A stretch of DNA of 64,000 nt, from contig NC_079234.1 of the NCBI RefSeq assembly GCF_028502605.1, positions 3,472,001 to 3,536,000 of the forward strand. Reading direction: 5' to 3'. A program made the position numbers and the translations under genes. The notes beneath the pieces were generated by a model. That model ran no database searches. It was not told where the DNA came from and saw only the letters and a list, made by a program, of their open reading frames with translations. The DNA comes from Trichoderma breve (taxonomy: Eukaryota; Ascomycota; Sordariomycetes; Hypocreales; Hypocreaceae). Position 1 is the stretch's first letter; each line of letters begins with the position of its first letter. This document shows positions 1 through 64,000 of the stretch, piece by piece.

Positions 1-2066
1 TTTTCGGTGCTGCTGAGCGTTTCCCATCTCTTCAGATCCTCCTCTGAAGCCTCTTCCGAGATCAAGGCCGCATCCGGGAACGGCAGGTTTGGGCTGTCAA
101 CCTTGCCGTTGGGGTTCAAAGGCATCTTCTTTAGGAAGATGAAATAAGTCGGGATAGCGTGAACGGGCAATCGAGACTTGAGATGATCCCGCACCTCCGG
201 TTGCATTGGCCGGTAGCGCTTGGAATACACGGTGACGGGCCCGATCTCGGTACCTTGATCCTCAGTGTCTTCCAGGCCGCGTTCTGCTAGCCACTTGAGC
301 CACTCTTGGTCTTCGGGGACAATGTAGCTGACCAGTGTGGGCTCTTCGTTCCGATCTCTTCGAAGCAGAGTCTTACACTCGCGGACTAACTGGTGTCCTC
401 TCAGGTTGCTATCAATCTCATTGAGCTCGATGCGGAAGCCACGAACTTTGACTTGATCATCAGCTCTGCCTGTAATAGCGGTATTACCAGAATCGTCCAA
501 AAAGTGTCCCAAGTCGCCGGTCCTGTAGATTCTGTCCCGTGGGCCTTTGTAATACTTTCTCCAGGGCTCGTTGGCGTGGTCGGCAACTTTGTTGTCAGCC
601 TCCACCCACTTCTGGTTGTCGACGAACCAGTTGTCGAGGAACTTTTCTTTGGTTTTCTCCGGGTCGTTCAGATATCCGTAAAGTAGAATGTTAGCAGGAC
701 GCTTTCAAAAAAGAAAGGGGAAAACTTATCTCAGCTAAACCTGCTGCTCTCAACATAACCTCACCGACCTCACCGACGCCGCAAAGCTTGGTAATATCAT
801 CCCGCTTGACTATGAGGAGTTGGACGTTCTCGATACCCTTTCCGGCAGGAACAATATCGCCAAATTTATCCAATGCATTTGGATCTTCGGCGTGACTCTT
901 GATATGGTAGTATGATACGCTGCGGCTCGTCTCAGTGGTACCATACGCGGCGCAAATGTCCGCGTTGGGCGCCAGCTTGCGGAGAGAAGCGCAATCCTTC
1001 TTAGTCAGAATATCGCCAACGTAAAGAACCCACTTCAATGAAGGGAACTCTGCCTTGGCACCGCCGCACAAGATTTGACCCATGGCGGGCGTCAAATGGA
1101 CCGCATTGGGCTTGTGATCGCGGAACCACTCAGCCAACTTTTCGTGGGCGATGTTCTCGCGAGCAGGAATAATGAGCTCTCCGCCCATGAACATTGGACT
1201 AAAAATGTCTCTCTGGATAGGATCATGGCTTATACCACTGTTATTGGTTAGCAGAGCTTATGCCGGGCATCATTTGGTGGGGTTTACCTTAGACAGGCAA
1301 ACTTCGTGTCCGAAGTCCAATTGAAAGTCTTGGCCATCCATGGGAAGTACTTGGCTAAGCTGTAATGTCTGCCCAAAACGCCCCTGAAAATAGTTAGCTA
1401 ATGCCCAAACTTGGAGAGTTGCCGGATCTCGTACTTGGGCGTGGATGTCGTGCCACTGGTAAAGCTGAGGATACTTGTTGAGTCTGGTCCCACCAGAACA
1501 TCCGGAGGTGCTGATGCTTTGTTTTCAGTGTCGGTAAAGACTTCCTTCCCGTCAACCTCGCCTCCGGTAAGGTGGCCATCGTCGCTCACCCGTAGCTCGG
1601 GTACTCGTATCTTGAGAGATAATTCTTCGTCAATGTACTTCTGGACACGCGGCGCAAAAGTACCATTCTCGTCCCTGGCTCTGCCAATTGTGATTAGGGC
1701 CTTTGGTTGTGAGACTTCGAGGTAGATCTGTTGTCTCGCCGGGGGGTACGCGGGATCTAGGACGGTAATGGTGGCACCGGCAGCAAGGGTTCCCATGAAG
1801 GCGATGATGAGTTCGACGGAACGGTAGGCAAAGATCATTACGACATCGCCATTGGTGATACCAGCTTCATGGAGCTGGTTGGCCAAGATATTGGAAGCCT
1901 CGTAGATCTGCTTGTAGGTATATCTCCTCTCGGGCGTGGTGGAGGAGGCCGTTTCCGTAACGCAGGGCGCATCGGGATGCTTCAAAGCATTCTTGTGGAA
2001 TATCTCGTGGATGGCGCCAATGTAGCCTGACCAATCGAGGTCGGAGGTAGGATCAGGTAATCCCAT
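1..2066 (-). CDS. lys2: L-2-aminoadipate reductase, N-terminal adenylation part (partial, 3' end outside window)
   Basis: Fungal lysine biosynthesis: ATP- and NADPH-dependent reduction of L-2-aminoadipate to the semialdehyde by an adenylation-carrier-reductase protein. Only the adenylation part lies here. Exons on the minus strand: 2066-1435, 1383-1288, 1237-730 and 677 to the window edge. The N-terminus ([15 protein letters not shown]) and the run [14 protein letters not shown] match the LYS2 family. Core A3 is [11 protein letters not shown], continuing across intron 1 as [15 protein letters not shown]. Later motifs are [29 protein letters not shown] and YRTGDLG. Introns 1 and 2 are GT-AG; intron 3 (678-729) appears to be AT-AC. 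The start at 2066 gives the expected LYS2 N-terminus. A paralogous NRPS-like reductase is possible, but the N-terminus argues for true LYS2. The carrier and reductase domains cannot be checked. Confidence 0.88.
678..729 (-). other. AT-AC intron (intron 3 of lys2)
   Basis: To continue the conserved run RAAGLAE-GYL, the transcript must skip exactly 52 nt. These begin ATAAGT and end TTTAC, with a branch-like tgctaac 12 nt before the end. No GT donor plus AG acceptor in this interval restores the frame and motif. The donor resembles a U2-type donor with G1 replaced by A, not the U12 consensus ATATCC. Confidence 0.75.
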
Positions 2067-4062
2067 GGCGGCAGCAATATAGCAAAATCTATACTGAATG
2101 GGAAGACACCTCGCAGCGAATGTGTCTCTGGAGTATATATAAGTTCAAGCTAATGTTCTGAAAGAGTCATCTCTGTTGAGGATGGTTAAAAGAATTCTGC
2201 CGCACTCCGATCTTCGGGAGGGGCACTGTGTCCTATTATAGTAGGCGGTCGCTAGAAACCTTTACCCTACTGGCCGCATAGCTGAAAAAAGTGGACCTGA
2301 GCCGGATGGCGGGGAACAGCTGTAGCAGTACGGACTCCGTAGCAGTAGCAGATGACGTGCAGCCGCTCAGTACTGGTTCCGTTGCTATGGACGAGGTGTA
2401 CTTGACAAATCTTGTTTCAACATGTGTTGCAACGACTAATTCATTTCTTCTTATAATTCCCCTAGCTGTAGCTATATAGATATCACTTATTCTAATAGAA
2501 TGCCATTTTCCGTATAATACGTAACTAGACTGCGCAAGATTAAGACGATGGCAGAGTGTACAAATGGCGTGACACTGATCCGCAAATCGACCGTGGATGC
2601 CGGAAAACATTTTATCAGATTGTGCACACATTGCTATCCAATGCGCCTACATCAAGCTCATATTAAAGAAATACAAGAACTTCCCTACAGTACATATATT
2701 ACATATATCACCTTTTACTTAGCTCATTGCATGGTGTATCGAGCATATGTGGTGAAATATTCAAAACTCGACCGGTTCTGTTCGGTGATAGTTGTGGGGT
2801 TCCGCATCGGCATACATTGCCGCGGATTCTGCAAGTAACCTACTCATTCGCTATATCCAACTTCCTGGGCTGTTTTACTGGTAGCATTAACTTCTCGGTG
2901 AGAAATACAATCTGGATCTGCTTGCATTTGGAACTACACATAAGCTTTTTTCTTGCGGCTGTAGTAGACCTTGTTCCTGGATCTACCATTAGAGGTACTT
3001 CGGGTTTACAGTGAAAGCACAGTAAAAGCCATATGTGGCGCCCATATAATTCATCCCCTGTTCAACATAAATGCTACAAGCCAAGCAAGTGAGGATGACT
3101 GCTTTTACATGCACCTCCCATAGCTTGAGCTATCATTGGTTTGCTGATTGAAACGTGGTGGCAGCGAAGAATCCTTCTGCAGTACTTGCGGAACACCAAA
3201 TCAATTGACTGGCTAAAAAAGCTGCGCCTGAATCTCATTTCCCAATAACCGCACTAGCTCAGAATGCACATAAGCACTCTCTTAACACCTCAATCATACC
3301 TCGTTCAACACGGTCTAGAACCACGTCAAAAGGCTGGGCTTAAGTCTATTGTTCTGGGCACTGCAAGGGTCGCTTTACGCGAGAGACGAGGCCTGGACTG
3401 AAACTTGCTAATAATGAGCCATTCTGCACCACCGTGGTTGGATCGTCAAACAGCCGTCAGCATCGCCTGAATGACGCAGGATTTGCTTCCCTACAGATGC
3501 AACGGTAGGGCTGAGAGACGGCGCTCCACAACGGCTCGGAGCTGAGAAGCGCTTGTTGAGTCGAGTTGCTGGTGATCACCTGAGTGGTTGACGGCAAAAG
3601 AGCCTTGAATTCTTGGCCTTGGCCCCCTCAACCGTTTTAGGCTTTGGCTTTTTTTTGGTCATGGGTATTGGACGTGCTAAAATGCGTAGCGTAAGGAGAA
3701 GCTTGAAGCAAGGGACGATGGGCTATGGCTGGGGCTGACCACCTAGTCTCATGGGATGCACACCATCACGAAGAGCTTATTGTGAGGCCGGCTTTGTAGC
3801 TGTGGTCATGCCCCTTCCGCCACCAATAGTCAGTCATTGTGTTGGTAAAAAGTGTTCACTCTGGAGAGGGTGACAGTAACCGACGATCTGGGCGTTGCGG
3901 GGAGGCCGCCTCACATGAGGACTGGTGTATGTCTTCTGCCTGACTTATATATATAGGTATATTGTATAAGTGGTGTCCTTTCTCAGGTCGTGCTTCTCAT
4001 TACTCACAACGATCAATTACCTAAACAGTCTCATACATAAAAGATTTGCGAAAATTGTCCTG
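2067..4062. other. intergenic region, no supported gene
   Basis: This stretch holds the upstream regions of lys2 (minus) and the DUF2235 gene (plus). The open frames are short, lack recognisable motifs and lie in AT-rich sequence. A TATA-like cttatatatatag lies near 3943-3956, about 110 bp before the DUF2235 start. Nothing else was identified. Confidence 0.6.
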
Positions 4063-5878
4063 ATGGGTTCTCAGCCTCCTGTCCACAAGCGACTCATCGT
4101 CTGTTGCGATGGGACGTGGATGAATAGCGACAACGGCTACGTAGAGCCGACTCTGGAACACCCTCAGGGAACACTTCAAGTACCTTCGAATGTGACGCGA
4201 ATTAGCCGATGCTTCAAGCGGCGGTGCAACGATGGCACCCTGCAAGTCATGTCATATGAATCCGGAGTGGGAACTGGTAGTAATGCCATTGACACCCTCA
4301 CCGGCGGCGCATTCGGCCTGGGTCTCTCAGAAGTGAGAAGAACCGCACTCTCTCCGGAAAGCAAATTGAGCTGACTTGGAATATAGCGAGTCCGCGATGC
4401 GTACTCATATCTATCCTCCAACCATATGGACGGCGATGAAATATTTCTCGTCGGATTTTCTCGAGGGGCCTTTACAGCTCGATCAGTCGCAGGAATGATT
4501 GGCAACCTAGGCCTTCTCACCAGAGAGGGCTTGGAGTACTTCTATCCCATCTTCAAGGACATGGAAAACTGGAACAACGACGATTATGACGACGAGTTTC
4601 CAGGGCAGCCGTTTCCCAACAAACCCAAAGGACCAAACGCAGCCGCCGTGTACCGAAAGAGGCTCGAGGAGCTGGGGTATACCCGCGTTTACCAGGAGAA
4701 TGGCGAGTTGATCAAAATCAAGGCCGTCTGCGTTTGGGACACTGTTGGTAGTCTGGGTATCCCCAAGGTCTCGTGGCTCGACAAGATAGGCATTCATCCC
4801 TCAAACGACGAATAAGTCTCCCTTCTATTTGCTCTCCAGATACATGGCATCGCAGGAAGCTAACCTCCACAGCACATATAAATGGCATGATACATCGCTG
4901 TCGGATCGCATAGAACATGCCTTTCAGGCACTTGCTCTGGATGAAACCCGTGCTCCATTTTCCCCAGCTGTCTGGGAACGTCTTCCAGAGAATAGGTTGA
5001 CGACCGATCTTAGACAGGTCTGGTTCCCAGGAAACCACGGAAACTGTGGTGGAGGTTGGCCCGATCAGGAGGCTTCTGACTCTTCACTTGCCTGTAAGTA
5101 TTATTCAACAACAGGAAAATCGGTAGTAAAAGAGTTGAGCCAAGAACTGACATTTGGGCGAATAGGGATGATGGACCAGATGGCATCTGTCGGAGTCGAG
5201 TTCGATTTATCATGTCTCGAGAGGGTCGCACAAAAGACCATCGGCTACTACAAAAGCCTGCAAACTACAAAGAAGAAGGGTCCGAAATGGGCTGTTGATC
5301 CTATCTACTCAAGCAATCAGCCTGTGCGGCCGTGGGCACTCGGGTCCATCAATAAGGCTGGCAGCTTCATATACAAACTCTCGGGATTCGAAGACAGGAC
5401 GCCTGGTTTATATAAGCGAACCGACCCGAAGACAGAACGTGACACCAATATCTTCTTGCAAGACACCAATGAACGTATCCACAGCTCTGCCAGAGTACGC
5501 CTTGCTTGCAAGGGTCTTGGCTTGGACGATAAGGGAGTCTGGGGCTGTCCATCCCTATCCAGCTGGCAGCTGAAGCATACGGATGCAACTTTTGAAGACC
5601 CGATCCCTCACAATCCCAGCTGGTGGCAAGGTCCGCCCGATGAATCTGGGGTGGATAAACAACAGGCTGGAAGATGGATTTGGGAGTTCGCGGGGCCAAA
5701 GGGTTCTGCGCCTACGGACCCCAAGCAGAGGATCATGGTGGAGGAGCCATTGGGACCTTATGAGCGATATCTGCTTCAACTCTCGGAGGGAACGCCAAAC
5801 GTCTATCTGTTTGCCGAGACTCAGGATATTGACTGGCAGGGAAAGAAGATTCCCGCCTTGAGAAGTGGCAAGGAGTAA
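4063..5878 (+). CDS. DUF2235 family alpha/beta-hydrolase-like protein
   Basis: Four exons: 4063-4332, 4387-4811, 4876-5093 and 5166-5878, giving about 541 residues. The start at 4063 puts KRLIVCCDGTW near the N-terminus, as in this family. The nucleophile elbow is LVGFSRGAFTAR (GxSxG-like). Other typical motifs are AVCVWDTVGSLGIP, EHAFQALALDE, VWFPGNHGNCGGG and WMMDQMASVGVEFD. DUF2235 relates to the catalytic domain of bacterial Tle1 phospholipase effectors; fungal members have no established substrate. No signal peptide is evident from 4063, although an upstream in-frame extension would add a hydrophobic stretch. Intron 2 is AT-AC: the direct reading runs into TAA at 4813. Introns 1 and 3 are GT-AG. 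Confidence 0.85.
4812..4875 (+). other. AT-AC intron (intron 2 of the DUF2235 gene)
   Basis: After HPSND the frame meets TAA. Removing the 64 nt that begin ATAAGT and end CAGCAC gives HPSNDEYKWHDTSLSDRI, the expected family sequence. A gctaac branch-like site lies at 4859-4864, 11 nt before the end. The obvious GT downstream (taa|gtctcc) comes after the in-frame stop, so a GT-AG model fails. Confidence 0.75.
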
Positions 5879-6376
5879 GGCGGTTGAGGAGCTATCGCTT
5901 GAAAAATGATGATTAATGGCAGAGTAGTGACGCTCACAGACAATTTAGCGTATTTCATAAATTAGGGCATTAGGATATAATGCGGCATTGGGATTTGGAA
6001 AGACGGCGTTTTATAGATGTGAATAAGGGTATTAATGGGATTTGCACTACCTTGAATACCTCGTGCTTTGTTCATTGTGGCAAGTTTGGAGGCTTCCATG
6101 AGTCACGTGATAGCGTATCAAACTACGGCGCGAAGGCGCGACTGCATTCTGCCACTCATAAAATCTCATAAGCATCAGGCAGGCGCCGTTTAGACGACAT
6201 CAAATCTCTGGGAATTTCTTCTCTTCATTCAAATTACCCATTTAAAAAACCGATTTGCACCAAAAGCTTTGATTCTTTTCATTTTTTGGCTTCTTCAGCG
6301 GCAACGTACTCTGTCCAAGTCGTTATACCAAACTTCATCTCACACATAACTCGGAAGGAATCAACCGACTCTTGCA
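5879..6376. other. intergenic region
   Basis: This is the 3' flank of the DUF2235 gene and the promoter and leader of the J-protein gene. No coding region is supported. Pyrimidine-rich sequence at about 6215-6310 is typical of a fungal core promoter. Confidence 0.6.
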
Positions 6377-7207
6377 ATGAGTGACGACAAGAAGGCGGAC
6401 CTTTTAGGGTTCGCAAATGAGTATGCGGACAAAAATATTGACCTCTATGAGCTCCTTGGGGTGGATGCTCTCACCCCCAAGGAAGACATCCACCGAGCTT
6501 GGAGGAAAGCGTCTCTGAACTACCACCCAGACAAAGCGCGCGAGAACTTTGATGCAGCAAAATGGGAGCTATTCGAGAGAGCCAGGGACATTTTGTCCGA
6601 TCCAAATGCTCGTGCTGCTTATGATCAGTCCCTCAAGGCCAAACTGCTGCGCAAGCAGGAGCGCGAGGCTATGGACAGGGAACACCAAAAATTTGCCGAC
6701 GACCTTGAGGCCCGCGAAAATGCTCATAGACAGCAGAGGCAGCAGCAGCAACAGCGAGAGCAAGAGAAGTTGGACAAGGAGCGGGAGCGGCTGGCAGAGG
6801 AGCAGCGTTTCCATGAGGAAGAAAAGAAGCGGCAGGCTGAGGCAGCGCAGGAAATGGAGGACTTGGCCGAGGCTAGGCGACGACTCAAAGAGAAGAAAGA
6901 AGAAAAGGCAAGACGGAAGCAGGTCAAGGAGTCACTAAAGGCCACGGGTGCTGTCAAAAAATCCTCAGGACCTGCAAATGGCGCCGTTCTGGTTCCTGGC
7001 GATTATCTTGTGGATCTCGGCTCAGTGAAAAAGATGTACTGGGAACTGGTTTGCGACAAGTTGCGAGCTGTTCAAGCGGTGAGAAACCTACAGAAGCTGG
7101 ACGTAACGAGTAGCGAGGAGCTCGAAAACGCCGAGAAGGAAATGAGGGAAGCCAGGCAACGGATCTACGATGCAGAGACAAAATTTCAGCAAGACGCGGC
7201 TGTCTAG
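6377..7207 (+). CDS. J-domain co-chaperone, DNAJC17/Cwf23-like
   Basis: Single-exon gene of 276 residues. An N-terminal J domain occupies about residues 20-86 (DLYELLGVD ... NYHPDKAR ... ARDILSDPNARAAYD) with the HPD tripeptide that stimulates Hsp70 ATPase. A long charged, glutamine-rich coiled coil follows (about 90-185). A short C-terminal segment (VLVPGDYLVDLGSVKKMYWELV and beyond) is not recognised. J domain plus coiled coil in a protein of this size resembles spliceosome-associated Cwf23/DNAJC17, but I see no RRM, so the spliceosomal link is inference. It converges with the decarboxylase gene, leaving about 100 bp between stop codons. Confidence 0.85.
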   Translation: MSDDKKADLLGFANEYADKNIDLYELLGVDALTPKEDIHRAWRKASLNYHPDKARENFDAAKWELFERARDILSDPNARAAYDQSLKAKLLRKQEREAMDREHQKFADDLEARENAHRQQRQQQQQREQEKLDKERERLAEEQRFHEEEKKRQAEAAQEMEDLAEARRRLKEKKEEKARRKQVKESLKATGAVKKSSGPANGAVLVPGDYLVDLGSVKKMYWELVCDKLRAVQAVRNLQKLDVTSSEELENAEKEMREARQRIYDAETKFQQDAAV

Positions 7208-7309
7208 TTACCCCTACGCAGAGGAAATGAGACACCACAAACCCATTTGGCTATATCATCTGTCTACATTTTGGCACGAATTACTCGAAAATAGCCAGCG
7301 CCACGTTAC

Positions 7310-8446
7310 TCAAATGTCTTGGTCCAGGCGAAGGATGCTTATAGCATTCCCTCCCATGATGGCCGTTGCCTCTCCCGATCCTTCACCAACAGCCTTGGTC
7401 ACTGCTGCAGCGTTCAAACTCACGCTCTCCCACTCTCCTTGCTCATCTGTTTCAAGAGGTGGGAAGAAGGGATGATCAGTGCCGAACATCAATCTATCAG
7501 CCCCGGTGGCGTCTATGGCCGCCTTGAGTCCAACTTCGGAATAAATAACCGCGTCAAGGTAGATCTGTTCCTTCAAAACTTCCCAAACTGTCCGCCGACC
7601 CTTTCCAACTTTGCCTTCTCTCACAAGCTGTCCGTCATGCATGACGCAGCTTTCAATCCTGCCTGCTAGGAAAGGAAGGGTCCCTCCGCTGTGGGCTAGG
7701 ATCATTCTCAGATCTCGCACCTTGTCAAATACGCCCGCCAAGTACATCCGCGTCACTGCAATGGTGGTTTCCATTGGAAAGCCGAGGGCGAGGGGCAAAA
7801 CGTGACCGTACTCTGCGCTGGCTCTAGGTCCCCATACTTCATTCGGAAGTCCATAATGCGGGTGCAGGAAGACAGTCAGGTGGGCCGCTGCCACAGCTTC
7901 AAGAATAGGCAGTAGAGCGGGATCATCAAGTCCCTTGCCCAAACCTGTGGTGCCGAGGATAATCCCTCTGCAGTATTTGAGGCCTTGTACATGTGATACC
8001 GCGGCCAGCAACGTCTCAAGAGGCGCGGTTAGAGGCAGAGTTGCAAAGAAAAACAAACGTCCAGGGTGCTCGCTGCACATTCGCGAAAACTCTTCGTTGA
8101 CGGATTCAGCCATCTTCCCCGACTCAGAGGCACTCAGGAAATCAAGCCATGGATTAGCCAGAGATATGACAGAAATGTCGATACCATGGGTGTCCATGAA
8201 ATGGACCTTTTGAGCAAGCGATGCGAAGTGAGAAGTGAGCGGCCGTCCAGGAAGTTTAGCTGTGGCATCTTGAGTGGCTTCCTCAAGAGATTTGACTTCG
8301 GCTTCGAGGAGTATCAGACGGGGATCAGCGGCCTGTGGAAATGTACGGACCAGAGGGATTGCAGAGCGGGATTCGAGGATCTTGATATATGACGGAGGAT
8401 ACATGTGCGTGTGGATGTCCACAACGCGCATCTTGGAGGTCGCCAT
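7310..8446 (-). CDS. isoorotate (uracil-5-carboxylate) decarboxylase, ACMSD-type amidohydrolase
   Basis: Intronless, 378 residues. It starts MATSKMRVVDIHTHMYPPSY, where the HxH metal motif opens an ACMSD/amidohydrolase-2 TIM barrel. Further conserved blocks are FMDTHGIDISVISLANPW, CRGIILGTTGLGKGLDDP, FLHPHYGLPNEV, LAHSGGTLPFLAGRIE and LMFGTDHPFFPP, which supply the remaining His and Asp ligands. These blocks fit what I recall of the characterised Cordyceps militaris isoorotate decarboxylase better than generic ACMSD or 6-methylsalicylate decarboxylase. The reaction is uracil-5-carboxylate to uracil plus CO2, the last step of fungal thymine salvage. The divergent neighbour at 9134 is the dioxygenase expected to make the substrate, which strengthens the call. 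Probably cytosolic. Confidence 0.85.
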   Translation of the reverse strand: MATSKMRVVDIHTHMYPPSYIKILESRSAIPLVRTFPQAADPRLILLEAEVKSLEEATQDATAKLPGRPLTSHFASLAQKVHFMDTHGIDISVISLANPWLDFLSASESGKMAESVNEEFSRMCSEHPGRLFFFATLPLTAPLETLLAAVSHVQGLKYCRGIILGTTGLGKGLDDPALLPILEAVAAAHLTVFLHPHYGLPNEVWGPRASAEYGHVLPLALGFPMETTIAVTRMYLAGVFDKVRDLRMILAHSGGTLPFLAGRIESCVMHDGQLVREGKVGKGRRTVWEVLKEQIYLDAVIYSEVGLKAAIDATGADRLMFGTDHPFFPPLETDEQGEWESVSLNAAAVTKAVGEGSGEATAIMGGNAISILRLDQDI

Positions 8447-9133
8447 CTCACACTGGAGAAGAATCGATCTTGAACAAGCAAGCTTCGGGCTTTTGCTTAG
8501 GAGGAAGAGGTTGATGGTGGGACAAACTCATCTTCCCGTCAGCAGCATAGCGGGGGTATAGCCCTCGAGTGGCTTAACTGCAGCACGGGTTCATTTCAGC
8601 GACCTCCTTAGCGACGCAGACGTTACACTGATACGCGGATCCATTGCCATCAAAACAACACCTAACAGGCAAGCTAGAGAGTCTTGAAGAGGGGCATGGC
8701 ACATCAAAGATCATTGCCCCGCACCAGTTCTCAACTCTCCACCGTGATAATCAACCCTTTGCACCAGTCAGCGTCCAGCGAATCAGTCATCCAATGCACA
8801 CACCCTGGACTAAGCATACTAGCTGCCGTGTCTTGACCCCAGCTTATCGCAGGCTTAAGCTTTGGCTTGAGATACGAAGTGCTTTTTATCTCACCCAGTT
8901 TGGAGGATTTCATACGGTGGCACGACTCTCTCCCTCGGCGCCCGCGCTATTGCGTGTCAGAGGTTGCATTGGAATGGGGAAGTTTGTAGCTCTGCGCTAA
9001 TTTGGACTTGAGCTTTCCATATAAATACCTATGACAATACATGTACCTGGGCTGGATTTTCTTGATAAATTACTCTGCTAGGACACATTAATATCCATGA
9101 AATTAAGCATACTCTTATCCATACGAGCATACA
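8447..9133. promoter_or_regulatory. shared divergent promoter of the thymine-salvage pair
   Basis: 687 bp separate the start codons of two divergent genes of one pathway, so this stretch must carry both promoters. A TATA-like tatttaaat/ataaatac-type stretch precedes the plus-strand gene (ccatataaatacc, about 9018-9030). No specific operator is identified. Confidence 0.55.
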
Positions 9134-10346
9134 ATGGCGACTGATGCTGCAGTGAGCAAAGATGGGCTTTTCATTCCCGTAAGTACATTGTTTGACGCTC
9201 ATTGCAGAAAGCCACGTCATGTTGTATCACACGAATGGAATTTTAAACTGATCTCATCACCATTTAGCTCATCGATTTCTCCAAGTTCTTGAATGGCGAT
9301 GCAACTACACGCCAAGAGACCGCCAAAGCGATTCTCAATGGCTTCCAAGGCGCTGGCTTCATCTATCTCAAGAACCACCCCATTTCGAAAGACACAGTAA
9401 AGCACACCTTTGCCATGTCGGCAAACTTCTTTGCGCAACCTCTCGAAAAGAAAGCGGTATTAGGATGGACCACTCCACAGGCCAACCGTGGCTACGTGGC
9501 CCAGGGGCGTGAAAAGGTTTCCTTGCTGGAGGACGTTGCCGAGGTGGAAAAGATTCGTAGCGCAGTGCCAGACTTGAAGGAGAGCTTTGAGATTGGCCGC
9601 GACGATGAGGAAGGCCACCCGAACAACTGGCCTAGCGAAGAGGGCTCAATTACTGGCTTCAAGACGGATATGAAGGACTTCTTTGAGCAGTGCAAGGCTT
9701 TGCATATTGAAGTCATGCGGGCTATCGCTTTGGGAATGGGATTTGAAGAGAGCTTTTTTGATCGGTTTGTTGACGTTGGGGATAATAACCTGCGGCTGCT
9801 ACACTATCCGGAAGTCAAGTCTGAGATTTTCAATACCCCAGGCCAAGTTCGTGCTGGGGAGCACAGCGTAAGCGGCCAATCACACTGTGCGTCATGATTT
9901 CTTAAGGGAGTTCATTTAACATGTTTGATATAGGATTATGGATCCATCACACTTCTCTTCCAGGACAACCGGGGCGGTTTGCAAGTCAAGAGCCCCGAAG
10001 GAACATTTGTCGATGCAACTCCCATGGAGGACACCATCGTCGTCAACGCCGGCGATCTGTTGGCGAGATGGAGCAACGATACGATTAAGAGTACTATTCA
10101 CAGGGTAGTAGAGCCGCCGCGAAAAGAGGGCGCGACGTATCCCTCACGATATAGCATTGCGTAAGTGGACGATGATGCAATATTTGATGTTCCGCACTCT
10201 AATGCAAGGACAGCTACTTTTGCAACCCTAACTTCAAGGACCTTATCGAGGTGCTACCGGGAACATATGCAACTGAGAAGGAGAAGAAGTATGACAGCAT
10301 CAATAGCGGCGATTATCTCGTCCAGAGACTCACCGCGACATATTAA
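9134..10346 (+). CDS. thymine-7-hydroxylase-like Fe(II)/2-oxoglutarate dioxygenase
   Basis: Four exons: 9134-9178, 9268-9867, 9934-10160 and 10214-10346, giving 334 residues. The fold is of the isopenicillin-N-synthase type. An N-terminal DIOX_N region (AILNGFQGAGFIYLKNHPI) is followed by a catalytic core with HSDYGSITLLFQD (HxD ligand pair), GDLLARWSND and STIHRVV (distal His). PSRYSIAYFCNPN carries the Arg-x-Ser that binds 2-oxoglutarate. Length and motifs agree with fungal thymine-7-hydroxylase, which oxidises thymine stepwise to 5-hydroxymethyluracil, 5-formyluracil and uracil-5-carboxylate. Substrate is inferred from family and from the divergent isoorotate decarboxylase; the fold alone would only say 2OG oxygenase. 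All introns are GT-AG. Confidence 0.83.
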
Positions 10347-10833
10347 ACTGGTTGTTGAGATGGCTAGTATCAAGGCGAAAGAGCGCGTGTGTGCGTGCAC
10401 AGGGAAATATGTACGATAATCCATTCCGTCTCGACGATTCGGTGACAAGGGGAAAATGCCCGCGCTGCTCGGTTACATGATATTCCATGAATAAATCCCT
10501 GCAGCCCGGCCTGAGGATTCACCAGGATATGGCCCATGATGGCGATTTCAGCCGCACTCTGAAGAGGGGCCGCGTCATGTGCAGCTTTGGAAGAGCCACG
10601 GAGTATGTGGGGGTGGCTTTTGATTAGATCCTATGAGTGCGAGTTATGATAACTTTTTACTTATAAAGCTGCCCTTGGGGGCCTGTTTCCATCTCTCATC
10701 ATCTGACCAGAACATGTCTTAAAACACTCGGCCCCTTGTCATGGAGCTTCTTGTGCCGTGTAATAGCACTATGTCGTGTTATAGACGCTCAACGTATCTG
10801 TGCACCTGAGCTATATAAGTCATTCAGTTGATT
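10347..10833. other. intergenic region
   Basis: This lies between two plus-strand genes. It holds the terminator of the dioxygenase and the promoter of the APH-like gene. ctatataagt at 10811-10820 is TATA-like but only about 14 bp from the chosen ATG, so the real start could be a later Met. No coding region is seen. Confidence 0.5.
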
Positions 10834-12108
10834 ATGGTTTGGGGCAGCTCCGAAAAGGCTGGCAGCCGCACGGCTGACAGTGGGATTCATTTGAACAATC
10901 AAGATATTGAAGCGTTCTTTATTCGCAACGGATTTGATGTGAGGACTCGAGATGCGTGCGATGAATATGCCCGCGTGCGATTCCCTAGCCTAGAAGCAAC
11001 GCCGACGTCGACGCAGGGCTATTGCTCTTATACGTTGAATATATCAAAGGAATATTTGCTGCAGTTTCGGCCAGAAGCTTTCATGTTGGATATAGATACT
11101 TGTCTTGAGGTGAAGGCTATATATGGCAAATACGCTCCGACAACCACATACCTAGGCAAGGTCCAAGACATCGTGATACAACATCCCGATGGCAATGTCG
11201 GATCACCAGCGATGCACGTCTACCTGCATAAACGGATCCCAGGAATCCCTCTATCTGAGTTTCGGACGAGGCGGAAGATGAATGGCCGTGAAGCCGATGA
11301 TAAGATATACAACAGGAGGCTGATGCGCGGCCTAGCCAAGGTTTTTGCTATGGGATTTCGTGGGCGACAGCCGTTGGGAGACGTGGCGATGCTAGCAGGC
11401 AGCATTTCGAAGGGCAGAATCGGCGAGTCGATGAGGTGGCGTCTTGGTCTTTTAAATGGCCTCCCGGGAGAAGATTTGCTCAGGCACGTCTCTGAAGCGC
11501 AGAGCCGGCTTGACAGCATAGAGGCATCGGATTGGTGTCTCACGCACGGAGACGTTCTTCCGGGTAATATGATGGTCGATGCAAAGACTGGACGATTAAC
11601 GGGACTTATCGACTGGGCTGAGGCGGAATGGCTGCCCTTTGGGATGGCTCTGTACGGCGTTGAAGAGGTCCTCGGAGAACACGTTCCATCGGAAGGCTTC
11701 AGATATTATCACAACCATGAAGAGCTACGCCAAGTGTTTTGGAGTAAATTCTTGTCCTTGACTAGACGAGAGGGGATACAGCTGAGACAGGTGGAAGCAG
11801 CACGAAAGCTGGGCATCTTACTCTGGAGGGGTATTGCGTTTGACGATGGGAGGATAGACCGCGTTGTGGAGGCCGGGAGGGACGATTCGGAGATACAGAA
11901 GCTGCGGCTGTTTCTAGAGGCGCCGAGCGAGTTGGAGAGTTTAGATAAAGTGCATCATCGGAACATCTTTTGGGATTTTGGACACTTTTCGTGTTGGGGA
12001 GGTGTTGAGTGGATGAGGATGAGGAAGAGGAGGGTGCATTTGAGAGGAAATGGTGATGAGGACAGAGATTTGGAGTCTGTTGTACAGAATGTCATGGGGA
12101 AGAGGTAA
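10834..12108 (+). CDS. aminoglycoside-phosphotransferase-family (protein-kinase-like) protein
   Basis: Intronless, 424 residues from the ATG at 10834; an in-frame TTG two codons upstream is not a credible start. An N-lobe-like region ends around HVYLHKRIPGIPLSEF. The catalytic loop is WCLTHGDVLPGNMMVD and the metal-binding segment is GLIDWAEAEWLPFGMALYGVEE. These are the Brenner motif and DFG-equivalent of APH-like small-molecule kinases, which are abundant in fungi. The natural substrate is unknown and drug resistance should not be inferred. The C-terminal about 60 residues are basic and unlike the family core. Confidence 0.75.
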   Translation: MVWGSSEKAGSRTADSGIHLNNQDIEAFFIRNGFDVRTRDACDEYARVRFPSLEATPTSTQGYCSYTLNISKEYLLQFRPEAFMLDIDTCLEVKAIYGKYAPTTTYLGKVQDIVIQHPDGNVGSPAMHVYLHKRIPGIPLSEFRTRRKMNGREADDKIYNRRLMRGLAKVFAMGFRGRQPLGDVAMLAGSISKGRIGESMRWRLGLLNGLPGEDLLRHVSEAQSRLDSIEASDWCLTHGDVLPGNMMVDAKTGRLTGLIDWAEAEWLPFGMALYGVEEVLGEHVPSEGFRYYHNHEELRQVFWSKFLSLTRREGIQLRQVEAARKLGILLWRGIAFDDGRIDRVVEAGRDDSEIQKLRLFLEAPSELESLDKVHHRNIFWDFGHFSCWGGVEWMRMRKRRVHLRGNGDEDRDLESVVQNVMGKR

Positions 12109-12434
12109 CACATTGTGTTTGTTAATTTGATGTGATTTAGAGCGAAATGGCCAGCCAGCATAATGAATAATGAAACTTTTCCTTTTCTTTTATCTGATGC
12201 ATGTTTACTAGAAGGGGTTATTTCCGGGTACAGGCATCTCAACTCTTCATTCACCGAGCACAATGTATGGCGTCAATATCCCTTCATCATATGCCTTTTG
12301 ATTCCAATCATCATCGATACTTTACATTTCTTCAAGAGGCTCAAGTTTAAAGAAAAGCTCGAAAGACTCACATACAACACAACACAAACATCAATACTCC
12401 AACTCCTCCTCTTTACAAACAAAATACTCCATGT
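12109..12434. other. convergent 3' intergenic region
   Basis: This separates the 3' ends of the APH-like gene (plus) and RGP1 (minus). It is AT-rich and contains only presumed 3' UTRs. Confidence 0.6.
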
Positions 12435-14961
12435 TTACACCACAAGCCCCTCTTCGGCCGCCTCATCTCTCTCCAAGCGCTCCAACCCAGTTCCGACCGC
12501 TCCGTACACGCGCAGAGGCACAGGCACGTCAAAGCTCTCGCACGCCAAGTTCTCAACCGCTACGAGAACCAACCCTCCCTTGTCGTCCCTCGAAATCTGC
12601 TCCAGCAGTGGGAATGGCGTTTGCTGCCCCCTCAAGGCATCGTGGCCCTGTGACGGCACGACGAATTCGACGCGAATCTTCCATTCAAAGCTGATGCCGC
12701 TTGTGACAAATTCGGGCGTAGCAGATATGGGTATCGTAGGCGTAAAAACCACCCGTCGCGTGAAGAGCGTGGATTCAGACGAGGCAACGTACACCTTGCG
12801 AGTTACTCTGTGAATACTCGAATCTGATCGCAGAGCCAGCGTCGAATCTATTTTTTCCGACGATTCCAAGGTTGCGTGTACAGCGTAGCATGGTATGTCG
12901 GCATCTGAAAAGTCGATAACCATGGTCACGACCTCTCCTAAACGGTAAGCTGGGCGGGTCAGCATTACAACGCCGACCCTCTGCCCATTCCGCGCAATTT
13001 CGAATCGGTTGGCGCTCTGCTGTCCTTGTCCAGTCAGGTTGCTCTTCATAATAGCAAGACGGATTGCCTCTTTGGCCGAGGTCGTATCGTCAAAGCTCGA
13101 CGATGACAGACGCCGTAGATCTGGAGTCGCCGTCGGAGACAGCAACGAGCCGCCTGCTTTATCACCAGGTCGATTCGTTAGGCCGTCGATGTATGATAAA
13201 AAGTCGCTCATGGCAGCTGTTGCCCCAGTGACCTCGCGTTCTCTATGGCTCTTCTGCTGCTTCCCAACCATCTTCACCAGGGCTTCATCACGAAGCAAGA
13301 TATAGGGATTCATGAGATCATGGCCGAGAATCTCGCCGTAATTGTTGACGCTCCCCAAAACACGAAACGGTACCTCAACGGTCCGAACATTCTGTTCTCT
13401 AGCGCCTCCTGGTCTCTGAGTGCCAATGACCAGACTGTATGAAATCTTGATGGCCTTTCCTTTATGTGTAGGAGGCAGCCCTCTGGGGAGCTTAAATGTG
13501 TATTCAAATGAGCGGCTCTCGCCGGGAGCCAGCTGTAAGTCGACAAAGAGGATCGACTGCGGGGTGCTCAGCAGGGGAACGGCCTTTGAGTTTGCAACAC
13601 CACGCATTTCCTTGATGGTGCTCAGCTCTCCGCCACCGAGAAAGTCGCCCAGGGAATTGCTTATGCTTCCCCAGCCAAAGCCCCGCAAGAGGCCATTCTC
13701 TCGACGACCCGATTCCAGTCCAACCACTCCACCACCTCGCCCGCCAACAACGGCCTTCTTTTTGACCTGTTCAAACGGTGCAAGACTAATCAGGGAGCCA
13801 TCTAGCGAAAAAGAGCCCTGGATTTGGGCAAAGCCCATCATGAGCGATTCGGTCCTTGACTGGTGCAAGGAGAAGGCTGAACCCCGGCGCGGATACGTTG
13901 GCCTCCCAGGACCTCTGGTCAGAGGCTGCGCCACATATTCCGAGGCCAGCGTCTCGGACGAGTGATTGCTTATCGAATAAAATTCACCACTGCTCCGGGG
14001 TGTCCCTCCAGCCATGCTCGTGCTAGAGAGTATACGCGCGGTAAGAATCGGTCTGTCGGGCGCAGGCGAGATCTGCTCCTTTGAGCGTATAGGGATGGGG
14101 CTGTCGACCGGCCCCGTCCTTGGACTTAGATGGCTATTATTGCCCGAGGCTTTTCGAGGGCTCGCAATTGGTTCCGAATCTGGTGCGGGCGCAGCGGGGA
14201 ATCGGAATTCGGGCATGGGGCTGGCCAAGGTTTTGGAGGACCTGCGCTGCACCGAGAGAGTTGACGACTGGGGGCTTCTTGGACCACCGCTGGGTATCCG
14301 ACCAAATCGATCGGGAGGATATGAAGCAGTAAAGAGCGGAGAAGATGTTCCTCTTTGTGAGAATGAGCCTTGGGGGGAATCAGTCAGCCAATTGGTTGTC
14401 CATAGTCATAACATAGCTTGCTGAAGTAGTTGCAATACCTGATTGGGGAGTGGAGGGCACTGTGGGCGGCCCGCGGGACGCAATCTGCAAACTGCTTGCG
14501 CGATTATGCGAATGACGCGGCTGTCGTGGGGAGTTTTCATAACGCGGCGACTGTGAATGCTCGTCGATGGTGCTGGTGGTTGATCCGATGGAGACGATGG
14601 ACACGGATCGTTTGTGCGCATGGCCCCGGGGGTCGCCGGGAACGACGGCTTGAGGCCATTGGATCGAGCCCTGCCGGCTTCTTGTGCTCGGCGATGGCAC
14701 GCTTAGCGATAGAGCCGCACGCCTATGGCCTCTGGCCGATGCAGCCGCCTTGCCCCGGGTTTGAATGGGCGACGCAAGCCTCTGCCTCTCGGACTGCGAC
14801 TGTGACTGCGACGGAGGGCGGGAGTGAGCCTGCTGCTGCTGCTGATTTGCCTCGGGGGCAATATTTCGAAAGGTGACGGTGCATTGAACCGCCTCGCCCG
14901 CGAAGACGGTCTGATCGCGCCAGTGGACGAAGACTCGGATGTTGCTGAAGCTGTCGGACAT
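12435..14961 (-). CDS. RGP1: RGP1-like subunit of the Ric1-Rgp1 Ypt6/Rab6 exchange factor
   Basis: Two exons, 14961-14439 and 14368-12435, giving 818 residues. The N-terminus (NIRVFVHWRDQTVFAGEAVQCTVTFRN) is the arrestin-like beta-sandwich start of Rgp1. A Ser/Gln-rich disordered region follows (about 40-290). Later come LQLAPGESRSFEYTFKLPRGLPP, KISYSLVIGTQRP and, near the C-terminus, ISFEWKIRVEFVVP. In yeast, Rgp1 with Ric1 activates Ypt6 at the Golgi for endosome-to-Golgi traffic. The intron (14369-14438) is GT-AG, phase 1. Family membership is clear from domain order; the biochemical role is inferred from yeast. Confidence 0.82.
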
Positions 14962-16020
14962 GGTGACGGCCCTCAGCGCAAGGCGGGAGCAGGGCGGCGG
15001 CCAGGACGAGGCCGAGCCGACATTTCCAACTCTGCGCTGCGTCTAGCCTTGCCTGAGGAGCACCGCACAGCTGGGCCGAGAAGTAGTGACGGGAGAGCGA
15101 GGGAAAATGGCGATGGTCGAGTGCGGTTGAGGTGGCAACGTCATGGTGTTGAGTTGATTCGAGCAGGGCGCTGGAGCTGCTGTCTGTCAATCCAGGCCCT
15201 GGAACAATCCGCTGGGGCCGGGCGGCAGCCAATCAGCGCCGGGCTCCCCGCCTGCTGCAGGTCCCTGGAAGCTTTGCGCCCCTCACTGGCGCTTGTCTTG
15301 TTTGCACAGGGCAAGGATGTATGTATTTGTGTATGTACCTTTTGCTAGGACCTACCTGTCTGGGTGCACTTGAATGCTCGTGTTTTGATGTCTAGCACGG
15401 CCAATGCTACTCTGATTCAGCCTAATCTAATGGCGAATCTGTCCTGGGTCTGAGCTAGCCGCCAATGGGTGCAACAAAACACTCCCGTCCATTTCATTCA
15501 ATGATAATGTAGATGCGTATTCACTTGTATGTACAGTAAGACGGAATTGGGAGATGCAAATCAGCAGCAGAGCATGCAATTCGAGGCTCCCATTTTCCTG
15601 CACTCCCTTGCATGCACAGCGTGTCATATGAGATGAGGGACGGAAGAGTACAACAGTGTGGCCAAAGAAGGAAATGGAGCCCAAAAAGAAGACACATTAA
15701 TCACCAACGAGTTGACAGCGCAAAATACACAAGTATACATACATTTAGCGATATAAGCACTTAATTAACTCATTAAGTGGTGCTTGTGTAGAGGAGCGCC
15801 TATTCAGCCAGCATCCGAAATCTACTATATAATTATAGTAGCAACTGCTAGAAAAATACAGATGTAGTAGCAGCTATGAGAGAAATGTAGATATAGTACC
15901 TAATATTAGAGAATATATAGCTGTAGTATCTATTTCACAGACCTCACAAAAAGAGATGTCTTGTGCATTTCATCCCTCTTCAAAGCTCAACGCAGACACA
16001 TGCCATATTGCAATCAGCCG
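14962..16020. other. intergenic region with RGP1 promoter
   Basis: The proximal part (to about 15300) is GC-rich and includes the RGP1 5' leader. The distal part is AT-rich and contains an imperfect minisatellite listed separately. No gene is supported. Confidence 0.6.
15826..15936. repeat. imperfect about 30-bp tandem repeat
   Basis: About three degenerate copies of a unit resembling tgtagtagcaactatgagag are seen, followed by aaat and similar sequence. They are AT-rich. A related string (ctgtagctatatag) occurs at 2466-2479. Function unknown. Confidence 0.4.
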
Positions 16021-17327
16021 CTAGATGTCCTCAATCCCAGCTGCCAGACTGTCCTCCAGAGATGTCCAATCTGCCTGGCCAAAAAAATCTTGAAGCAACC
16101 TCTGGGCTCTGGCTATAGGAACAACTTCCGTATAGTCACGGCCTTCATTTTCGGGATCGTCAGGGAATTCATGGTCTGGACGTAGTTTGCGCAAAATGGT
16201 AAGCACATCTGTCCAGTTGTACTCTGTTGCAAAGGCGAATATGCGCTCTGCTTTGACATTTGGGTCAAGAAGGGCTGCCACATGTAGACGAGCGGTGTCT
16301 CTGACGTCGACGAAATATTCTGGATGATGCATCATTTTTAGCAATCGAACTCTTGTCGCCGTAACTAAAATCTCTTGTTTACTTACGTGGTGGCAGCAAT
16401 TCCAGGGCAGAGTAGTCTCGCTTGAAAAAGTTACGAACGAAGCCCATGGTAGAACCGTGCATATGCTCTGGTATCAAAATTCGGCCAAACTTGAGATTCA
16501 TTAGCCAGTCCATTAGAAAAAGTGAATAGCCTGCGAGAGAGCCAAGAGTCTTTGCCTACATTGCAATTTGGCAATACAGTGTTAAGGACAAACCCGGGTT
16601 TATTCTCTTCCACCCACTTCCATGCAGCCCGTTCCCCTTCAGTCTTCGAAGCCGCGTACGTTATGTAGCCTTTTGCAGAGTCTGGCGCCTTGCCGCTCCA
16701 TGCGAGAGCGACAACGTCGTCGTTCCACGTGTCTGAGAGATTATTAGGACAAGTCATATGTGTGCGTAGCTAGTACATGCAATTTATACTTACTCTCATC
16801 GACTTTGACGCCCTTTTTGTTGGCCTGAGGAATGATTGCCGCGGTAGAAGACGACGTCAGAACGAAGCGCTTCACTGACTCTTGACTCGAAGCGGCCTTG
16901 AGGGCATTGATTGTGCCATTTCGGACAGCCGGTATGATCCTATGAGGATCACTGGCAAGACTAACGTCTGTGGCCTAGGCGTAGGTTAGTGACTATAATA
17001 CAGAGATTGGCATATCAGCCCATTTCTTACCACATGAATGATTCCGTCAGTCCCTTTGGCAGCAGAGGCAAAGGCGTCCTCTTCTTCCATTGCTGACACC
17101 ACGATGCTCTCATATCTGCCCTTGCCGTATCTCTCTTCGAAGAAGCGATCCAACCATGGTTTACTTTGCCTAACAGTCCCGCGAACATTATATCCCAGCT
17201 CTAACAATACATCGACAACATGCGACGCAATGTACCCATTGGCTCCGGTGACTAGTACCAAACCTTCGGGAGGGATAGCGTACTCGGAGGGTCTCATACT
17301 GTCAGAAATTGCGCTCAGACTTTTCAA
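16021..17327 (-). CDS. NAD(P)-dependent extended-SDR reductase (Gre2/dihydroflavonol-reductase-like)
   Basis: Five exons: 17327-17031, 16974-16794, 16732-16560, 16489-16387 and 16319-16021, giving 350 residues. The Rossmann motif is LVTGANGYIASHVVDVLLELGY near residues 24-45. RFVLTSSSTAA supplies the catalytic Ser, and YAASKTEGE supplies the Tyr-x3-Lys pair. NTVLPNCNFGRIL and QYFVDVRDTARLHVAALL are typical of the Gre2-like aldehyde/ketone reductase branch. Substrate unknown. All four introns are GT-AG and each junction restores a conserved motif. An internal Met 10 codons downstream (MRPSEYA) is an alternative start. Confidence 0.85.
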
Positions 17328-17884
17328 TTGCTTCTGAATTCTTCAATTGTCGCTTGGTTGGAATGACGGTAAAGCTTTGCTGCCACTAGCAAGTCATTGT
17401 GAAATGATTAGGAAACTATATTATATTATATCAAGACGCCCATGTTTCTTGCTTTCACAATCTTGATATAAAGATATAAAGACCCATTTAATTCCGTTAT
17501 CCAAGACTTCATTCCGGTTGGAGCAGCTGACAAATAACCGCTTTATACTCTATCCGCTTTCATGTCCGCTTTCATGTCCGCTCTCCAGGGTATGATGTGA
17601 TCAGCTGTCGCTTATCAGATTGAGCAAAAGATTGATTCGGGGGTTTGACTCTAAGGCTGTAGCGCAGCTATCTGCTGAACTAGCTACTCCATCATTATTG
17701 TCACTCCTATCTTGATTATAAATCTATCTATATCCTCTCAAATCTATATACAATGTCCACAAAAAGATTTCTCATGAGTTGCTGTTTTAACGAATCACAT
17801 CTATGATGTGATGATGTGCTAGTCCTTCATAAATATACGAGAAAACGGCAAATACATCGGTACATGTACATATATGCCCAACGT

Positions 17885-18045
17885 TACAAATCAGGAAGGT
17901 TTCAGAACGCAGGGATAATAGGTTACGCAAAGCCATCCTGATTTGTCAAGTGGGATAACGTATATATTTCCGCTACTCTTTGTATTTGTAAATGGCATAT
18001 ATGCAGAACGTGACAAATCAAGATGGGATAGCTTCGCGTAGGATT
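17885..18045. repeat. three copies of a tkACAAATCAGGAwGG motif, one inverted
   Basis: Copy 1 (acaaatcaggaagg, near 17887), copy 2 in reverse orientation (ccatcctgatttgtca, near 17933) and copy 3 (gacaaatcaagatggg, near 18011) share flanks. Copies 2 and 3 both continue into ctttgcg/cttcgcg. This suggests a decayed inverted-repeat element; no transposase was found. Confidence 0.4.
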
Positions 18046-18924
18046 CACACGGTAGGGATACTGTGATTTACTATAGACGCCGCGTTTGGCCTGCCCCACC
18101 AACCAGCTTGTCTATGCGGAGTTTAACTGCCTGTAAATACTCCATGTTGTCCTACCTTATCCATTTTACTAGCTCTGTGCTCTACCGCTTCAATTACCTC
18201 TTGGCCACTCATCGTCTCCTGCTCGCTAGTTGTCACTTGATTGAACCCTCGTACTAATCCGTAATTACAAATGCGACTGATGAAAGACTATATACATCTT
18301 GTAGCAATTTTTCATTTTAAAACGTAAAAGGCGGAACCGGAGGGCTATGGCGCATGCCAAGTGCGGCGAGCGTTGTCAGATCTTAACTTTCACTTCAGAC
18401 GGGATCTATGCTCCGGCATATACGATGGCCACATTGAAAAAGGCGGATGACAGAATTCTTATGGTACTGAGATTGTTTTCTCCTAGAAAAATGCATCAAT
18501 GGTCATTCCAGAAAATTAATGAGCGAGCTCCCAGCTATCGGAGAGTGCATTCAATCGCGTAGTGTTAGATGCCTTCAATCCGACATGCTTATATCATAAC
18601 CCTTCGCCAGGACCATGCTTCCAGCTTCGTAATTCTTCCCAGGGATTGCGGCGCAAAGACTGTCAACGAATGGTGCGTCATGTCATGCCAGATCTCCTAC
18701 GGCTATATCTTATGGCGCAGATAAAGCTAGCCACATGCAAACTATCGTCCACACGTACTATGCGGAAACGCGGTTTATGATAGCAATCAAGCCTACAATA
18801 ATGCATATAGACCAAGCTTTGTTGCTCATTCCTCCAAAATAAATCTCATGTGTCCCGTTCTGGTGAAATGGTCATCATTATGCAAAACAGCCCTTAGTTA
18901 TGAAAGGCTATTAACGCACCTGAG

Positions 18925-18945
18925 TCTCTCTCTCTCTCTCTCTCT
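18925..18945. repeat. (TC)n microsatellite
   Basis: About ten TC units in an AT-rich intergenic context. Confidence 0.8.
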
Positions 18946-20047
18946 ACAAGTAACTATTTGTGACTATTCCTAAGACGCAACTCTAGGATTAGCTATGCTA
19001 CGTCAGCCTTATAATGTAATCTTACCCTCCACATTTTTGCTACTGATATCATTAAACAAGCGCTTCCAGTACAAAGTATGTTGAAGAGGCAAAATCATAA
19101 TACCATGAAAGTTTTCAACAAGATATCGAAACATACATATACCCCTCGAACAGCGCTCATTCTACCCCAAGGTTGTGAATGGCAGATATATACTACTTAC
19201 CGTCCATACTTATCTTGGCGTTGGCACGATGGTATCACGTCAGTCCGTGAAGTATTTAAAAATTTGCTCTCATTTAATTTCCTTTGGTGGAATCATCTAC
19301 GAGAATGATCTGAAATTAAATCTCGCGATGATTCTTTACGCGGCTTTCTCAGCACCACCAAACACTCAAATTCTTTTCACCTGTCTTGCTTATGGGACAG
19401 ACCTCTCTATACGAGCCTCAGAAGAGCGTATGGTTATATGTGTGTGGCATGACTTAGGGCCAGAAGGCACGGTATATGATTCGGATTGGGGGGCAATTGT
19501 GCGTCAGTGTACAACCACCCATCACCGGATTGGAAGCATTCGAGAGCTATATGGTCAACATGAGCACAATGACGAAATTTGCTAGATAGTTTCAAAAAAT
19601 AGTTTCTTTTCTCCCGATGTCTTTGTTTCCGAATAGCCCAAGTAATGCAAAAGAGGTTGCTACTTAAGCAGGTACTCGAGGAGAGTAACAGAGCAAAAAG
19701 GTTGTTTACTCAAGCAGCAAAACAGGTTGCGAATTAGATGCAGAGTTTGGCTGCAAAGTGGCTGAGACAGAAATCGACTGTAAATATATAGATAAAAAAG
19801 CAATATGCTCTATGAAGACAGTTACCCTGCTGGATATGCCCGCCTCTAATAAAAACCCGATCCACACTGTTGTGACACAAAAGTCGTGGTAACCAACAGC
19901 ATTCATTCACCGTGTCCTGCCGTTGCGTGGCGCTGGGGCGTTGCCGCCACGTTTCATTTCCAATTTCTTCCAACTCTCTCCTTGTTTAAATAGAAGAGTT
20001 CTTCCTTGGGATGCGCTGAGAATTGAGAGCGCGCAAAGTCAACAGCC

Positions 20048-21781
20048 ATGGATGAAAATTCACCACAACAAAGCCCAAAGGCTAATTCACATGGCACACG
20101 GGGCACAGTGCCAGAAACTGCTCAGCCGGTTCATTCGACCAATTCCCGGCAGCCCAAACCAGACCTCAGGCTGTCCTCTCAATCGCCTTCCCTGCTGATA
20201 GAACTTCCCCGTGAGCTTCTGGGCAACATCGTGAGCCAGCTTGAGAACAGCGATCTCAAGAACCTCCGTCTCTCTTGCAAGCTTCTTGCTAGTACATCGG
20301 CCTTGCGCATCAAGCGTGTTTTCCTTTCTGCGAACCCGCTCAACGTCAGAGTTTTCCGCGCAATTGCTGACCATGAGGAATATCGCCATGGCGTTACTGA
20401 AATTGTCTACGACGATGCCCGGCTCCCACGATCTGCTTTTGAGGCTCAAGCGACACGGCGGCCCGAAATGTTGATCACAGGCCCTCCTCCTGACCCTCTC
20501 ACTCCGTGGGAGGCAGAATTTCAGTCAACAGCTCAGGAAGCAGATGAAGAGTGGTTTCAAAGTGCGCGAAAAGCGAACCTATGGGAAATCGGCGCCCATA
20601 AAAGCCATACTAAAGGCCAATGGGATAGTCTTACAAGAGAAAAACAGGCAGAGAGCGAGATGTCATACCCAGCATCGTGGGCATACTATCAGAATCTGGT
20701 CCGCCAACAGGACGAGGTTATTGCAAGCGGTGCTGATAAAGAAGCTTTTATATATGGCCTCCGACAGTTCCCCTCATTACGGACTGTCACCGTCACCCCT
20801 GCCGCCCATGGGATGTTGTTTAGCCCTCTCTATAAGACGCCAATGATTCGAGCCTTTCCATTTGGCTTCAACTACCCTCTTCCCCGCGGTTGGCCCGCAC
20901 GTCGTGAGCCAGAGTCTCCTTTGGATGCCGCACCATGGGTGGACGAGGGGCGCGAGGCTTGGGCTAGGCAGGTCAGAGAAAATTGGCGTGGTTTTCTGTT
21001 TGTTGCTTGTGCTCTCGCACAAGAGCGGCAGCACCACCATGTCTCCGAGTTTCTCATTGACTCCAATCAACTTCAAACTGGGATTAGCTGCCGCTTGTTT
21101 GAGCAACCTTGCGAAGCGTTCATAGATGTGGTATCGATCCTTGAGCTTCCTGGCCTGCGACGCTTTCATCTCTCTCTTAACGTTGAGGGGCAGTATCTCT
21201 ACAACTGGCAAGCTTTCCGAAGCGGGCTCTTGAAAGATGCACTTTCTAAAGCTGTGGATTTGGAGCAGTTTGCTCTAGCAACTGACATGGATATGGAGGA
21301 TCCGGATGAAGAAGAACCTCCCTCATTGGAGGTCATTATCCCAATTAACTCTTGGCCAAAGCTTCAACATCTCAAATTGTGGAATTATCATGTCAAAAAA
21401 TCCGAATTGCTCTTATTTTTAGCCCAGCTTCCACAAACGCTAAAGTTACTTGAGCTCGGCGTTCTGTTTTTTTACGATGGTGCGAGATACCTTGATCTGC
21501 TACAAGATATGCGCGACACCCTAGGTTGGCAAGAACGGCAAATTCGACCCAGTGTCAAGATTGCTCTCCCTCGTAGAGGTTACTACAGGGATGGACAGGC
21601 TATTGAGCTCAATAAGGAAATCGACGAGTTCTTGTATAATGGTGGTAACAATCCCTTTGCCGGAAAACCTACCCGTTCTGGAGTTCCTCGTGGTGTGGGC
21701 GTTATACGTGACGCATTTCTTGCGGACTTCGAGCAACCTTGGGATCTTCCACGGTGGCAATCTTCTGCTCAATCTCGCTAA
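20048..21781 (+). CDS. F-box domain protein
   Basis: Intronless, 577 residues. A disordered N-terminus of about 48 residues precedes an F-box (LLIELPRELLGNIVSQLENS DLKNLRLSCKLLA, about 49-82). The remainder is a long region with leucine-rich stretches (VVSILELPGLRRFHLSLNVE, PKLQHLKLWNYHV) of the kind seen in fungal F-box substrate receptors. The predicted role is Skp1 binding in an SCF ubiquitin ligase; the substrate is unknown. The start at 20048 (gccatgg context) is the first ATG of the frame. This architecture is common and often lineage-specific in filamentous ascomycetes. Confidence 0.8.
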   Translation: MDENSPQQSPKANSHGTRGTVPETAQPVHSTNSRQPKPDLRLSSQSPSLLIELPRELLGNIVSQLENSDLKNLRLSCKLLASTSALRIKRVFLSANPLNVRVFRAIADHEEYRHGVTEIVYDDARLPRSAFEAQATRRPEMLITGPPPDPLTPWEAEFQSTAQEADEEWFQSARKANLWEIGAHKSHTKGQWDSLTREKQAESEMSYPASWAYYQNLVRQQDEVIASGADKEAFIYGLRQFPSLRTVTVTPAAHGMLFSPLYKTPMIRAFPFGFNYPLPRGWPARREPESPLDAAPWVDEGREAWARQVRENWRGFLFVACALAQERQHHHVSEFLIDSNQLQTGISCRLFEQPCEAFIDVVSILELPGLRRFHLSLNVEGQYLYNWQAFRSGLLKDALSKAVDLEQFALATDMDMEDPDEEEPPSLEVIIPINSWPKLQHLKLWNYHVKKSELLLFLAQLPQTLKLLELGVLFFYDGARYLDLLQDMRDTLGWQERQIRPSVKIALPRRGYYRDGQAIELNKEIDEFLYNGGNNPFAGKPTRSGVPRGVGVIRDAFLADFEQPWDLPRWQSSAQSR

Positions 21782-22184
21782 TCGCTTGGCAAGACACCAT
21801 GCAAAGATAGCTAATATCTTGTAAAGTTGTCCAGCATATATAGGTTAGGGGGGAAATAAATGCGGTACTGCCTAGAAATGGACGAAATGAAGATTTAATC
21901 AATCCTAAACCTATTATTTATCACCACAACCCCAGCTTAGGTATTTTAATGCAACCTATTTGATTCTGATTCTCTGTCCACTATTCATAGCTACAGGTTA
22001 CTACAGTAGTTATGGTTGTTGTATTAATGCAGACATACAGCCTAGAGCCCAGAGCAGTCCGTCTTGACCGCTAGATTCCACCCATGGAAAGAGGACAAAT
22101 TAGTTCTTTATTTGTTGGTGTATTCTAGCATTCATCACCAACTTGTACATCTTGAAACCCGTTGCAGCCAGAAACCATGCCACA
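21782..22184. other. convergent intergenic region
   Basis: This lies between the 3' ends of the F-box gene and the LysM gene. It is AT-rich and nothing else is seen. Confidence 0.6.
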
Positions 22185-24442
22185 TTACGTTGGCCTAGGG
22201 GCCAATATCTCAGTAGGCGTGGGGATGGTGGTAGAGGTAAGGGAATGTGAACTCGTTTGTACACCAACACAAACATAGACGCCCGCCTGAAGTCCGCCAC
22301 AGTTTGTCTTGATGGCTTGGTTCCAGGCGTAAAAGGAAGCCAGGGGGATGCTCTCACTGCTCGCGATTGCGGCACACTCGTCTCCGGCATGAACACTGTG
22401 AAACTTCTTACAGTTTCTAGCCATTCCACTCTGTATCGGGGTGGGAGTTGTAACGCCAATTGGCAGAGTAGTAACAACTGAAGTAGTTCTAGTTGATGTC
22501 AAGACCCCAACGCAGACGTAAACACTGGCATGGAGCCCTGAGCAATTCGTCTTGATTGCAGGATTCCAAGCGTAAAAGTTGCCCAGCGAAATACTATAGT
22601 TTTGTGCAATATCAGAGCAGCCGTCTGCTATCTGAACTTTATAGAAGTTATCACACGCAGATGTCATTCCGGTCTGCACGGGTGACGGCGTAACAGTTCC
22701 TGTTCCACTGCTTGTTGTCCCCCCTATTGTTGTAGTGTAAGTTTCGTTATTGTCGTCATCATCGTAATACCCTAGAGGTGCACCGCCGCGTTCCGTCGTA
22801 ACACAATAATGTGTACCCACGACAAGTGTCGAGCAATCTCGATTAACCGATGGATTCATGAAATGGAATTGGTCAATTGTAAGACGAAACATTTTCAGGA
22901 TCTTCGCGCAAGAAACGCTTGCCACTGGTGTATACCAATTAGTGCAGTTGGTTACTTGACCACTTGCGCGGGGCCCAGGGGGAATAGTGGGTGTTGACGG
23001 GGCTGGTAAGTACATTGAAAAGGTTAACAGCTCGTATTGGTGTTGCCCATAGTTGTTCGAATAGGTAGACACGAAGACCTCGAGTTTACAGGTACCGTTA
23101 CTTACCAGGTGTGGGAGATACCAAGAGTACGCAATAAGAAATATTTGCGGCAAGCGTGCATGGATAGGTATATCTATCGACAGAAACGCTGGAACCGCTG
23201 GAGACAGTGGTTGGGCTAGCTACCTGTATGCATGATGATTCCTCGGGGGCCGGGGTGCTGAAAGAAGTATCGTTTTTTTCAAGTGATGGATTCCAAAGAA
23301 CAAGCTCCTAAAATCGCAGCTTGTCAGCTAGTCGGCGACACATCGACGAAGGCATGGAGAAGGACGAAACTTAAGGAGGAGAATCAAGCCAACAATTGAT
23401 GCTTTCGAGTCAGTCATACCTCACGGTGATTCCATAAGCCCAAGCCAGATTCCAACAGTCTGCAGCTAGGTTTTCCGTAGTATTTGTGTTATTCATGTAA
23501 ATGTAGCTGTAGCAATTGACAAGAAGTTAGTAATATCCAAATTTGAGTGGATGACGGAAGAGCCGGCGATCTTCTCACTCATAGCAATCTTTCCGCGTAT
23601 TATTCGCGATGGGGATGATAGAATCGTTCACGGGCCAATTCGCTAGAGGATTGTCAATTTTTGGTAGTGAAGTAGTAGGAGTCTGGTTAAAGAGCGGTGC
23701 TGTAGCGCGAGGGCCATGTCCAGGATAGGTGGAAATATATCCGACAGGTTGGACACAGTAATAGTAGCCTAGCTCTAGGTTTGCACAATTGGACCATACT
23801 TCCGAGTTTAAGAAGATGCTGTGAGGTCCGGGGTTAGTCGTATATACTGTTGGGAACACTTGGAAGACGGCATGACGGCTTACAAGTCCTTGAGAGTGAT
23901 ACCAAATTTTGTAGCCAGGAGGGAACAATCGTCTCCATCAGAAATCAGGTAATATTGGGCACAACGAGAAGTCGTCTGGTTTAATGTTGGTGATGGGACA
24001 GAACTGTTGCAGATGTTAATCACGCCATGATTCGCTTTAATTGGTTGGAAGGAAAAGGAATACTTGCGCTGTTGTGGTCGCAATTGCAGTTGCACTGATT
24101 GTGTTACTGGTTATTGAGAATTGGCCTTGAGGGTTACTAAGGCATATGCTTTTATCGATGAAGCTCGCGAGATTCCTGTGGTATTCGATATCCTTGTTTA
24201 GCATCTCTGTCATACGTCATAATATCTGCTCCTATAATAGACACATACGAGCATCCGGGATCAATTCCCGGATTCCAAGAAAGTAGTTGAGCATAGGTGA
24301 TATTATTATGACTGCAGATACCGATGCACGTATCGTTTGAAATGACAGTATACTGCTGGCAATTGCTCCTTAATACTGCTGCCTCGAAAGCCGATACTCC
24401 AGCTAGGGTGAGAAGCCCCAGACTCAGGTGCTGATAATTCAT
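22185..24442 (-). CDS. secreted protein with six LysM modules
   Basis: Seven exons: 24442-24216, 24175-24064, 23975-23884, 23818-23579, 23506-23425, 23307-23106 and 23002-22185, giving about 590 residues. A signal peptide (HLSLGLLTLAGVSAFEA) is followed by LysM-like modules with the WNP/LNS core: LLSWNPGIDPGC, FIFLNSEVWSNC, LVLWNPSLEKN, FHFMNPSVNRDC, FYAWNPAIKTNC and FYAWNQAIKTNC. Each is anchored by cysteine pairs and separated by Ser/Thr/Pro-rich linkers. LysM binds chitin oligomers. Fungal multi-LysM proteins scavenge or shield chitin, or help self-recognition during chitinase action. The divergent neighbour is a subgroup-C-like chitinase. Intron 1 is uncertain (40 or 52 nt; both acceptors keep frame). 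The last two modules are near-duplicates. Confidence 0.82.
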
Positions 24443-25674
24443 TGTAGCTTCATAGGCTAGAGTCTTCGAGTAGAAGAGGAGAATGATCGATCAGGCAAAG
24501 AGAAAGAGACAGAGAGACATTACTAGAATGGATAATAGACCAGGGCCAATTTAACAGAGAGAAAGACAAGAACATGGATGAGATATTTACAGCGCTCAAT
24601 CCTTTGATTCTATTACTTCAAGCACGATTGACTTGACCGCCAAATCTACGCGGATTGTTTGTAGAAAGCTGATATCCACTCCCTGATCCATCAAGCCTTG
24701 ACTCCATTGACTAGTATTGGCGGAGATCTCTCTCCCTCCCCCCCTTTCTCTTAAGTTTTTTCTTTCCAAGCTGAGATCAAAATATCGGTGAGCGCAGGAT
24801 TCATTTCTGTTTGTGTCGTACACACCTGAAAATAGGTCAGCATCGGACACATTCTCTCGGTCGCTGTTGGCTGAGATGTCCTGGAGATGTGGGACTGACG
24901 GAAACGCACAGAGTGGTGGGGAAACCTACATATGTAGTCAAAATCCTCCCCAAACATGTTAAGGTTATTATTATAGTTAGTTAGGTATATATACCTTTGT
25001 ACTGAGTACGTTTCACACGTTTGCTAACCACGCTTGTCTGTATTAATTGCCCATTAAATACACACCGTATGTCTATTCTATACGAAGACATGCGGTATGG
25101 CCCACTCCATGAAAACTGCATATTCACAACAGCCTAGGAGAAGTACTAATATAGACTTCGCTTTTGCACCTTCTCCCCTGTGTTAGTCCGTCGACACCTT
25201 TGATCAATTCACGGCTTCAGACTCTTAGTTCCACTAATAGTGCTAATATATCATTCTCCCCTAAGAAAAAATATCTTCGTCTCATTCCTCATTAGGCTGT
25301 CTACTTCAGGGCTGAATGACCGTAGGTATTACTGTGGGATAACTACGGGCTCGATTATAGAAAACAAGAGTCTCGCGCCGCCAGATGTCGGTTATGTTAA
25401 ATACAACTACGAAACAAAATAAGGATTCACATGTAAACCAGACCTGTGCTGATGTTAATAAGGAGAAGACCTTTTTGGGGTGGCACAAACATCTATGCAG
25501 CTTTCCTATCTCCGAGTCATGAGAGGCTCAGTTGCCGTCGTACGAGGGCATTTTTGGGCACCGTCTATTTAATTCAATTTGTCTGTTTAGGCAGGAGTCA
25601 AAGTACTTATTGCTGTTGCTAATGCCTCTTGTTTCTACCTATCTTCAACCTTGAGAGATTTTCGCTTTGCCATT
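24443..25674. promoter_or_regulatory. shared divergent region between the LysM and chitinase genes
   Basis: 1.23 kb between divergent start codons must hold both promoters. It includes GA-rich sequence near 24470-24570. Short open frames here have no recognisable content. Confidence 0.5.
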
Positions 25675-28600
25675 ATGGTGTCACTAAGGCAGCAGCTATC
25701 ATGGCTCTTTGCCGGCCTTCTACTTACAGTTCTGTCCTCTAACATTCCCATTGTACTGAAACCCGTCACAGCATCTCCTCACCATCACCATCACTACCAA
25801 CATCATATTCGTCGCGTAGAAGCCAACAAATTCTCGGTGACAGCCAATCCCCAATCATCACCTCATCTCTTTGCAGATCTAGAAACAAAGACGGACACGC
25901 TAAACGCTCCTGGCCAGGGCGATTTCACATGTGGCCCTGATAAGCCATGTTTCAACAACGCCTGCTGTGGTGACAGCGGCTGGTGTGGCTATGGTCCAAC
26001 ATACTGTGGCAAAGGCTGTCAATCCAACTGCGATGCTGTTGCTGAATGTGGCATATATGCTAAAACTGTTGGCGCTGTTTGTCCTCTCAATGTCTGTTGC
26101 TATGAATTTGGCTTCTGTGGGACTACTGCAAACTTCTGCTCCAACGGGTGTCAGTCTAATTGTGTACAACCTAAGCCCTCAGGCACACCAGGCAACACCC
26201 AAAAGAGGACGGTTGGCTACTGGGAAGCATGTAACTCACAGCACACATGCGGAAACATGGACGTTGGAGAGATTCCCGTTACATATCTCACTCATCTAAA
26301 TGTTGCTTTTGGATACATTTCCCAGGACTTGAAAATCACTAACATGGACGGTGTAGCATCTGACATTTACAGAAATGTAGGCAATTTAAAGGCTCAAAAT
26401 CCCAGTCTAAAGATTATCATCTCGCTAGGAGGCTGGTCATTCAGCGATCCTGGTCCCTGGCGCAGCGTTTTCCCTACGATGGCCGCTTCATCGGGTAATA
26501 GCTCCACGTTTATTCAGAACCTATTGGGATTCTTGTCTGAATATGGATATGATGGAGTTGGTAAGCTACAAAAAAAAAACGGAACCTAAGAGACTTGCAA
26601 TTTGTTACTGGAGTGCTAATCATTTATGATAGATTTTGGTAAGTATTGGGCTTACATGGATCGCAGCAAAGCAATCTCTTCCGCGTGGTTTGCGATTCAC
26701 CCCTAAGTATTGCCCAACGGGTCAACGGACAATTTGAATGACCAGTTTCGGACCTTTTGCCTTCAAATAGCAGCTAAAAAGTGAACCATAGAGAATGCTA
26801 ATTCCATTTATAGATTGGGAATACCCCGGCGCGGATGATCGCGGTGGCAGCGACGCGGATGCTGCCAACTATGTTGCCTTGCTTAAAGACTTAAGAGAAA
26901 CCATCAATACTAGCGGGAAGGATTACATTATAACCTTTACTGCTCCGACATCATTCTGGTACCTACGGCACTTTGATATCAAAGGCATGGCAGCCTATGC
27001 TGATTGGATTAATCTCATGTCTTATGATCTTCATGGAATATGGGATAGCAAAAACCCGATTGGAAGTCAAGTCCTTGCACACACCAACCTTACGGAATTT
27101 GACCTCGCTTTAGACTTGGTGAGTCTGATGTATCTGCTAAGTCATATAATGGCTTTTATCAACCACTGTGCTGACGGTGATGCGACTACACACAGTTTTG
27201 GCGAGCAGGGGTCGAGCCTTCTAGCATTGTCCTGGGCTTAGCATTTTATGGCCGGACGTTTAATCTCAAATCTGCATCTTGCTGGAAACTAGGCTGCCCC
27301 TTCAGCGGCCCTGGAGATGCGGGCCAGTGTACTGGCACCGCGGGCATCTTGTCATACAGAGGTTCGTGTATCTTGAGGCCTTTAGGCAGTGACAGCATTT
27401 CAGAGAGAATTCCGACATCAGCAATCGCAGAGGTCCAATCTATCCTTGATCAAACTGGCGCTACCTCATACTTGGATAAGGACGCAGCCGTCAGGTATAT
27501 GACATATGGCAACGACAGTTGGGTTTCGTGAGTCCTTACCCTTCTACGAGGTATCTCGGCCACAACAAATCCAAGGACGAGCTGACACGAATAATGCAAG
27601 ATATGACGATGAGACTACATTCCAAGCCAAGATTGAATATGCCAATAAACTTGGCCTCTCAGGACTCTTGATATGGGCCCTCGATCTTGATAGCAGCGGG
27701 CTCGATGCGCTCAGGGCTGTCTCAGGCCCTATTAGCCCCACTGGAATTGACAGCTCATACTCGCTTGTTGATCTCAAGAATTTGTTTCCAACAGAAGACC
27801 TCCCTCTCTCAGACACCAAGCCAGCATTTGGCTTTGTTCCATTCGGCAGCAGTGGTTCTTTAGCTGACCCCAGCCCTGGTTCTGGCCCATTCGGCTTTCT
27901 CTTAATTGCAGGTGACTCGCATGTTGTCACAAACTTAAGGAAGAGAGACGGCAATCCCGAGCCCATGGTATTTCTTGATTGCCCTTCCAGGGTTAAAGAC
28001 CAACCGAAAGATGAAGCACAAAAGGCTAGAGTAACATACCTAAGTGATGATTTGAAAGAGTGTTTTCGTGTCTTGGAACGCGGGGTTGAAGGAACTATTG
28101 TCGAGATGCCAGACAATGTCAGTCATGTTCTCCATATCACCTTTCTTTAATCATCGCTACCTATTAATCAGAGTCTACTACAGTGCGCTCCGAATTCGTT
28201 CGCTAGAGCCATTTCTCTGGAAATTTCAGCTGGTTGGCCACCATATACCTTGTTAGTTAATGTTTTCAAGTACGACTAATCGATGTAATAGATCAGTCAA
28301 TCCCTTCCAGTGTAGGAGGCAGGATTCCCACCTCCCCGGTCTATGACTTTTCTTTCGACTTTAATCTCGGCCTAATGAGAAGAGACACGAATAATACAAG
28401 CATTCGAGTGGATTACTCCAACGTTAAAGGCTACTGGGACCATCTTGTTGATACACCAGGTATCCAAAGCCGCGACATAGACGGTCTAAAGTCTCGATTT
28501 TTTGCTCCCACTACCGTTGATTGGAACTCGGTGTTTGAAAAAGAACATTTTGATTGGTCTCCTAGCGATGCTACAAAAATCAAGGACGATTTGAATACCA

Positions 28601-31387
28601 TTCTCTTCTGGCAAACTGCAGGAGACTGTGATATCAATGGCACAAGCTTCGGCGAAGGCTTCGGCGCCTTTGTTCAGGGCACTATAGACGCAAAGTTTTG
28701 GTTTGGATTTTCCATGATCGTACGACCCTTATTTCTCAACAGTTTCTTATTGATATGGCATTCTCAACAAGAAGAAGTAGCTAACCAGAATACAAATAGG
28801 CGACTTTAAAAAACGCTAAACTTGATGTCGATCAGGCCCATGGTTTTCTTAAAGCAACTGGCCAGACAGACCTGACCTATGGCATTGGAGGCGTTGGAGA
28901 TATTGATATATCTAAAGCTCGCATGGGCAATCCAGCCTTAAGTCAGGAAGACGTTTTTAATCTCAAAGGCCACACTATTAGTACCGCAACCTCCGGAGGA
29001 ATTATATCTTTCAACCCATATTATAAGGTCAAATACGAGATGGCTACACTAAATGGATCGAGCGGTCATGACTTTTCAAGCAGTACGGTCACATTTGATG
29101 GACGAATGACCACGCGCATTATTACCGACCTTGGCGATTTCCAAGCTAACTTTCCCTCTCAATCGAATCCCTTTCAAGAGATCGATGACGATAAACGTCA
29201 GAAGAATAAACTTTCCATTCCTCAGGATGACGTCCTCTATGGTACTTCATCCTATGGTGGACAAATTGCCATTGGTACAGTCCTCACCTTTGGGCTAGAG
29301 ATGAAATTCCTCATATTTGGAGATCTGTTTAAACGGGTACTTGGCACGCCCAAGGTAAGTACACTCGATTCTTCACATCTATTAGACGTACTGACTGATG
29401 ATAGCTAGAACTTGCATACAATACTATGGAACTCTTTACATTCTCTCAGGGGAAAGAAGAGAATTCTGGGAGCGTGTGTACTGACTACGACGTGACGTGA
29501 GTTCGCAATACGTTGAATATGCGGGATCAATGAGTTCTCGATTGACTAACATACACGTGAACAGTACCAGTATCTACCAAGTAGTTGACAAAGCGTAAGT
29601 ACCAACTAGAGCCATTCCGATAGGTTAATTCTAGTCTATCTAAGGGATATGGCAGGGTTATTCTTTCTTTCACTTCTCACTTTGGACATTCGTGCATTGC
29701 TTATATGTAATAATGGATCTAAAGACTGACTCGTGCAACTTTGAACAGTGAATCTCTTGGCTGGGACGACATCCCTAGCGATGCAATGGCAGAACTCATC
29801 TATGACCGAGTAAGATTCCCTACATACGATTGTTTTATTTATCATGCTAATTCTAGTTCTAAGCAAAAACCTAGCGGGGAGTATAAGTGTTATCCAGGTA
29901 TAAATAAGTCTCTGGAGAAGAGAGAAAGATTATTCCATCAAAATGCCTCTAGATCAACCACAAAGCCAACATATGGTGGCATAATTACCTCTACCAATGA
30001 TCGCACAAAGAATAATGCCCAAGCTGAGTCTAGTAAGAATGCCCTTCACTCTCGACAGATAGGCTCAATGGGTGATTGGGGCTACGGGGGGGACGCAATC
30101 ATTAATCCAAATCTCTATTTTGGTGAAAATCGGGGCCATCTTACATTTGGCGACTCCTATCGCAAGACCAAGTTCCCGTGCACGGATGGCATGTCGTGCA
30201 GTTCCGATGACGAAGAAGGGAACTGGTGCTGTGGATGTGTTTCGATGGACTATCGCTATGGTTTTTCCGATATGCCACCCTGCTCTATTTGTGAGCCGCA
30301 CCCGGACCCGTGGCTGGATTCACCGTTCATTTTTAAAAGAGATGACCAGGACATTGCAAACAATTTCTCTCAAATCGAAAAACAAAAACCCAATGTGGCG
30401 ACAATGGGTTCTAAGGAGTTTACGGTTTGCGACATGACATACTGGCCCCTCCAGCCGTACAAATATCCTTCTTTCCCTAACCAAGCGTCCTTTCCTTGGG
30501 ATGGCATTCAGAATGGCAAATGGGATACGGTATCCAAGTATTGGGGCAACACATCGGCCTCTTGCACAAACTGGAATGCGGGCAAAGTCATGCCAGCAGA
30601 TACCACGTATATCCCTGATGGGTTCGGAGGATCTAAGCCTGTGAGACCACAGTACGAAAGTAAGTATCCATGGCCCATTTTCTCTTTTCTACTGGAGTAT
30701 ATAATGCAACAGGACTAATAGAAAGCAACGAGTAGCCGAACACCCGTTTGAAGGCCAGCTTATTCCCGATTTTTTTAACTTTTGGTTGACGAAGGGGAAA
30801 TTGAACGATATCGATCCAACAGTACACTACTCCCCACCATTGGCTGACTGCATTTTTATTGATGATTTCATCAATAATAAGGATTTGTTCCCAATTAAAA
30901 CCTCAAATGGACTGCGGAGACCTTATGATGCCGCGCTTCCGGAAATTCTCTTATCTGAACTCGGTTGCTCAGATCACTTGGACAGACTGTCAATCTTTCT
31001 CGCAAGACCTAATCACAGGAAAGGCAGTGTAAGTCTCATATTCGCTATTTTTTTATTGGCAGACGTGGCCAAGCAGTATCCTGAGCTTTTACGATCCTGC
31101 TTTGGTGTGTACTGACGGATAGTAGGTATTCCAGGGAACTAAAGTAGTAGACATGACCAAATTCAAACAACAGACTGCAGAAGAACAGCTCCTGGTAGCT
31201 AAGGAAGTTGGTAAGGCTTACAATATTCTTTGTAGCGGTTCTGAATTTGAGAATAATGAACTAACTACTTCCCTTTGTCATCATTATAGGCCTAGTCTTC
31301 ACCTACCTCAATACTCCAGAAATCTGGGACATGTTTTGTGCTTCATACGAGGCTATGTATCAACATATGGGCTTCTATGACAGTTAG
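25675..31387 (+). CDS. killer-toxin-like (subgroup C) GH18 chitinase with two CBM18 modules; ends at an in-frame TAG
   Basis: Fifteen exons: 25675-26560, 26633-26638, 26814-27118, 27196-27361, 27404-27527, 27601-28117, 28184-28232, 28292-28719, 28800-29354, 29405-29496, 29565-29594, 29749-30659, 30733-31028, 31126-31210 and 31290-31387. Phases agree throughout and give 1515 residues. A signal peptide and His-rich propeptide are followed by two chitin-binding type-1 modules (about 82-160; CCGDSGWCGYGPTYC, CCYEFGFCGTTANFC). The GH18 barrel has IISLGGWSFSD and the catalytic DGVDFDWEYPG. A long C-terminal region of unknown fold follows, as in yeast killer-toxin alpha-subunit-like chitinases. It would be secreted and hydrolyse chitin; a role in wall turnover or fungal antagonism is family-level inference. 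Oddities: a 6-nt exon, donors GTTCGT and GTTGGC, and the stop at 31385 followed by coding-like sequence. Confidence 0.82.
26633..26638 (+). other. 6-nt microexon in the GH18 active-site motif
   Basis: Six bases (attttg) lie between a consensus acceptor (tatgatag) and a consensus donor (gtaagt). Including them gives DGVDFDWEYPG, the exact DxxDxDxE motif. Skipping them keeps frame but deletes two residues of that motif. Confidence 0.8.
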
Positions 31388-31699
31388 TACTCGGTCAATG
31401 GTCCAGGTATCGTAATAAGCTTTCAGGCTGAATGGAAGAAGTTTATTCGCACCGCTCTAGATGCAGCTGTGACCCGCGCGCGGACTGCGTTCGATAACAT
31501 GTATCAGCAGCAGTATGTTTGCTCTCACGTCCCTAAACGCCAAATTAGGTGGCTAATGAGTTTTTGTACAAATTATAGCAAATATACACAGCCTGCTTCC
31601 CCATTATGGCATGCATGGTGGTCCAACAATTTTTGGAATCGGCGTTTAATTAAGCTGGATAGAGTGTGCACTCACTTGGATAAAACTAAAATCGTTTGA
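31388..31699 (+). pseudogene. apparent C-terminal remnant of the chitinase beyond the in-frame stop
   Basis: The frame of exon 15 stays open after TAG 31385-31387 for about 100 codons and still looks like family sequence (EWKKFIRTALDAAVTRA, TAFDNMYQQQY, PLWHAWWSNNFWNRR). No intron of plausible length skips the stop: the only frame-keeping option is about 26 nt. Either the protein is truncated or the stop is an allele-specific or assembly error. Confidence 0.55.
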
Positions 31700-32492
31700 T
31701 CACAATCGACTTTACTTGAAGAGTGGACCATTTTTGAAGCCTGGTATATAATATACTTATTATCAGTCAATTATCTTCATAAAGCTTCTTATAATCACTA
31801 CTTCAGGGGTCTTCAAGTGACATTCTTAGATGTTTGCGGAATGCAACATCAGGCCGGAAGTAAGTGAAAAACCTGGTCAGACGCCTTTGCGAAAGTTTGG
31901 AAGATCCTGTAGACCTACAGAAGAAGACCAAAAGGATTATACAGCCTCTATTCTACGATTTTCAACTGAACACGTTTCATATATGGGAGGTAGGCGAGTC
32001 ACTGGAATTCCTTTTGCTAGCGCCATGACAGAAAGTATTGTATTGGCTCTGCAAGCGAAGACTATAAATCCTGCGGCATCAAAACTAAGTTGAAAGAGGC
32101 AAAGAGATCTTATATACCACTAAACGCAACAAGAGGATTAATTTGCCTTCACTAGTCTATCCGCATCGTTCAAGCGTCGTTTATACATACCACAATCAGT
32201 ATTCGCATTGTGCGCCAGTTTATAGAGAACATTCATATCGCGTAGTCTTATTGGCACACTGTATGCTATGGAAGTGATCTGCTCTACACATCTGCGAAAT
32301 ATTGTGTTCCATTCCCTTTGCTGATCTTCCTTCAGTTGTGTAAAACTACCCCCTCCTACTTGAAGCAACACACACAGTGGTCTGACGTAAGTTCATATCT
32401 GAACTCCATATCTTAGTAAGTTGTATGAAAAGAAGTGAAGAGCCGTTATAACTTACCCATGGAGTTTCATATCAGATTTTCTGGCGAAAAGC
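31700..32492. other. intergenic region
   Basis: Two short open frames (plus 31830-32093, minus 32138-32371) have no recognisable motif. The interval lies between the chitinase 3' end and the precursor 3' end. Confidence 0.5.
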
Positions 32493-33206
32493 TTACTGGT
32501 CGTACTCGCCGTAGTTCTTAGTCCAAGGGATGTTGCAGCGCTTGGTAACAGTTCCGTCGGCTTCAGTGACGGCACTGCACTCAGTACGCTCCTTAACATC
32601 ACGCTTCTCGTCGTATTCGCCGTAGTTCTTGGTCCAAGGGATGTTACAACGCTTAGTGACAGTTCCGTCGGCTTCGGTAACTGCACTGCACTCGGTGCGC
32701 TTCTCGACGTCACGCTTCTCGTCATACTCGCCATAGTTCTTGGTCCAAGGGATGTTGCAACGCTTGGTGACGGTTCCATCAGCAGCAGTAACGACGCTGC
32801 ATTCGGTGCGCTCCTTGACGTCACGCTTCTCATCGTACTCGCCATAGTTCTTAGTCCATGGGATGTTGCAGCGCTTGGTGACAGTTCCGTCAGCGGCAGT
32901 AACTACGCTGCATTCGGTGCGCTCCTTAACATCACGCTTCTCGTCATACTCTCCGTAGTTCTTGGTCCAAGGGATGTTGCAACGCTTAGTGACAGTACCG
33001 TCGGCTTCGGTTACTGCGCTGCACTCAGTGCGCTCCTCGAGGTCGCGCTTCTCATCGTACTCTCCGTAATTCTTAGTCCAAGGGATGTTGTAACGCTTGG
33101 TAACAGTTCCATCGGCAGCAGTAACTGCGCTGCACTCAGTAGGCGTGGGTGCTGCCAGGCTGAGAGCAGAGAGAGACAAAACGACGAGAGATGAGCTGAA
33201 CTTCAT
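32493..33206 (-). CDS. secreted Kex2-type repeat peptide precursor (candidate dikaritin-like RiPP precursor)
   Basis: Intronless, 237 residues. A signal peptide (MKFSSSLVVLSLSALSLAA) is followed from residue 23 by six tandem copies of a 37-residue unit; the last is cut to 30. Each copy has a spacer (TECSAVTEADGTVT), a KR site, a 14-residue segment and, in copies 1-5, a second KR site plus DVKER-like residues. The segment is YNIPWTKNYGEYDE in copy 1, CNIPWTKNYGEYDE in copies 2-5 and ends in Q in copy 6. Signal peptide plus KR-flanked repeats is the layout of UstA, PhomA and GigA precursors and of other Kex2-processed secreted peptides. Seven UstYa-like genes downstream favour a RiPP role. A structural or repellent-type peptide is the main alternative. 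Confidence 0.8.
   Translation of the reverse strand: MKFSSSLVVLSLSALSLAAPTPTECSAVTAADGTVTKRYNIPWTKNYGEYDEKRDLEERTECSAVTEADGTVTKRCNIPWTKNYGEYDEKRDVKERTECSVVTAADGTVTKRCNIPWTKNYGEYDEKRDVKERTECSVVTAADGTVTKRCNIPWTKNYGEYDEKRDVEKRTECSAVTEADGTVTKRCNIPWTKNYGEYDEKRDVKERTECSAVTEADGTVTKRCNIPWTKNYGEYDQ
32496..33140 (-). repeat. six tandem 111-bp coding repeats
   Basis: The unit is 37 codons. Copies differ mostly at third positions (for example tac/tat, ctc/ttg-type changes on the antisense) while the KR-flanked segment stays nearly fixed. Copies 3 and 4 share SVVTAADG, whereas 2, 5 and 6 share SAVTEADG, suggesting duplication or gene conversion within the array. Confidence 0.9.
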
Positions 33207-35000
33207 TTTGAAAGTTTGTAATAGTTTGTAATAGTTTGATGAATGATATGACGGGTTTGTTGTTTCTTAAGCTTGAGTGATGAGTTGCTTGGTCAAACTT
33301 TTCAAACACCGTCCTGGGCTCTCTTTATATATGTACTTGGGCCCTCATATTCATCCAATGTAATGAGGATCAATGCTCCGAATATGGAATGACTTTTGAC
33401 TCCACGTATGGCTTATTTACTACATTACTCCGTACACTTTCTCACAATGAGGCCAATTCGAGCATCTCGGGCATTGGAAGCAGCAGGCGAGGTATCGTTG
33501 CCCTCCAAAGACCGTTCACACGCCTTGGGGTATCACAAAATTATTCTGAACAAGGAACATTTCTCTTGGCTGACATGGTAGCTGCAGTCATAGCCCAATT
33601 GGTGAAAAGATTCTATAGTCACCCCCCATGGATTATGGTATCCTCAAGAGGAGAGAGGTTTTGGTCGTTGAAAATTCCATCATTCAGATGTCGGGATGTC
33701 GGTCTGAAAGACAAGGAACAATACACCACCAAATCCAAAACTGTCTTATCTAACCGCCAAGATCCGAGTCATGAAAACTACGAGAGCTGAGTTCTGACGT
33801 CATTAATATGGTAACTTCCTTTCAAGGCATTAGTTCAAGGCATTAGGGCGGGATGTCTATTTCTTCCAATATCAAGTGCTAGTATTGTCGTGATGCTTCA
33901 TGTATAAGATACAGTGTTAATGGGCTATTATGAACTGTGCCTGAGCCTCAAATCTGTGATACGGTAGCACTGAGAGACCCAGCTAACTGCTGACTTGTCC
34001 CTGGTGGGTAATTTGAGCGAGGTGTGAACCATGCATGACCCCCTGCCCTCATCTGACCCCCATCTAGAAAACTCCGTACAGAATTTCTTATTGCTCCGCG
34101 CAGGGTGCCTGTATGCACGAGTAGGATACCGCTCTAGGCGCGTTAGTGAAGATGAATCTACATGTATGTATATACCCTGAGCGGGCTAAAGAGCGGCCGC
34201 ACAACTAAAGCCCATGCCTCTCTATACACGTACAACGGCCGCTTACATGCAGTCAACCCGCCGGGTATATCTGCGGCAAATCCTTGCCCAAGGGGCGTGT
34301 GGGCGTCACGTAAGTGGACTTGGTTGCCAAGCCCGGTGTGCGTCGTATATCTGGAGGAATGCTACTATGTATTAGTAGATGGGAAATGTGATCAACCCAA
34401 GATGCAGATTTCTCGGGTGCTAGTCCGCCGGCATCTACACCCCTGTATCAGGATTTAGTACGTCCTCGGCCCGGGCGGCAAGAATCTGATTCGCCTGGCA
34501 AGGAGATAAGGGTCAGATTGAACTGTCAGATTTGTCTCCATGTGATGCGTAGCTCCATCCAGTTTGTCAGCGAGGCTCAAATCAACCCAGAAGCTGTTGA
34601 TCGAAGGACAGTTTATCGGGCCGTTTAATAGATGCCGGGAATGGCTTCAAACGTACATTTCATAAAGAACACTATCCAAACTTGGTAATTATACCTCCCA
34701 TAACTCAATACGCAATATGCTTCTGATATGATTCTAACGAGGCTGTGAAGGAACAATTCATGAAATTTCTAATTATGGTTATAAAGTTATGCACAATGTA
34801 GAGGATTTATCCAAGACGCTCTCCGGATGCCAAGATGCAAGCTAACAAGGCTCCTCTGTCCAACGGTATCACGGAAAAGAGGACAGCACTATACAGTAAT
34901 ATTTTGCTTCTAGAGGGAAAATAAAAGGCATGTTCCTTCATTAAGTTCATCAAAATAGCTACGAACTGTAAATTTATGTCTCAGAGAACTCCAATACAAC
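33207..35000. other. 1.8 kb intergenic region
   Basis: This includes the precursor promoter at its left end and the 3' flank of the first UstYa-like gene at its right. Short open frames (plus 33389-33790, plus 34162-34458) have no recognisable motif. TACTCCGTA-type motifs lie near 33426 and 34071. Confidence 0.5.
33324..33332 (-). promoter_or_regulatory. TATA box of the precursor gene
   Basis: atatataaa on the minus strand, about 118 bp upstream of the precursor ATG. This spacing is usual for strongly expressed fungal genes. Confidence 0.55.
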
Positions 35001-35962
35001 TTATTCTACCGAGCTGAAAACTGAGTGGCCGTTGACCCATTGAACTAGGTCAGGATATACACGGCACTTGCGAGGAAGCCCTTTTCCCATTATCTTCCCC
35101 GTCGCTGAAGTTTCCAGGACATACGGCGTTACGTCGCTGGAGCATGTCAGCACCATCCGTAGAGTCGAAACACAATGGTCGACATGATGCCGACGCGTTT
35201 TGTCTCCACCACTAAATGAAGGCAGTTTACTGTAGTCCCAGTGATTTCTGTAGATGAATTGTCTCACAAGGTTCTGTGTAATCAAAGTTCGCAATATTAG
35301 TTCTAGTTTCAACTCATATATGTGTGTTCATACGTACCAGACAGTGTATTTGATGTGCGCCTTCGAGTAAACCACCAACACCTCCGCCTCGATCTTCGCC
35401 CACGAGTCGGAAATCCCCAATCATCGAGGACTTGTTCAGACTACCGAGTGACTCAAGCGGTACGCTGAAGGCACCAACTGGAATAGCAATGTCAGATTCT
35501 ATGCAATCATCAAGCACTGGAATACTCACAATCCCATAACTTTGCCCATGCCGCCTCCGACGCTGCTGAAGGGTATCCGCTGTATACGTCAGGCTCGAAG
35601 AACTGATTAAACGTCGTCCATTCATATCGAACGGCTTCTAAAACAGGGCCTAAAACAATCCCAATTAAATAATTAGCGAGATGTCGAAAACATCATGGCA
35701 AGGAATTGCACGCACTCGGAGGCGACATTCGCCGTGTACACCTCTCGTCAGACACATGGTTTGACACCCTCTCGATATAAAAAGACAGAGACAAGAAGAG
35801 ACAGAGGGATGAAAATGCAAAGAATATTCGGGTATGGAGCCTTTTCGTTCTCTCAATTGCCCTCAATTCATCAAGAGACTCATCTGCTAGCTCTTCATCG
35901 TCAGAGGGTGTCGCTACTGACTGGTACCGAAGGCGCTCGGCGAGTCGACTTTTCCACCACAT
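35001..35962 (-). CDS. UstYa-like DUF3328 membrane oxidase, copy A
   Basis: Four exons: 35962-35716, 35649-35530, 35477-35338 and 35273-35001, giving 259 residues. An acidic cytosolic N-terminus precedes one membrane anchor (IFFAFSSLCLFLSLSFYI, about 48-65). The lumenal domain includes PVLEAVRYEWTTFNQFFEP and SEAAWAKLWD. Both diagnostic motifs are present: HQIHCLNLVRQ and HVDHCVSTLR, followed by CSSDVTPYVLE. UstYa/UstYb proteins catalyse oxidative cyclisation of the core peptide in ustiloxin-type RiPPs, possibly via metal held by the HxxHC motifs. It is the UstYa-like gene nearest the precursor and diverges from the acyltransferase. The exact reaction is unknown. Confidence 0.85.
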
Positions 35963-36945
35963 AGTAGTTTCAATAGTCAGTCAACGGATGCTCTAACTTC
36001 AAGTCTACAATAGGGAGCGAAATGGAGAATAGTTTCAGCATCACAAAGAGAGGAAGGGAGAGCGAAGAGCCATCTAGGCATTGCAAGAAACCCTTCAATG
36101 CAGCCCTTCCTGCGATAGAACAAGCATTTCACGATATGCAATACCCAGTACAATCCCTGATACCGTCACAGCTAAAAGATGAGTAAGATTATTCATCCGA
36201 ACTTATATTAAGCGGTTGATCTAACCTTCGGTATCCTGGGATGTCTTATGTACACGCCCCTCCACAAGATCACACAGATGCCCCCTGCAAGAAGATCTGC
36301 AACTACAACCACACTCCTCGGGCGTGTTCCGCCTGTTTTGCCGCAGTTGTTTTGGCACCGATAAAGCGATTTCTGGGGTAAGATTCTCGGACATCGACTG
36401 GATGTATGTAAGATGATTTTCGGACCCTCGGATTCCGAATTGTAGCAATATTGCATGTTCCTAGTCCTTATCTTGACTAGACAGAAATAAGAACGAAATA
36501 TGTACAGACGAAATATACGAAGTAGACGGAAATACTGGCGAAATCTAGACGCATAGTAAGCATGTCCCTAAACCCCTGCATACATCCCGGGTCACATTTG
36601 CGGTTTCGTATTAGTAGTATTTCAGCGGCTAGATATGCGAAGCGGAAAGGATTATCGCACCTCGGATAATATGACGCACGGCAACGGCAGTTAGTTCGCA
36701 GCTTGATGAGGTTATCGCGGCATTTGTTCTCGTACTGTTGTCTCTATGCGGCTTACCATTGCCATAGGCATTGCCGAGATGTTCTTGTATAGGAAATAAT
36801 GAAGCATGCCCAGTGTGATTTGCTCTGTTCGTGAGACTTCCGTTCCAAGACTGCTTCAGACTCGGTTTGAGATAAAACTTCATTCGTAAATTTTTCCCAA
36901 ACTATTTAGCACAATCATAAGAAAAGCCAATTGACTACCAGTATT
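35963..36945. other. divergent intergenic region
   Basis: This separates the divergent copy-A and acyltransferase genes. Minus-strand open frames at 36208-36456 and 36629-36883 lack recognisable motifs. The first has one hydrophobic stretch (VVVVADLLAGGICVILW) but no convincing continuation. Confidence 0.45.
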
Positions 36946-38535
36946 ATGCGAATGTTCTCCAGATCCTGGAAACTTCCTTGGCTATCTCCGCCGCCGTGGC
37001 GGTCTTCAAAGTCGCTTGACTTAGAAGAGGAACATGGCATGCTTGAGTCACAACAAAGAGAACGTATCTTGAGCCCCAACAAGGATGATACCTCAGTTCA
37101 GAGAGCCTGGGTTGCAAGAAACGTTCCAAAAGCTATCATCAGCCTGATGCTTTTTTTCATGCCTAGCTTCTTTCGATCTCATGGCAATACTGGCGAACAG
37201 TCTCGCAATGGCGATGCGTCTACTTCGGCACTCGACGGGCTGCGTGGCTACGCGGCTCTGGCCGTTATGAACTATCATCTCTTATACGCATACCAGCCTT
37301 TTGTTTTCTATGGCTACGGTCTCTCCGAAAGTTCTGCTATGCAATGTGCACGGCCTGAGGATATGCATCATCACAACAACTGGTTTCATCAACTACCAAT
37401 ATTTCGACTCATCTATGTCGGAACTTGGCCAATCTCAGTCTTTTTCGTCCTTTCTGGATTTGTTCTCTCCTATAAGCCACTGGTACAATCTCGAGATGCA
37501 TCTTCTGGCTTTACCAAGGCAGTCAAGTCTATGACCTCCTGCTTCTTTCGTCGTCCTGTCCGTTTATATGGACCACCAATTGTCGCCAGCTTCATCACCA
37601 TGCTCGCGATACAGCTTGGTGCTTACGAACATGGCCGCAAGATAGCCTACAATCCTAAATGGGTCCCCGTCATCAATGAGCAACACCAAGAAAGGTTGGA
37701 CTCTTTTGGTGCGCAGCTTTTGCATTGGCTTGATCAATCATGGAGAATGCTCTATGTTTTCTGGTGGGGAGATCTTCACAATCGCTACGATGTGCATTTA
37801 TGGACAATACCTGTAGAGTTTAGATGCTCGTTAGCTATCTTTCTCATTCTACCGGTGTATATGATACTTCGGTCAACCATCCGAGTATTTTTGATGATTA
37901 TCCTGATTGTCTATGTGTATGCGCTTGATCGTTGGGACGTGGCACTGTTTTTCTCTGGACTTTTGATCGCCGATACCGCTATTGCATCAAGAACAGACGC
38001 AATGTCCTTGAACATCAAGAAGCCTGGTCGAAATTGGCCCGTAGTGGCCATGAAGGTGCTGCTACTGATAGGCAGTCTTTGGCTAATGTCAGCTCCAGAT
38101 TTCTGTGTCATGGAGACTCCAGGGTTTCAACTCTTGGGCTGGTTGATTCCACCATCAGATCCAGCGCCAAATCGTTTTCTGCCAAATCTTGGCGGTATCC
38201 TTCTTGTCTCTCTGCTCACTCACACTGAACAGAATAACGCAGCTATCTCATGGTTTCTCAATTCATCCATACCACAATATCTTGGCCGCATAAGCTACAG
38301 TCTTTATATTGTTCATGGGCCTTTGATTCACACTGTTGGATACGCGGTTTTTCCGTTCTTCTGGACAGTTTCTGGGACGGATGAGGTTTGGAGATATGTC
38401 ATTGGGTTCATATCGGGATATTTGGTTCTGTTGGGAGTGGTGCTTTACGTTTCTGATATATTTTGGAGAGCTGTAGATGTAACATTTGTTCGGTTGGCCA
38501 AAGCATGGTTTTCTCGTATGGTTGAGCCTACATAG
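36946..38535 (+). CDS. acyltransferase-3 family multi-pass membrane protein
   Basis: Intronless, 529 residues from the ATG at 36946. The acyltransferase-3 signature appears as ALDGLRGYAALAVMNYHLL (about 95-113) and PISVFFVLSGFVLSY, with catalytic-type His in the first block. About ten hydrophobic helices follow, ending with YLGRISYSLYIVHGPLIHT. Such proteins transfer acyl groups to secreted or lumenal acceptors. Its position between UstYa-like copies A and B makes O-acylation of the cluster peptide a testable guess. Relatives also occur widely outside peptide clusters, so membership is inference. The N-terminus is basic and Trp/Pro-rich. Confidence 0.85.
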   Translation: MRMFSRSWKLPWLSPPPWRSSKSLDLEEEHGMLESQQRERILSPNKDDTSVQRAWVARNVPKAIISLMLFFMPSFFRSHGNTGEQSRNGDASTSALDGLRGYAALAVMNYHLLYAYQPFVFYGYGLSESSAMQCARPEDMHHHNNWFHQLPIFRLIYVGTWPISVFFVLSGFVLSYKPLVQSRDASSGFTKAVKSMTSCFFRRPVRLYGPPIVASFITMLAIQLGAYEHGRKIAYNPKWVPVINEQHQERLDSFGAQLLHWLDQSWRMLYVFWWGDLHNRYDVHLWTIPVEFRCSLAIFLILPVYMILRSTIRVFLMIILIVYVYALDRWDVALFFSGLLIADTAIASRTDAMSLNIKKPGRNWPVVAMKVLLLIGSLWLMSAPDFCVMETPGFQLLGWLIPPSDPAPNRFLPNLGGILLVSLLTHTEQNNAAISWFLNSSIPQYLGRISYSLYIVHGPLIHTVGYAVFPFFWTVSGTDEVWRYVIGFISGYLVLLGVVLYVSDIFWRAVDVTFVRLAKAWFSRMVEPT

Positions 38536-38649
38536 ACTAAAAATTACATATTCAAAAAGAAACACATCTATTCACTAGCTCACAAGCAATACGTTCTTTT
38601 CATACACTGTACTTCAATTGCTAGCTCTTCTGAACATGTAAGTTGGCGA

Positions 38650-39670
38650 TTATGAGATGTCATTCTGATAATCCTTAGTGTTCAATGCGTGTACGCCCGC
38701 CCACTCTCGAATCTTCTCAAAATTGCGACACTTGTGTTGGGTATTAAAGTCAGCATCTATTCCCAACGGCCTCCTCTTGTCCGTTACCATCAAATAAGGA
38801 GTCACGTCAGATGTGCATTTCAAGAATATCAGCAGACTGTTGATGCAGTGATCCACGTGCTATTTCAATGGTTAGCGAGCCCTTGCAAATGGATGTGATG
38901 GACTTCTTACTTCGCGGACTTGCTTTGGAGTTCCATCAAATGCCGGCTGCTTGCTATAGTCGTATTCATCTCGATAAGTGTATTGCCTGACCAAATCTAA
39001 GCAATGAATTTGATGAAAGACTATACGAGATTGTTAGCCGGAAACTACTTGATTGCGGTACATTACAACACTGTGGCCTACTTTCCAAGTTTCCAATTAC
39101 GCCGCCTCCCGCTTCTGGCTTGGCTCTTTTCCAATCTACTTCCTTGGATTTGTTGAGCGCATCAAGCTTATCCATAGGGATGTTCACCGGGCCAACTTTG
39201 ATAAAGTCAGTCCATGAAGCTCATGTCAAGTTGAACAACGGACTTACAATTCCACAATTCAAGCCATGCTCTCTCAAGTTCTGGAGTAGGTTTTCCTCTG
39301 TAGATAGATTTTTCGTTGAATTTGTTCTGGAACTGAACATCGACATATTCGACAGCCTCTAGCGCCGGTGCTATTCAGGTATGTAATCTCAGCATTAAAT
39401 CTCCTATCACAGCCGCAACCGTCACTTACACCAGACTGAAAGTTTTCTTGCACACTGATCTGTGGATGGTTCTTTGGTAACAGCTGCCACGAGAAGGATA
39501 AGAACCGCAACAAGGAGGAAGGTTGTGAACAGCCAAGCAATAGGTCCAAAGAGATGCCAGGTTAATGACTTCAAAGGATTACGAGTTATCTTCTCTTGTG
39601 TACCAGTAGAGCCATCTTCCTCAACATCGGCCTCATCTGCAACAAGGCTGTATCCATATCCAGGGGCCAT
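38650..39670 (-). CDS. UstYa-like DUF3328 membrane oxidase, copy B
   Basis: Five exons: 39670-39430, 39370-39248, 39195-39082, 39020-38911 and 38859-38650, giving 265 residues. A cytosolic N-terminus precedes one membrane helix (HLFGPIAWLFTTFLLVAVLI, about 39-58). PALEAVEYVDVQFQNKF and ELERAWLELWN match copy A. Motif 1 is FHQIHCLDLVRQYTYRDEYD and motif 2 HVDHCINSLLIFLKCTSDVTPYL, then CRNFEKIREW. All introns are GT-AG, each restoring a family motif. It is convergent with the acyltransferase (about 114 bp between stops) and divergent from copy C. A, B and E form one close subgroup by shared blocks. Confidence 0.86.
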
Positions 39671-40427
39671 TTTGAACGTAGAGTCGGGAAAACGGGAAAC
39701 AGTACAGCAAAGATGGCAAATGAGTTAAGGAGAGAAGACAACGAAATGGTGACCAGATTGATACTGTAGGTACAGGAGGGAGGGCTAAGGCTTTTCGAGC
39801 AATGCTGGCCTCTCCAAAGGATCAACCACGCTATCTTTGTTTCCACTCCCAATGGTAACCCAAGATTAGTCAAATGCAAGGTATCGAGCCTGTGTGACCC
39901 CGGTCACAATTGTCCTCCAATCAGCGCTCTGTATATGTCATAATTCATGGCAGTGAGTTTCATGACAGAAGTCCGGGGGTAACCCGAGTCCCTCGGTACG
40001 TATCAGGAAGTTTCCACTCACTCTATCGGTGAGAGACGTTGCAATGATGCCCGATTACATATCGTCTGCAGAAGGATTCTGCGAAGGGCATCATCTTCCT
40101 AAGCCCTGCTTAGTCGATTCGCCGACCAAGCATGGATGCTATCTCCCGAAGATCCTGGACGCATCGTGTTACGGCCACCCCCTCCCTGTCTAATCATGCA
40201 TGTCAGATCCCCCAAGAGATAGATATTGTGGAGTCGCAAGGATACAGGCACAGACCTGATTTATTCCTACTGAGTCTATCATTGCGAAGTCACCGACAGT
40301 GATGCATCTAAGTTGATGTAGTGCAGCAGGTTTGGCTCAAGCCCTCAGTGCCATTCTTTGCTCCCCAACAACTGCAGCCTCGCCTTTCATCCTCTGCTCT
40401 TCTTCACATCGGTTTACACCCAGAAAG
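39671..40427. promoter_or_regulatory. divergent promoter region of UstYa-like copies B and C
   Basis: 757 bp between divergent start codons. No specific operator was recognised. Confidence 0.45.
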
Positions 40428-41428
40428 ATGAAGTTCATAGATATGATATCCAAGATGAGACCTAATAGCCTCGAAAAGACAGACGAGCAATACCACGACG
40501 AGGATGAAGCCCAATCTTTTCTTTCCAATGGCAAAGAAGATGGTAAAGCCAAGTTGATCTCTTGGCGATTTATGGAAGATGGATCATTGCCTTGGAAAGT
40601 TGCAACGGTTGTACTTGCAGTCTCCCTCGGCGCCTCTTTATTCTTCGGTCAACGAGTCCAACACAGCCCTAGTTATGAAACAGGGTTTATAACTGAACTT
40701 CGTCAGTATTCCATATTGGAGGAATTGCGATTGCAAAGTGGTTGCTGACGGCTCCAGAACCCGCTATCTCTGCTATCAAGTTGAATAGACGACAGTTTTA
40801 CGGAAATATCGTCGTCAACGCATCCAATCAATTTGAGTTGATGCTTAACCCGAGCGAAGAGCGTTATGTCGGCCACCCGACTGCCGAACTAGATGCAGCA
40901 TGGGACAGAATCGTAGGCAAGTAATTGTTGATGATGCCGAACCCATATTCGATTGTTAACATATATGCATCTAGGCTCCTACGTTGCCTTGACGGCAGAT
41001 GAAGCCAGCAAAGTTCAAGGCCAAGTCTCAATAGACAATGGAAAATACTTTGTTGTTCCACACGTTCGACATAGTCTTCACTGCGTCAATTATCTTCGGA
41101 AGGTCGCGTATGACAAGTATTATCCGACTGTTCGCACCGAGAACAAGCCAACAGTTCCCACATTCCACATGCACGTTGGTAAGTCGCTCTCTATGTAGGA
41201 CGATGTTAGGCAATGTGCTGACCGACAGCAGATCACTGCGTCGAAATACTACGTGAGACTATTCAGTGCCAAGGTGACCTGACTCCTGTACCGCACGTAT
41301 GGTCCGAAGGAAAGCAGATGTATTTGGCAGACACTTCATTAGTACACACTTGCAGGGATTACCCTGCCCTAATGGATTGGCAAGATGAGAGAGATGAGGC
41401 ATGGAAGACGGGAAAGATTCACAATTGA
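40428..41428 (+). CDS. UstYa-like DUF3328 membrane oxidase, copy C
   Basis: Four exons: 40428-40701, 40758-40916, 40975-41178 and 41232-41428, giving 277 residues. The membrane helix is KVATVVLAVSLGASLFF (about 59-75). The lumenal domain has AELDAAWDRIVGSYVALT, motif 1 RHSLHCVNYLRK, motif 2 HVDHCVEILRETIQCQGDLTP, and VHTCRDYPALMDW. This is the more widespread UstYa branch with ALTADEASKV-like sequence. Intron 2 needs a GC-AG splice (donor GCAAGT at 40917) to read VGSYVAL; GT options nearby give stops. It is the only plus-strand UstYa-like gene here and converges with copy D. Confidence 0.85.
40917..40974 (+). other. GC-AG intron in UstYa-like copy C
   Basis: The donor GCAAGT and acceptor ctag join codons to give VG-SYVALTADEA. 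The nearby GT donors (gtaggc, gtaatt) lead to frameshift and stop. Confidence 0.75.
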
Positions 41429-41616
41429 TGCAGAAGGCGATTAGGTCGCTCTAAAAGCGATGGGGAAGAACATAGACCCTGATTATAATTGAAGAGAGCC
41501 TGTTTTCTTTATTGCAACTATTACAGTCCACTGCGTAAATTCTGCATGGTATCCATTTGTAGTTAAACGATAAGGCAGTAACAAATATATCAACTTCTCA
41601 ACTATCTAGACTCTAC

Positions 41617-42486
41617 TTATGGAATTCTAGAGAGCTGCACAACATTCTTTGGCTTCTTCGGGAAATCAACCACCTCATGGTTTTGCGCCCACTTCTCCAC
41701 AGGCTCCCAGTTGTAACACATACGCGCGACGTTGAAGTTCGCCGTAGGGGCTTTCCTTCCCTTGACCCAGTCGTATAACACGAGTCCCGTATCACGATCG
41801 CTGTTCAGATTGATCAGTGCTCAGAGATCAGACATTTGTAGGTGTATAACGTACCACTCCAGTTTTTGTCTCAAGATTTCTATGCAGTGGTCCACTCGTC
41901 CATGCCACTCTTGAGGGTTCTCGTCGTAGCTGGCTTTCTCATCTGGATATGAGTCCATATATGACGCCCTGAAGAGATTGTACAGACAGTGTAGCTGGTG
42001 GGTGTATTCAAATGTCGCTAGATAGCGCCCATCGTCAAGACGAACTGCCTCTTCGGTATACTGAGGCATCGAGGCCTTGAATTGCTCCTCATCCACGCTA
42101 AACGTCCAAGTTTGCCAATATTTTCCCCACGCTTGATCAACTTCTTTTGTGGGTGGACCCCGGAAAGGAGAGGTTTGATTGTACGTGCCATTCGTGCGTA
42201 CCATGTGATGAGTTGAGAGATCTGTATTATCCCAGAAAATGTCAACTGTTGCGGGGCATGGTTAGTTCTCTTCTCGGGAGGAAGGCATTAACTCTATCAT
42301 ACGTGGTGCTTGTGGAGGTGTTGATGAAGTGGGAGGCCGTGCTGCTGCTTCGAGACCGAGTTGCTGACACGAGTGCCAATTTGCTCGTGGGATCACCGCT
42401 TGGGTGATGATGGATCCTAGGAGTCCGCCGCCGACAAACGGCAGAAAAGCCGAGGTGCAAAATTTACTGCTCTCTCCTAGCTTCAT
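41617..42486 (-). CDS. UstYa-like DUF3328 protein, copy D
   Basis: Three exons: 42486-42303, 42245-41855 and 41800-41617, giving 252 residues. A short N-terminus with a weak hydrophobic segment (LPFVGGGLLGSIITQAVIP) leads to LDIFWDNTDLS and EVDQAWGKYWQTW. Motif 1 is THQLHCLYNLFRASY and motif 2 RVDHCIEILRQKLEC. The sequence after motif 2 departs from the usual TP-containing block (DRDTGLVLYDWVKG), then ends in ARMCYNWEPVEKWA. It belongs to the same superfamily as copies A-C but a different branch. A TATA-like element lies about 102 bp upstream of the ATG. Confidence 0.83.
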
Positions 42487-42587
42487 CTTGTTAATATTCA
42501 ATGTATTGTTAATAAGGGCTGCAGTTGCTAATATAGCAGAGACCTGAAGGAGAGGAAGAGAGGAATGGACTAATGGGGGGCGGCCGG

Positions 42588-42598
42588 TTTATATATAT
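42588..42598 (-). promoter_or_regulatory. TATA box of UstYa-like copy D
   Basis: atatatataaa on the minus strand next to a GC-rich cggccgcccccc-like stretch, about 102 bp before the ATG. Confidence 0.5.
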
Positions 42599-42748
42599 GA
42601 CTAGTAATCTGATAGGTAGTTATACGGGCTTCCTAATATCTTATACATATCTTCTAGGGCTTCGGCTATTCCACATTCTATAACATAGATTTAATATCCT
42701 TTTCCGACGATGTCAATGGAACTAGTTCTCTTCTTGATTCAATATTAA

Positions 42749-43755
42749 CTACTCACGGCTAAGGCTATACAAATTTGGCAGTTTATGCAGCGTAGGACTC
42801 TCTCTTTCCTTCGTCCATTCCAGAATCTTATCAAAATTGCGACAATTATGCAACGTGTTAAAATCAGGCGACTCTTTCTGAGCCTTTTCTGGAGTCAACA
42901 TGATTAGATATGGCGTTGTGTCGCCCAAACACATGAGCACCTCCCGAAGCCTCTGCACACAGCCATCAACTCGAGCCATTATTTGCTCTTCTGTACCTTG
43001 GAATGCGTCTAAGTAAGAGTAGTCATACTCTTCCCTGTATGTGTGCTGCCGCAAAAGGTTTAAGCATCCCAGGTTTCGAAAAACTTCAAGATACGCCAAA
43101 GCGCCATTGCCGTTTTCTGACTGCACTAATTGAGTATCTGCATCATGTAAACCTGTTAATTGCTTTGTCGGGATAATGATAGGATCGTCTTTGGTGAATT
43201 GTTAGCATTTAATAGTACTTTCAGAGCTACGAAACGGTTGCATACGTTGTAATGAAGCGTTCCACGCTTCTTCCAGCTCCAAAGTTGGAACACCCCGATA
43301 TATTGACTTTTGAGAAAAGCCGTTCTGAAATGTTTGCCAAGTATATTCAACTGCGTCCCATGCAGGAGCTGATACATGTTAGTATCTTATGGGTGATAAC
43401 TGTGCGTCCCAATTCTCAACTTACACCATGAAGACACGCTCTGGACACATTCTAGATCGCTTGGCTCATAACGTTGGCCTGCAATGAGAAGTACCAGCGA
43501 GAGCGCCAGGAAGGTGAATGAGAGACCTGAATAAAGGCTCTTCGATGTGAACATTTCAGCTGTGAGCTCTATTGTTGTCCGGACTGAGAAGGACAATTGC
43601 TCCCTAATGTGCGTTTGAGAATAAGATGCGGACTTCGCGAGTCTTAGTTGTTCGAGGGGCATCAATACCTCCCTGAAAACATTCAGCCAAAGCCCACCAC
43701 GCGTTGATGATAACGCTCCTCTTTTGATCTGCATAGATGTTTCTAAGCTTGGCAA
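42749..43755 (-). CDS. degenerate UstYa-like protein lacking both HxxHC motifs, copy E
   Basis: Three exons: 43755-43425, 43368-43246 and 43188-42749, giving 297 residues. The layout equals copies A and B: membrane helix SFTFLALSLVLLIAG, PAWDAVEYTWQTFQNGF, IYRGVPTLELEEAW. But the place of FHQIHCL reads FRNLGCLNLLRQHTYREEYDYS, and the place of HVDHC reads RVDGCVQRLREVLMCLGDTTPYL. Thus three of the four motif histidines seen in copy B, plus one flanking, are replaced, while the surrounding fold residues and the CRNFDKILEW end are kept. The intact frame and splice sites argue against a simple pseudogene. A non-catalytic partner of another UstY protein is plausible. The start could be the Met 7 codons later. 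Confidence 0.8.
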
Positions 43756-45044
43756 AAAGGTATCTCCGTCCGTGTACGCAAGGTACTTCTTGTGTCAGCC
43801 CTAGATTCTTCTAAAGGTGATGAAAGCGCTTAAGCGCCCGTTTTTTTAATGTGACACGTAGCTACGACTAGCAGGGTTATCATCACCTTTATTCCATGTT
43901 GGCAAGCCCGGTATGGGGTGCAGGTAAGAGTACATGTATCTCTTCGGAGTAAAGAAGCCGTACTTATTGCTATACTGTCTCCAAGCTAGAGTGGGAGATT
44001 ACTGCGTGTGGGGTTCTTTGGGCCAGGTGTGACTATCTCCGTACTCCGTAGATCTCGCTCAATGTTTGGAATAGCGCTGCAGCTTACTAGCTTTATGCGT
44101 ACTCCCTCCCCTACCGCCTTCACGGGGCTTGAATCTTTTGGAGCGGATTACAATGGAACAGGATCTGCCTTTAGTTCAGCAACAGGTTCATCTCATCATC
44201 CGACGAAGATAAGGGGGGTGTGCTTCTTAGCGTGGGGGCGAAGAGCGGGAGTATCCTGTGCAGGGGTAAAGGCTTAATTTGGAAGCTGACTCCCCTGGGG
44301 TGTTGATGGCGGGATAATAGCCATTGTCCTCCCCACAATCCATCGTATATCCGTAAGAAAGTATTAGTATACATACAGAGATAGGCTGAGAGTACGAAAG
44401 CGGAGAATTAATTCCGAGGGTTAACAATCAGACCGATGGAACTTTCCGTACAGTATGGAGTAACCAGACTTGCCAGATATCGCAAGCATCTGGATGATCC
44501 TGCTGACACTTAGTAAAGTAGATGCAAACATTGGGTTGCACCCGGAGTTATGTTCTTAGGTTAGTCATTACTGATTCATCAACGGCTACTTTCCGCAACG
44601 GGTTAGCAATTCGATGAACTCGGCACAAACAACTTACCGATAACTTACAGTTCAGTCTTAGGTATGAGGTTGAAACATAGGCCCGCGATATGTTATTCTC
44701 TTTTTGATGTTTGTAAACTTGATTGTCAAGAGAATGACACCTATTGTGTGCAGGTCAATTCAAGATTCAATATTTTCTCATATCGGTCGAGAAGTTTGAG
44801 TCAAGACTCAGCGCACTTTGTGTCAAGAGGATTCCACAAGTAGACTAAGTTATGAATGCGTAAAGTAGAGAGCAAAATAGTTGGAGAAATGTGATGATTT
44901 TCCAATTTGCTGCAACTCTTCTGCACAGTACAATTTGAGCCATTGACTGCATTATGCTATCGGTTTTCTATTTAATCGCAAGATCATTATACTACAAGCT
45001 ACTTGCTAGATCTATCGTCAAAGTCAAGAGAAAACTGGATTGAA
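43756..45044. other. 1.3 kb intergenic region
   Basis: Short open frames (plus 44008-44277, minus 44171-44427) show no motif. A doubled ctccgtactccgta occurs at 44037-44050. Confidence 0.5.
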
Positions 45045-45799
45045 TCATAATTTGTGGTCGTTGTGACCCTTGTGCTTCAGAAACTCTGGTTCCTCAAGCC
45101 TGCTGCTCTTCAGCTCCACGTATGAGTACGCAATGGGACCAGGATCTTTAAATATTTGTCCACAGTGCTTCACGTGTCGCTCGTTGTCGTATCTCGGCTC
45201 AATCAACACCCCAGTAAAACGTGCTCGTTGTTGCTTTCTCCAGTAGTAAAAGCAATGCATGAAATGCCAGTTGGTGGTAGTCCAAAAGAAGCCGTTGGTA
45301 TCTGCCAATGCGCCGACTTCGTCTATACTCAAGAGCCGGGAATGCTCTGCATCCACCCAATACTGCCAAGTGCCATTCTCTCCATCTCCCATCTTTTCAA
45401 ACTCAGCAACTAGTTCACTGTCGATACATTGCGGAGGCAACCATGCTGCGGCAATAGTATCGTATTTACAGCCCATTGCGCGTGCTTCGGCCGTGCTAGA
45501 GCCGCAGTCACATCTGGTCCCCGTTGACGTAGGTCGCGATTGCATGTATAATGCGATAGCAGCGGCTAGGGCGAGGACAACCAAGATAACATCCTTGATT
45601 ATGATGAGGATAGTCACATATCCAAGTCTCTTTCGTTTCCGAGGCTCAAGAATTGGGTCATTCTCATTGCTTGTTTCGCCAAGTTCGATCCTGCAGAAGC
45701 AGATGCGTCAGTATTCCAAAGTAGGGATCAATACTAAACAAAAAAACAAACAAATAAACCTGAGAAGTGCCACACTTACTTTTGGTATTCGTGTACCAT
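45045..45799 (-). CDS. DUF3328-related single-pass membrane protein with HxxHC-like motifs, copy F
   Basis: Two exons, a 20-nt first exon (45799-45780) and 45690-45045, giving 221 residues. After a basic segment (EPRKRKRLGY) comes a membrane helix (TILIIIKDVILVVLALAAAI, about 38-57). The lumenal part is CDCGSSTAEARAMGCKYD, AAAWLPPQC, then HFMHCFYYWRKQQRARFTG and RHVKHCGQIF. This is the widespread fungal family with GCKYDxxAAAWLPxxC and MHCxYxWRK, related to but distinct from true UstYa proteins. Function unknown. The second motif (HVKHC) resembles UstYa HVDHC. Its place among UstYa-like genes suggests a role with them. Confidence 0.8.
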
Positions 45800-46610
45800 T
45801 GTGCAATCGACTTGGCTTTTTTCTCTATTGCTGGTGATGATTACTGAAGTGATATGATATCGAAGTGCCTTAACACAGACGTGGATACAACGTCGAAGAG
45901 AAAAAGAATCTGACAATTAGTGCCTCACTGCAACCTGGGGGAAAGAGACAGTCACAGGGCAGGGGCGCCGAAGTCCGCTCAGGCCGCGTGACTTGAGTCA
46001 AGATCATTTTCCAAGATCTTGAATTACAGTAAGATACCGATCCCTCCCTCTAGTTGCAAGGATCGGCCATTACCTGCACGCATGCATTAGTGTTCATGTC
46101 CCATGCGGGGTGCGAATAGTCAGCATCAAGATTCCATCCTGTTACCCTGGGGTATGAGGACTTTTGAGTCTCGGACGAACCCCCGACAGTCAATGTAACC
46201 GCACCTCAGATGCCGTATCATCTCAAAGAGGCATTTGCCTCGGTTCCACCCGTCTACGCTTACGGTTACGATAGAGCCGGATAATACCGCGGGTTTTATC
46301 CCGCTTTGTACTCGGAAACCGTATCCAACAGCAAGTCTGTCAGCCTCTGTAAAATCAGCAGGTTTACTTCGAACAAGAGAAAGTCATAGATAATGCAGTC
46401 TATTAAGGAAGTTAGTTAGAATGTTAGTTTCACAGTCCAAACATGTATCATTTTAGAGGCTTTAGGTAGATTTTTATTTCCGTGTATACGGAGTATGCCT
46501 ATATAGATATGGGGGCTGACCTAAGTTAGGACAGGGATCTACGGAGAAATGAAGTTCAGGTACATGCGATTATAGCTCATCTTGTTTATTCATAGTAACT
46601 ATTGTATGTT
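45800..46610. other. intergenic region
   Basis: This lies between the promoter of copy F and the amidase 3' end. No coding region is supported. A tacggagta motif occurs at 46487-46495. Confidence 0.55.
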
Positions 46611-48518
46611 TCACTGAGATCCTATATTCTTATGGCCTGGTATGGGATCCAGCTTTCCAAGATCAGGAACAGGCCTTGGTGGGAGCGTGTTCTCAAAGAT
46701 ACTCATAAACCGCAGCAGCGTCTCTTCCTCGCCTGCCTTGGCAATTAAACAAATGCCGTACGCTCTGCCATTGTACGATAGAATTCCAAGAGGAACATTT
46801 GCAGTAGGGTAGCCTAGTTTCCATTTCCAATTAGTTTCAATGCCACAACCATCTTCATGCTTTTCTACACACCTGCAGCTGCGCCATGGATCAGCAGCGC
46901 CGAATCAGTGGGCGCAGCAATAATGCTCACTCCTTCAGTATCGAAGGTAGAGTCCAAAAGTTGTCTCGCCTTTGCTCGTAGTCCCTTCTTGAGAAACTCT
47001 ATCTCTTCTTCCTCATCAGTGTTGTCCAGACACTTGTGAAGATCACTCTGGTCAGGGAATGCTAAAGACTGGTTAGCAACCGTAGGAAACTGCTAAGTGG
47101 CTCAGATAGCTTACGATGAGGGAGAGCATCATCTTTGTGCTCTTCATTGAACTTGACAATATCAGCGAGTGAGCGCACAGGCGACTCTTCGTATTCTTTG
47201 AGAAAGTTATCAATGGTTCTGTTCTTGCAATCCCAAACTATAGTTCCAATTGGTCATGTAAGTAAATTGATGTAAAACTTCACTTTGATCACAGAAGATT
47301 GAACTCATCTTACATGCAATCTTCATAAACGCCTCTTTACCATCGACGGTCAACTCTGAAACATCCGGGACAACAACGGGATAGCGGAGATCACCTCCAG
47401 CCTCCTTTAACTTGGAGACAACCCGCTCGTAAGTCTCAATCTACTCATTATTAGCACACAAAGAACGTGATGTAGAGGCCATATTAACGACTGACCATCT
47501 CTTCTGCTGTGCCCTCATGATGCCGGCACATTGAGTCGCCCAGATTCCACACTCTCGGATCAACGAAGCCAACTGACAAACCTTGCCAATTTTTTTGCCC
47601 TGCAGAGGTTAGTTTGCGACCCAGGAGTATCTCGGTTACAGGTACAAGATCATGGGTTGATTTCGCCATCGGTCCGGCGGAATCATAGAGTTCACTTAGG
47701 GAGAACACTCCTTTTATGTCGACATCCCCAACAGTAGGCTTGATTGCATACAGCGCATTTCGGGACGCAGGCACCATAATCGATCCTGTAGTTTCAGTGC
47801 CTATCGACAGAGGGGCAAATCCAGCAGCTATAGCTACAGCTGGTCCCGTCGATGAGCCTCCAGGTGACTGTGCACATTTTCTATTAGACGAAAGTTCAGG
47901 GTAATAAGGCGACTAAGGATGGTGATGAACGAACAGAGTGACCAAGAATTGTCTCATTATCCTCAATCTGGCCAACATACGGAGACAGCGTCTGGCCACC
48001 GTAAGCAGACCATCCAGGCATCATGGCCGAAGTCTTCAAGCCACAGAACTCGGTCAAATTGGCCTTGCCCAGGATGATGAGGCCAGTATCTATTAATTTT
48101 TCTACCAACGGAGCATTCTTTTTGCATTTTGCTTGCGCCAGCGCGAAGGAGCCCGCAGTTGTAGGCATCCCAAGCTCTGAAGCCGTCATAATGCTATCCT
48201 ATACCAGGACACAAAGAAATGCATCAGAAATAATTGAATCCAAAGTGTAAGTAAAGTTCATACCTTTAGAACAATGGGTATGCCATGGAAAGGACCGCGA
48301 AGGGATCCAGCAGCGCGCTCAGCATCGAGCGCTGCTGCGATACTTCTAAGAGCATCCCGAGGTGCAAGTGAGATGAAGGCATTAAGGGCCGGATTATGTG
48401 CATCTATTTGGGTGAGGTATGTCTCGATAATCTGAACACTATTTAATTTCCCGCTAGCCAGTCGCTGCTGCAGCTCGACAGTTGTTGTTGTCAATGGGTC
48501 AAACAGGAGAGTAGACAT
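46611..48518 (-). CDS. amidase-signature family hydrolase
   Basis: Seven exons: 48518-48264, 48198-47935, 47867-47496, 47440-47314, 47237-47115, 47061-46873 and 46813-46611, giving 510 residues. The start at 48518 (MSTLLFDPL) fits fungal amidases; an upstream in-frame extension is less likely. Catalytic Lys lies in GIPIVLKDS (about 84), the cis-Ser in SPGGSSTGPAVAIAAG and the nucleophile Ser in GTETTGSIMVPASR, in the correct order. It would hydrolyse amides to acid and ammonia or amine; substrate unknown. Intron 2 uses the donor GTTCGT. It sits between UstYa-like copies F and G, so peptide processing is possible but unproven. Confidence 0.85.
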
Positions 48519-49969
48519 GTCGAAATTTTGGAGGGAATACAGAGTGTGTTGTTGCGGGCCAGGTGGGCGCAATGAAATGACTGTTGCTACCGCGTAAATA
48601 CGAGAGAGCAGTAGGCACCAACTACGATCACTATGAAGTATACCAGAATTCTGGCTAGTCATGCTAAGCGGAATGGTGTAATGGAATGTGTTACACTACC
48701 TGCCTGATTCGGCATCACTTGCCCGAGCAGCTATTGAGGATCTATTCACTGTATTTTGTGCAAGCGCAGTTACATGTAGTTCTGAGCCGTAAGCCAGGAC
48801 TCAGATCTTTTCAGTTTGCGTCAAATAACAAGCTCAGCAATGTTAACGCGGACATGTAAGCTTGCTAACCTGCATCCAACTTTGAAGAGCCTATTAGCGG
48901 GGCACTCTCTGATGTGGTTGAATAGTTGTCTAGGATCCTAGCACCTAGCAGAATATTATCTTGATGACTACATCCTAACAAGGCCTAGGTGTATCAAGTG
49001 TAAAGCCCCCCTCATAATACCGCTATTGTCCGGTATGCAGCAAAAGCTTTAAGGATATAGATTCAGGACCGTACCATATCTCGAGGTAAGATGTAACTTA
49101 CTGCAAGAGGTAAGGCATCTGCAGGCTAATCAGACTCAAATCCTATCCTGGAAGTACTTGTGCGGAGTCATGTTTTTTTGTGATACATCATGAGGATTCA
49201 GAAGACCCATTTATTAACCTGATAGCGGAGCATTGACAGCATGGCAGAAGCCTTCGGCCGAAAAGGAGCTTGCAGGACCAGGAAATGCATTCGTCAATTA
49301 GTTTTTCGTTGATAGCAACTCCGAGCATTTGCCTCATACAGTAAGCTCAACCAGCCGAAGCCCACTTCCTCTGGCCGGGAGCAAGGATCCATGCGGGTAG
49401 TTGAATCGCGCGCTAATATGTCGTACGCGGAGATTCCGTTACGCCCGTGTTGGTCAGACAGATTCATTCAGATGACAGAAATGCCCATGCCCGGTTTTGA
49501 GAAGTGGTCCCGCGTATGTAACCTCGTCTATCCGTTTATTCTTTGTTTACACCCTCCGTACTCGTACATACGAGTAAGTGCCGGCCGATATACCAACCCC
49601 CCCTCCCCCCTGTATGATGATCCCGTCTTTAGGGTGGTCAAGCTCCATCAGCACTAAGACCTGGAGATACCATCGTAAGTGGATCATGAAGTAACTCTTT
49701 ATCCGCAAAGCATCACTTCATGTAATTGCATGGAGATAGCAGACTATCCGTGAATGCGTCCTGCACAGCCTCCCGAAGAATGGTCAGCAGTCCGCTGACA
49801 AACGGCATTGGTGAGGAGTCACAGTACATAGCCACACCCAGCCTTCAGTATACCTGTATGCTGTCTTTAGAGCTTGAACATTTGAAACATCCGGTTTGCT
49901 ACTCACAACTCTTTCTTGACGGACATATCGGAAAGCCAAAACCTAACTCTCCTGGCTTTCTATTGCAAT
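48519..49969. other. 1.45 kb intergenic region
   Basis: This holds the upstream regions of the divergent amidase and membrane-protein genes. No supported gene. Short frames (plus 49391-49657, plus 49726-50046) lack motifs. Confidence 0.5.
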
Positions 49970-51443
49970 ATGGCCATTCGTACATTCGCTGTACTTTCGT
50001 TACTATGTCGATCAGTATTTGGTATTCAGAGGTCATTTGTTCTTGACCAGCAATGGGCAAACCATCAGCGATGCGTTGATATGAATGGCGACCACGCATT
50101 CCAGCCTAGTACTGCATCTTCCCTCGTCGTCACGTTTGATGCTGCCGCAGAGGGCTCAGTGAGCGTAGTTGTATTTGAGCTGGGAGATGAGCATCTAGGA
50201 GGAATTCGCCTTCCTGGTTCTCAAGACGTAAGTTGCACCGTCCAAGCTTCTGCGGTATAGACATCTGGTACCAAATCTAACACCATTGTCACATCACTAG
50301 AAGGAGATCTTTTGCAACTCACAAAACGTGGAACGGAAGCTCTGCGAAGAAAGTCAGATTGGCGAATTCTTAATCTCAGACCATGCTAGGGCGAAAGCAA
50401 AGCACCCCATGATTACTCGCGCCATCAACTTGACGAAGCCTATAGCGATTGTGTATCCCATTCAAGGCCCGGGCTATTTCTGCGCCGCAACGTACAGCCA
50501 TTCAGCCAAGTCGTACTCAGGTACATTGCTGGCAATCGATCCAAATGGGAATCTCCCAGCGTTCCGAAACGGCTTGCGTACCGTCTACACCGTCTTGGCG
50601 CGGATATGGCTTCTCTCAAATTCTATATGGGTTTATTTCGTTACAGACCTGGCTTTAGAACAGCTTATAGGCCCTTCTATAGCTGTGCTAGGCACCATAT
50701 CAATTGCCCAAGTTGCATTTAAATGGGGTTTCCTACAGCTTGAGGAGTCCAAAGCAGCATCTGCTTTGCAAATTTTATGGTACTGTCTCGAGTTAACCCA
50801 AAACTCTGTCGTCATGTTCATGATTCATAAGCTTGTCGCTGCGAGTGAAGCTTCACCACCGGACAGCATGCGGTCAAAAATTGTCAGAACGATTCTTCCA
50901 TATGCCTATCTGGCTGTTTTCCCCATTGTTTTCCTTCTTGCATCACTCGCAGACTTTACTGCTACGGCTGAGAGCATTCAACCTGCCATTGTTACTATTT
51001 TTCTCGGAATCTATCTGTTTGTCGGCGCTGCTGCCGCTGCCTTCATGCTTGTGGGACGACGTACTGCTACCCTTGAACATCAAAGAGAGGTTTCAATGGA
51101 AGATAAATTCATCCGAAAACCACTCTCGTTTGTTCTTGCGGTCTTATGTATCCCAATTATTGCTATTGTGGGTTTCAACATCTGGGCGATTCTAAAAGTC
51201 GGCGGCGACGGTACGAAGTTTGCGCACATGTTCTGGCACAGTCGCTTCGGGATCATTGATATGCCATATGAACTACTGTTTCTTATACTTGTCGTAGCTT
51301 TGATGGGACTCAACACATATCAAGCACATAGACATGATGAGATGACAGACATGAAGAGTATGGAGACTGAAGGTTTGATGTCCTACAAACCTGTATCAAT
51401 GGATTCGAGTGAGTCGGTAGAAGAGGAAAGAGAAGAGAAATAG
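49970..51443 (+). CDS. multi-spanning membrane protein with secreted N-terminal domain (7TM, GOST/PTM1-like)
   Basis: Two exons, 49970-50227 and 50301-51443, giving 466 residues. A signal peptide (MAIRTFAVLSLLCRSVFG) precedes a Cys-containing lumenal domain (about 20-170). About seven hydrophobic helices follow (TVYTVLARIWLLSNSIWVYF, ILPYAYLAVFPIVFLLASLA, PAIVTIFLGIYLFVGAAAAA, PLSFVLAVLCIPIIAIVGF, PYELLFLILVVALMGLN). An acidic tail (SSESVEEEREEK) ends the protein. Signal peptide, lumenal domain and seven helices recall GOST-type proteins (PTM1, GPR107), but I see no decisive motif. Its place inside the putative RiPP region might mean a role in transport or sensing of the product, which is speculation. 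Confidence 0.6.
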
Positions 51444-51613
51444 ATGTGTCAAGTAGAGCAATGGCATTTGTATGTCATATATGAGATAGAATTACAGAGC
51501 ATGGAGCCATATGAGGGCAGTAGGAAGCGTTGAAGATATAAACAAAATTATGAGCATACTTTATTTCTACAGACGTATATCTTCCTATCCGTTCCACAAT
51601 CCACCTAGATAGC

Positions 51614-52699
51614 CTATACAGCATTGCATTCTCCTTGACCTGGCAGTGCGTGATTTCTGCCTTTCTGGATCTCCAGTTTTCCATCGTGTCCTTCCACAAC
51701 GTGTTTGCTGGGGTGCCAGTTGTGCGCACTTACCGTGTGTTCAGCGGCCCAGTCGAGAATTTTGTCGAAATTACGACAGGTGTGCTGGTTATCTACTCGA
51801 GGTCGAAGGCCTTGGACAATCTCGCTCCATTCAAAGTAAACAACGCTGACGTCCGCTTGGCAGATGAGCGCTTGACGGACTTGGTCCAAGCAATGGTCTG
51901 AGAGATTGGAAAATGAGCCACACGTCCTCCATTAATCTGGAACATGACAAGACATACCAACATGCAACCATTTGCAGTAATCCACCGTGCCATTGGGAAA
52001 GTAGAAATGCTTGTCGTATCGATCTCGATATAACGCCATCCTTACAACATCCAAACAGTGCATTTGGTGGAAAATGTCGAGCGTCATGACATATTCGTTT
52101 TCTCTCCCTTCTAACGGGAGGCGGGCTGTGCGCTCAGGCAACAGAGAAGCAGTATGAGCATCGATCGCACTTAACATGCCGGCTACAAACATGATCAACG
52201 ATCAGTATTAGTTGAATCAGTATTAACATTGGAGAAGTAATGGCAGTACTAACGTGAATATAATGATGCCCAATTGTCGTCGATCTCATCTGTTGGCCAT
52301 CCTTGAAATTTTGTTTTATCTTCTCCTCTACTCCTGTTGAATAGATGCGGAACATATTCCACCAGGTCATTAACCGGGGCTTGTCGCAATTGAAAGTTAG
52401 GCCGAAGAGCAGACACAACAACGTTGACTAGGTGAGGGCTTACAGTATAATTGCAACGAAGGGTCTTTCTGCACGCCACTAGGAACTCGATGTAGTTGTA
52501 ATAGCAGCCCACCTATGTTTATTAAAAGTGCACACAGAAGGATCCAGATGATGATCCAAGTTGCTTTGCTTCGTTCTTTCTGGTGAGAAAGCGGCTTGTA
52601 TGCTCGGCCGCAATGTGAGCAGCATTCATCTTCATGCTCGTTGTCGGGGTTGTATAACAGCCCAGCGCTTTCGGTGTCGACGGTCTTGGGGGACGACAT
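51614..52699 (-). CDS. UstYa-like DUF3328 membrane oxidase, copy G
   Basis: Four exons: 52699-52444, 52379-52254, 52182-51958 and 51897-51614, giving 296 residues. The N-terminus has a CxxC pair (ECCSHCGRAYK) and one membrane helix (WIIIWILLCALLINIGGLLL, about 48-67). DLVEYVPHLFNR and EIDDNWASLYSP follow. Motif 1 is FHQMHCLDVVRMALYRDRYD and motif 2 HVDHCLDQVRQALICQADVSV, then HTCRNFDKILDWA. The C-terminal about 35 residues go beyond the usual end (KHVVEGHDGKLEIQKGR). Both His-Cys motifs are intact, so it should be active. It marks the right edge of the UstYa group. Confidence 0.85.
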
Positions 52700-53238
52700 G
52701 GTGTACAGACAGGCCTGTAGTGAGCACTCTAGTAGTCTCTGAAGCGCTGAAAGTGTAACGTAGGGGTTGTCGTGGTTCTTATAGTGTCTGGGTCAGCATA
52801 AGCATAAGCTCCCCGCTTTATAGACAGGCCATTCATGCAGAGTTCCCGTATGAAGACTCATTAGGTCCATATTGTATGTACTCAAATGACTATCTGTATC
52901 CATATCACATTACCACCCTGGGAGTGTACCTGCGTCGTTAGTTGTAACATGAACGAAGATTATGTAGCCATATCCTGCGGCAAGAGACTTAACGTTGTAT
53001 AATACAGATATACCGTACTCCAATTGGAAGCAGTTCGGTTCTTCAGTTTTTCCCTATTCAAATGCGTGTTCTGGTGTTCAAATGCGTGTTCTGGATCATA
53101 TTCAAAGTGAATGTCAAGTGGAATCTCAGCTAACCACGCGTTTAATATACTACCTAGTCCTATGCTCTACACATCTATGGAAGACAAAAAAGTCCTCCAC
53201 ATTATATCCATCTTATCAAACAACATAATGTCAATCCA
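52700..53238. other. intergenic region
   Basis: Promoter of copy G and 3' flank of the lectin-like gene. A direct duplication of caaatgcgtgttctgg occurs at about 53060-53095. No gene. Confidence 0.55.
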
Positions 53239-53961
53239 CTATATCGCAATAGGTATGAATTTCCAGATCTGGTTGGGGGACTGCTGACTCGGATACAGAA
53301 TAGCAGCAGTGTTGTCATCAGAGCTAGCATATTCGAGATCTATCACACGGCCTGGGAACTGCACGCTCTCAATTCTAAGAAATGTGTTAGTCACGGAATA
53401 CTTCACCTCAAATTAAAATTAAGGAGTAATATGAATGAAAAAGATATAAAAAGAAAGAAAAGAAAAGTACCCACTGGTAGGTGTCATTCTGGATGTTGGT
53501 AATTTTCCAACGGGTACCCTCGTTATAGATGGGGTTGTATACGGATGTGTCGAGCTGCGCAACACTACCATCAACTGAATAAAAGAGTTAGGATGAGCAT
53601 TTGAAGAATTACAAAGTTTAATAGTCTTATATCAGATGAAACAGTGAATGCATGTACACAAAGTCATAGAAGCATACCGGGAGCAGTGATCCAAGCGTTG
53701 CCAATGACGGATCCCAGACTGTAGACACCCCGGCGAAGAGAGGTTACAACCCACTGCTGATGTTGGTTATTCGTAGTCTGTCTCGTGCTTTAGATGAGTT
53801 AGTTGATGAATATTTAACGAGACATGGCCCTAGAGTGAAACTGACAAACCAACCACGCCGTTGATGGGGCCGTTGAAGGGGTTGGCCGCCTGATAAATAT
53901 CAAGGACTGGATTGCCCGAGAGAGTGCTAGAGATGATGTAGATTCCGTCCTTGAGAGGCAT
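53239..53961 (-). CDS. ricin-B-type beta-trefoil lectin-like protein
   Basis: Four exons: 53961-53846, 53787-53678, 53574-53475 and 53374-53239, giving 153 residues. It has three repeats typical of a single beta-trefoil: GIYIISSTLSGNPVLDIY ... NQHQQWVV, GVYSLGSVIGNAWIT ... GTRWKI, and YQIESVQFPGRVIDLEY ... PNQIWKFIPI. Each ends in a Q-x-W-like or RW element. There is no signal peptide, as in cytosolic fungal fruiting-body lectins. It has only the sugar-binding fold with no catalytic domain. The predicted role is carbohydrate binding, perhaps in defence against grazers; the ligand is unknown. Intron 1 uses GTCAGT and all are GT-AG. It is adjacent to the UstYa group but probably independent. 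Confidence 0.75.
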
Positions 53962-55194
53962 GATGAACTGAGTTTGATGTTTAACTCTTGGATGGAAAGA
54001 AGAAGAATAAATGTATTGCCAAGGCGTTTATTCAGTGCTTTGCTTCAGATAAGACGGGCTTGGATTTGAGAATAAGAGGGATTGTTCACTGTTTTATATA
54101 TATTTTTTGCTATCTAGAGATGCTATCATTTAGTTTTATAATGATGAAAATAAGCCATTTCAGCTTCTCTAGATAATAGCTCGCATCCAGACGCATGACT
54201 ACCGGGGCGCAGCAGTACCTCCAGCACTCCTACCATCTGCGGCTGAGATGTGATGCCGCTAACTATTGAGGCGTTGGTCATGTTCACAAGGGCTGCTTAC
54301 GATGCAATTCGAGACCAGAGCTCTGGAGTAGCATTTGCAAGCCAAGCAATCAATAGTTGCCGTCTAATCTAGCCTCTTTCTTCCAATAAGAGCATAGATT
54401 CATCACCATCCTCAGAGCTGAGATATCTAGCTCCAAGCGCGTGGCGGCACTTACTGCACGTACTATTGATGAATGCCGGTCCCGACCTCTAGCTACTAGA
54501 GCGTTGGCTCATGGTCAAGCATAAAATTAGCCTTATTACTGGCCAGTAATGATGTTTGCAGTTTTCGTACCCGTGCTGACCTGCATCTCTCATGCCGTCG
54601 AGGCGCCTTTAGCACGTCTTGAAGTAGTTCCAGACCCAAAATAGTGCGAGCAAGCATGTGTCCCGGTTGCGCTAGGTATCGGCTCTCGCGACATCCCATT
54701 TTGCAAGTGGCTAATACCTCATTAGAGAAACACTCAATGTCTGAAAGCGTCAGTCAGGAGACTGGTATAGCCCATGATGTGGTTTGCATAACATTCTCTC
54801 CAGAGAGTTGAGGGGCTTCACGGTGTAACGCAATAGGATTACTTCGTCTCATGTAGTTGCTTCATCATTGCAGTGAATACATAATTATAACTATATCAAT
54901 ATAGACGAATAACCCCCCCAGCTCCAGCTATCAAAACTCATAACAAAGTTCGCGTACATACTATTACATACATCTTACGCCGCAGCATGTCGCAGAATCA
55001 TAAGAGCTGTGATGCTTACATGGTATCTCTATAATATACACCAAAACGCCATTCGTACAAGTACAAGCAAAACGCCGACGATTTTACAAGTTCGATGTCA
55101 TGGAAAAAAAACCAGACAAAAACAGGCTGGCCTGTCTCATATCACACACGCGCTCTCATATACTAAAACAGTCGCTCCTTTTGAGAGGGGTTTT
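53962..55194. other. 1.2 kb intergenic region
   Basis: Between the lectin promoter and the 3' end of the Zn2Cys6 gene. The minus strand around 54300-54480 has coding-like but interrupted stretches (for example LSSEDGDESMLLLEERG then a stop, then RRQLLIAWLANATPELWSR), possibly a gene relic. I cannot assign it. Confidence 0.4.
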
Positions 55195-57647
55195 CTACAA
55201 CCCCAGCTCCCATGACTCTCCCCAGAGCTCATTAAGATTAAGGCCTAGCAGTTCAAGGCTTGGGTCGAGGTTAAAGGGCTGTGTATTGTCATTTACACCC
55301 CATGATGGATCCACAGAGACTGGCAGTGGTGCTGGGAAAGTGAATGGGGTTACAGACTGAAAAGAAAGTTAGTACCAGGTTATACACAATAAATGAAAGA
55401 CGGACAAATAGTACTCACCTTGGTTCCATCAGGAAGTTCCAAACCAGGAACGGGGCCAATGCCTGGTCCGGCAATTGGGCCGATAGGAGGAGGATGAAGA
55501 GGAGTACCTGGCAGCGGGGCCGACGATAGAGGCGGCTCTTGGTTTGCAAGAAGCTTATAATGGAGATTCACAAATCTCTCAGCCGATGTGGACTTGGCCG
55601 CCTCAGTCGTCTTAGTTCCCAGATGAGCTTCGAGAAGTCCCAAGGCCGCGCACATGATGGAGTATCCCCACGGCTCATTGTTGCCGCAACGCAGCAGACG
55701 ATCTTCCTTCATGGCAATGCACTTCTCAATGAGCTTCACCGTATGGTGCGAGTTGATCATGATCATGTTCGTCGACCCGCGCGGCTGCAACATTGTGACA
55801 CTGCAAAGGTTGATAGCCGTTGTGAGAGCGTCCTCTCGCAAGAAGTTGAGCGCTCGTACGCCCTGCTCGTACAGCTTATCATGTAGAAGAACCATATCCC
55901 GCGCAGCATTGTAATAGATGATTTCTGAGTACTGGTACTTGGAGTTTTGCTTGCGCAGCTTGAGGTAGGGCTGATGCAGAGGGGTGATGTATTGCCGCAG
56001 CTGGACGTGCAGCAACGTGTATGCGATCAGTGGGTTCTTCTTGCTATCGCTGTTGTTTTCAGGGCTCATATCCCAGGAAGGGAGAGCGTCGATTTCATGA
56101 GTCAAGTCATTGGTATATCGAATGACTTGGTCATAGTCTATCTCGGACACTGGCCCAGTAAGAAGACGGCTGAGCTCGAGACGTAGAGGCAAGCTCTGTC
56201 GCGCCAAGTTTTGGAACGAGGAATACGTATACTCCTTGGCCGGCTTGGAAGGTGGCAATGTCGTCGTGTTCTCGTCGAAGTCTTCGTCGTCCAGATTCCG
56301 AGGAGGGTTGGTGTCGAAGTGAAGCTGGCTCACCAAGGTCGGCAGGCCGTGGTCAAACGACGCCTGCATATCAAACTCCTGCACTGTTGCCCATATCCTC
56401 CGCCGCATCTCTTGGTTGTATACAGTGATCTTGCCGCCCATGTGGCTCGGCTCACGGTGCAGTCCGACAGCGATGCCATCGCGGATTAGAGCTCCCGAGC
56501 TGGTCCAGAAGCGCTTCTTCTTAATGGTATTGACGCGCTTGCCAAGGTAGAGCAGACAGGCAATCTGATAGTGAATAAGTCGCCGATGCTTCTGGCTCTG
56601 CCTGTCCGCCCACGCGTCGCAGGCAATGATCCACTTTTCAGCCATGTGTCGTGGCTTCGACATCATGCCAATAAACTTGAGCTCATCGTGGGTATGTACG
56701 CAGCTTGCAACAGCCATCATCGACAAGACTAAAGCCGTGAAGGCTGCGTATCTGTGCTTGCTCCCAGGAGTCCAAAACTCCGCATACTCCTTGCGGAAGG
56801 TGGGCACGTGTACAATGCGATGGATCTGCTCAAACTGTTCGAGATAGACATTGATGAGGGCATCCGCCTCTTCCCTGGGAGGAAGAAGAGCCTCAAGCTC
56901 CGGATCCGACTGCTCAAAGATAGTCTCCCGCTCCTCCTGGCGGCGCTTGCGGTCCTTGCGGTCATGAAGAATCACCGGCCGCAGCCACTCATCCGCCGTC
57001 TCCCGCATAAAGGGACACAGGCCGGTCAGCTCGACAAAGGCCATACTTGCATTGTGGGGGCCAAAGTAACGAGTGCGGAAGCCTTTGCCACGGAAGAATC
57101 GCAGCTCACCATTTTCACCCGCCATGCCACTCTTCTGAATGATCTCCTGCTCTTCCGCGGGAGGTCTCGCCTCACCGTCGACGCCCTCATCCTTCTGCGT
57201 CGACGGCGAGTTGGTGCTGCCCACGATGGTGCTGCCATCTAGAGACGCACCGGGCCTGGTGAGCAGGTTCTTGAGCTGGGTAATCTCCAGCTCCAGCCTG
57301 CGGATGCGGTCATGATCCTGGCGGGCCAGCTCAGAGTCTCGGGGGCCAAAGCCCGAAACCGCATCGCCAATCCCGAAGCGGCGCGAGTCCAGCTGCGCAA
57401 AGGACGGAGGAATGCCGGATGATGCATTAACAACTTCCCCGTTGCGTGATTCGTAGCTGCAGCGGTCAGGGGTGCCGCTCTTAATGCAGCGCTCGCATGG
57501 AAAGCCACGATCGCACGAGAGCTTGCGGCGGCGGCATTCGAGACAGCTCAGTCGCACGCGTTGTCTCTTGCGAGCCGGTGGTTGGTCAGAATCATGTCTT
57601 GATACCGAACCGCCGTCGGAGTCCGGGCTCTCACTGCGATCAGCCAT
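55195..57647 (-). CDS. Zn2Cys6 fungal transcription factor
   Basis: Two exons, 57647-55419 and 55356-55195, giving 796 residues. The binuclear zinc cluster is CLECRRRKLSCDRGFPCERC then C (about 34-65), with a basic patch (PARKRQRVR) just before it. A short coiled-coil-like segment (RIRRLELEITQLKNLL, about 115-130) is followed by the fungal-specific regulatory domain (INVYLEQFEQIHRIVHVPTF onward; RRIWATVQEFDMQASFDHGLP). The last exon adds an acidic/hydrophobic tail (LDPSLELLGLNLNELWGESW) that could be an activation domain. Its DNA target is unknown. It is the nearest regulator to the peptide cluster, but about 2.5 kb beyond copy G with the lectin between, so a regulatory link is only possible. 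Confidence 0.88.
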
Positions 57648-59535
57648 GGCGAAGTTATGTCGGAGTTACGACGAAAAAAAAGAGACAAGGAAATACTGCG
57701 CAAGGCGAGAGGAGGGGTCCTTGGGTCAAAAATGTTTGGTGGTTGAGATTTTTATCAATCTGATCTGATAAAGATTTTGCTGCAACGTGTGTCATGAACG
57801 CCTTTTCAGGCCAAAGCCGAGCCGACCTCCGACGGTCTATTCCAGAAGCAGAAGGTATTGCGCTGCTTAGTCATTAGCTAGCCTTGGGCGCCTCGGACCT
57901 CCGAGTTCACATGGATGGGAATTAAAGAGCCAGGAAACCTCAAGAATACGCCAGTCCCAGTCCTTTCTCGCTATATATGTTGGTATATATATGTATGTTA
58001 ATTCCGGCTCCTTTTTCCGGCGTGCGTGGCCTTGGTCGTATTCGGCTCGTACGTGTCGAATATGACGAAACGTTGTTGATGTGATGAAAGAGAATTTACC
58101 CGGTGCTCGAGGACATCTAGTGAAATCCTTCGCGGTTCGCGAAATGGCTGCCTCGACCATCATTATATCTCTGCATCCAGCACGATCCAAGCATGACAGA
58201 CAGGTTCTGCAACCCTTGTGCACAGCTCGCTCAGACTTTCCAAACTGGCCAAGCGCGGCCCCGGAATCGCTGATGAAAATTGACATATCCGGCGTCCTCC
58301 GGCGAAATAAACCCACCGACTCAACCCACCCATCGGCTGCCCTCACCTCCGGGTCCGGAGCGTCCGTTCATTAAGCATTCGGCTGTCTATCGAGGTATTT
58401 CATAATGATTATTCATCATACCAGATTAAAAGGCAATTCGAGCTCTATAAAGATCATGTTGTTAAATCTGCTTTCTCTTCGGTATATGTATACTCCATCG
58501 GACCAGCAAGCACTTATAGAGCCATCGTCAAGCTAGATCAAAACGTGGTTATACACGGTCCAGCTAACGACGGATATTTGCTCTAATTCCGCAGTCTCGT
58601 TGCACCAATCTCCACCAGGATCGAATTCCCTGCTAGGATTTCGAGTGACTCACGGACTGCCGGTAACATTGCGGGTCCGAGAATCGAAGATTGGATCTCT
58701 TTTTCCCCCCAGTCTCTTAGGTGCAGCCATTATGGTTCCGATAGCCATCCGGCCGCGTAAATGGCGCTTACACGTGAAGCTCGGTCATCCATCATCTACG
58801 TAATGGAAACTGCACCCTCAATGCTGCAAAAAGGACGACGGTACTCTGCATACAATAACAGCATACGCAGCTAGATTCCATTGCTTTATTGGGTTGATGC
58901 GTGTTTTATCCAGTAAAGCTGTTGAATTAGCATTGGACACCAGTAGTGCTTTGTGACCCAAGAACCTCGGAATGCTAAAACTGCCATACACAAATGCAGC
59001 CATTGATGATTATTTTAGACCTACTAAAAAGACACAAATTATAATAATGGGCAATAATGAATCTGTGATTCCGCTCAGCAAAACACCCGTATTCGACCTG
59101 AATACGTAAATCGAGAGATCACCGCGACGTGGTGTGAATCCAGGTTACCTAGGTACATGTATGTAGGCCGGCACGGCAACGAATATAACAATAGATCGAC
59201 TGAATGCCGGCAATGAAATCTAAAATTGCCAAAAGGACCCAGAAAAGGCGATCAATCGATGTCCATATCCACGTGGCACAACCGTACTACCCTGTTATAT
59301 ATCTGACACTGGATCAGTCCAATGGCCCAGTAGAGGTATTTGGTAAAGCATTCGGTAGGTACCGATGTACATCGTTATCCGCCGACTCCACTCTCAACTT
59401 CTTCTCACCTCATCATCAACTGACCCTATGGTGTAACACCATTTCACTCCCACCACTCAATTGAACATCTTCTCTCACCTCAATTGATCCCTGAAATCCT
59501 TTCCCTCAAGCCGTCTTGCGACGGACAAAAACATC
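57648..59535. other. 1.9 kb intergenic region
   Basis: This holds the promoters of the divergent Zn2Cys6 and DUF2470 genes. Open frames at plus 58081-58374 and minus 57867-58346 overlap on opposite strands and have no motif. No tRNA-like fold was seen. Confidence 0.5.
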
Positions 59536-60222
59536 ATGGCGACAACCCGTGCCCCTCCCTCCGAGCAGGAGATGAAAACCCGCATCATCACTCATATGAA
59601 CACGCAGCATTCCCGCGAACTCTCCCACTACCTCCGCCACTATGCCGGTCTCTCTGCTCGCGCTGCCACTGCCTCGCCCGCAATCCAGGACATGAACCTC
59701 GCCGGCATGTCCATCAAAACCCGCAATGGCGGCCCCTACAATGTCCCGTTCTCTCCTCCTTTGTCATCCTGGGCCGAGGCCCGCCCTCGTGTCATCGCCA
59801 TGGACGTCACTGCTCGCGAGGCACTCGGCATCAGCGACATCTATCTCACAGAATGGGCCAGGCCCAGAGGCTTCGACTGGATTCCCCTCGGCGGCGTCGT
59901 CTTTTACTACATCTGCTACGCTGGCTTGCCGTGGGTTGCGCCAGGGAGCGCCGTGTGGGAAACGCTCAGGGTGGTGTTTCCAGGAGGCCCGGAGTGGTTC
60001 TTGTGGATAGTCAAGTCGATTTTCTGGATAGTCTTTGGTATTCACACGGTGGAGGTGTACTTGCTTGACAAATGGAAGCTGCAGAAGCACGGCGTTCTGA
60101 GGTTCTCTTGGGTGTGGTGGAAATGGGCCGGCAACATTTTTGTCGAAGGTGTGACGACATGGAAGAGGCTAGACTCGATTATTGCCGCGAAGAGAGCTCA
60201 GAAGGAAGAGAAGAAACACTGA
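59536..60222 (+). CDS. DUF2470 domain integral membrane protein
   Basis: Intronless, 228 residues. The N-terminal half is a DUF2470-like domain (RIITHMNTQHSRELSHYLRHYAG, about 15-37; ARPRVIAMDVTAREALGI). The C-terminal half has two or three membrane segments (WIPLGGVVFYYICYAGLPWV, WFLWIVKSIFWIVFGIHTVEVY) and a Lys-rich tail (RAQKEEKKH) like a dilysine ER-retrieval signal. DUF2470 is related to the haem-utilisation/split-barrel fold in plant and bacterial proteins. The function of this fungal membrane form is unknown. A cytosine-rich leader precedes the ATG. Confidence 0.75.
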   Translation: MATTRAPPSEQEMKTRIITHMNTQHSRELSHYLRHYAGLSARAATASPAIQDMNLAGMSIKTRNGGPYNVPFSPPLSSWAEARPRVIAMDVTAREALGISDIYLTEWARPRGFDWIPLGGVVFYYICYAGLPWVAPGSAVWETLRVVFPGGPEWFLWIVKSIFWIVFGIHTVEVYLLDKWKLQKHGVLRFSWVWWKWAGNIFVEGVTTWKRLDSIIAAKRAQKEEKKH

Positions 60223-60396
60223 TTCTCGTCTGTCATGCAGAATAGATTTGCGTGGAGAAAGGGCGCAACAGCATCGGGGGTTGCAATAATATCGAAATTT
60301 CATGTGACTCTCGTCTATATATATAGCTATCTAGTCTCAATGCTTTCAGTTGATAGACTCCAATTCCATGCTTCTTCATCTCTTCAAAGTTTCGCT

Positions 60397-62092
60397 TCAG
60401 TAGTCACCCGCGTAATTGTCATATGTACCTTGCATTGCCTGTGTGCTCACCCATTCTTCGCTAGCCAACCCCCTCACGAATCTATCTTCGAGATCGTCAG
60501 GGTCCTTGTGAAAATCACATGCGAAATCGCACGCTGGAACTGTCTCTTCGCCGAAATATTTGCATATAGCTGCGTGTCGGCAGGCATTAATGCTCTCGCA
60601 GTAGTATGCCAATGACTGCAGACTCCTTAGTCGCGACTCATAATTTGAGTCGGCTTTTGTGTCGCTCTTTATCATCCGTGTGACTCGTTCGAGATCCTCT
60701 CGGCTGTAGTATAAGAAACAATAGCTGGCATTGCCATCGCGGCCTGCTCGCCCAACTTCTTGGTAATACCCCTCAAAAGATTTTGGAAGCCGCCAGTGCA
60801 CGACGAATCGTACATTATCTTTATCAATGCCCATGCCAAACGCTGTTGTAGCAACGATGATATCGTAGCCTGGCTCATTGTTGATCCAATTGGTCAAGGT
60901 ATCTTCCTTGACATCTTTGGGCAGCTTCGCATGAAAGGGTCGTGCGCCGACGCCTGCGTCTCGGAGACTGGCTGAAAGCGACTCACATTCATCGCGAGAC
61001 ATAGTATATATGATGCCCGAAACATTTTCGGTCCTCTCACGCTGCTTCACCAGCTCACTCTGCCGCGGTTCGGCGCGCCTACGATCATATACGGCATGTA
61101 TCCATTTCAAAAAGTCTGATATACGGTTGTCATCCTCGTCTTTGGTGTATCTGATTTCCAGATGAAGATTGCCCCTCTCCGGACTCATCAGAAATGTTTT
61201 TATCCTTTCCGGTGTGGCGTCGAGACGCAATATTTTGAGGATATCTTGTCGAACTTGGGCATTTGCCGTCGCTGTGAGGCACATGATGGGTACATCCGGA
61301 AACGTCTCTCGAAACCAAGATAGTCGCTTGAAGTCTTTCCTGAAATCATGGCCCCACTCCGATATGCAGTGAGCCTCATCAATGGCGATGCGAGCAAGCT
61401 CCTTCTGTCTGTGTACGAGCTGCAGCCGCTCGCGGAACCGCGAGCCCGAACACAGCTCCGGAGTGACGTAAAGGAGTCTGGTTCTCGGATGGCCAGTTTC
61501 GAGATCTCGCTGAATGCGATCTCTCTCTTCAGGCGAGGTATTGCTGTTTAAAGAGCTGGCATCGATTCCTGCAGCTCTCAAAGCCTCTACTTGGTTGATC
61601 TACAGGTAGCATCATCAGCTACCAACACTTATCGACGGGAACCAGACTGTCGGCCAACCGTACCATCAAGCTCAGCAACGGCGAAACAACAATCGTAACT
61701 GGCCGAGATGCCCATTAGTCCACCTCATTCTCCTTTCTTTTAAGGCGAACAGACAACTCACTGCCTGAATCAATCACGGCGGGTAACTGGAAGCACAGGC
61801 TCTTCCCGAACGATGTGGCTGCTTGGACATATACATCATGCCCATCTAATGCCGCCTCAATAATTTCACGCTGATGAGGCCTTGAGTAGCCGATTGCGTG
61901 TGAATGTCAGTTTCAGCCCTGCACACGATGAAAAAGGACGTCCACCAGAAAAGCAAGGAACCCCGACGACTCGGGGAAATGACGACAAGAACAACCAATC
62001 CACCGAGCTTACCTGAAATCGTCCTTGTGGAACTGTCGCCGGAGAGTGAATCCGATGTCCGTGCATGAATTTGCCCTCTGCAGGGGGGGCAT
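60397..62092 (-). CDS. RecQ-family ATP-dependent DNA helicase, short form
   Basis: Four exons: 62092-62013, 61880-61762, 61698-61664 and 61599-60397, giving 478 residues. Motif 0 is FRPHQREIIEAAL and motif I AATSFGKSLCFQLPA. VVSPLLSLMINQ is motif Ia, IDEAHCISEWGHDFR is motif II plus the aromatic-rich loop, and MCLTATA is motif III. Later motifs are VATTAFGMGIDKDNVRFVVHW and EVGRAGRDGNAS (V and VI). A RecQ zinc-binding end follows (CRHAAICKYFGE ... CDFACDFH). There is no HRDC domain or long N-terminal extension, so this is smaller than Sgs1/BLM-type enzymes. The substrate role (repair, recombination) is inferred. All introns are GT-AG; exon 3 is only 35 nt. Confidence 0.86.
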
Positions 62093-63961
62093 GGCAGAGA
62101 GAATCGAGACTTCAGGGCGACAGCAGCGAGGCAGAAGCTGGCATTGGCTGGGACGCGGCGCAACGGATGAGCGAGTGAGTGAGCAAAGATCTGCGCAGCA
62201 TCGAGATCTTTGGGAACCGACAGAGCTGGTACGAGTATGTGGGTTTATTTGCTGAGATTCTAAGAGTGAACGAACATTGAAGCTTCAAGTTAGCTCGCGT
62301 TAGAAGCATTTTGACGCTCTTCTAGAACGCGAATCGCCACTTTCGGGGACGCGGGACATGGAGTACCTGGTACCGTGGTTAGGAGCTGGGGTGCTTGTAT
62401 TGGGTACGTGAGCCTAGGACACGCCATATGACGGCACGCATATTAATAGATGCGCCTTACAAAGTAGTGAATACCTTGCTAAGGAGATGTTGCCTGGAGG
62501 CACGTGTTGTCTTCTTTTCACTTGTGTGTTCTTATGGAGGGTCGCGTCGTCTAGTTTCTTGTGCATGACAAACATCCAATCCTGGAACTCCCGATAATCC
62601 ATCCACTTACATGTGCTAAATGCCCTCTGTTCGTTTGCTTCGATTGCTGGTTCGACGCGGGAACGCTGTGGTACGGAGTACAAGTAAACAAATCAGCGCT
62701 GCAGGCCGTTTAAACACTGTTCCCCATAATGAATAGCGCCGTGCTAGCGTCTCCTCTCTTCAACTGCTTTTTTTCTCTACCCCGGCTGTATTGCGGCCAA
62801 TGCGAAGTTGAACGCATTCCTGAGTCCTGCTTGGGAGCATCCATGGCCAAAATAAGCACTCCATTTCCTTGAGCAACAAGCTGGCAGGATGAATTGCTGA
62901 ACTGGGTACGAGTGCACATGTTATCCAGGTTTGTCATGGACGTCATAAATGCCCAAGGTAGCCAAATCCCATATCTAGCGACTTAACTGAGCTTGCCCCG
63001 GAGAGAATAAGGTATTTAGTTTGAGAAATAGGATGATTGCTCCTTATAGAATTGGGTCCTACGTAACACATGAATACGGTGGTATTGGTTTGCAGAAATG
63101 TCAGTACAGTACCAGTCGACTTGGTAGGAAAAGGGGCCGATGAAGCGCCCAACAAGTGGCAATATCGATCTCCAAGTAGGTATGTATGGAGCTGTAGAGT
63201 AAGTATTGCCCCATGCTTTATCAGCACTCAGGACAGCCCCATACTGCTAGATGAACGCATTGCTTCCCGCGCTCGTGCTTGCAGGGCATGCGAGTCAATG
63301 TTTATGCATTTGGCAATCCCGGATGATGCGGTGGAGTCGCGAGCACCAGTACGAGTATCTAAGGTTCAGGCAGATACGAGCAAAACTACCCCGGCATAGC
63401 AGCATGAATATGACATTGATATACACGTCCAAGTGCTGTATAAGGAGCCTCCATTGGGTAGGGAACAACAAATCCTAGAGCAGCACGGAGTATATCCTCC
63501 AGTCGATGGATCAAATCAAATCAATGTTTATACACAAGCTAGGTACGTGTCTACGTGTGCTATCGATGATGCGTTACAGTCAGCTTCGGAGCTCAACTAG
63601 CTGCGGGCGCTCTAAAAAAAGACGCCGGACAGAGTACATACAGGTATGCCGTCCCCTATCAGGGTCGTTCTCAGGGCGAGGTTGGCCCAGCCTAGCCGCT
63701 GTGGCTTCACCCTCGCAGCGACTCTCGCACTGTCCTCGCCAACCACCCGCTAGTGTTTCAGGGGCTCTAACCGTCCAGCTTCGGCCCCAGTCCAATCAGT
63801 CCAACCCAATCCGATCCAATCCCGCCAAGAGCCTCACGTCCAAACCACGTCCAACGACCGGCTTCTCTCTCGCGACCTCGTGTCTCTGGTTCTTCATCTT
63901 CAATCCCTTCTGCAAGGCGAAAACGGCAAAATCTCCTCTAGGCGCCTGGCCGGGCTTGATC
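62093..63961. other. 1.9 kb intergenic region
   Basis: Only short unrecognised frames. A gtacggagtac palindrome lies at 62671-62681. The right end (about 63780-63960) is pyrimidine-rich and looks like a promoter for a gene to the right. Confidence 0.5.
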
Positions 63962-64000
63962 ATGATGATCTCACGTGCTTCGCTTGGTCATTCGTCGCAG
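63962..64000 (+). CDS. possible 5' end of a gene continuing beyond the window
   Basis: An ATG after a CT-rich promoter-like stretch opens a frame to the window edge (13 codons). There is nothing to identify the product; it could equally be 5' UTR. Confidence 0.2.
   Translation, partial: MMISRASLGHSSQ

Follow-up and report, generated by a model that had tools for sequence, protein, structure and literature searches.

The locus described here raises the question of whether a gene for a repeat-bearing precursor and the UstYa-type membrane protein genes beside it form one RiPP pathway, and what the members of so large an oxidase set might each contribute. The window, a stretch of 64,000 nucleotides, covers positions 3472001–3536000 of contig C3 in a 38.5-Mb genome of nine contigs. 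Within 20 kb it encodes the UstYa-type membrane proteins Y1–Y7, an acyltransferase-3 protein, an amidase and a PTM1-like protein with seven TM segments (Table 1).

Table 1. Genes of the cluster, with positions counted from the first letter of the window
Gene	Position	Strand	Model	Features
Precursor	32493..33206	(-)	single exon, 237 aa	signal-like start and six 37-aa repeats; KR-flanked core (C/Y)NIPWTKNYGEYDE
Y1, UstYa	35001..35962	(-)	4 exons, 259 aa	HQIHC and HVDHC; PF11807 E 7e-40
Acyltransferase-3 membrane protein	36946..38535	(+)	start codon uncertain, ORF opens at 36931	PF01757 E 5e-22
Y2, UstYa	38650..39670	(-)	5 exons, 265 aa	HQIHC and HVDHC; PF11807 E 4e-58
Y3, UstYa	40428..41427	(+)	4 exons, 277 aa	HSLHC and HVDHC; PF11807 E 8e-36
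Y4, UstYa	41617..42486	(-)	3 exons, 252 aa	HQLHC and degenerate RVDHC; PF11807 E 6e-36
Y5, UstYa without motif His	42749..43554	(-)	3 exons, 230 aa	FRNLGC and RVDGC; PF11807 E 7e-44 (266-aa model)
Y6, remote UstY-like	45045..45799	(-)	2 exons, 221 aa	HFMHC and HVKHC; no Pfam match
Amidase	46640..48518	(-)	multi-exon; 3′ exons not resolved, end coordinate approximate	PF01425 E 5e-53 on 426-aa part
PTM1-like (GOST) multi-TM protein	49970..51443	(+)	2 exons, 466 aa	PF21902 E 7e-19
Y7, UstYa	51614..52699	(-)	4 exons, 289 aa	HQMHC and HVDHC; PF11807 E 1e-44

A Precursor with a Nearly Fixed Core

A secreted precursor with KR-flanked repeats had been proposed in a first-pass annotation, and the reading frame bears this out: it appears to encode a secreted protein with repeated cores between Kex2-type sites. 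At the N terminus a hydrophobic stretch with AAP at its end precedes the repeats; secretion was judged from the letters of the sequence. Six repeats of 111 nt could be aligned, with twelve KR sites and no RR site. The unit has the form TECSxVTxADGTVTKR-CNIPWTKNYGEYDE-KRDVKER, with variable spacers. Tyr replaces Cys at the core start in repeat 1, and the last unit has Gln as its final residue, where the ORF stops. CNIPWTKNYGEYDE is predicted to be releasable from each of the six repeats via Kex2-type sites.

Over the 15 repeat pairs, 210 codon comparisons within the 14-aa core, which contains two Tyr and one Trp, gave 60 synonymous versus 10 non-synonymous differences, the ten being five C/Y differences due to repeat 1 and five E/Q differences at the last residue. 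The spacers showed 116 versus 31 in 310 comparisons. That the core is nearly fixed while silent sites vary indicates that the repeats are not an artefact of recent copying. An apparent match of the precursor to LodA_C (33 bits against a cut-off of 25, E 6e-8) was rejected as an effect of the repeats, since no single stretch passes. No second copy of the precursor was found in the searched genome, and no second Kex2-type repeat ORF in the window.

The core had been described as unfamiliar, and no mention of it came up in the literature searched. A full-text search returned no paper for WTKNYGEY or PWTKNYG. The strings WTKN and NYGEY are absent from the main text of an earlier Trichoderma RiPP study (PMC7099791), and no such core is named in the text of two Kex2-repeat surveys (PMC6339444 and PMC7329392); in all three, the search covered the text as distinct from the supplements.

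Relatives of the precursor were sought in a capped list of 7,995 scored candidates of about 130–415 aa, and three were found: P0001 from Purpureocillium lavendulum (CAIPWTKNYGEYDE, followed by an incomplete further copy, CAIPWTKNYGDLEE), the metagenomic protein P0002 (CVLSWTKNYGEYDE, twice) and P0003 from Fusarium nematophilum (CNIPWTKNYGEYEE). WTKNYGEY is common to the precursor and all three, and the spacers differ. P0001 has one full repeat, WTKNYGEYDE, and one partial repeat that has lost one Tyr; the two Tyr and the Trp of the core are retained in its full repeat and in P0002 and P0003. No Trichoderma precursor protein was found among the candidates scored, although Y5 and Y6 have Trichoderma matches, which suggests that the precursor genes of this genus may be unannotated in the databases.

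The Oxidase Set and the Accessory Genes

The first-pass annotation had counted seven DUF3328-like genes. Spliced models were obtained at all seven sites, each with a single TM-like stretch towards the N terminus. PF11807 is matched by six of them, Y1–Y5 and Y7 (E 8e-36 to 4e-58, 124–197 bits against a cut-off of 25), and the seventh, Y6, belongs to a remote family. Intron 2 of Y3 is of the GC-AG type. DUF3328/UstYa proteins with two HxxHC motifs are encoded near the precursor: two full motifs are present in Y1, Y2, Y3 and Y7, as well as in Y6, one in Y4, which has lost a single motif His, and none in Y5. Judged by motif, neither Y5, which lacks all four His, nor Y4, which lacks one, is a complete copper enzyme. 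These losses had escaped the earlier annotation.

Six or seven UstYa-type genes is a high count, as had been remarked before. According to the text of PMC7329392, DUF3328 genes average 1.7 per precursor that has any; against the seven here there are five in phomopsin, two in ustiloxin and one in asperipin-2a.

The acyltransferase-3 protein, the amidase and the multi-TM protein named at first reading all matched, the last as PTM1-like. Six acyltransferase-3 matches in the genome, two of them adjacent, correspond to about five genes; two lie at UstYa loci, one in the window and one at C5:3831023 in locus L015 (27.5% identity). Three PTM1-like matches, two adjacent, correspond to about two genes, that of the cluster and one at C3:2082750. 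GOST proteins are proposed trafficking chaperones in the text of PMC9711517, and it may be conjectured that the PTM1-like protein acts on Golgi-sited oxidases. A peptidase, a methyltransferase and a P450 had been reported missing; indeed, none of these and no tyrosinase was seen in the 11 cluster models and 8 additional ORFs inside the cluster or next to it, a scan that could miss small or intron-rich genes. The same models and ORFs contained no transporter, the amidase and the multi-TM protein matching families other than those of peptidases and transporters. The flanks of the cluster carry ricin-B lectin, Zn2Cys6 regulator, chitinase and LysM genes.

Two promoter words just pass Bonferroni correction, ACGCAT (9 of 11 upstream regions, nominal p 8e-6, 1,924 words tested) and ATGCGTC (6 of 11, p 3e-6, 4,337 words tested). 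There is overlap among the 11 upstream regions. Of the six GACGCAT sites between 33.2 and 53.4 kb, two fall within coding exons and a third within an intron. The words are at best suggestive, and neither is claimed.

Y5, a UstYa Protein without the Motif Histidines

For Y5 the start codon was placed as in its homolog P0026; translation from an ATG further upstream, at 43662, would give the 266-aa model. In place of the copper motif HxxHC(x)nHxxHC, Y5 reads RNLGC and RVDGC. All four motif His are missing in Y5 and in 25 of its 29 homologs (E <= 1e-20), the commonest residues at the ligand places being R, A/G, R and G/A, and both motif Cys and two further Cys are present in 29 of 29. The exceptions are P0051 (one His), P0053 (two His), P0054 (one His) and P0036 from Trichoderma chlorosporum, a model that looks like Y5 with Y4 sequence attached and owes its one His to the Y4 part.

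Across the UstYa exon matches of the genome, His occupies the two motif-1 columns in 27 of 29 and 27 of 28 cases. Y5 lacks it in both, and in the first column so does a Y2 fragment, which was read as an exon-edge artefact. The first His of motif 2 is missing in 8 of 29 matches, namely Y5, Y4 and six others, several of these perhaps through exon-edge effects. The second is absent from 2 of 33, Y5 and a match in L015 that reads QQC and whose motif 1 lies outside that ORF. Partial losses occur elsewhere in the genome; the loss of all four His was seen only in Y5.

The features shared with the CctR/DUF3328 copper enzymes are one TM helix, the HxxHC(x)nHxxHC motif and, as described for the enzyme, a disulfide-linked dimer, from which pattern Y5 departs by the missing His and Y6 by lying outside PF11807. 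According to the text of PMC12435403, the motif is a proposed two-copper site, situated in CctR at the dimer interface; CctR is a dimer, and its H- and C-to-Ala mutants are inactive. The same text states that "most" DUF3328 proteins carry the motif, which implies motif-less members. A literature search over titles and abstract openings found no paper on a His-less UstYa among the matches listed. The predicted model of Y5 (pLDDT 77) has no PDB match at E <= 0.001, by sequence or by Foldseek.

The lack of the copper His, conserved as such in many fungi, suggests a non-catalytic partner, and on these sequence grounds Y5 is best read as a non-catalytic subunit or partner. In prozyme-type systems a catalytically dead paralog activates a living partner (text of PMC5201418). 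The likeness to Y5 lies in the dead paralog; the enzyme is unrelated, and activation by Y5 is conjecture.

Y6, a Remote UstY-like Family

Y6 differs from the T. harzianum protein P0004 at one residue of 221, and Y5 is 96% identical to a protein of Trichoderma sp. SZMC 28015 and 95% to one of T. harzianum; the DNA therefore most likely comes from the T. harzianum complex. No Pfam family scores over cut-off for Y6, and a precomputed Pfam domain is absent in 22 of 22 homologs (E <= 1e-10). In all 22, H149, H152, C153, H179, H182 and C183 are invariant. The Y6 profile matched that of His-bearing UstYa at 90% (E 1.4e-6, one comparison), in register over both motifs; with the six motif residues masked the match was 3.7%, and in a reversed control 0.2%. 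No match was obtained to the His-less Y5 family, and the predicted model (pLDDT 84) has no PDB match at E <= 0.001 by sequence or Foldseek. The likeness of Y6 to UstYa may reflect remote homology or convergence on one copper site.

Seven places in the searched genome match Y6. One of them, L014, scored E 0.0097 with the single protein and 3e-7 and 4e-5 with the family profile, and has both motifs. Six of the seven have a Kex2-type repeat ORF within 12 kb and a UstYa gene within 8 kb, the repeat ORFs having been sought within the fetched stretches only; neither was seen in the 9 kb of the seventh, L033. The distances from Y6 member to repeat ORF are 0.8, 0.9, 2.6, 2.8 and 5.8 kb, and 11.8 kb in the window, a separation that speaks against the pathway favoured below.

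Linkage of Y5, Y6 and the Precursor

Among the matches, five named organisms other than T. harzianum are represented by both a Y5 and a Y6 homolog, and in each the two sit on contigs of identical size: P. lavendulum (687630), Thozetella sp. PMI_491 (675412), A. ibericus (321201), N. serpens (86298) and M. mycetomatis (137614). This identity of size suggests a common contig for the two homologs in all five. Most organisms gave a match to Y5 only or to Y6 only. The T. harzianum database matches lie on contigs of different size (34,346 and 3,933,788); in the window the two genes are neighbours.

In P0001, the precursor repeats are joined to a Y6 homolog in one predicted protein (58% over 146 aa to P0004). 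This protein was missing from the matches of the Y6 homolog search, and its Y6 part was recognised in separate comparisons. Whether this is a genuine fusion or an annotation that runs two genes together, the precursor adjoins Y6 in P. lavendulum. The Y5 homolog of this species, P0028, is on a contig of the same size as that of P0001, and a second Y6 homolog, P0019, is on another contig.

Kex2-type repeat ORFs, defined by repeats and Kex2-type sites and not by signal peptides, were found at 9 (strict detector) or 10 (looser detector) of 17 other UstYa loci, a lower bound on such loci with 50 candidates scored, and at none of five control regions of 9 kb each. The initial claim that precursor and UstYa genes together make a RiPP cluster is well supported by these loci and by P0001.

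Discussion

Epichloecyclins are made from a multi-repeat Kex2 precursor with a DUF3328 neighbour, as in this cluster, from which they differ in having another core and fewer UstYa genes. The dikaritins ustiloxin, phomopsin and asperipin-2a likewise share the secreted, Kex2-flanked repeat precursor, Tyr in the core and UstYa/DUF3328 genes. The present core is unlike those named in the text of this literature, and acyltransferase-3, amidase and PTM1-like genes are seen instead of a tyrosinase or methyltransferase. The text of PMC12048977 gives two definitions of a dikaritin, one of five genes, including tyrosinase and methyltransferase, and one based on DUF3328. The label "dikaritin-type" first given to the locus holds in the looser, DUF3328-based sense, which the cluster fits; since neither a tyrosinase nor a methyltransferase was seen, it is not filed as a dikaritin in the five-gene sense. 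Clusters of this kind are already known. Within the reach of the searches, the novelty lies in the core, the Y6 family and the conserved member that lacks the His.

The cluster probably encodes a RiPP pathway that resembles those of the dikaritins and has an unusual set of oxidases, in which Y5 would serve as a non-catalytic partner. This reading builds on the genes and their motifs, the conserved core, the Y5–Y6 linkage and the adjacency of precursor and Y6 in one other species; from these we infer the processing, cross-linking and product, and the roles of Y5 and of the accessory proteins. The precursor would enter the secretory pathway, where Kex2 would free the copies of CNIPWTKNYGEYDE. 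Luminal copper oxidases, namely Y1, Y2, Y3, Y7, Y6 and possibly Y4, would then oxidise or cross-link aromatic and neighbouring residues. In a heteromer with Y2 or Y6, Y5 would most likely hold or activate this second member. The acyltransferase, the amidase and the PTM1-like protein may decorate, trim or traffic.

Other explanations bear on the role of Y5 and on the fate of the precursor. Y5 could still be an enzyme that uses other metal ligands or other chemistry. Its conservation is high: homologs outside Trichoderma are mostly 50–64% identical, and stretches beyond the motif, such as RQHTYR and SPDFNTLH, are nearly invariant. Since 25 of 29 homologs lack His at every one of the four ligand positions, we nevertheless hold an enzymatic Y5 to be unlikely. 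Loss of catalytic residues after duplication would fit Y5 and Y4 as decaying paralogs with no role, the closest paralog of Y5 in the window being Y2 (45%); the frames are open, however, and the His-less state is strongly conserved across many genera, which makes simple decay very improbable.

The precursor might instead yield an unmodified secreted signalling peptide, with the UstYa genes serving another substrate or belonging to a separate, overlapping cluster. It does sit at the cluster edge, and in the text of PMC7329392, 6120 of 7878 Kex2-repeat proteins are without a DUF3328 neighbour. Such a peptide is nonetheless quite unlikely, given that precursor and Y6 have stayed together in P. lavendulum, where a Y5 homolog is on a contig of equal size, that repeat ORFs recur at about half of the other UstYa loci and at none of the controls, and that the two Tyr and the Trp are kept in every relative apart from the partial P0001 repeat.

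Beyond the dikaritin-like pathway preferred here, we can suggest only tentatively, and with some doubt, that there is a class of fungal RiPP clusters that work through UstYa heteromers, in which Y5 gives an active subunit a scaffold or substrate surface, Y6 is its linked mate and the PTM1-like protein, a duplicated one, may act as chaperone of the membrane complex. If this is true, Y6-type genes would mark fungal RiPP clusters that are invisible to Pfam-based mining, and Y6 would offer a new way to mine fungal genomes for RiPPs. Clusters carry several UstYa proteins, and the 2025 study of CctR described a dimeric two-copper enzyme. A conserved member without the copper-ligand His, linked to a second HxxHC family in several genera and to a precursor in one, would make the question of heteromers directly testable.

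Repeat ORFs at Other UstYa Loci

Elsewhere in the same genome, repeat ORFs with Kex2-type sites were observed at 9 of 17 other loci (L010-L027) encoding UstYa proteins with the strict detector, or at 10 of 17 with the looser one, and at none of five control regions. These ORFs are candidates, defined by their repeats and Kex2-type sites. Around L033, a Y6-family gene, neither a repeat ORF nor a UstYa gene was found within the 9 kb examined. L015, a second locus with multiple UstYa genes, carries a YEGDDEG repeat ORF and also an acyltransferase-3 gene.

In the window, one intron of the UstYa gene Y3 has GC-AG borders. A ricin-B-type lectin gene (PF14200) adjoins the cluster. Upstream of the cluster, a chitin-binding chitinase of family GH18 is encoded next to a LysM protein.

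Features, and examples of the repeat ORFs with Kex2-type sites
Feature	Position	Unit	Copies
Y3 intron	window 40917-40974		
Lectin gene	window 53231-53961		
LysM protein, chitinase	window 22185-30718		
L033	C6:886953-887672		
L015	C5:3827000-3836900		
L019 repeat ORF		DTVVPDKQHY	13
L017 repeat ORF		TNDYPKYGKFGEF	7
L012 repeat ORF		GGGCGYY-type	4
L027 repeat ORF		AGDEAWKEANLG-type	8
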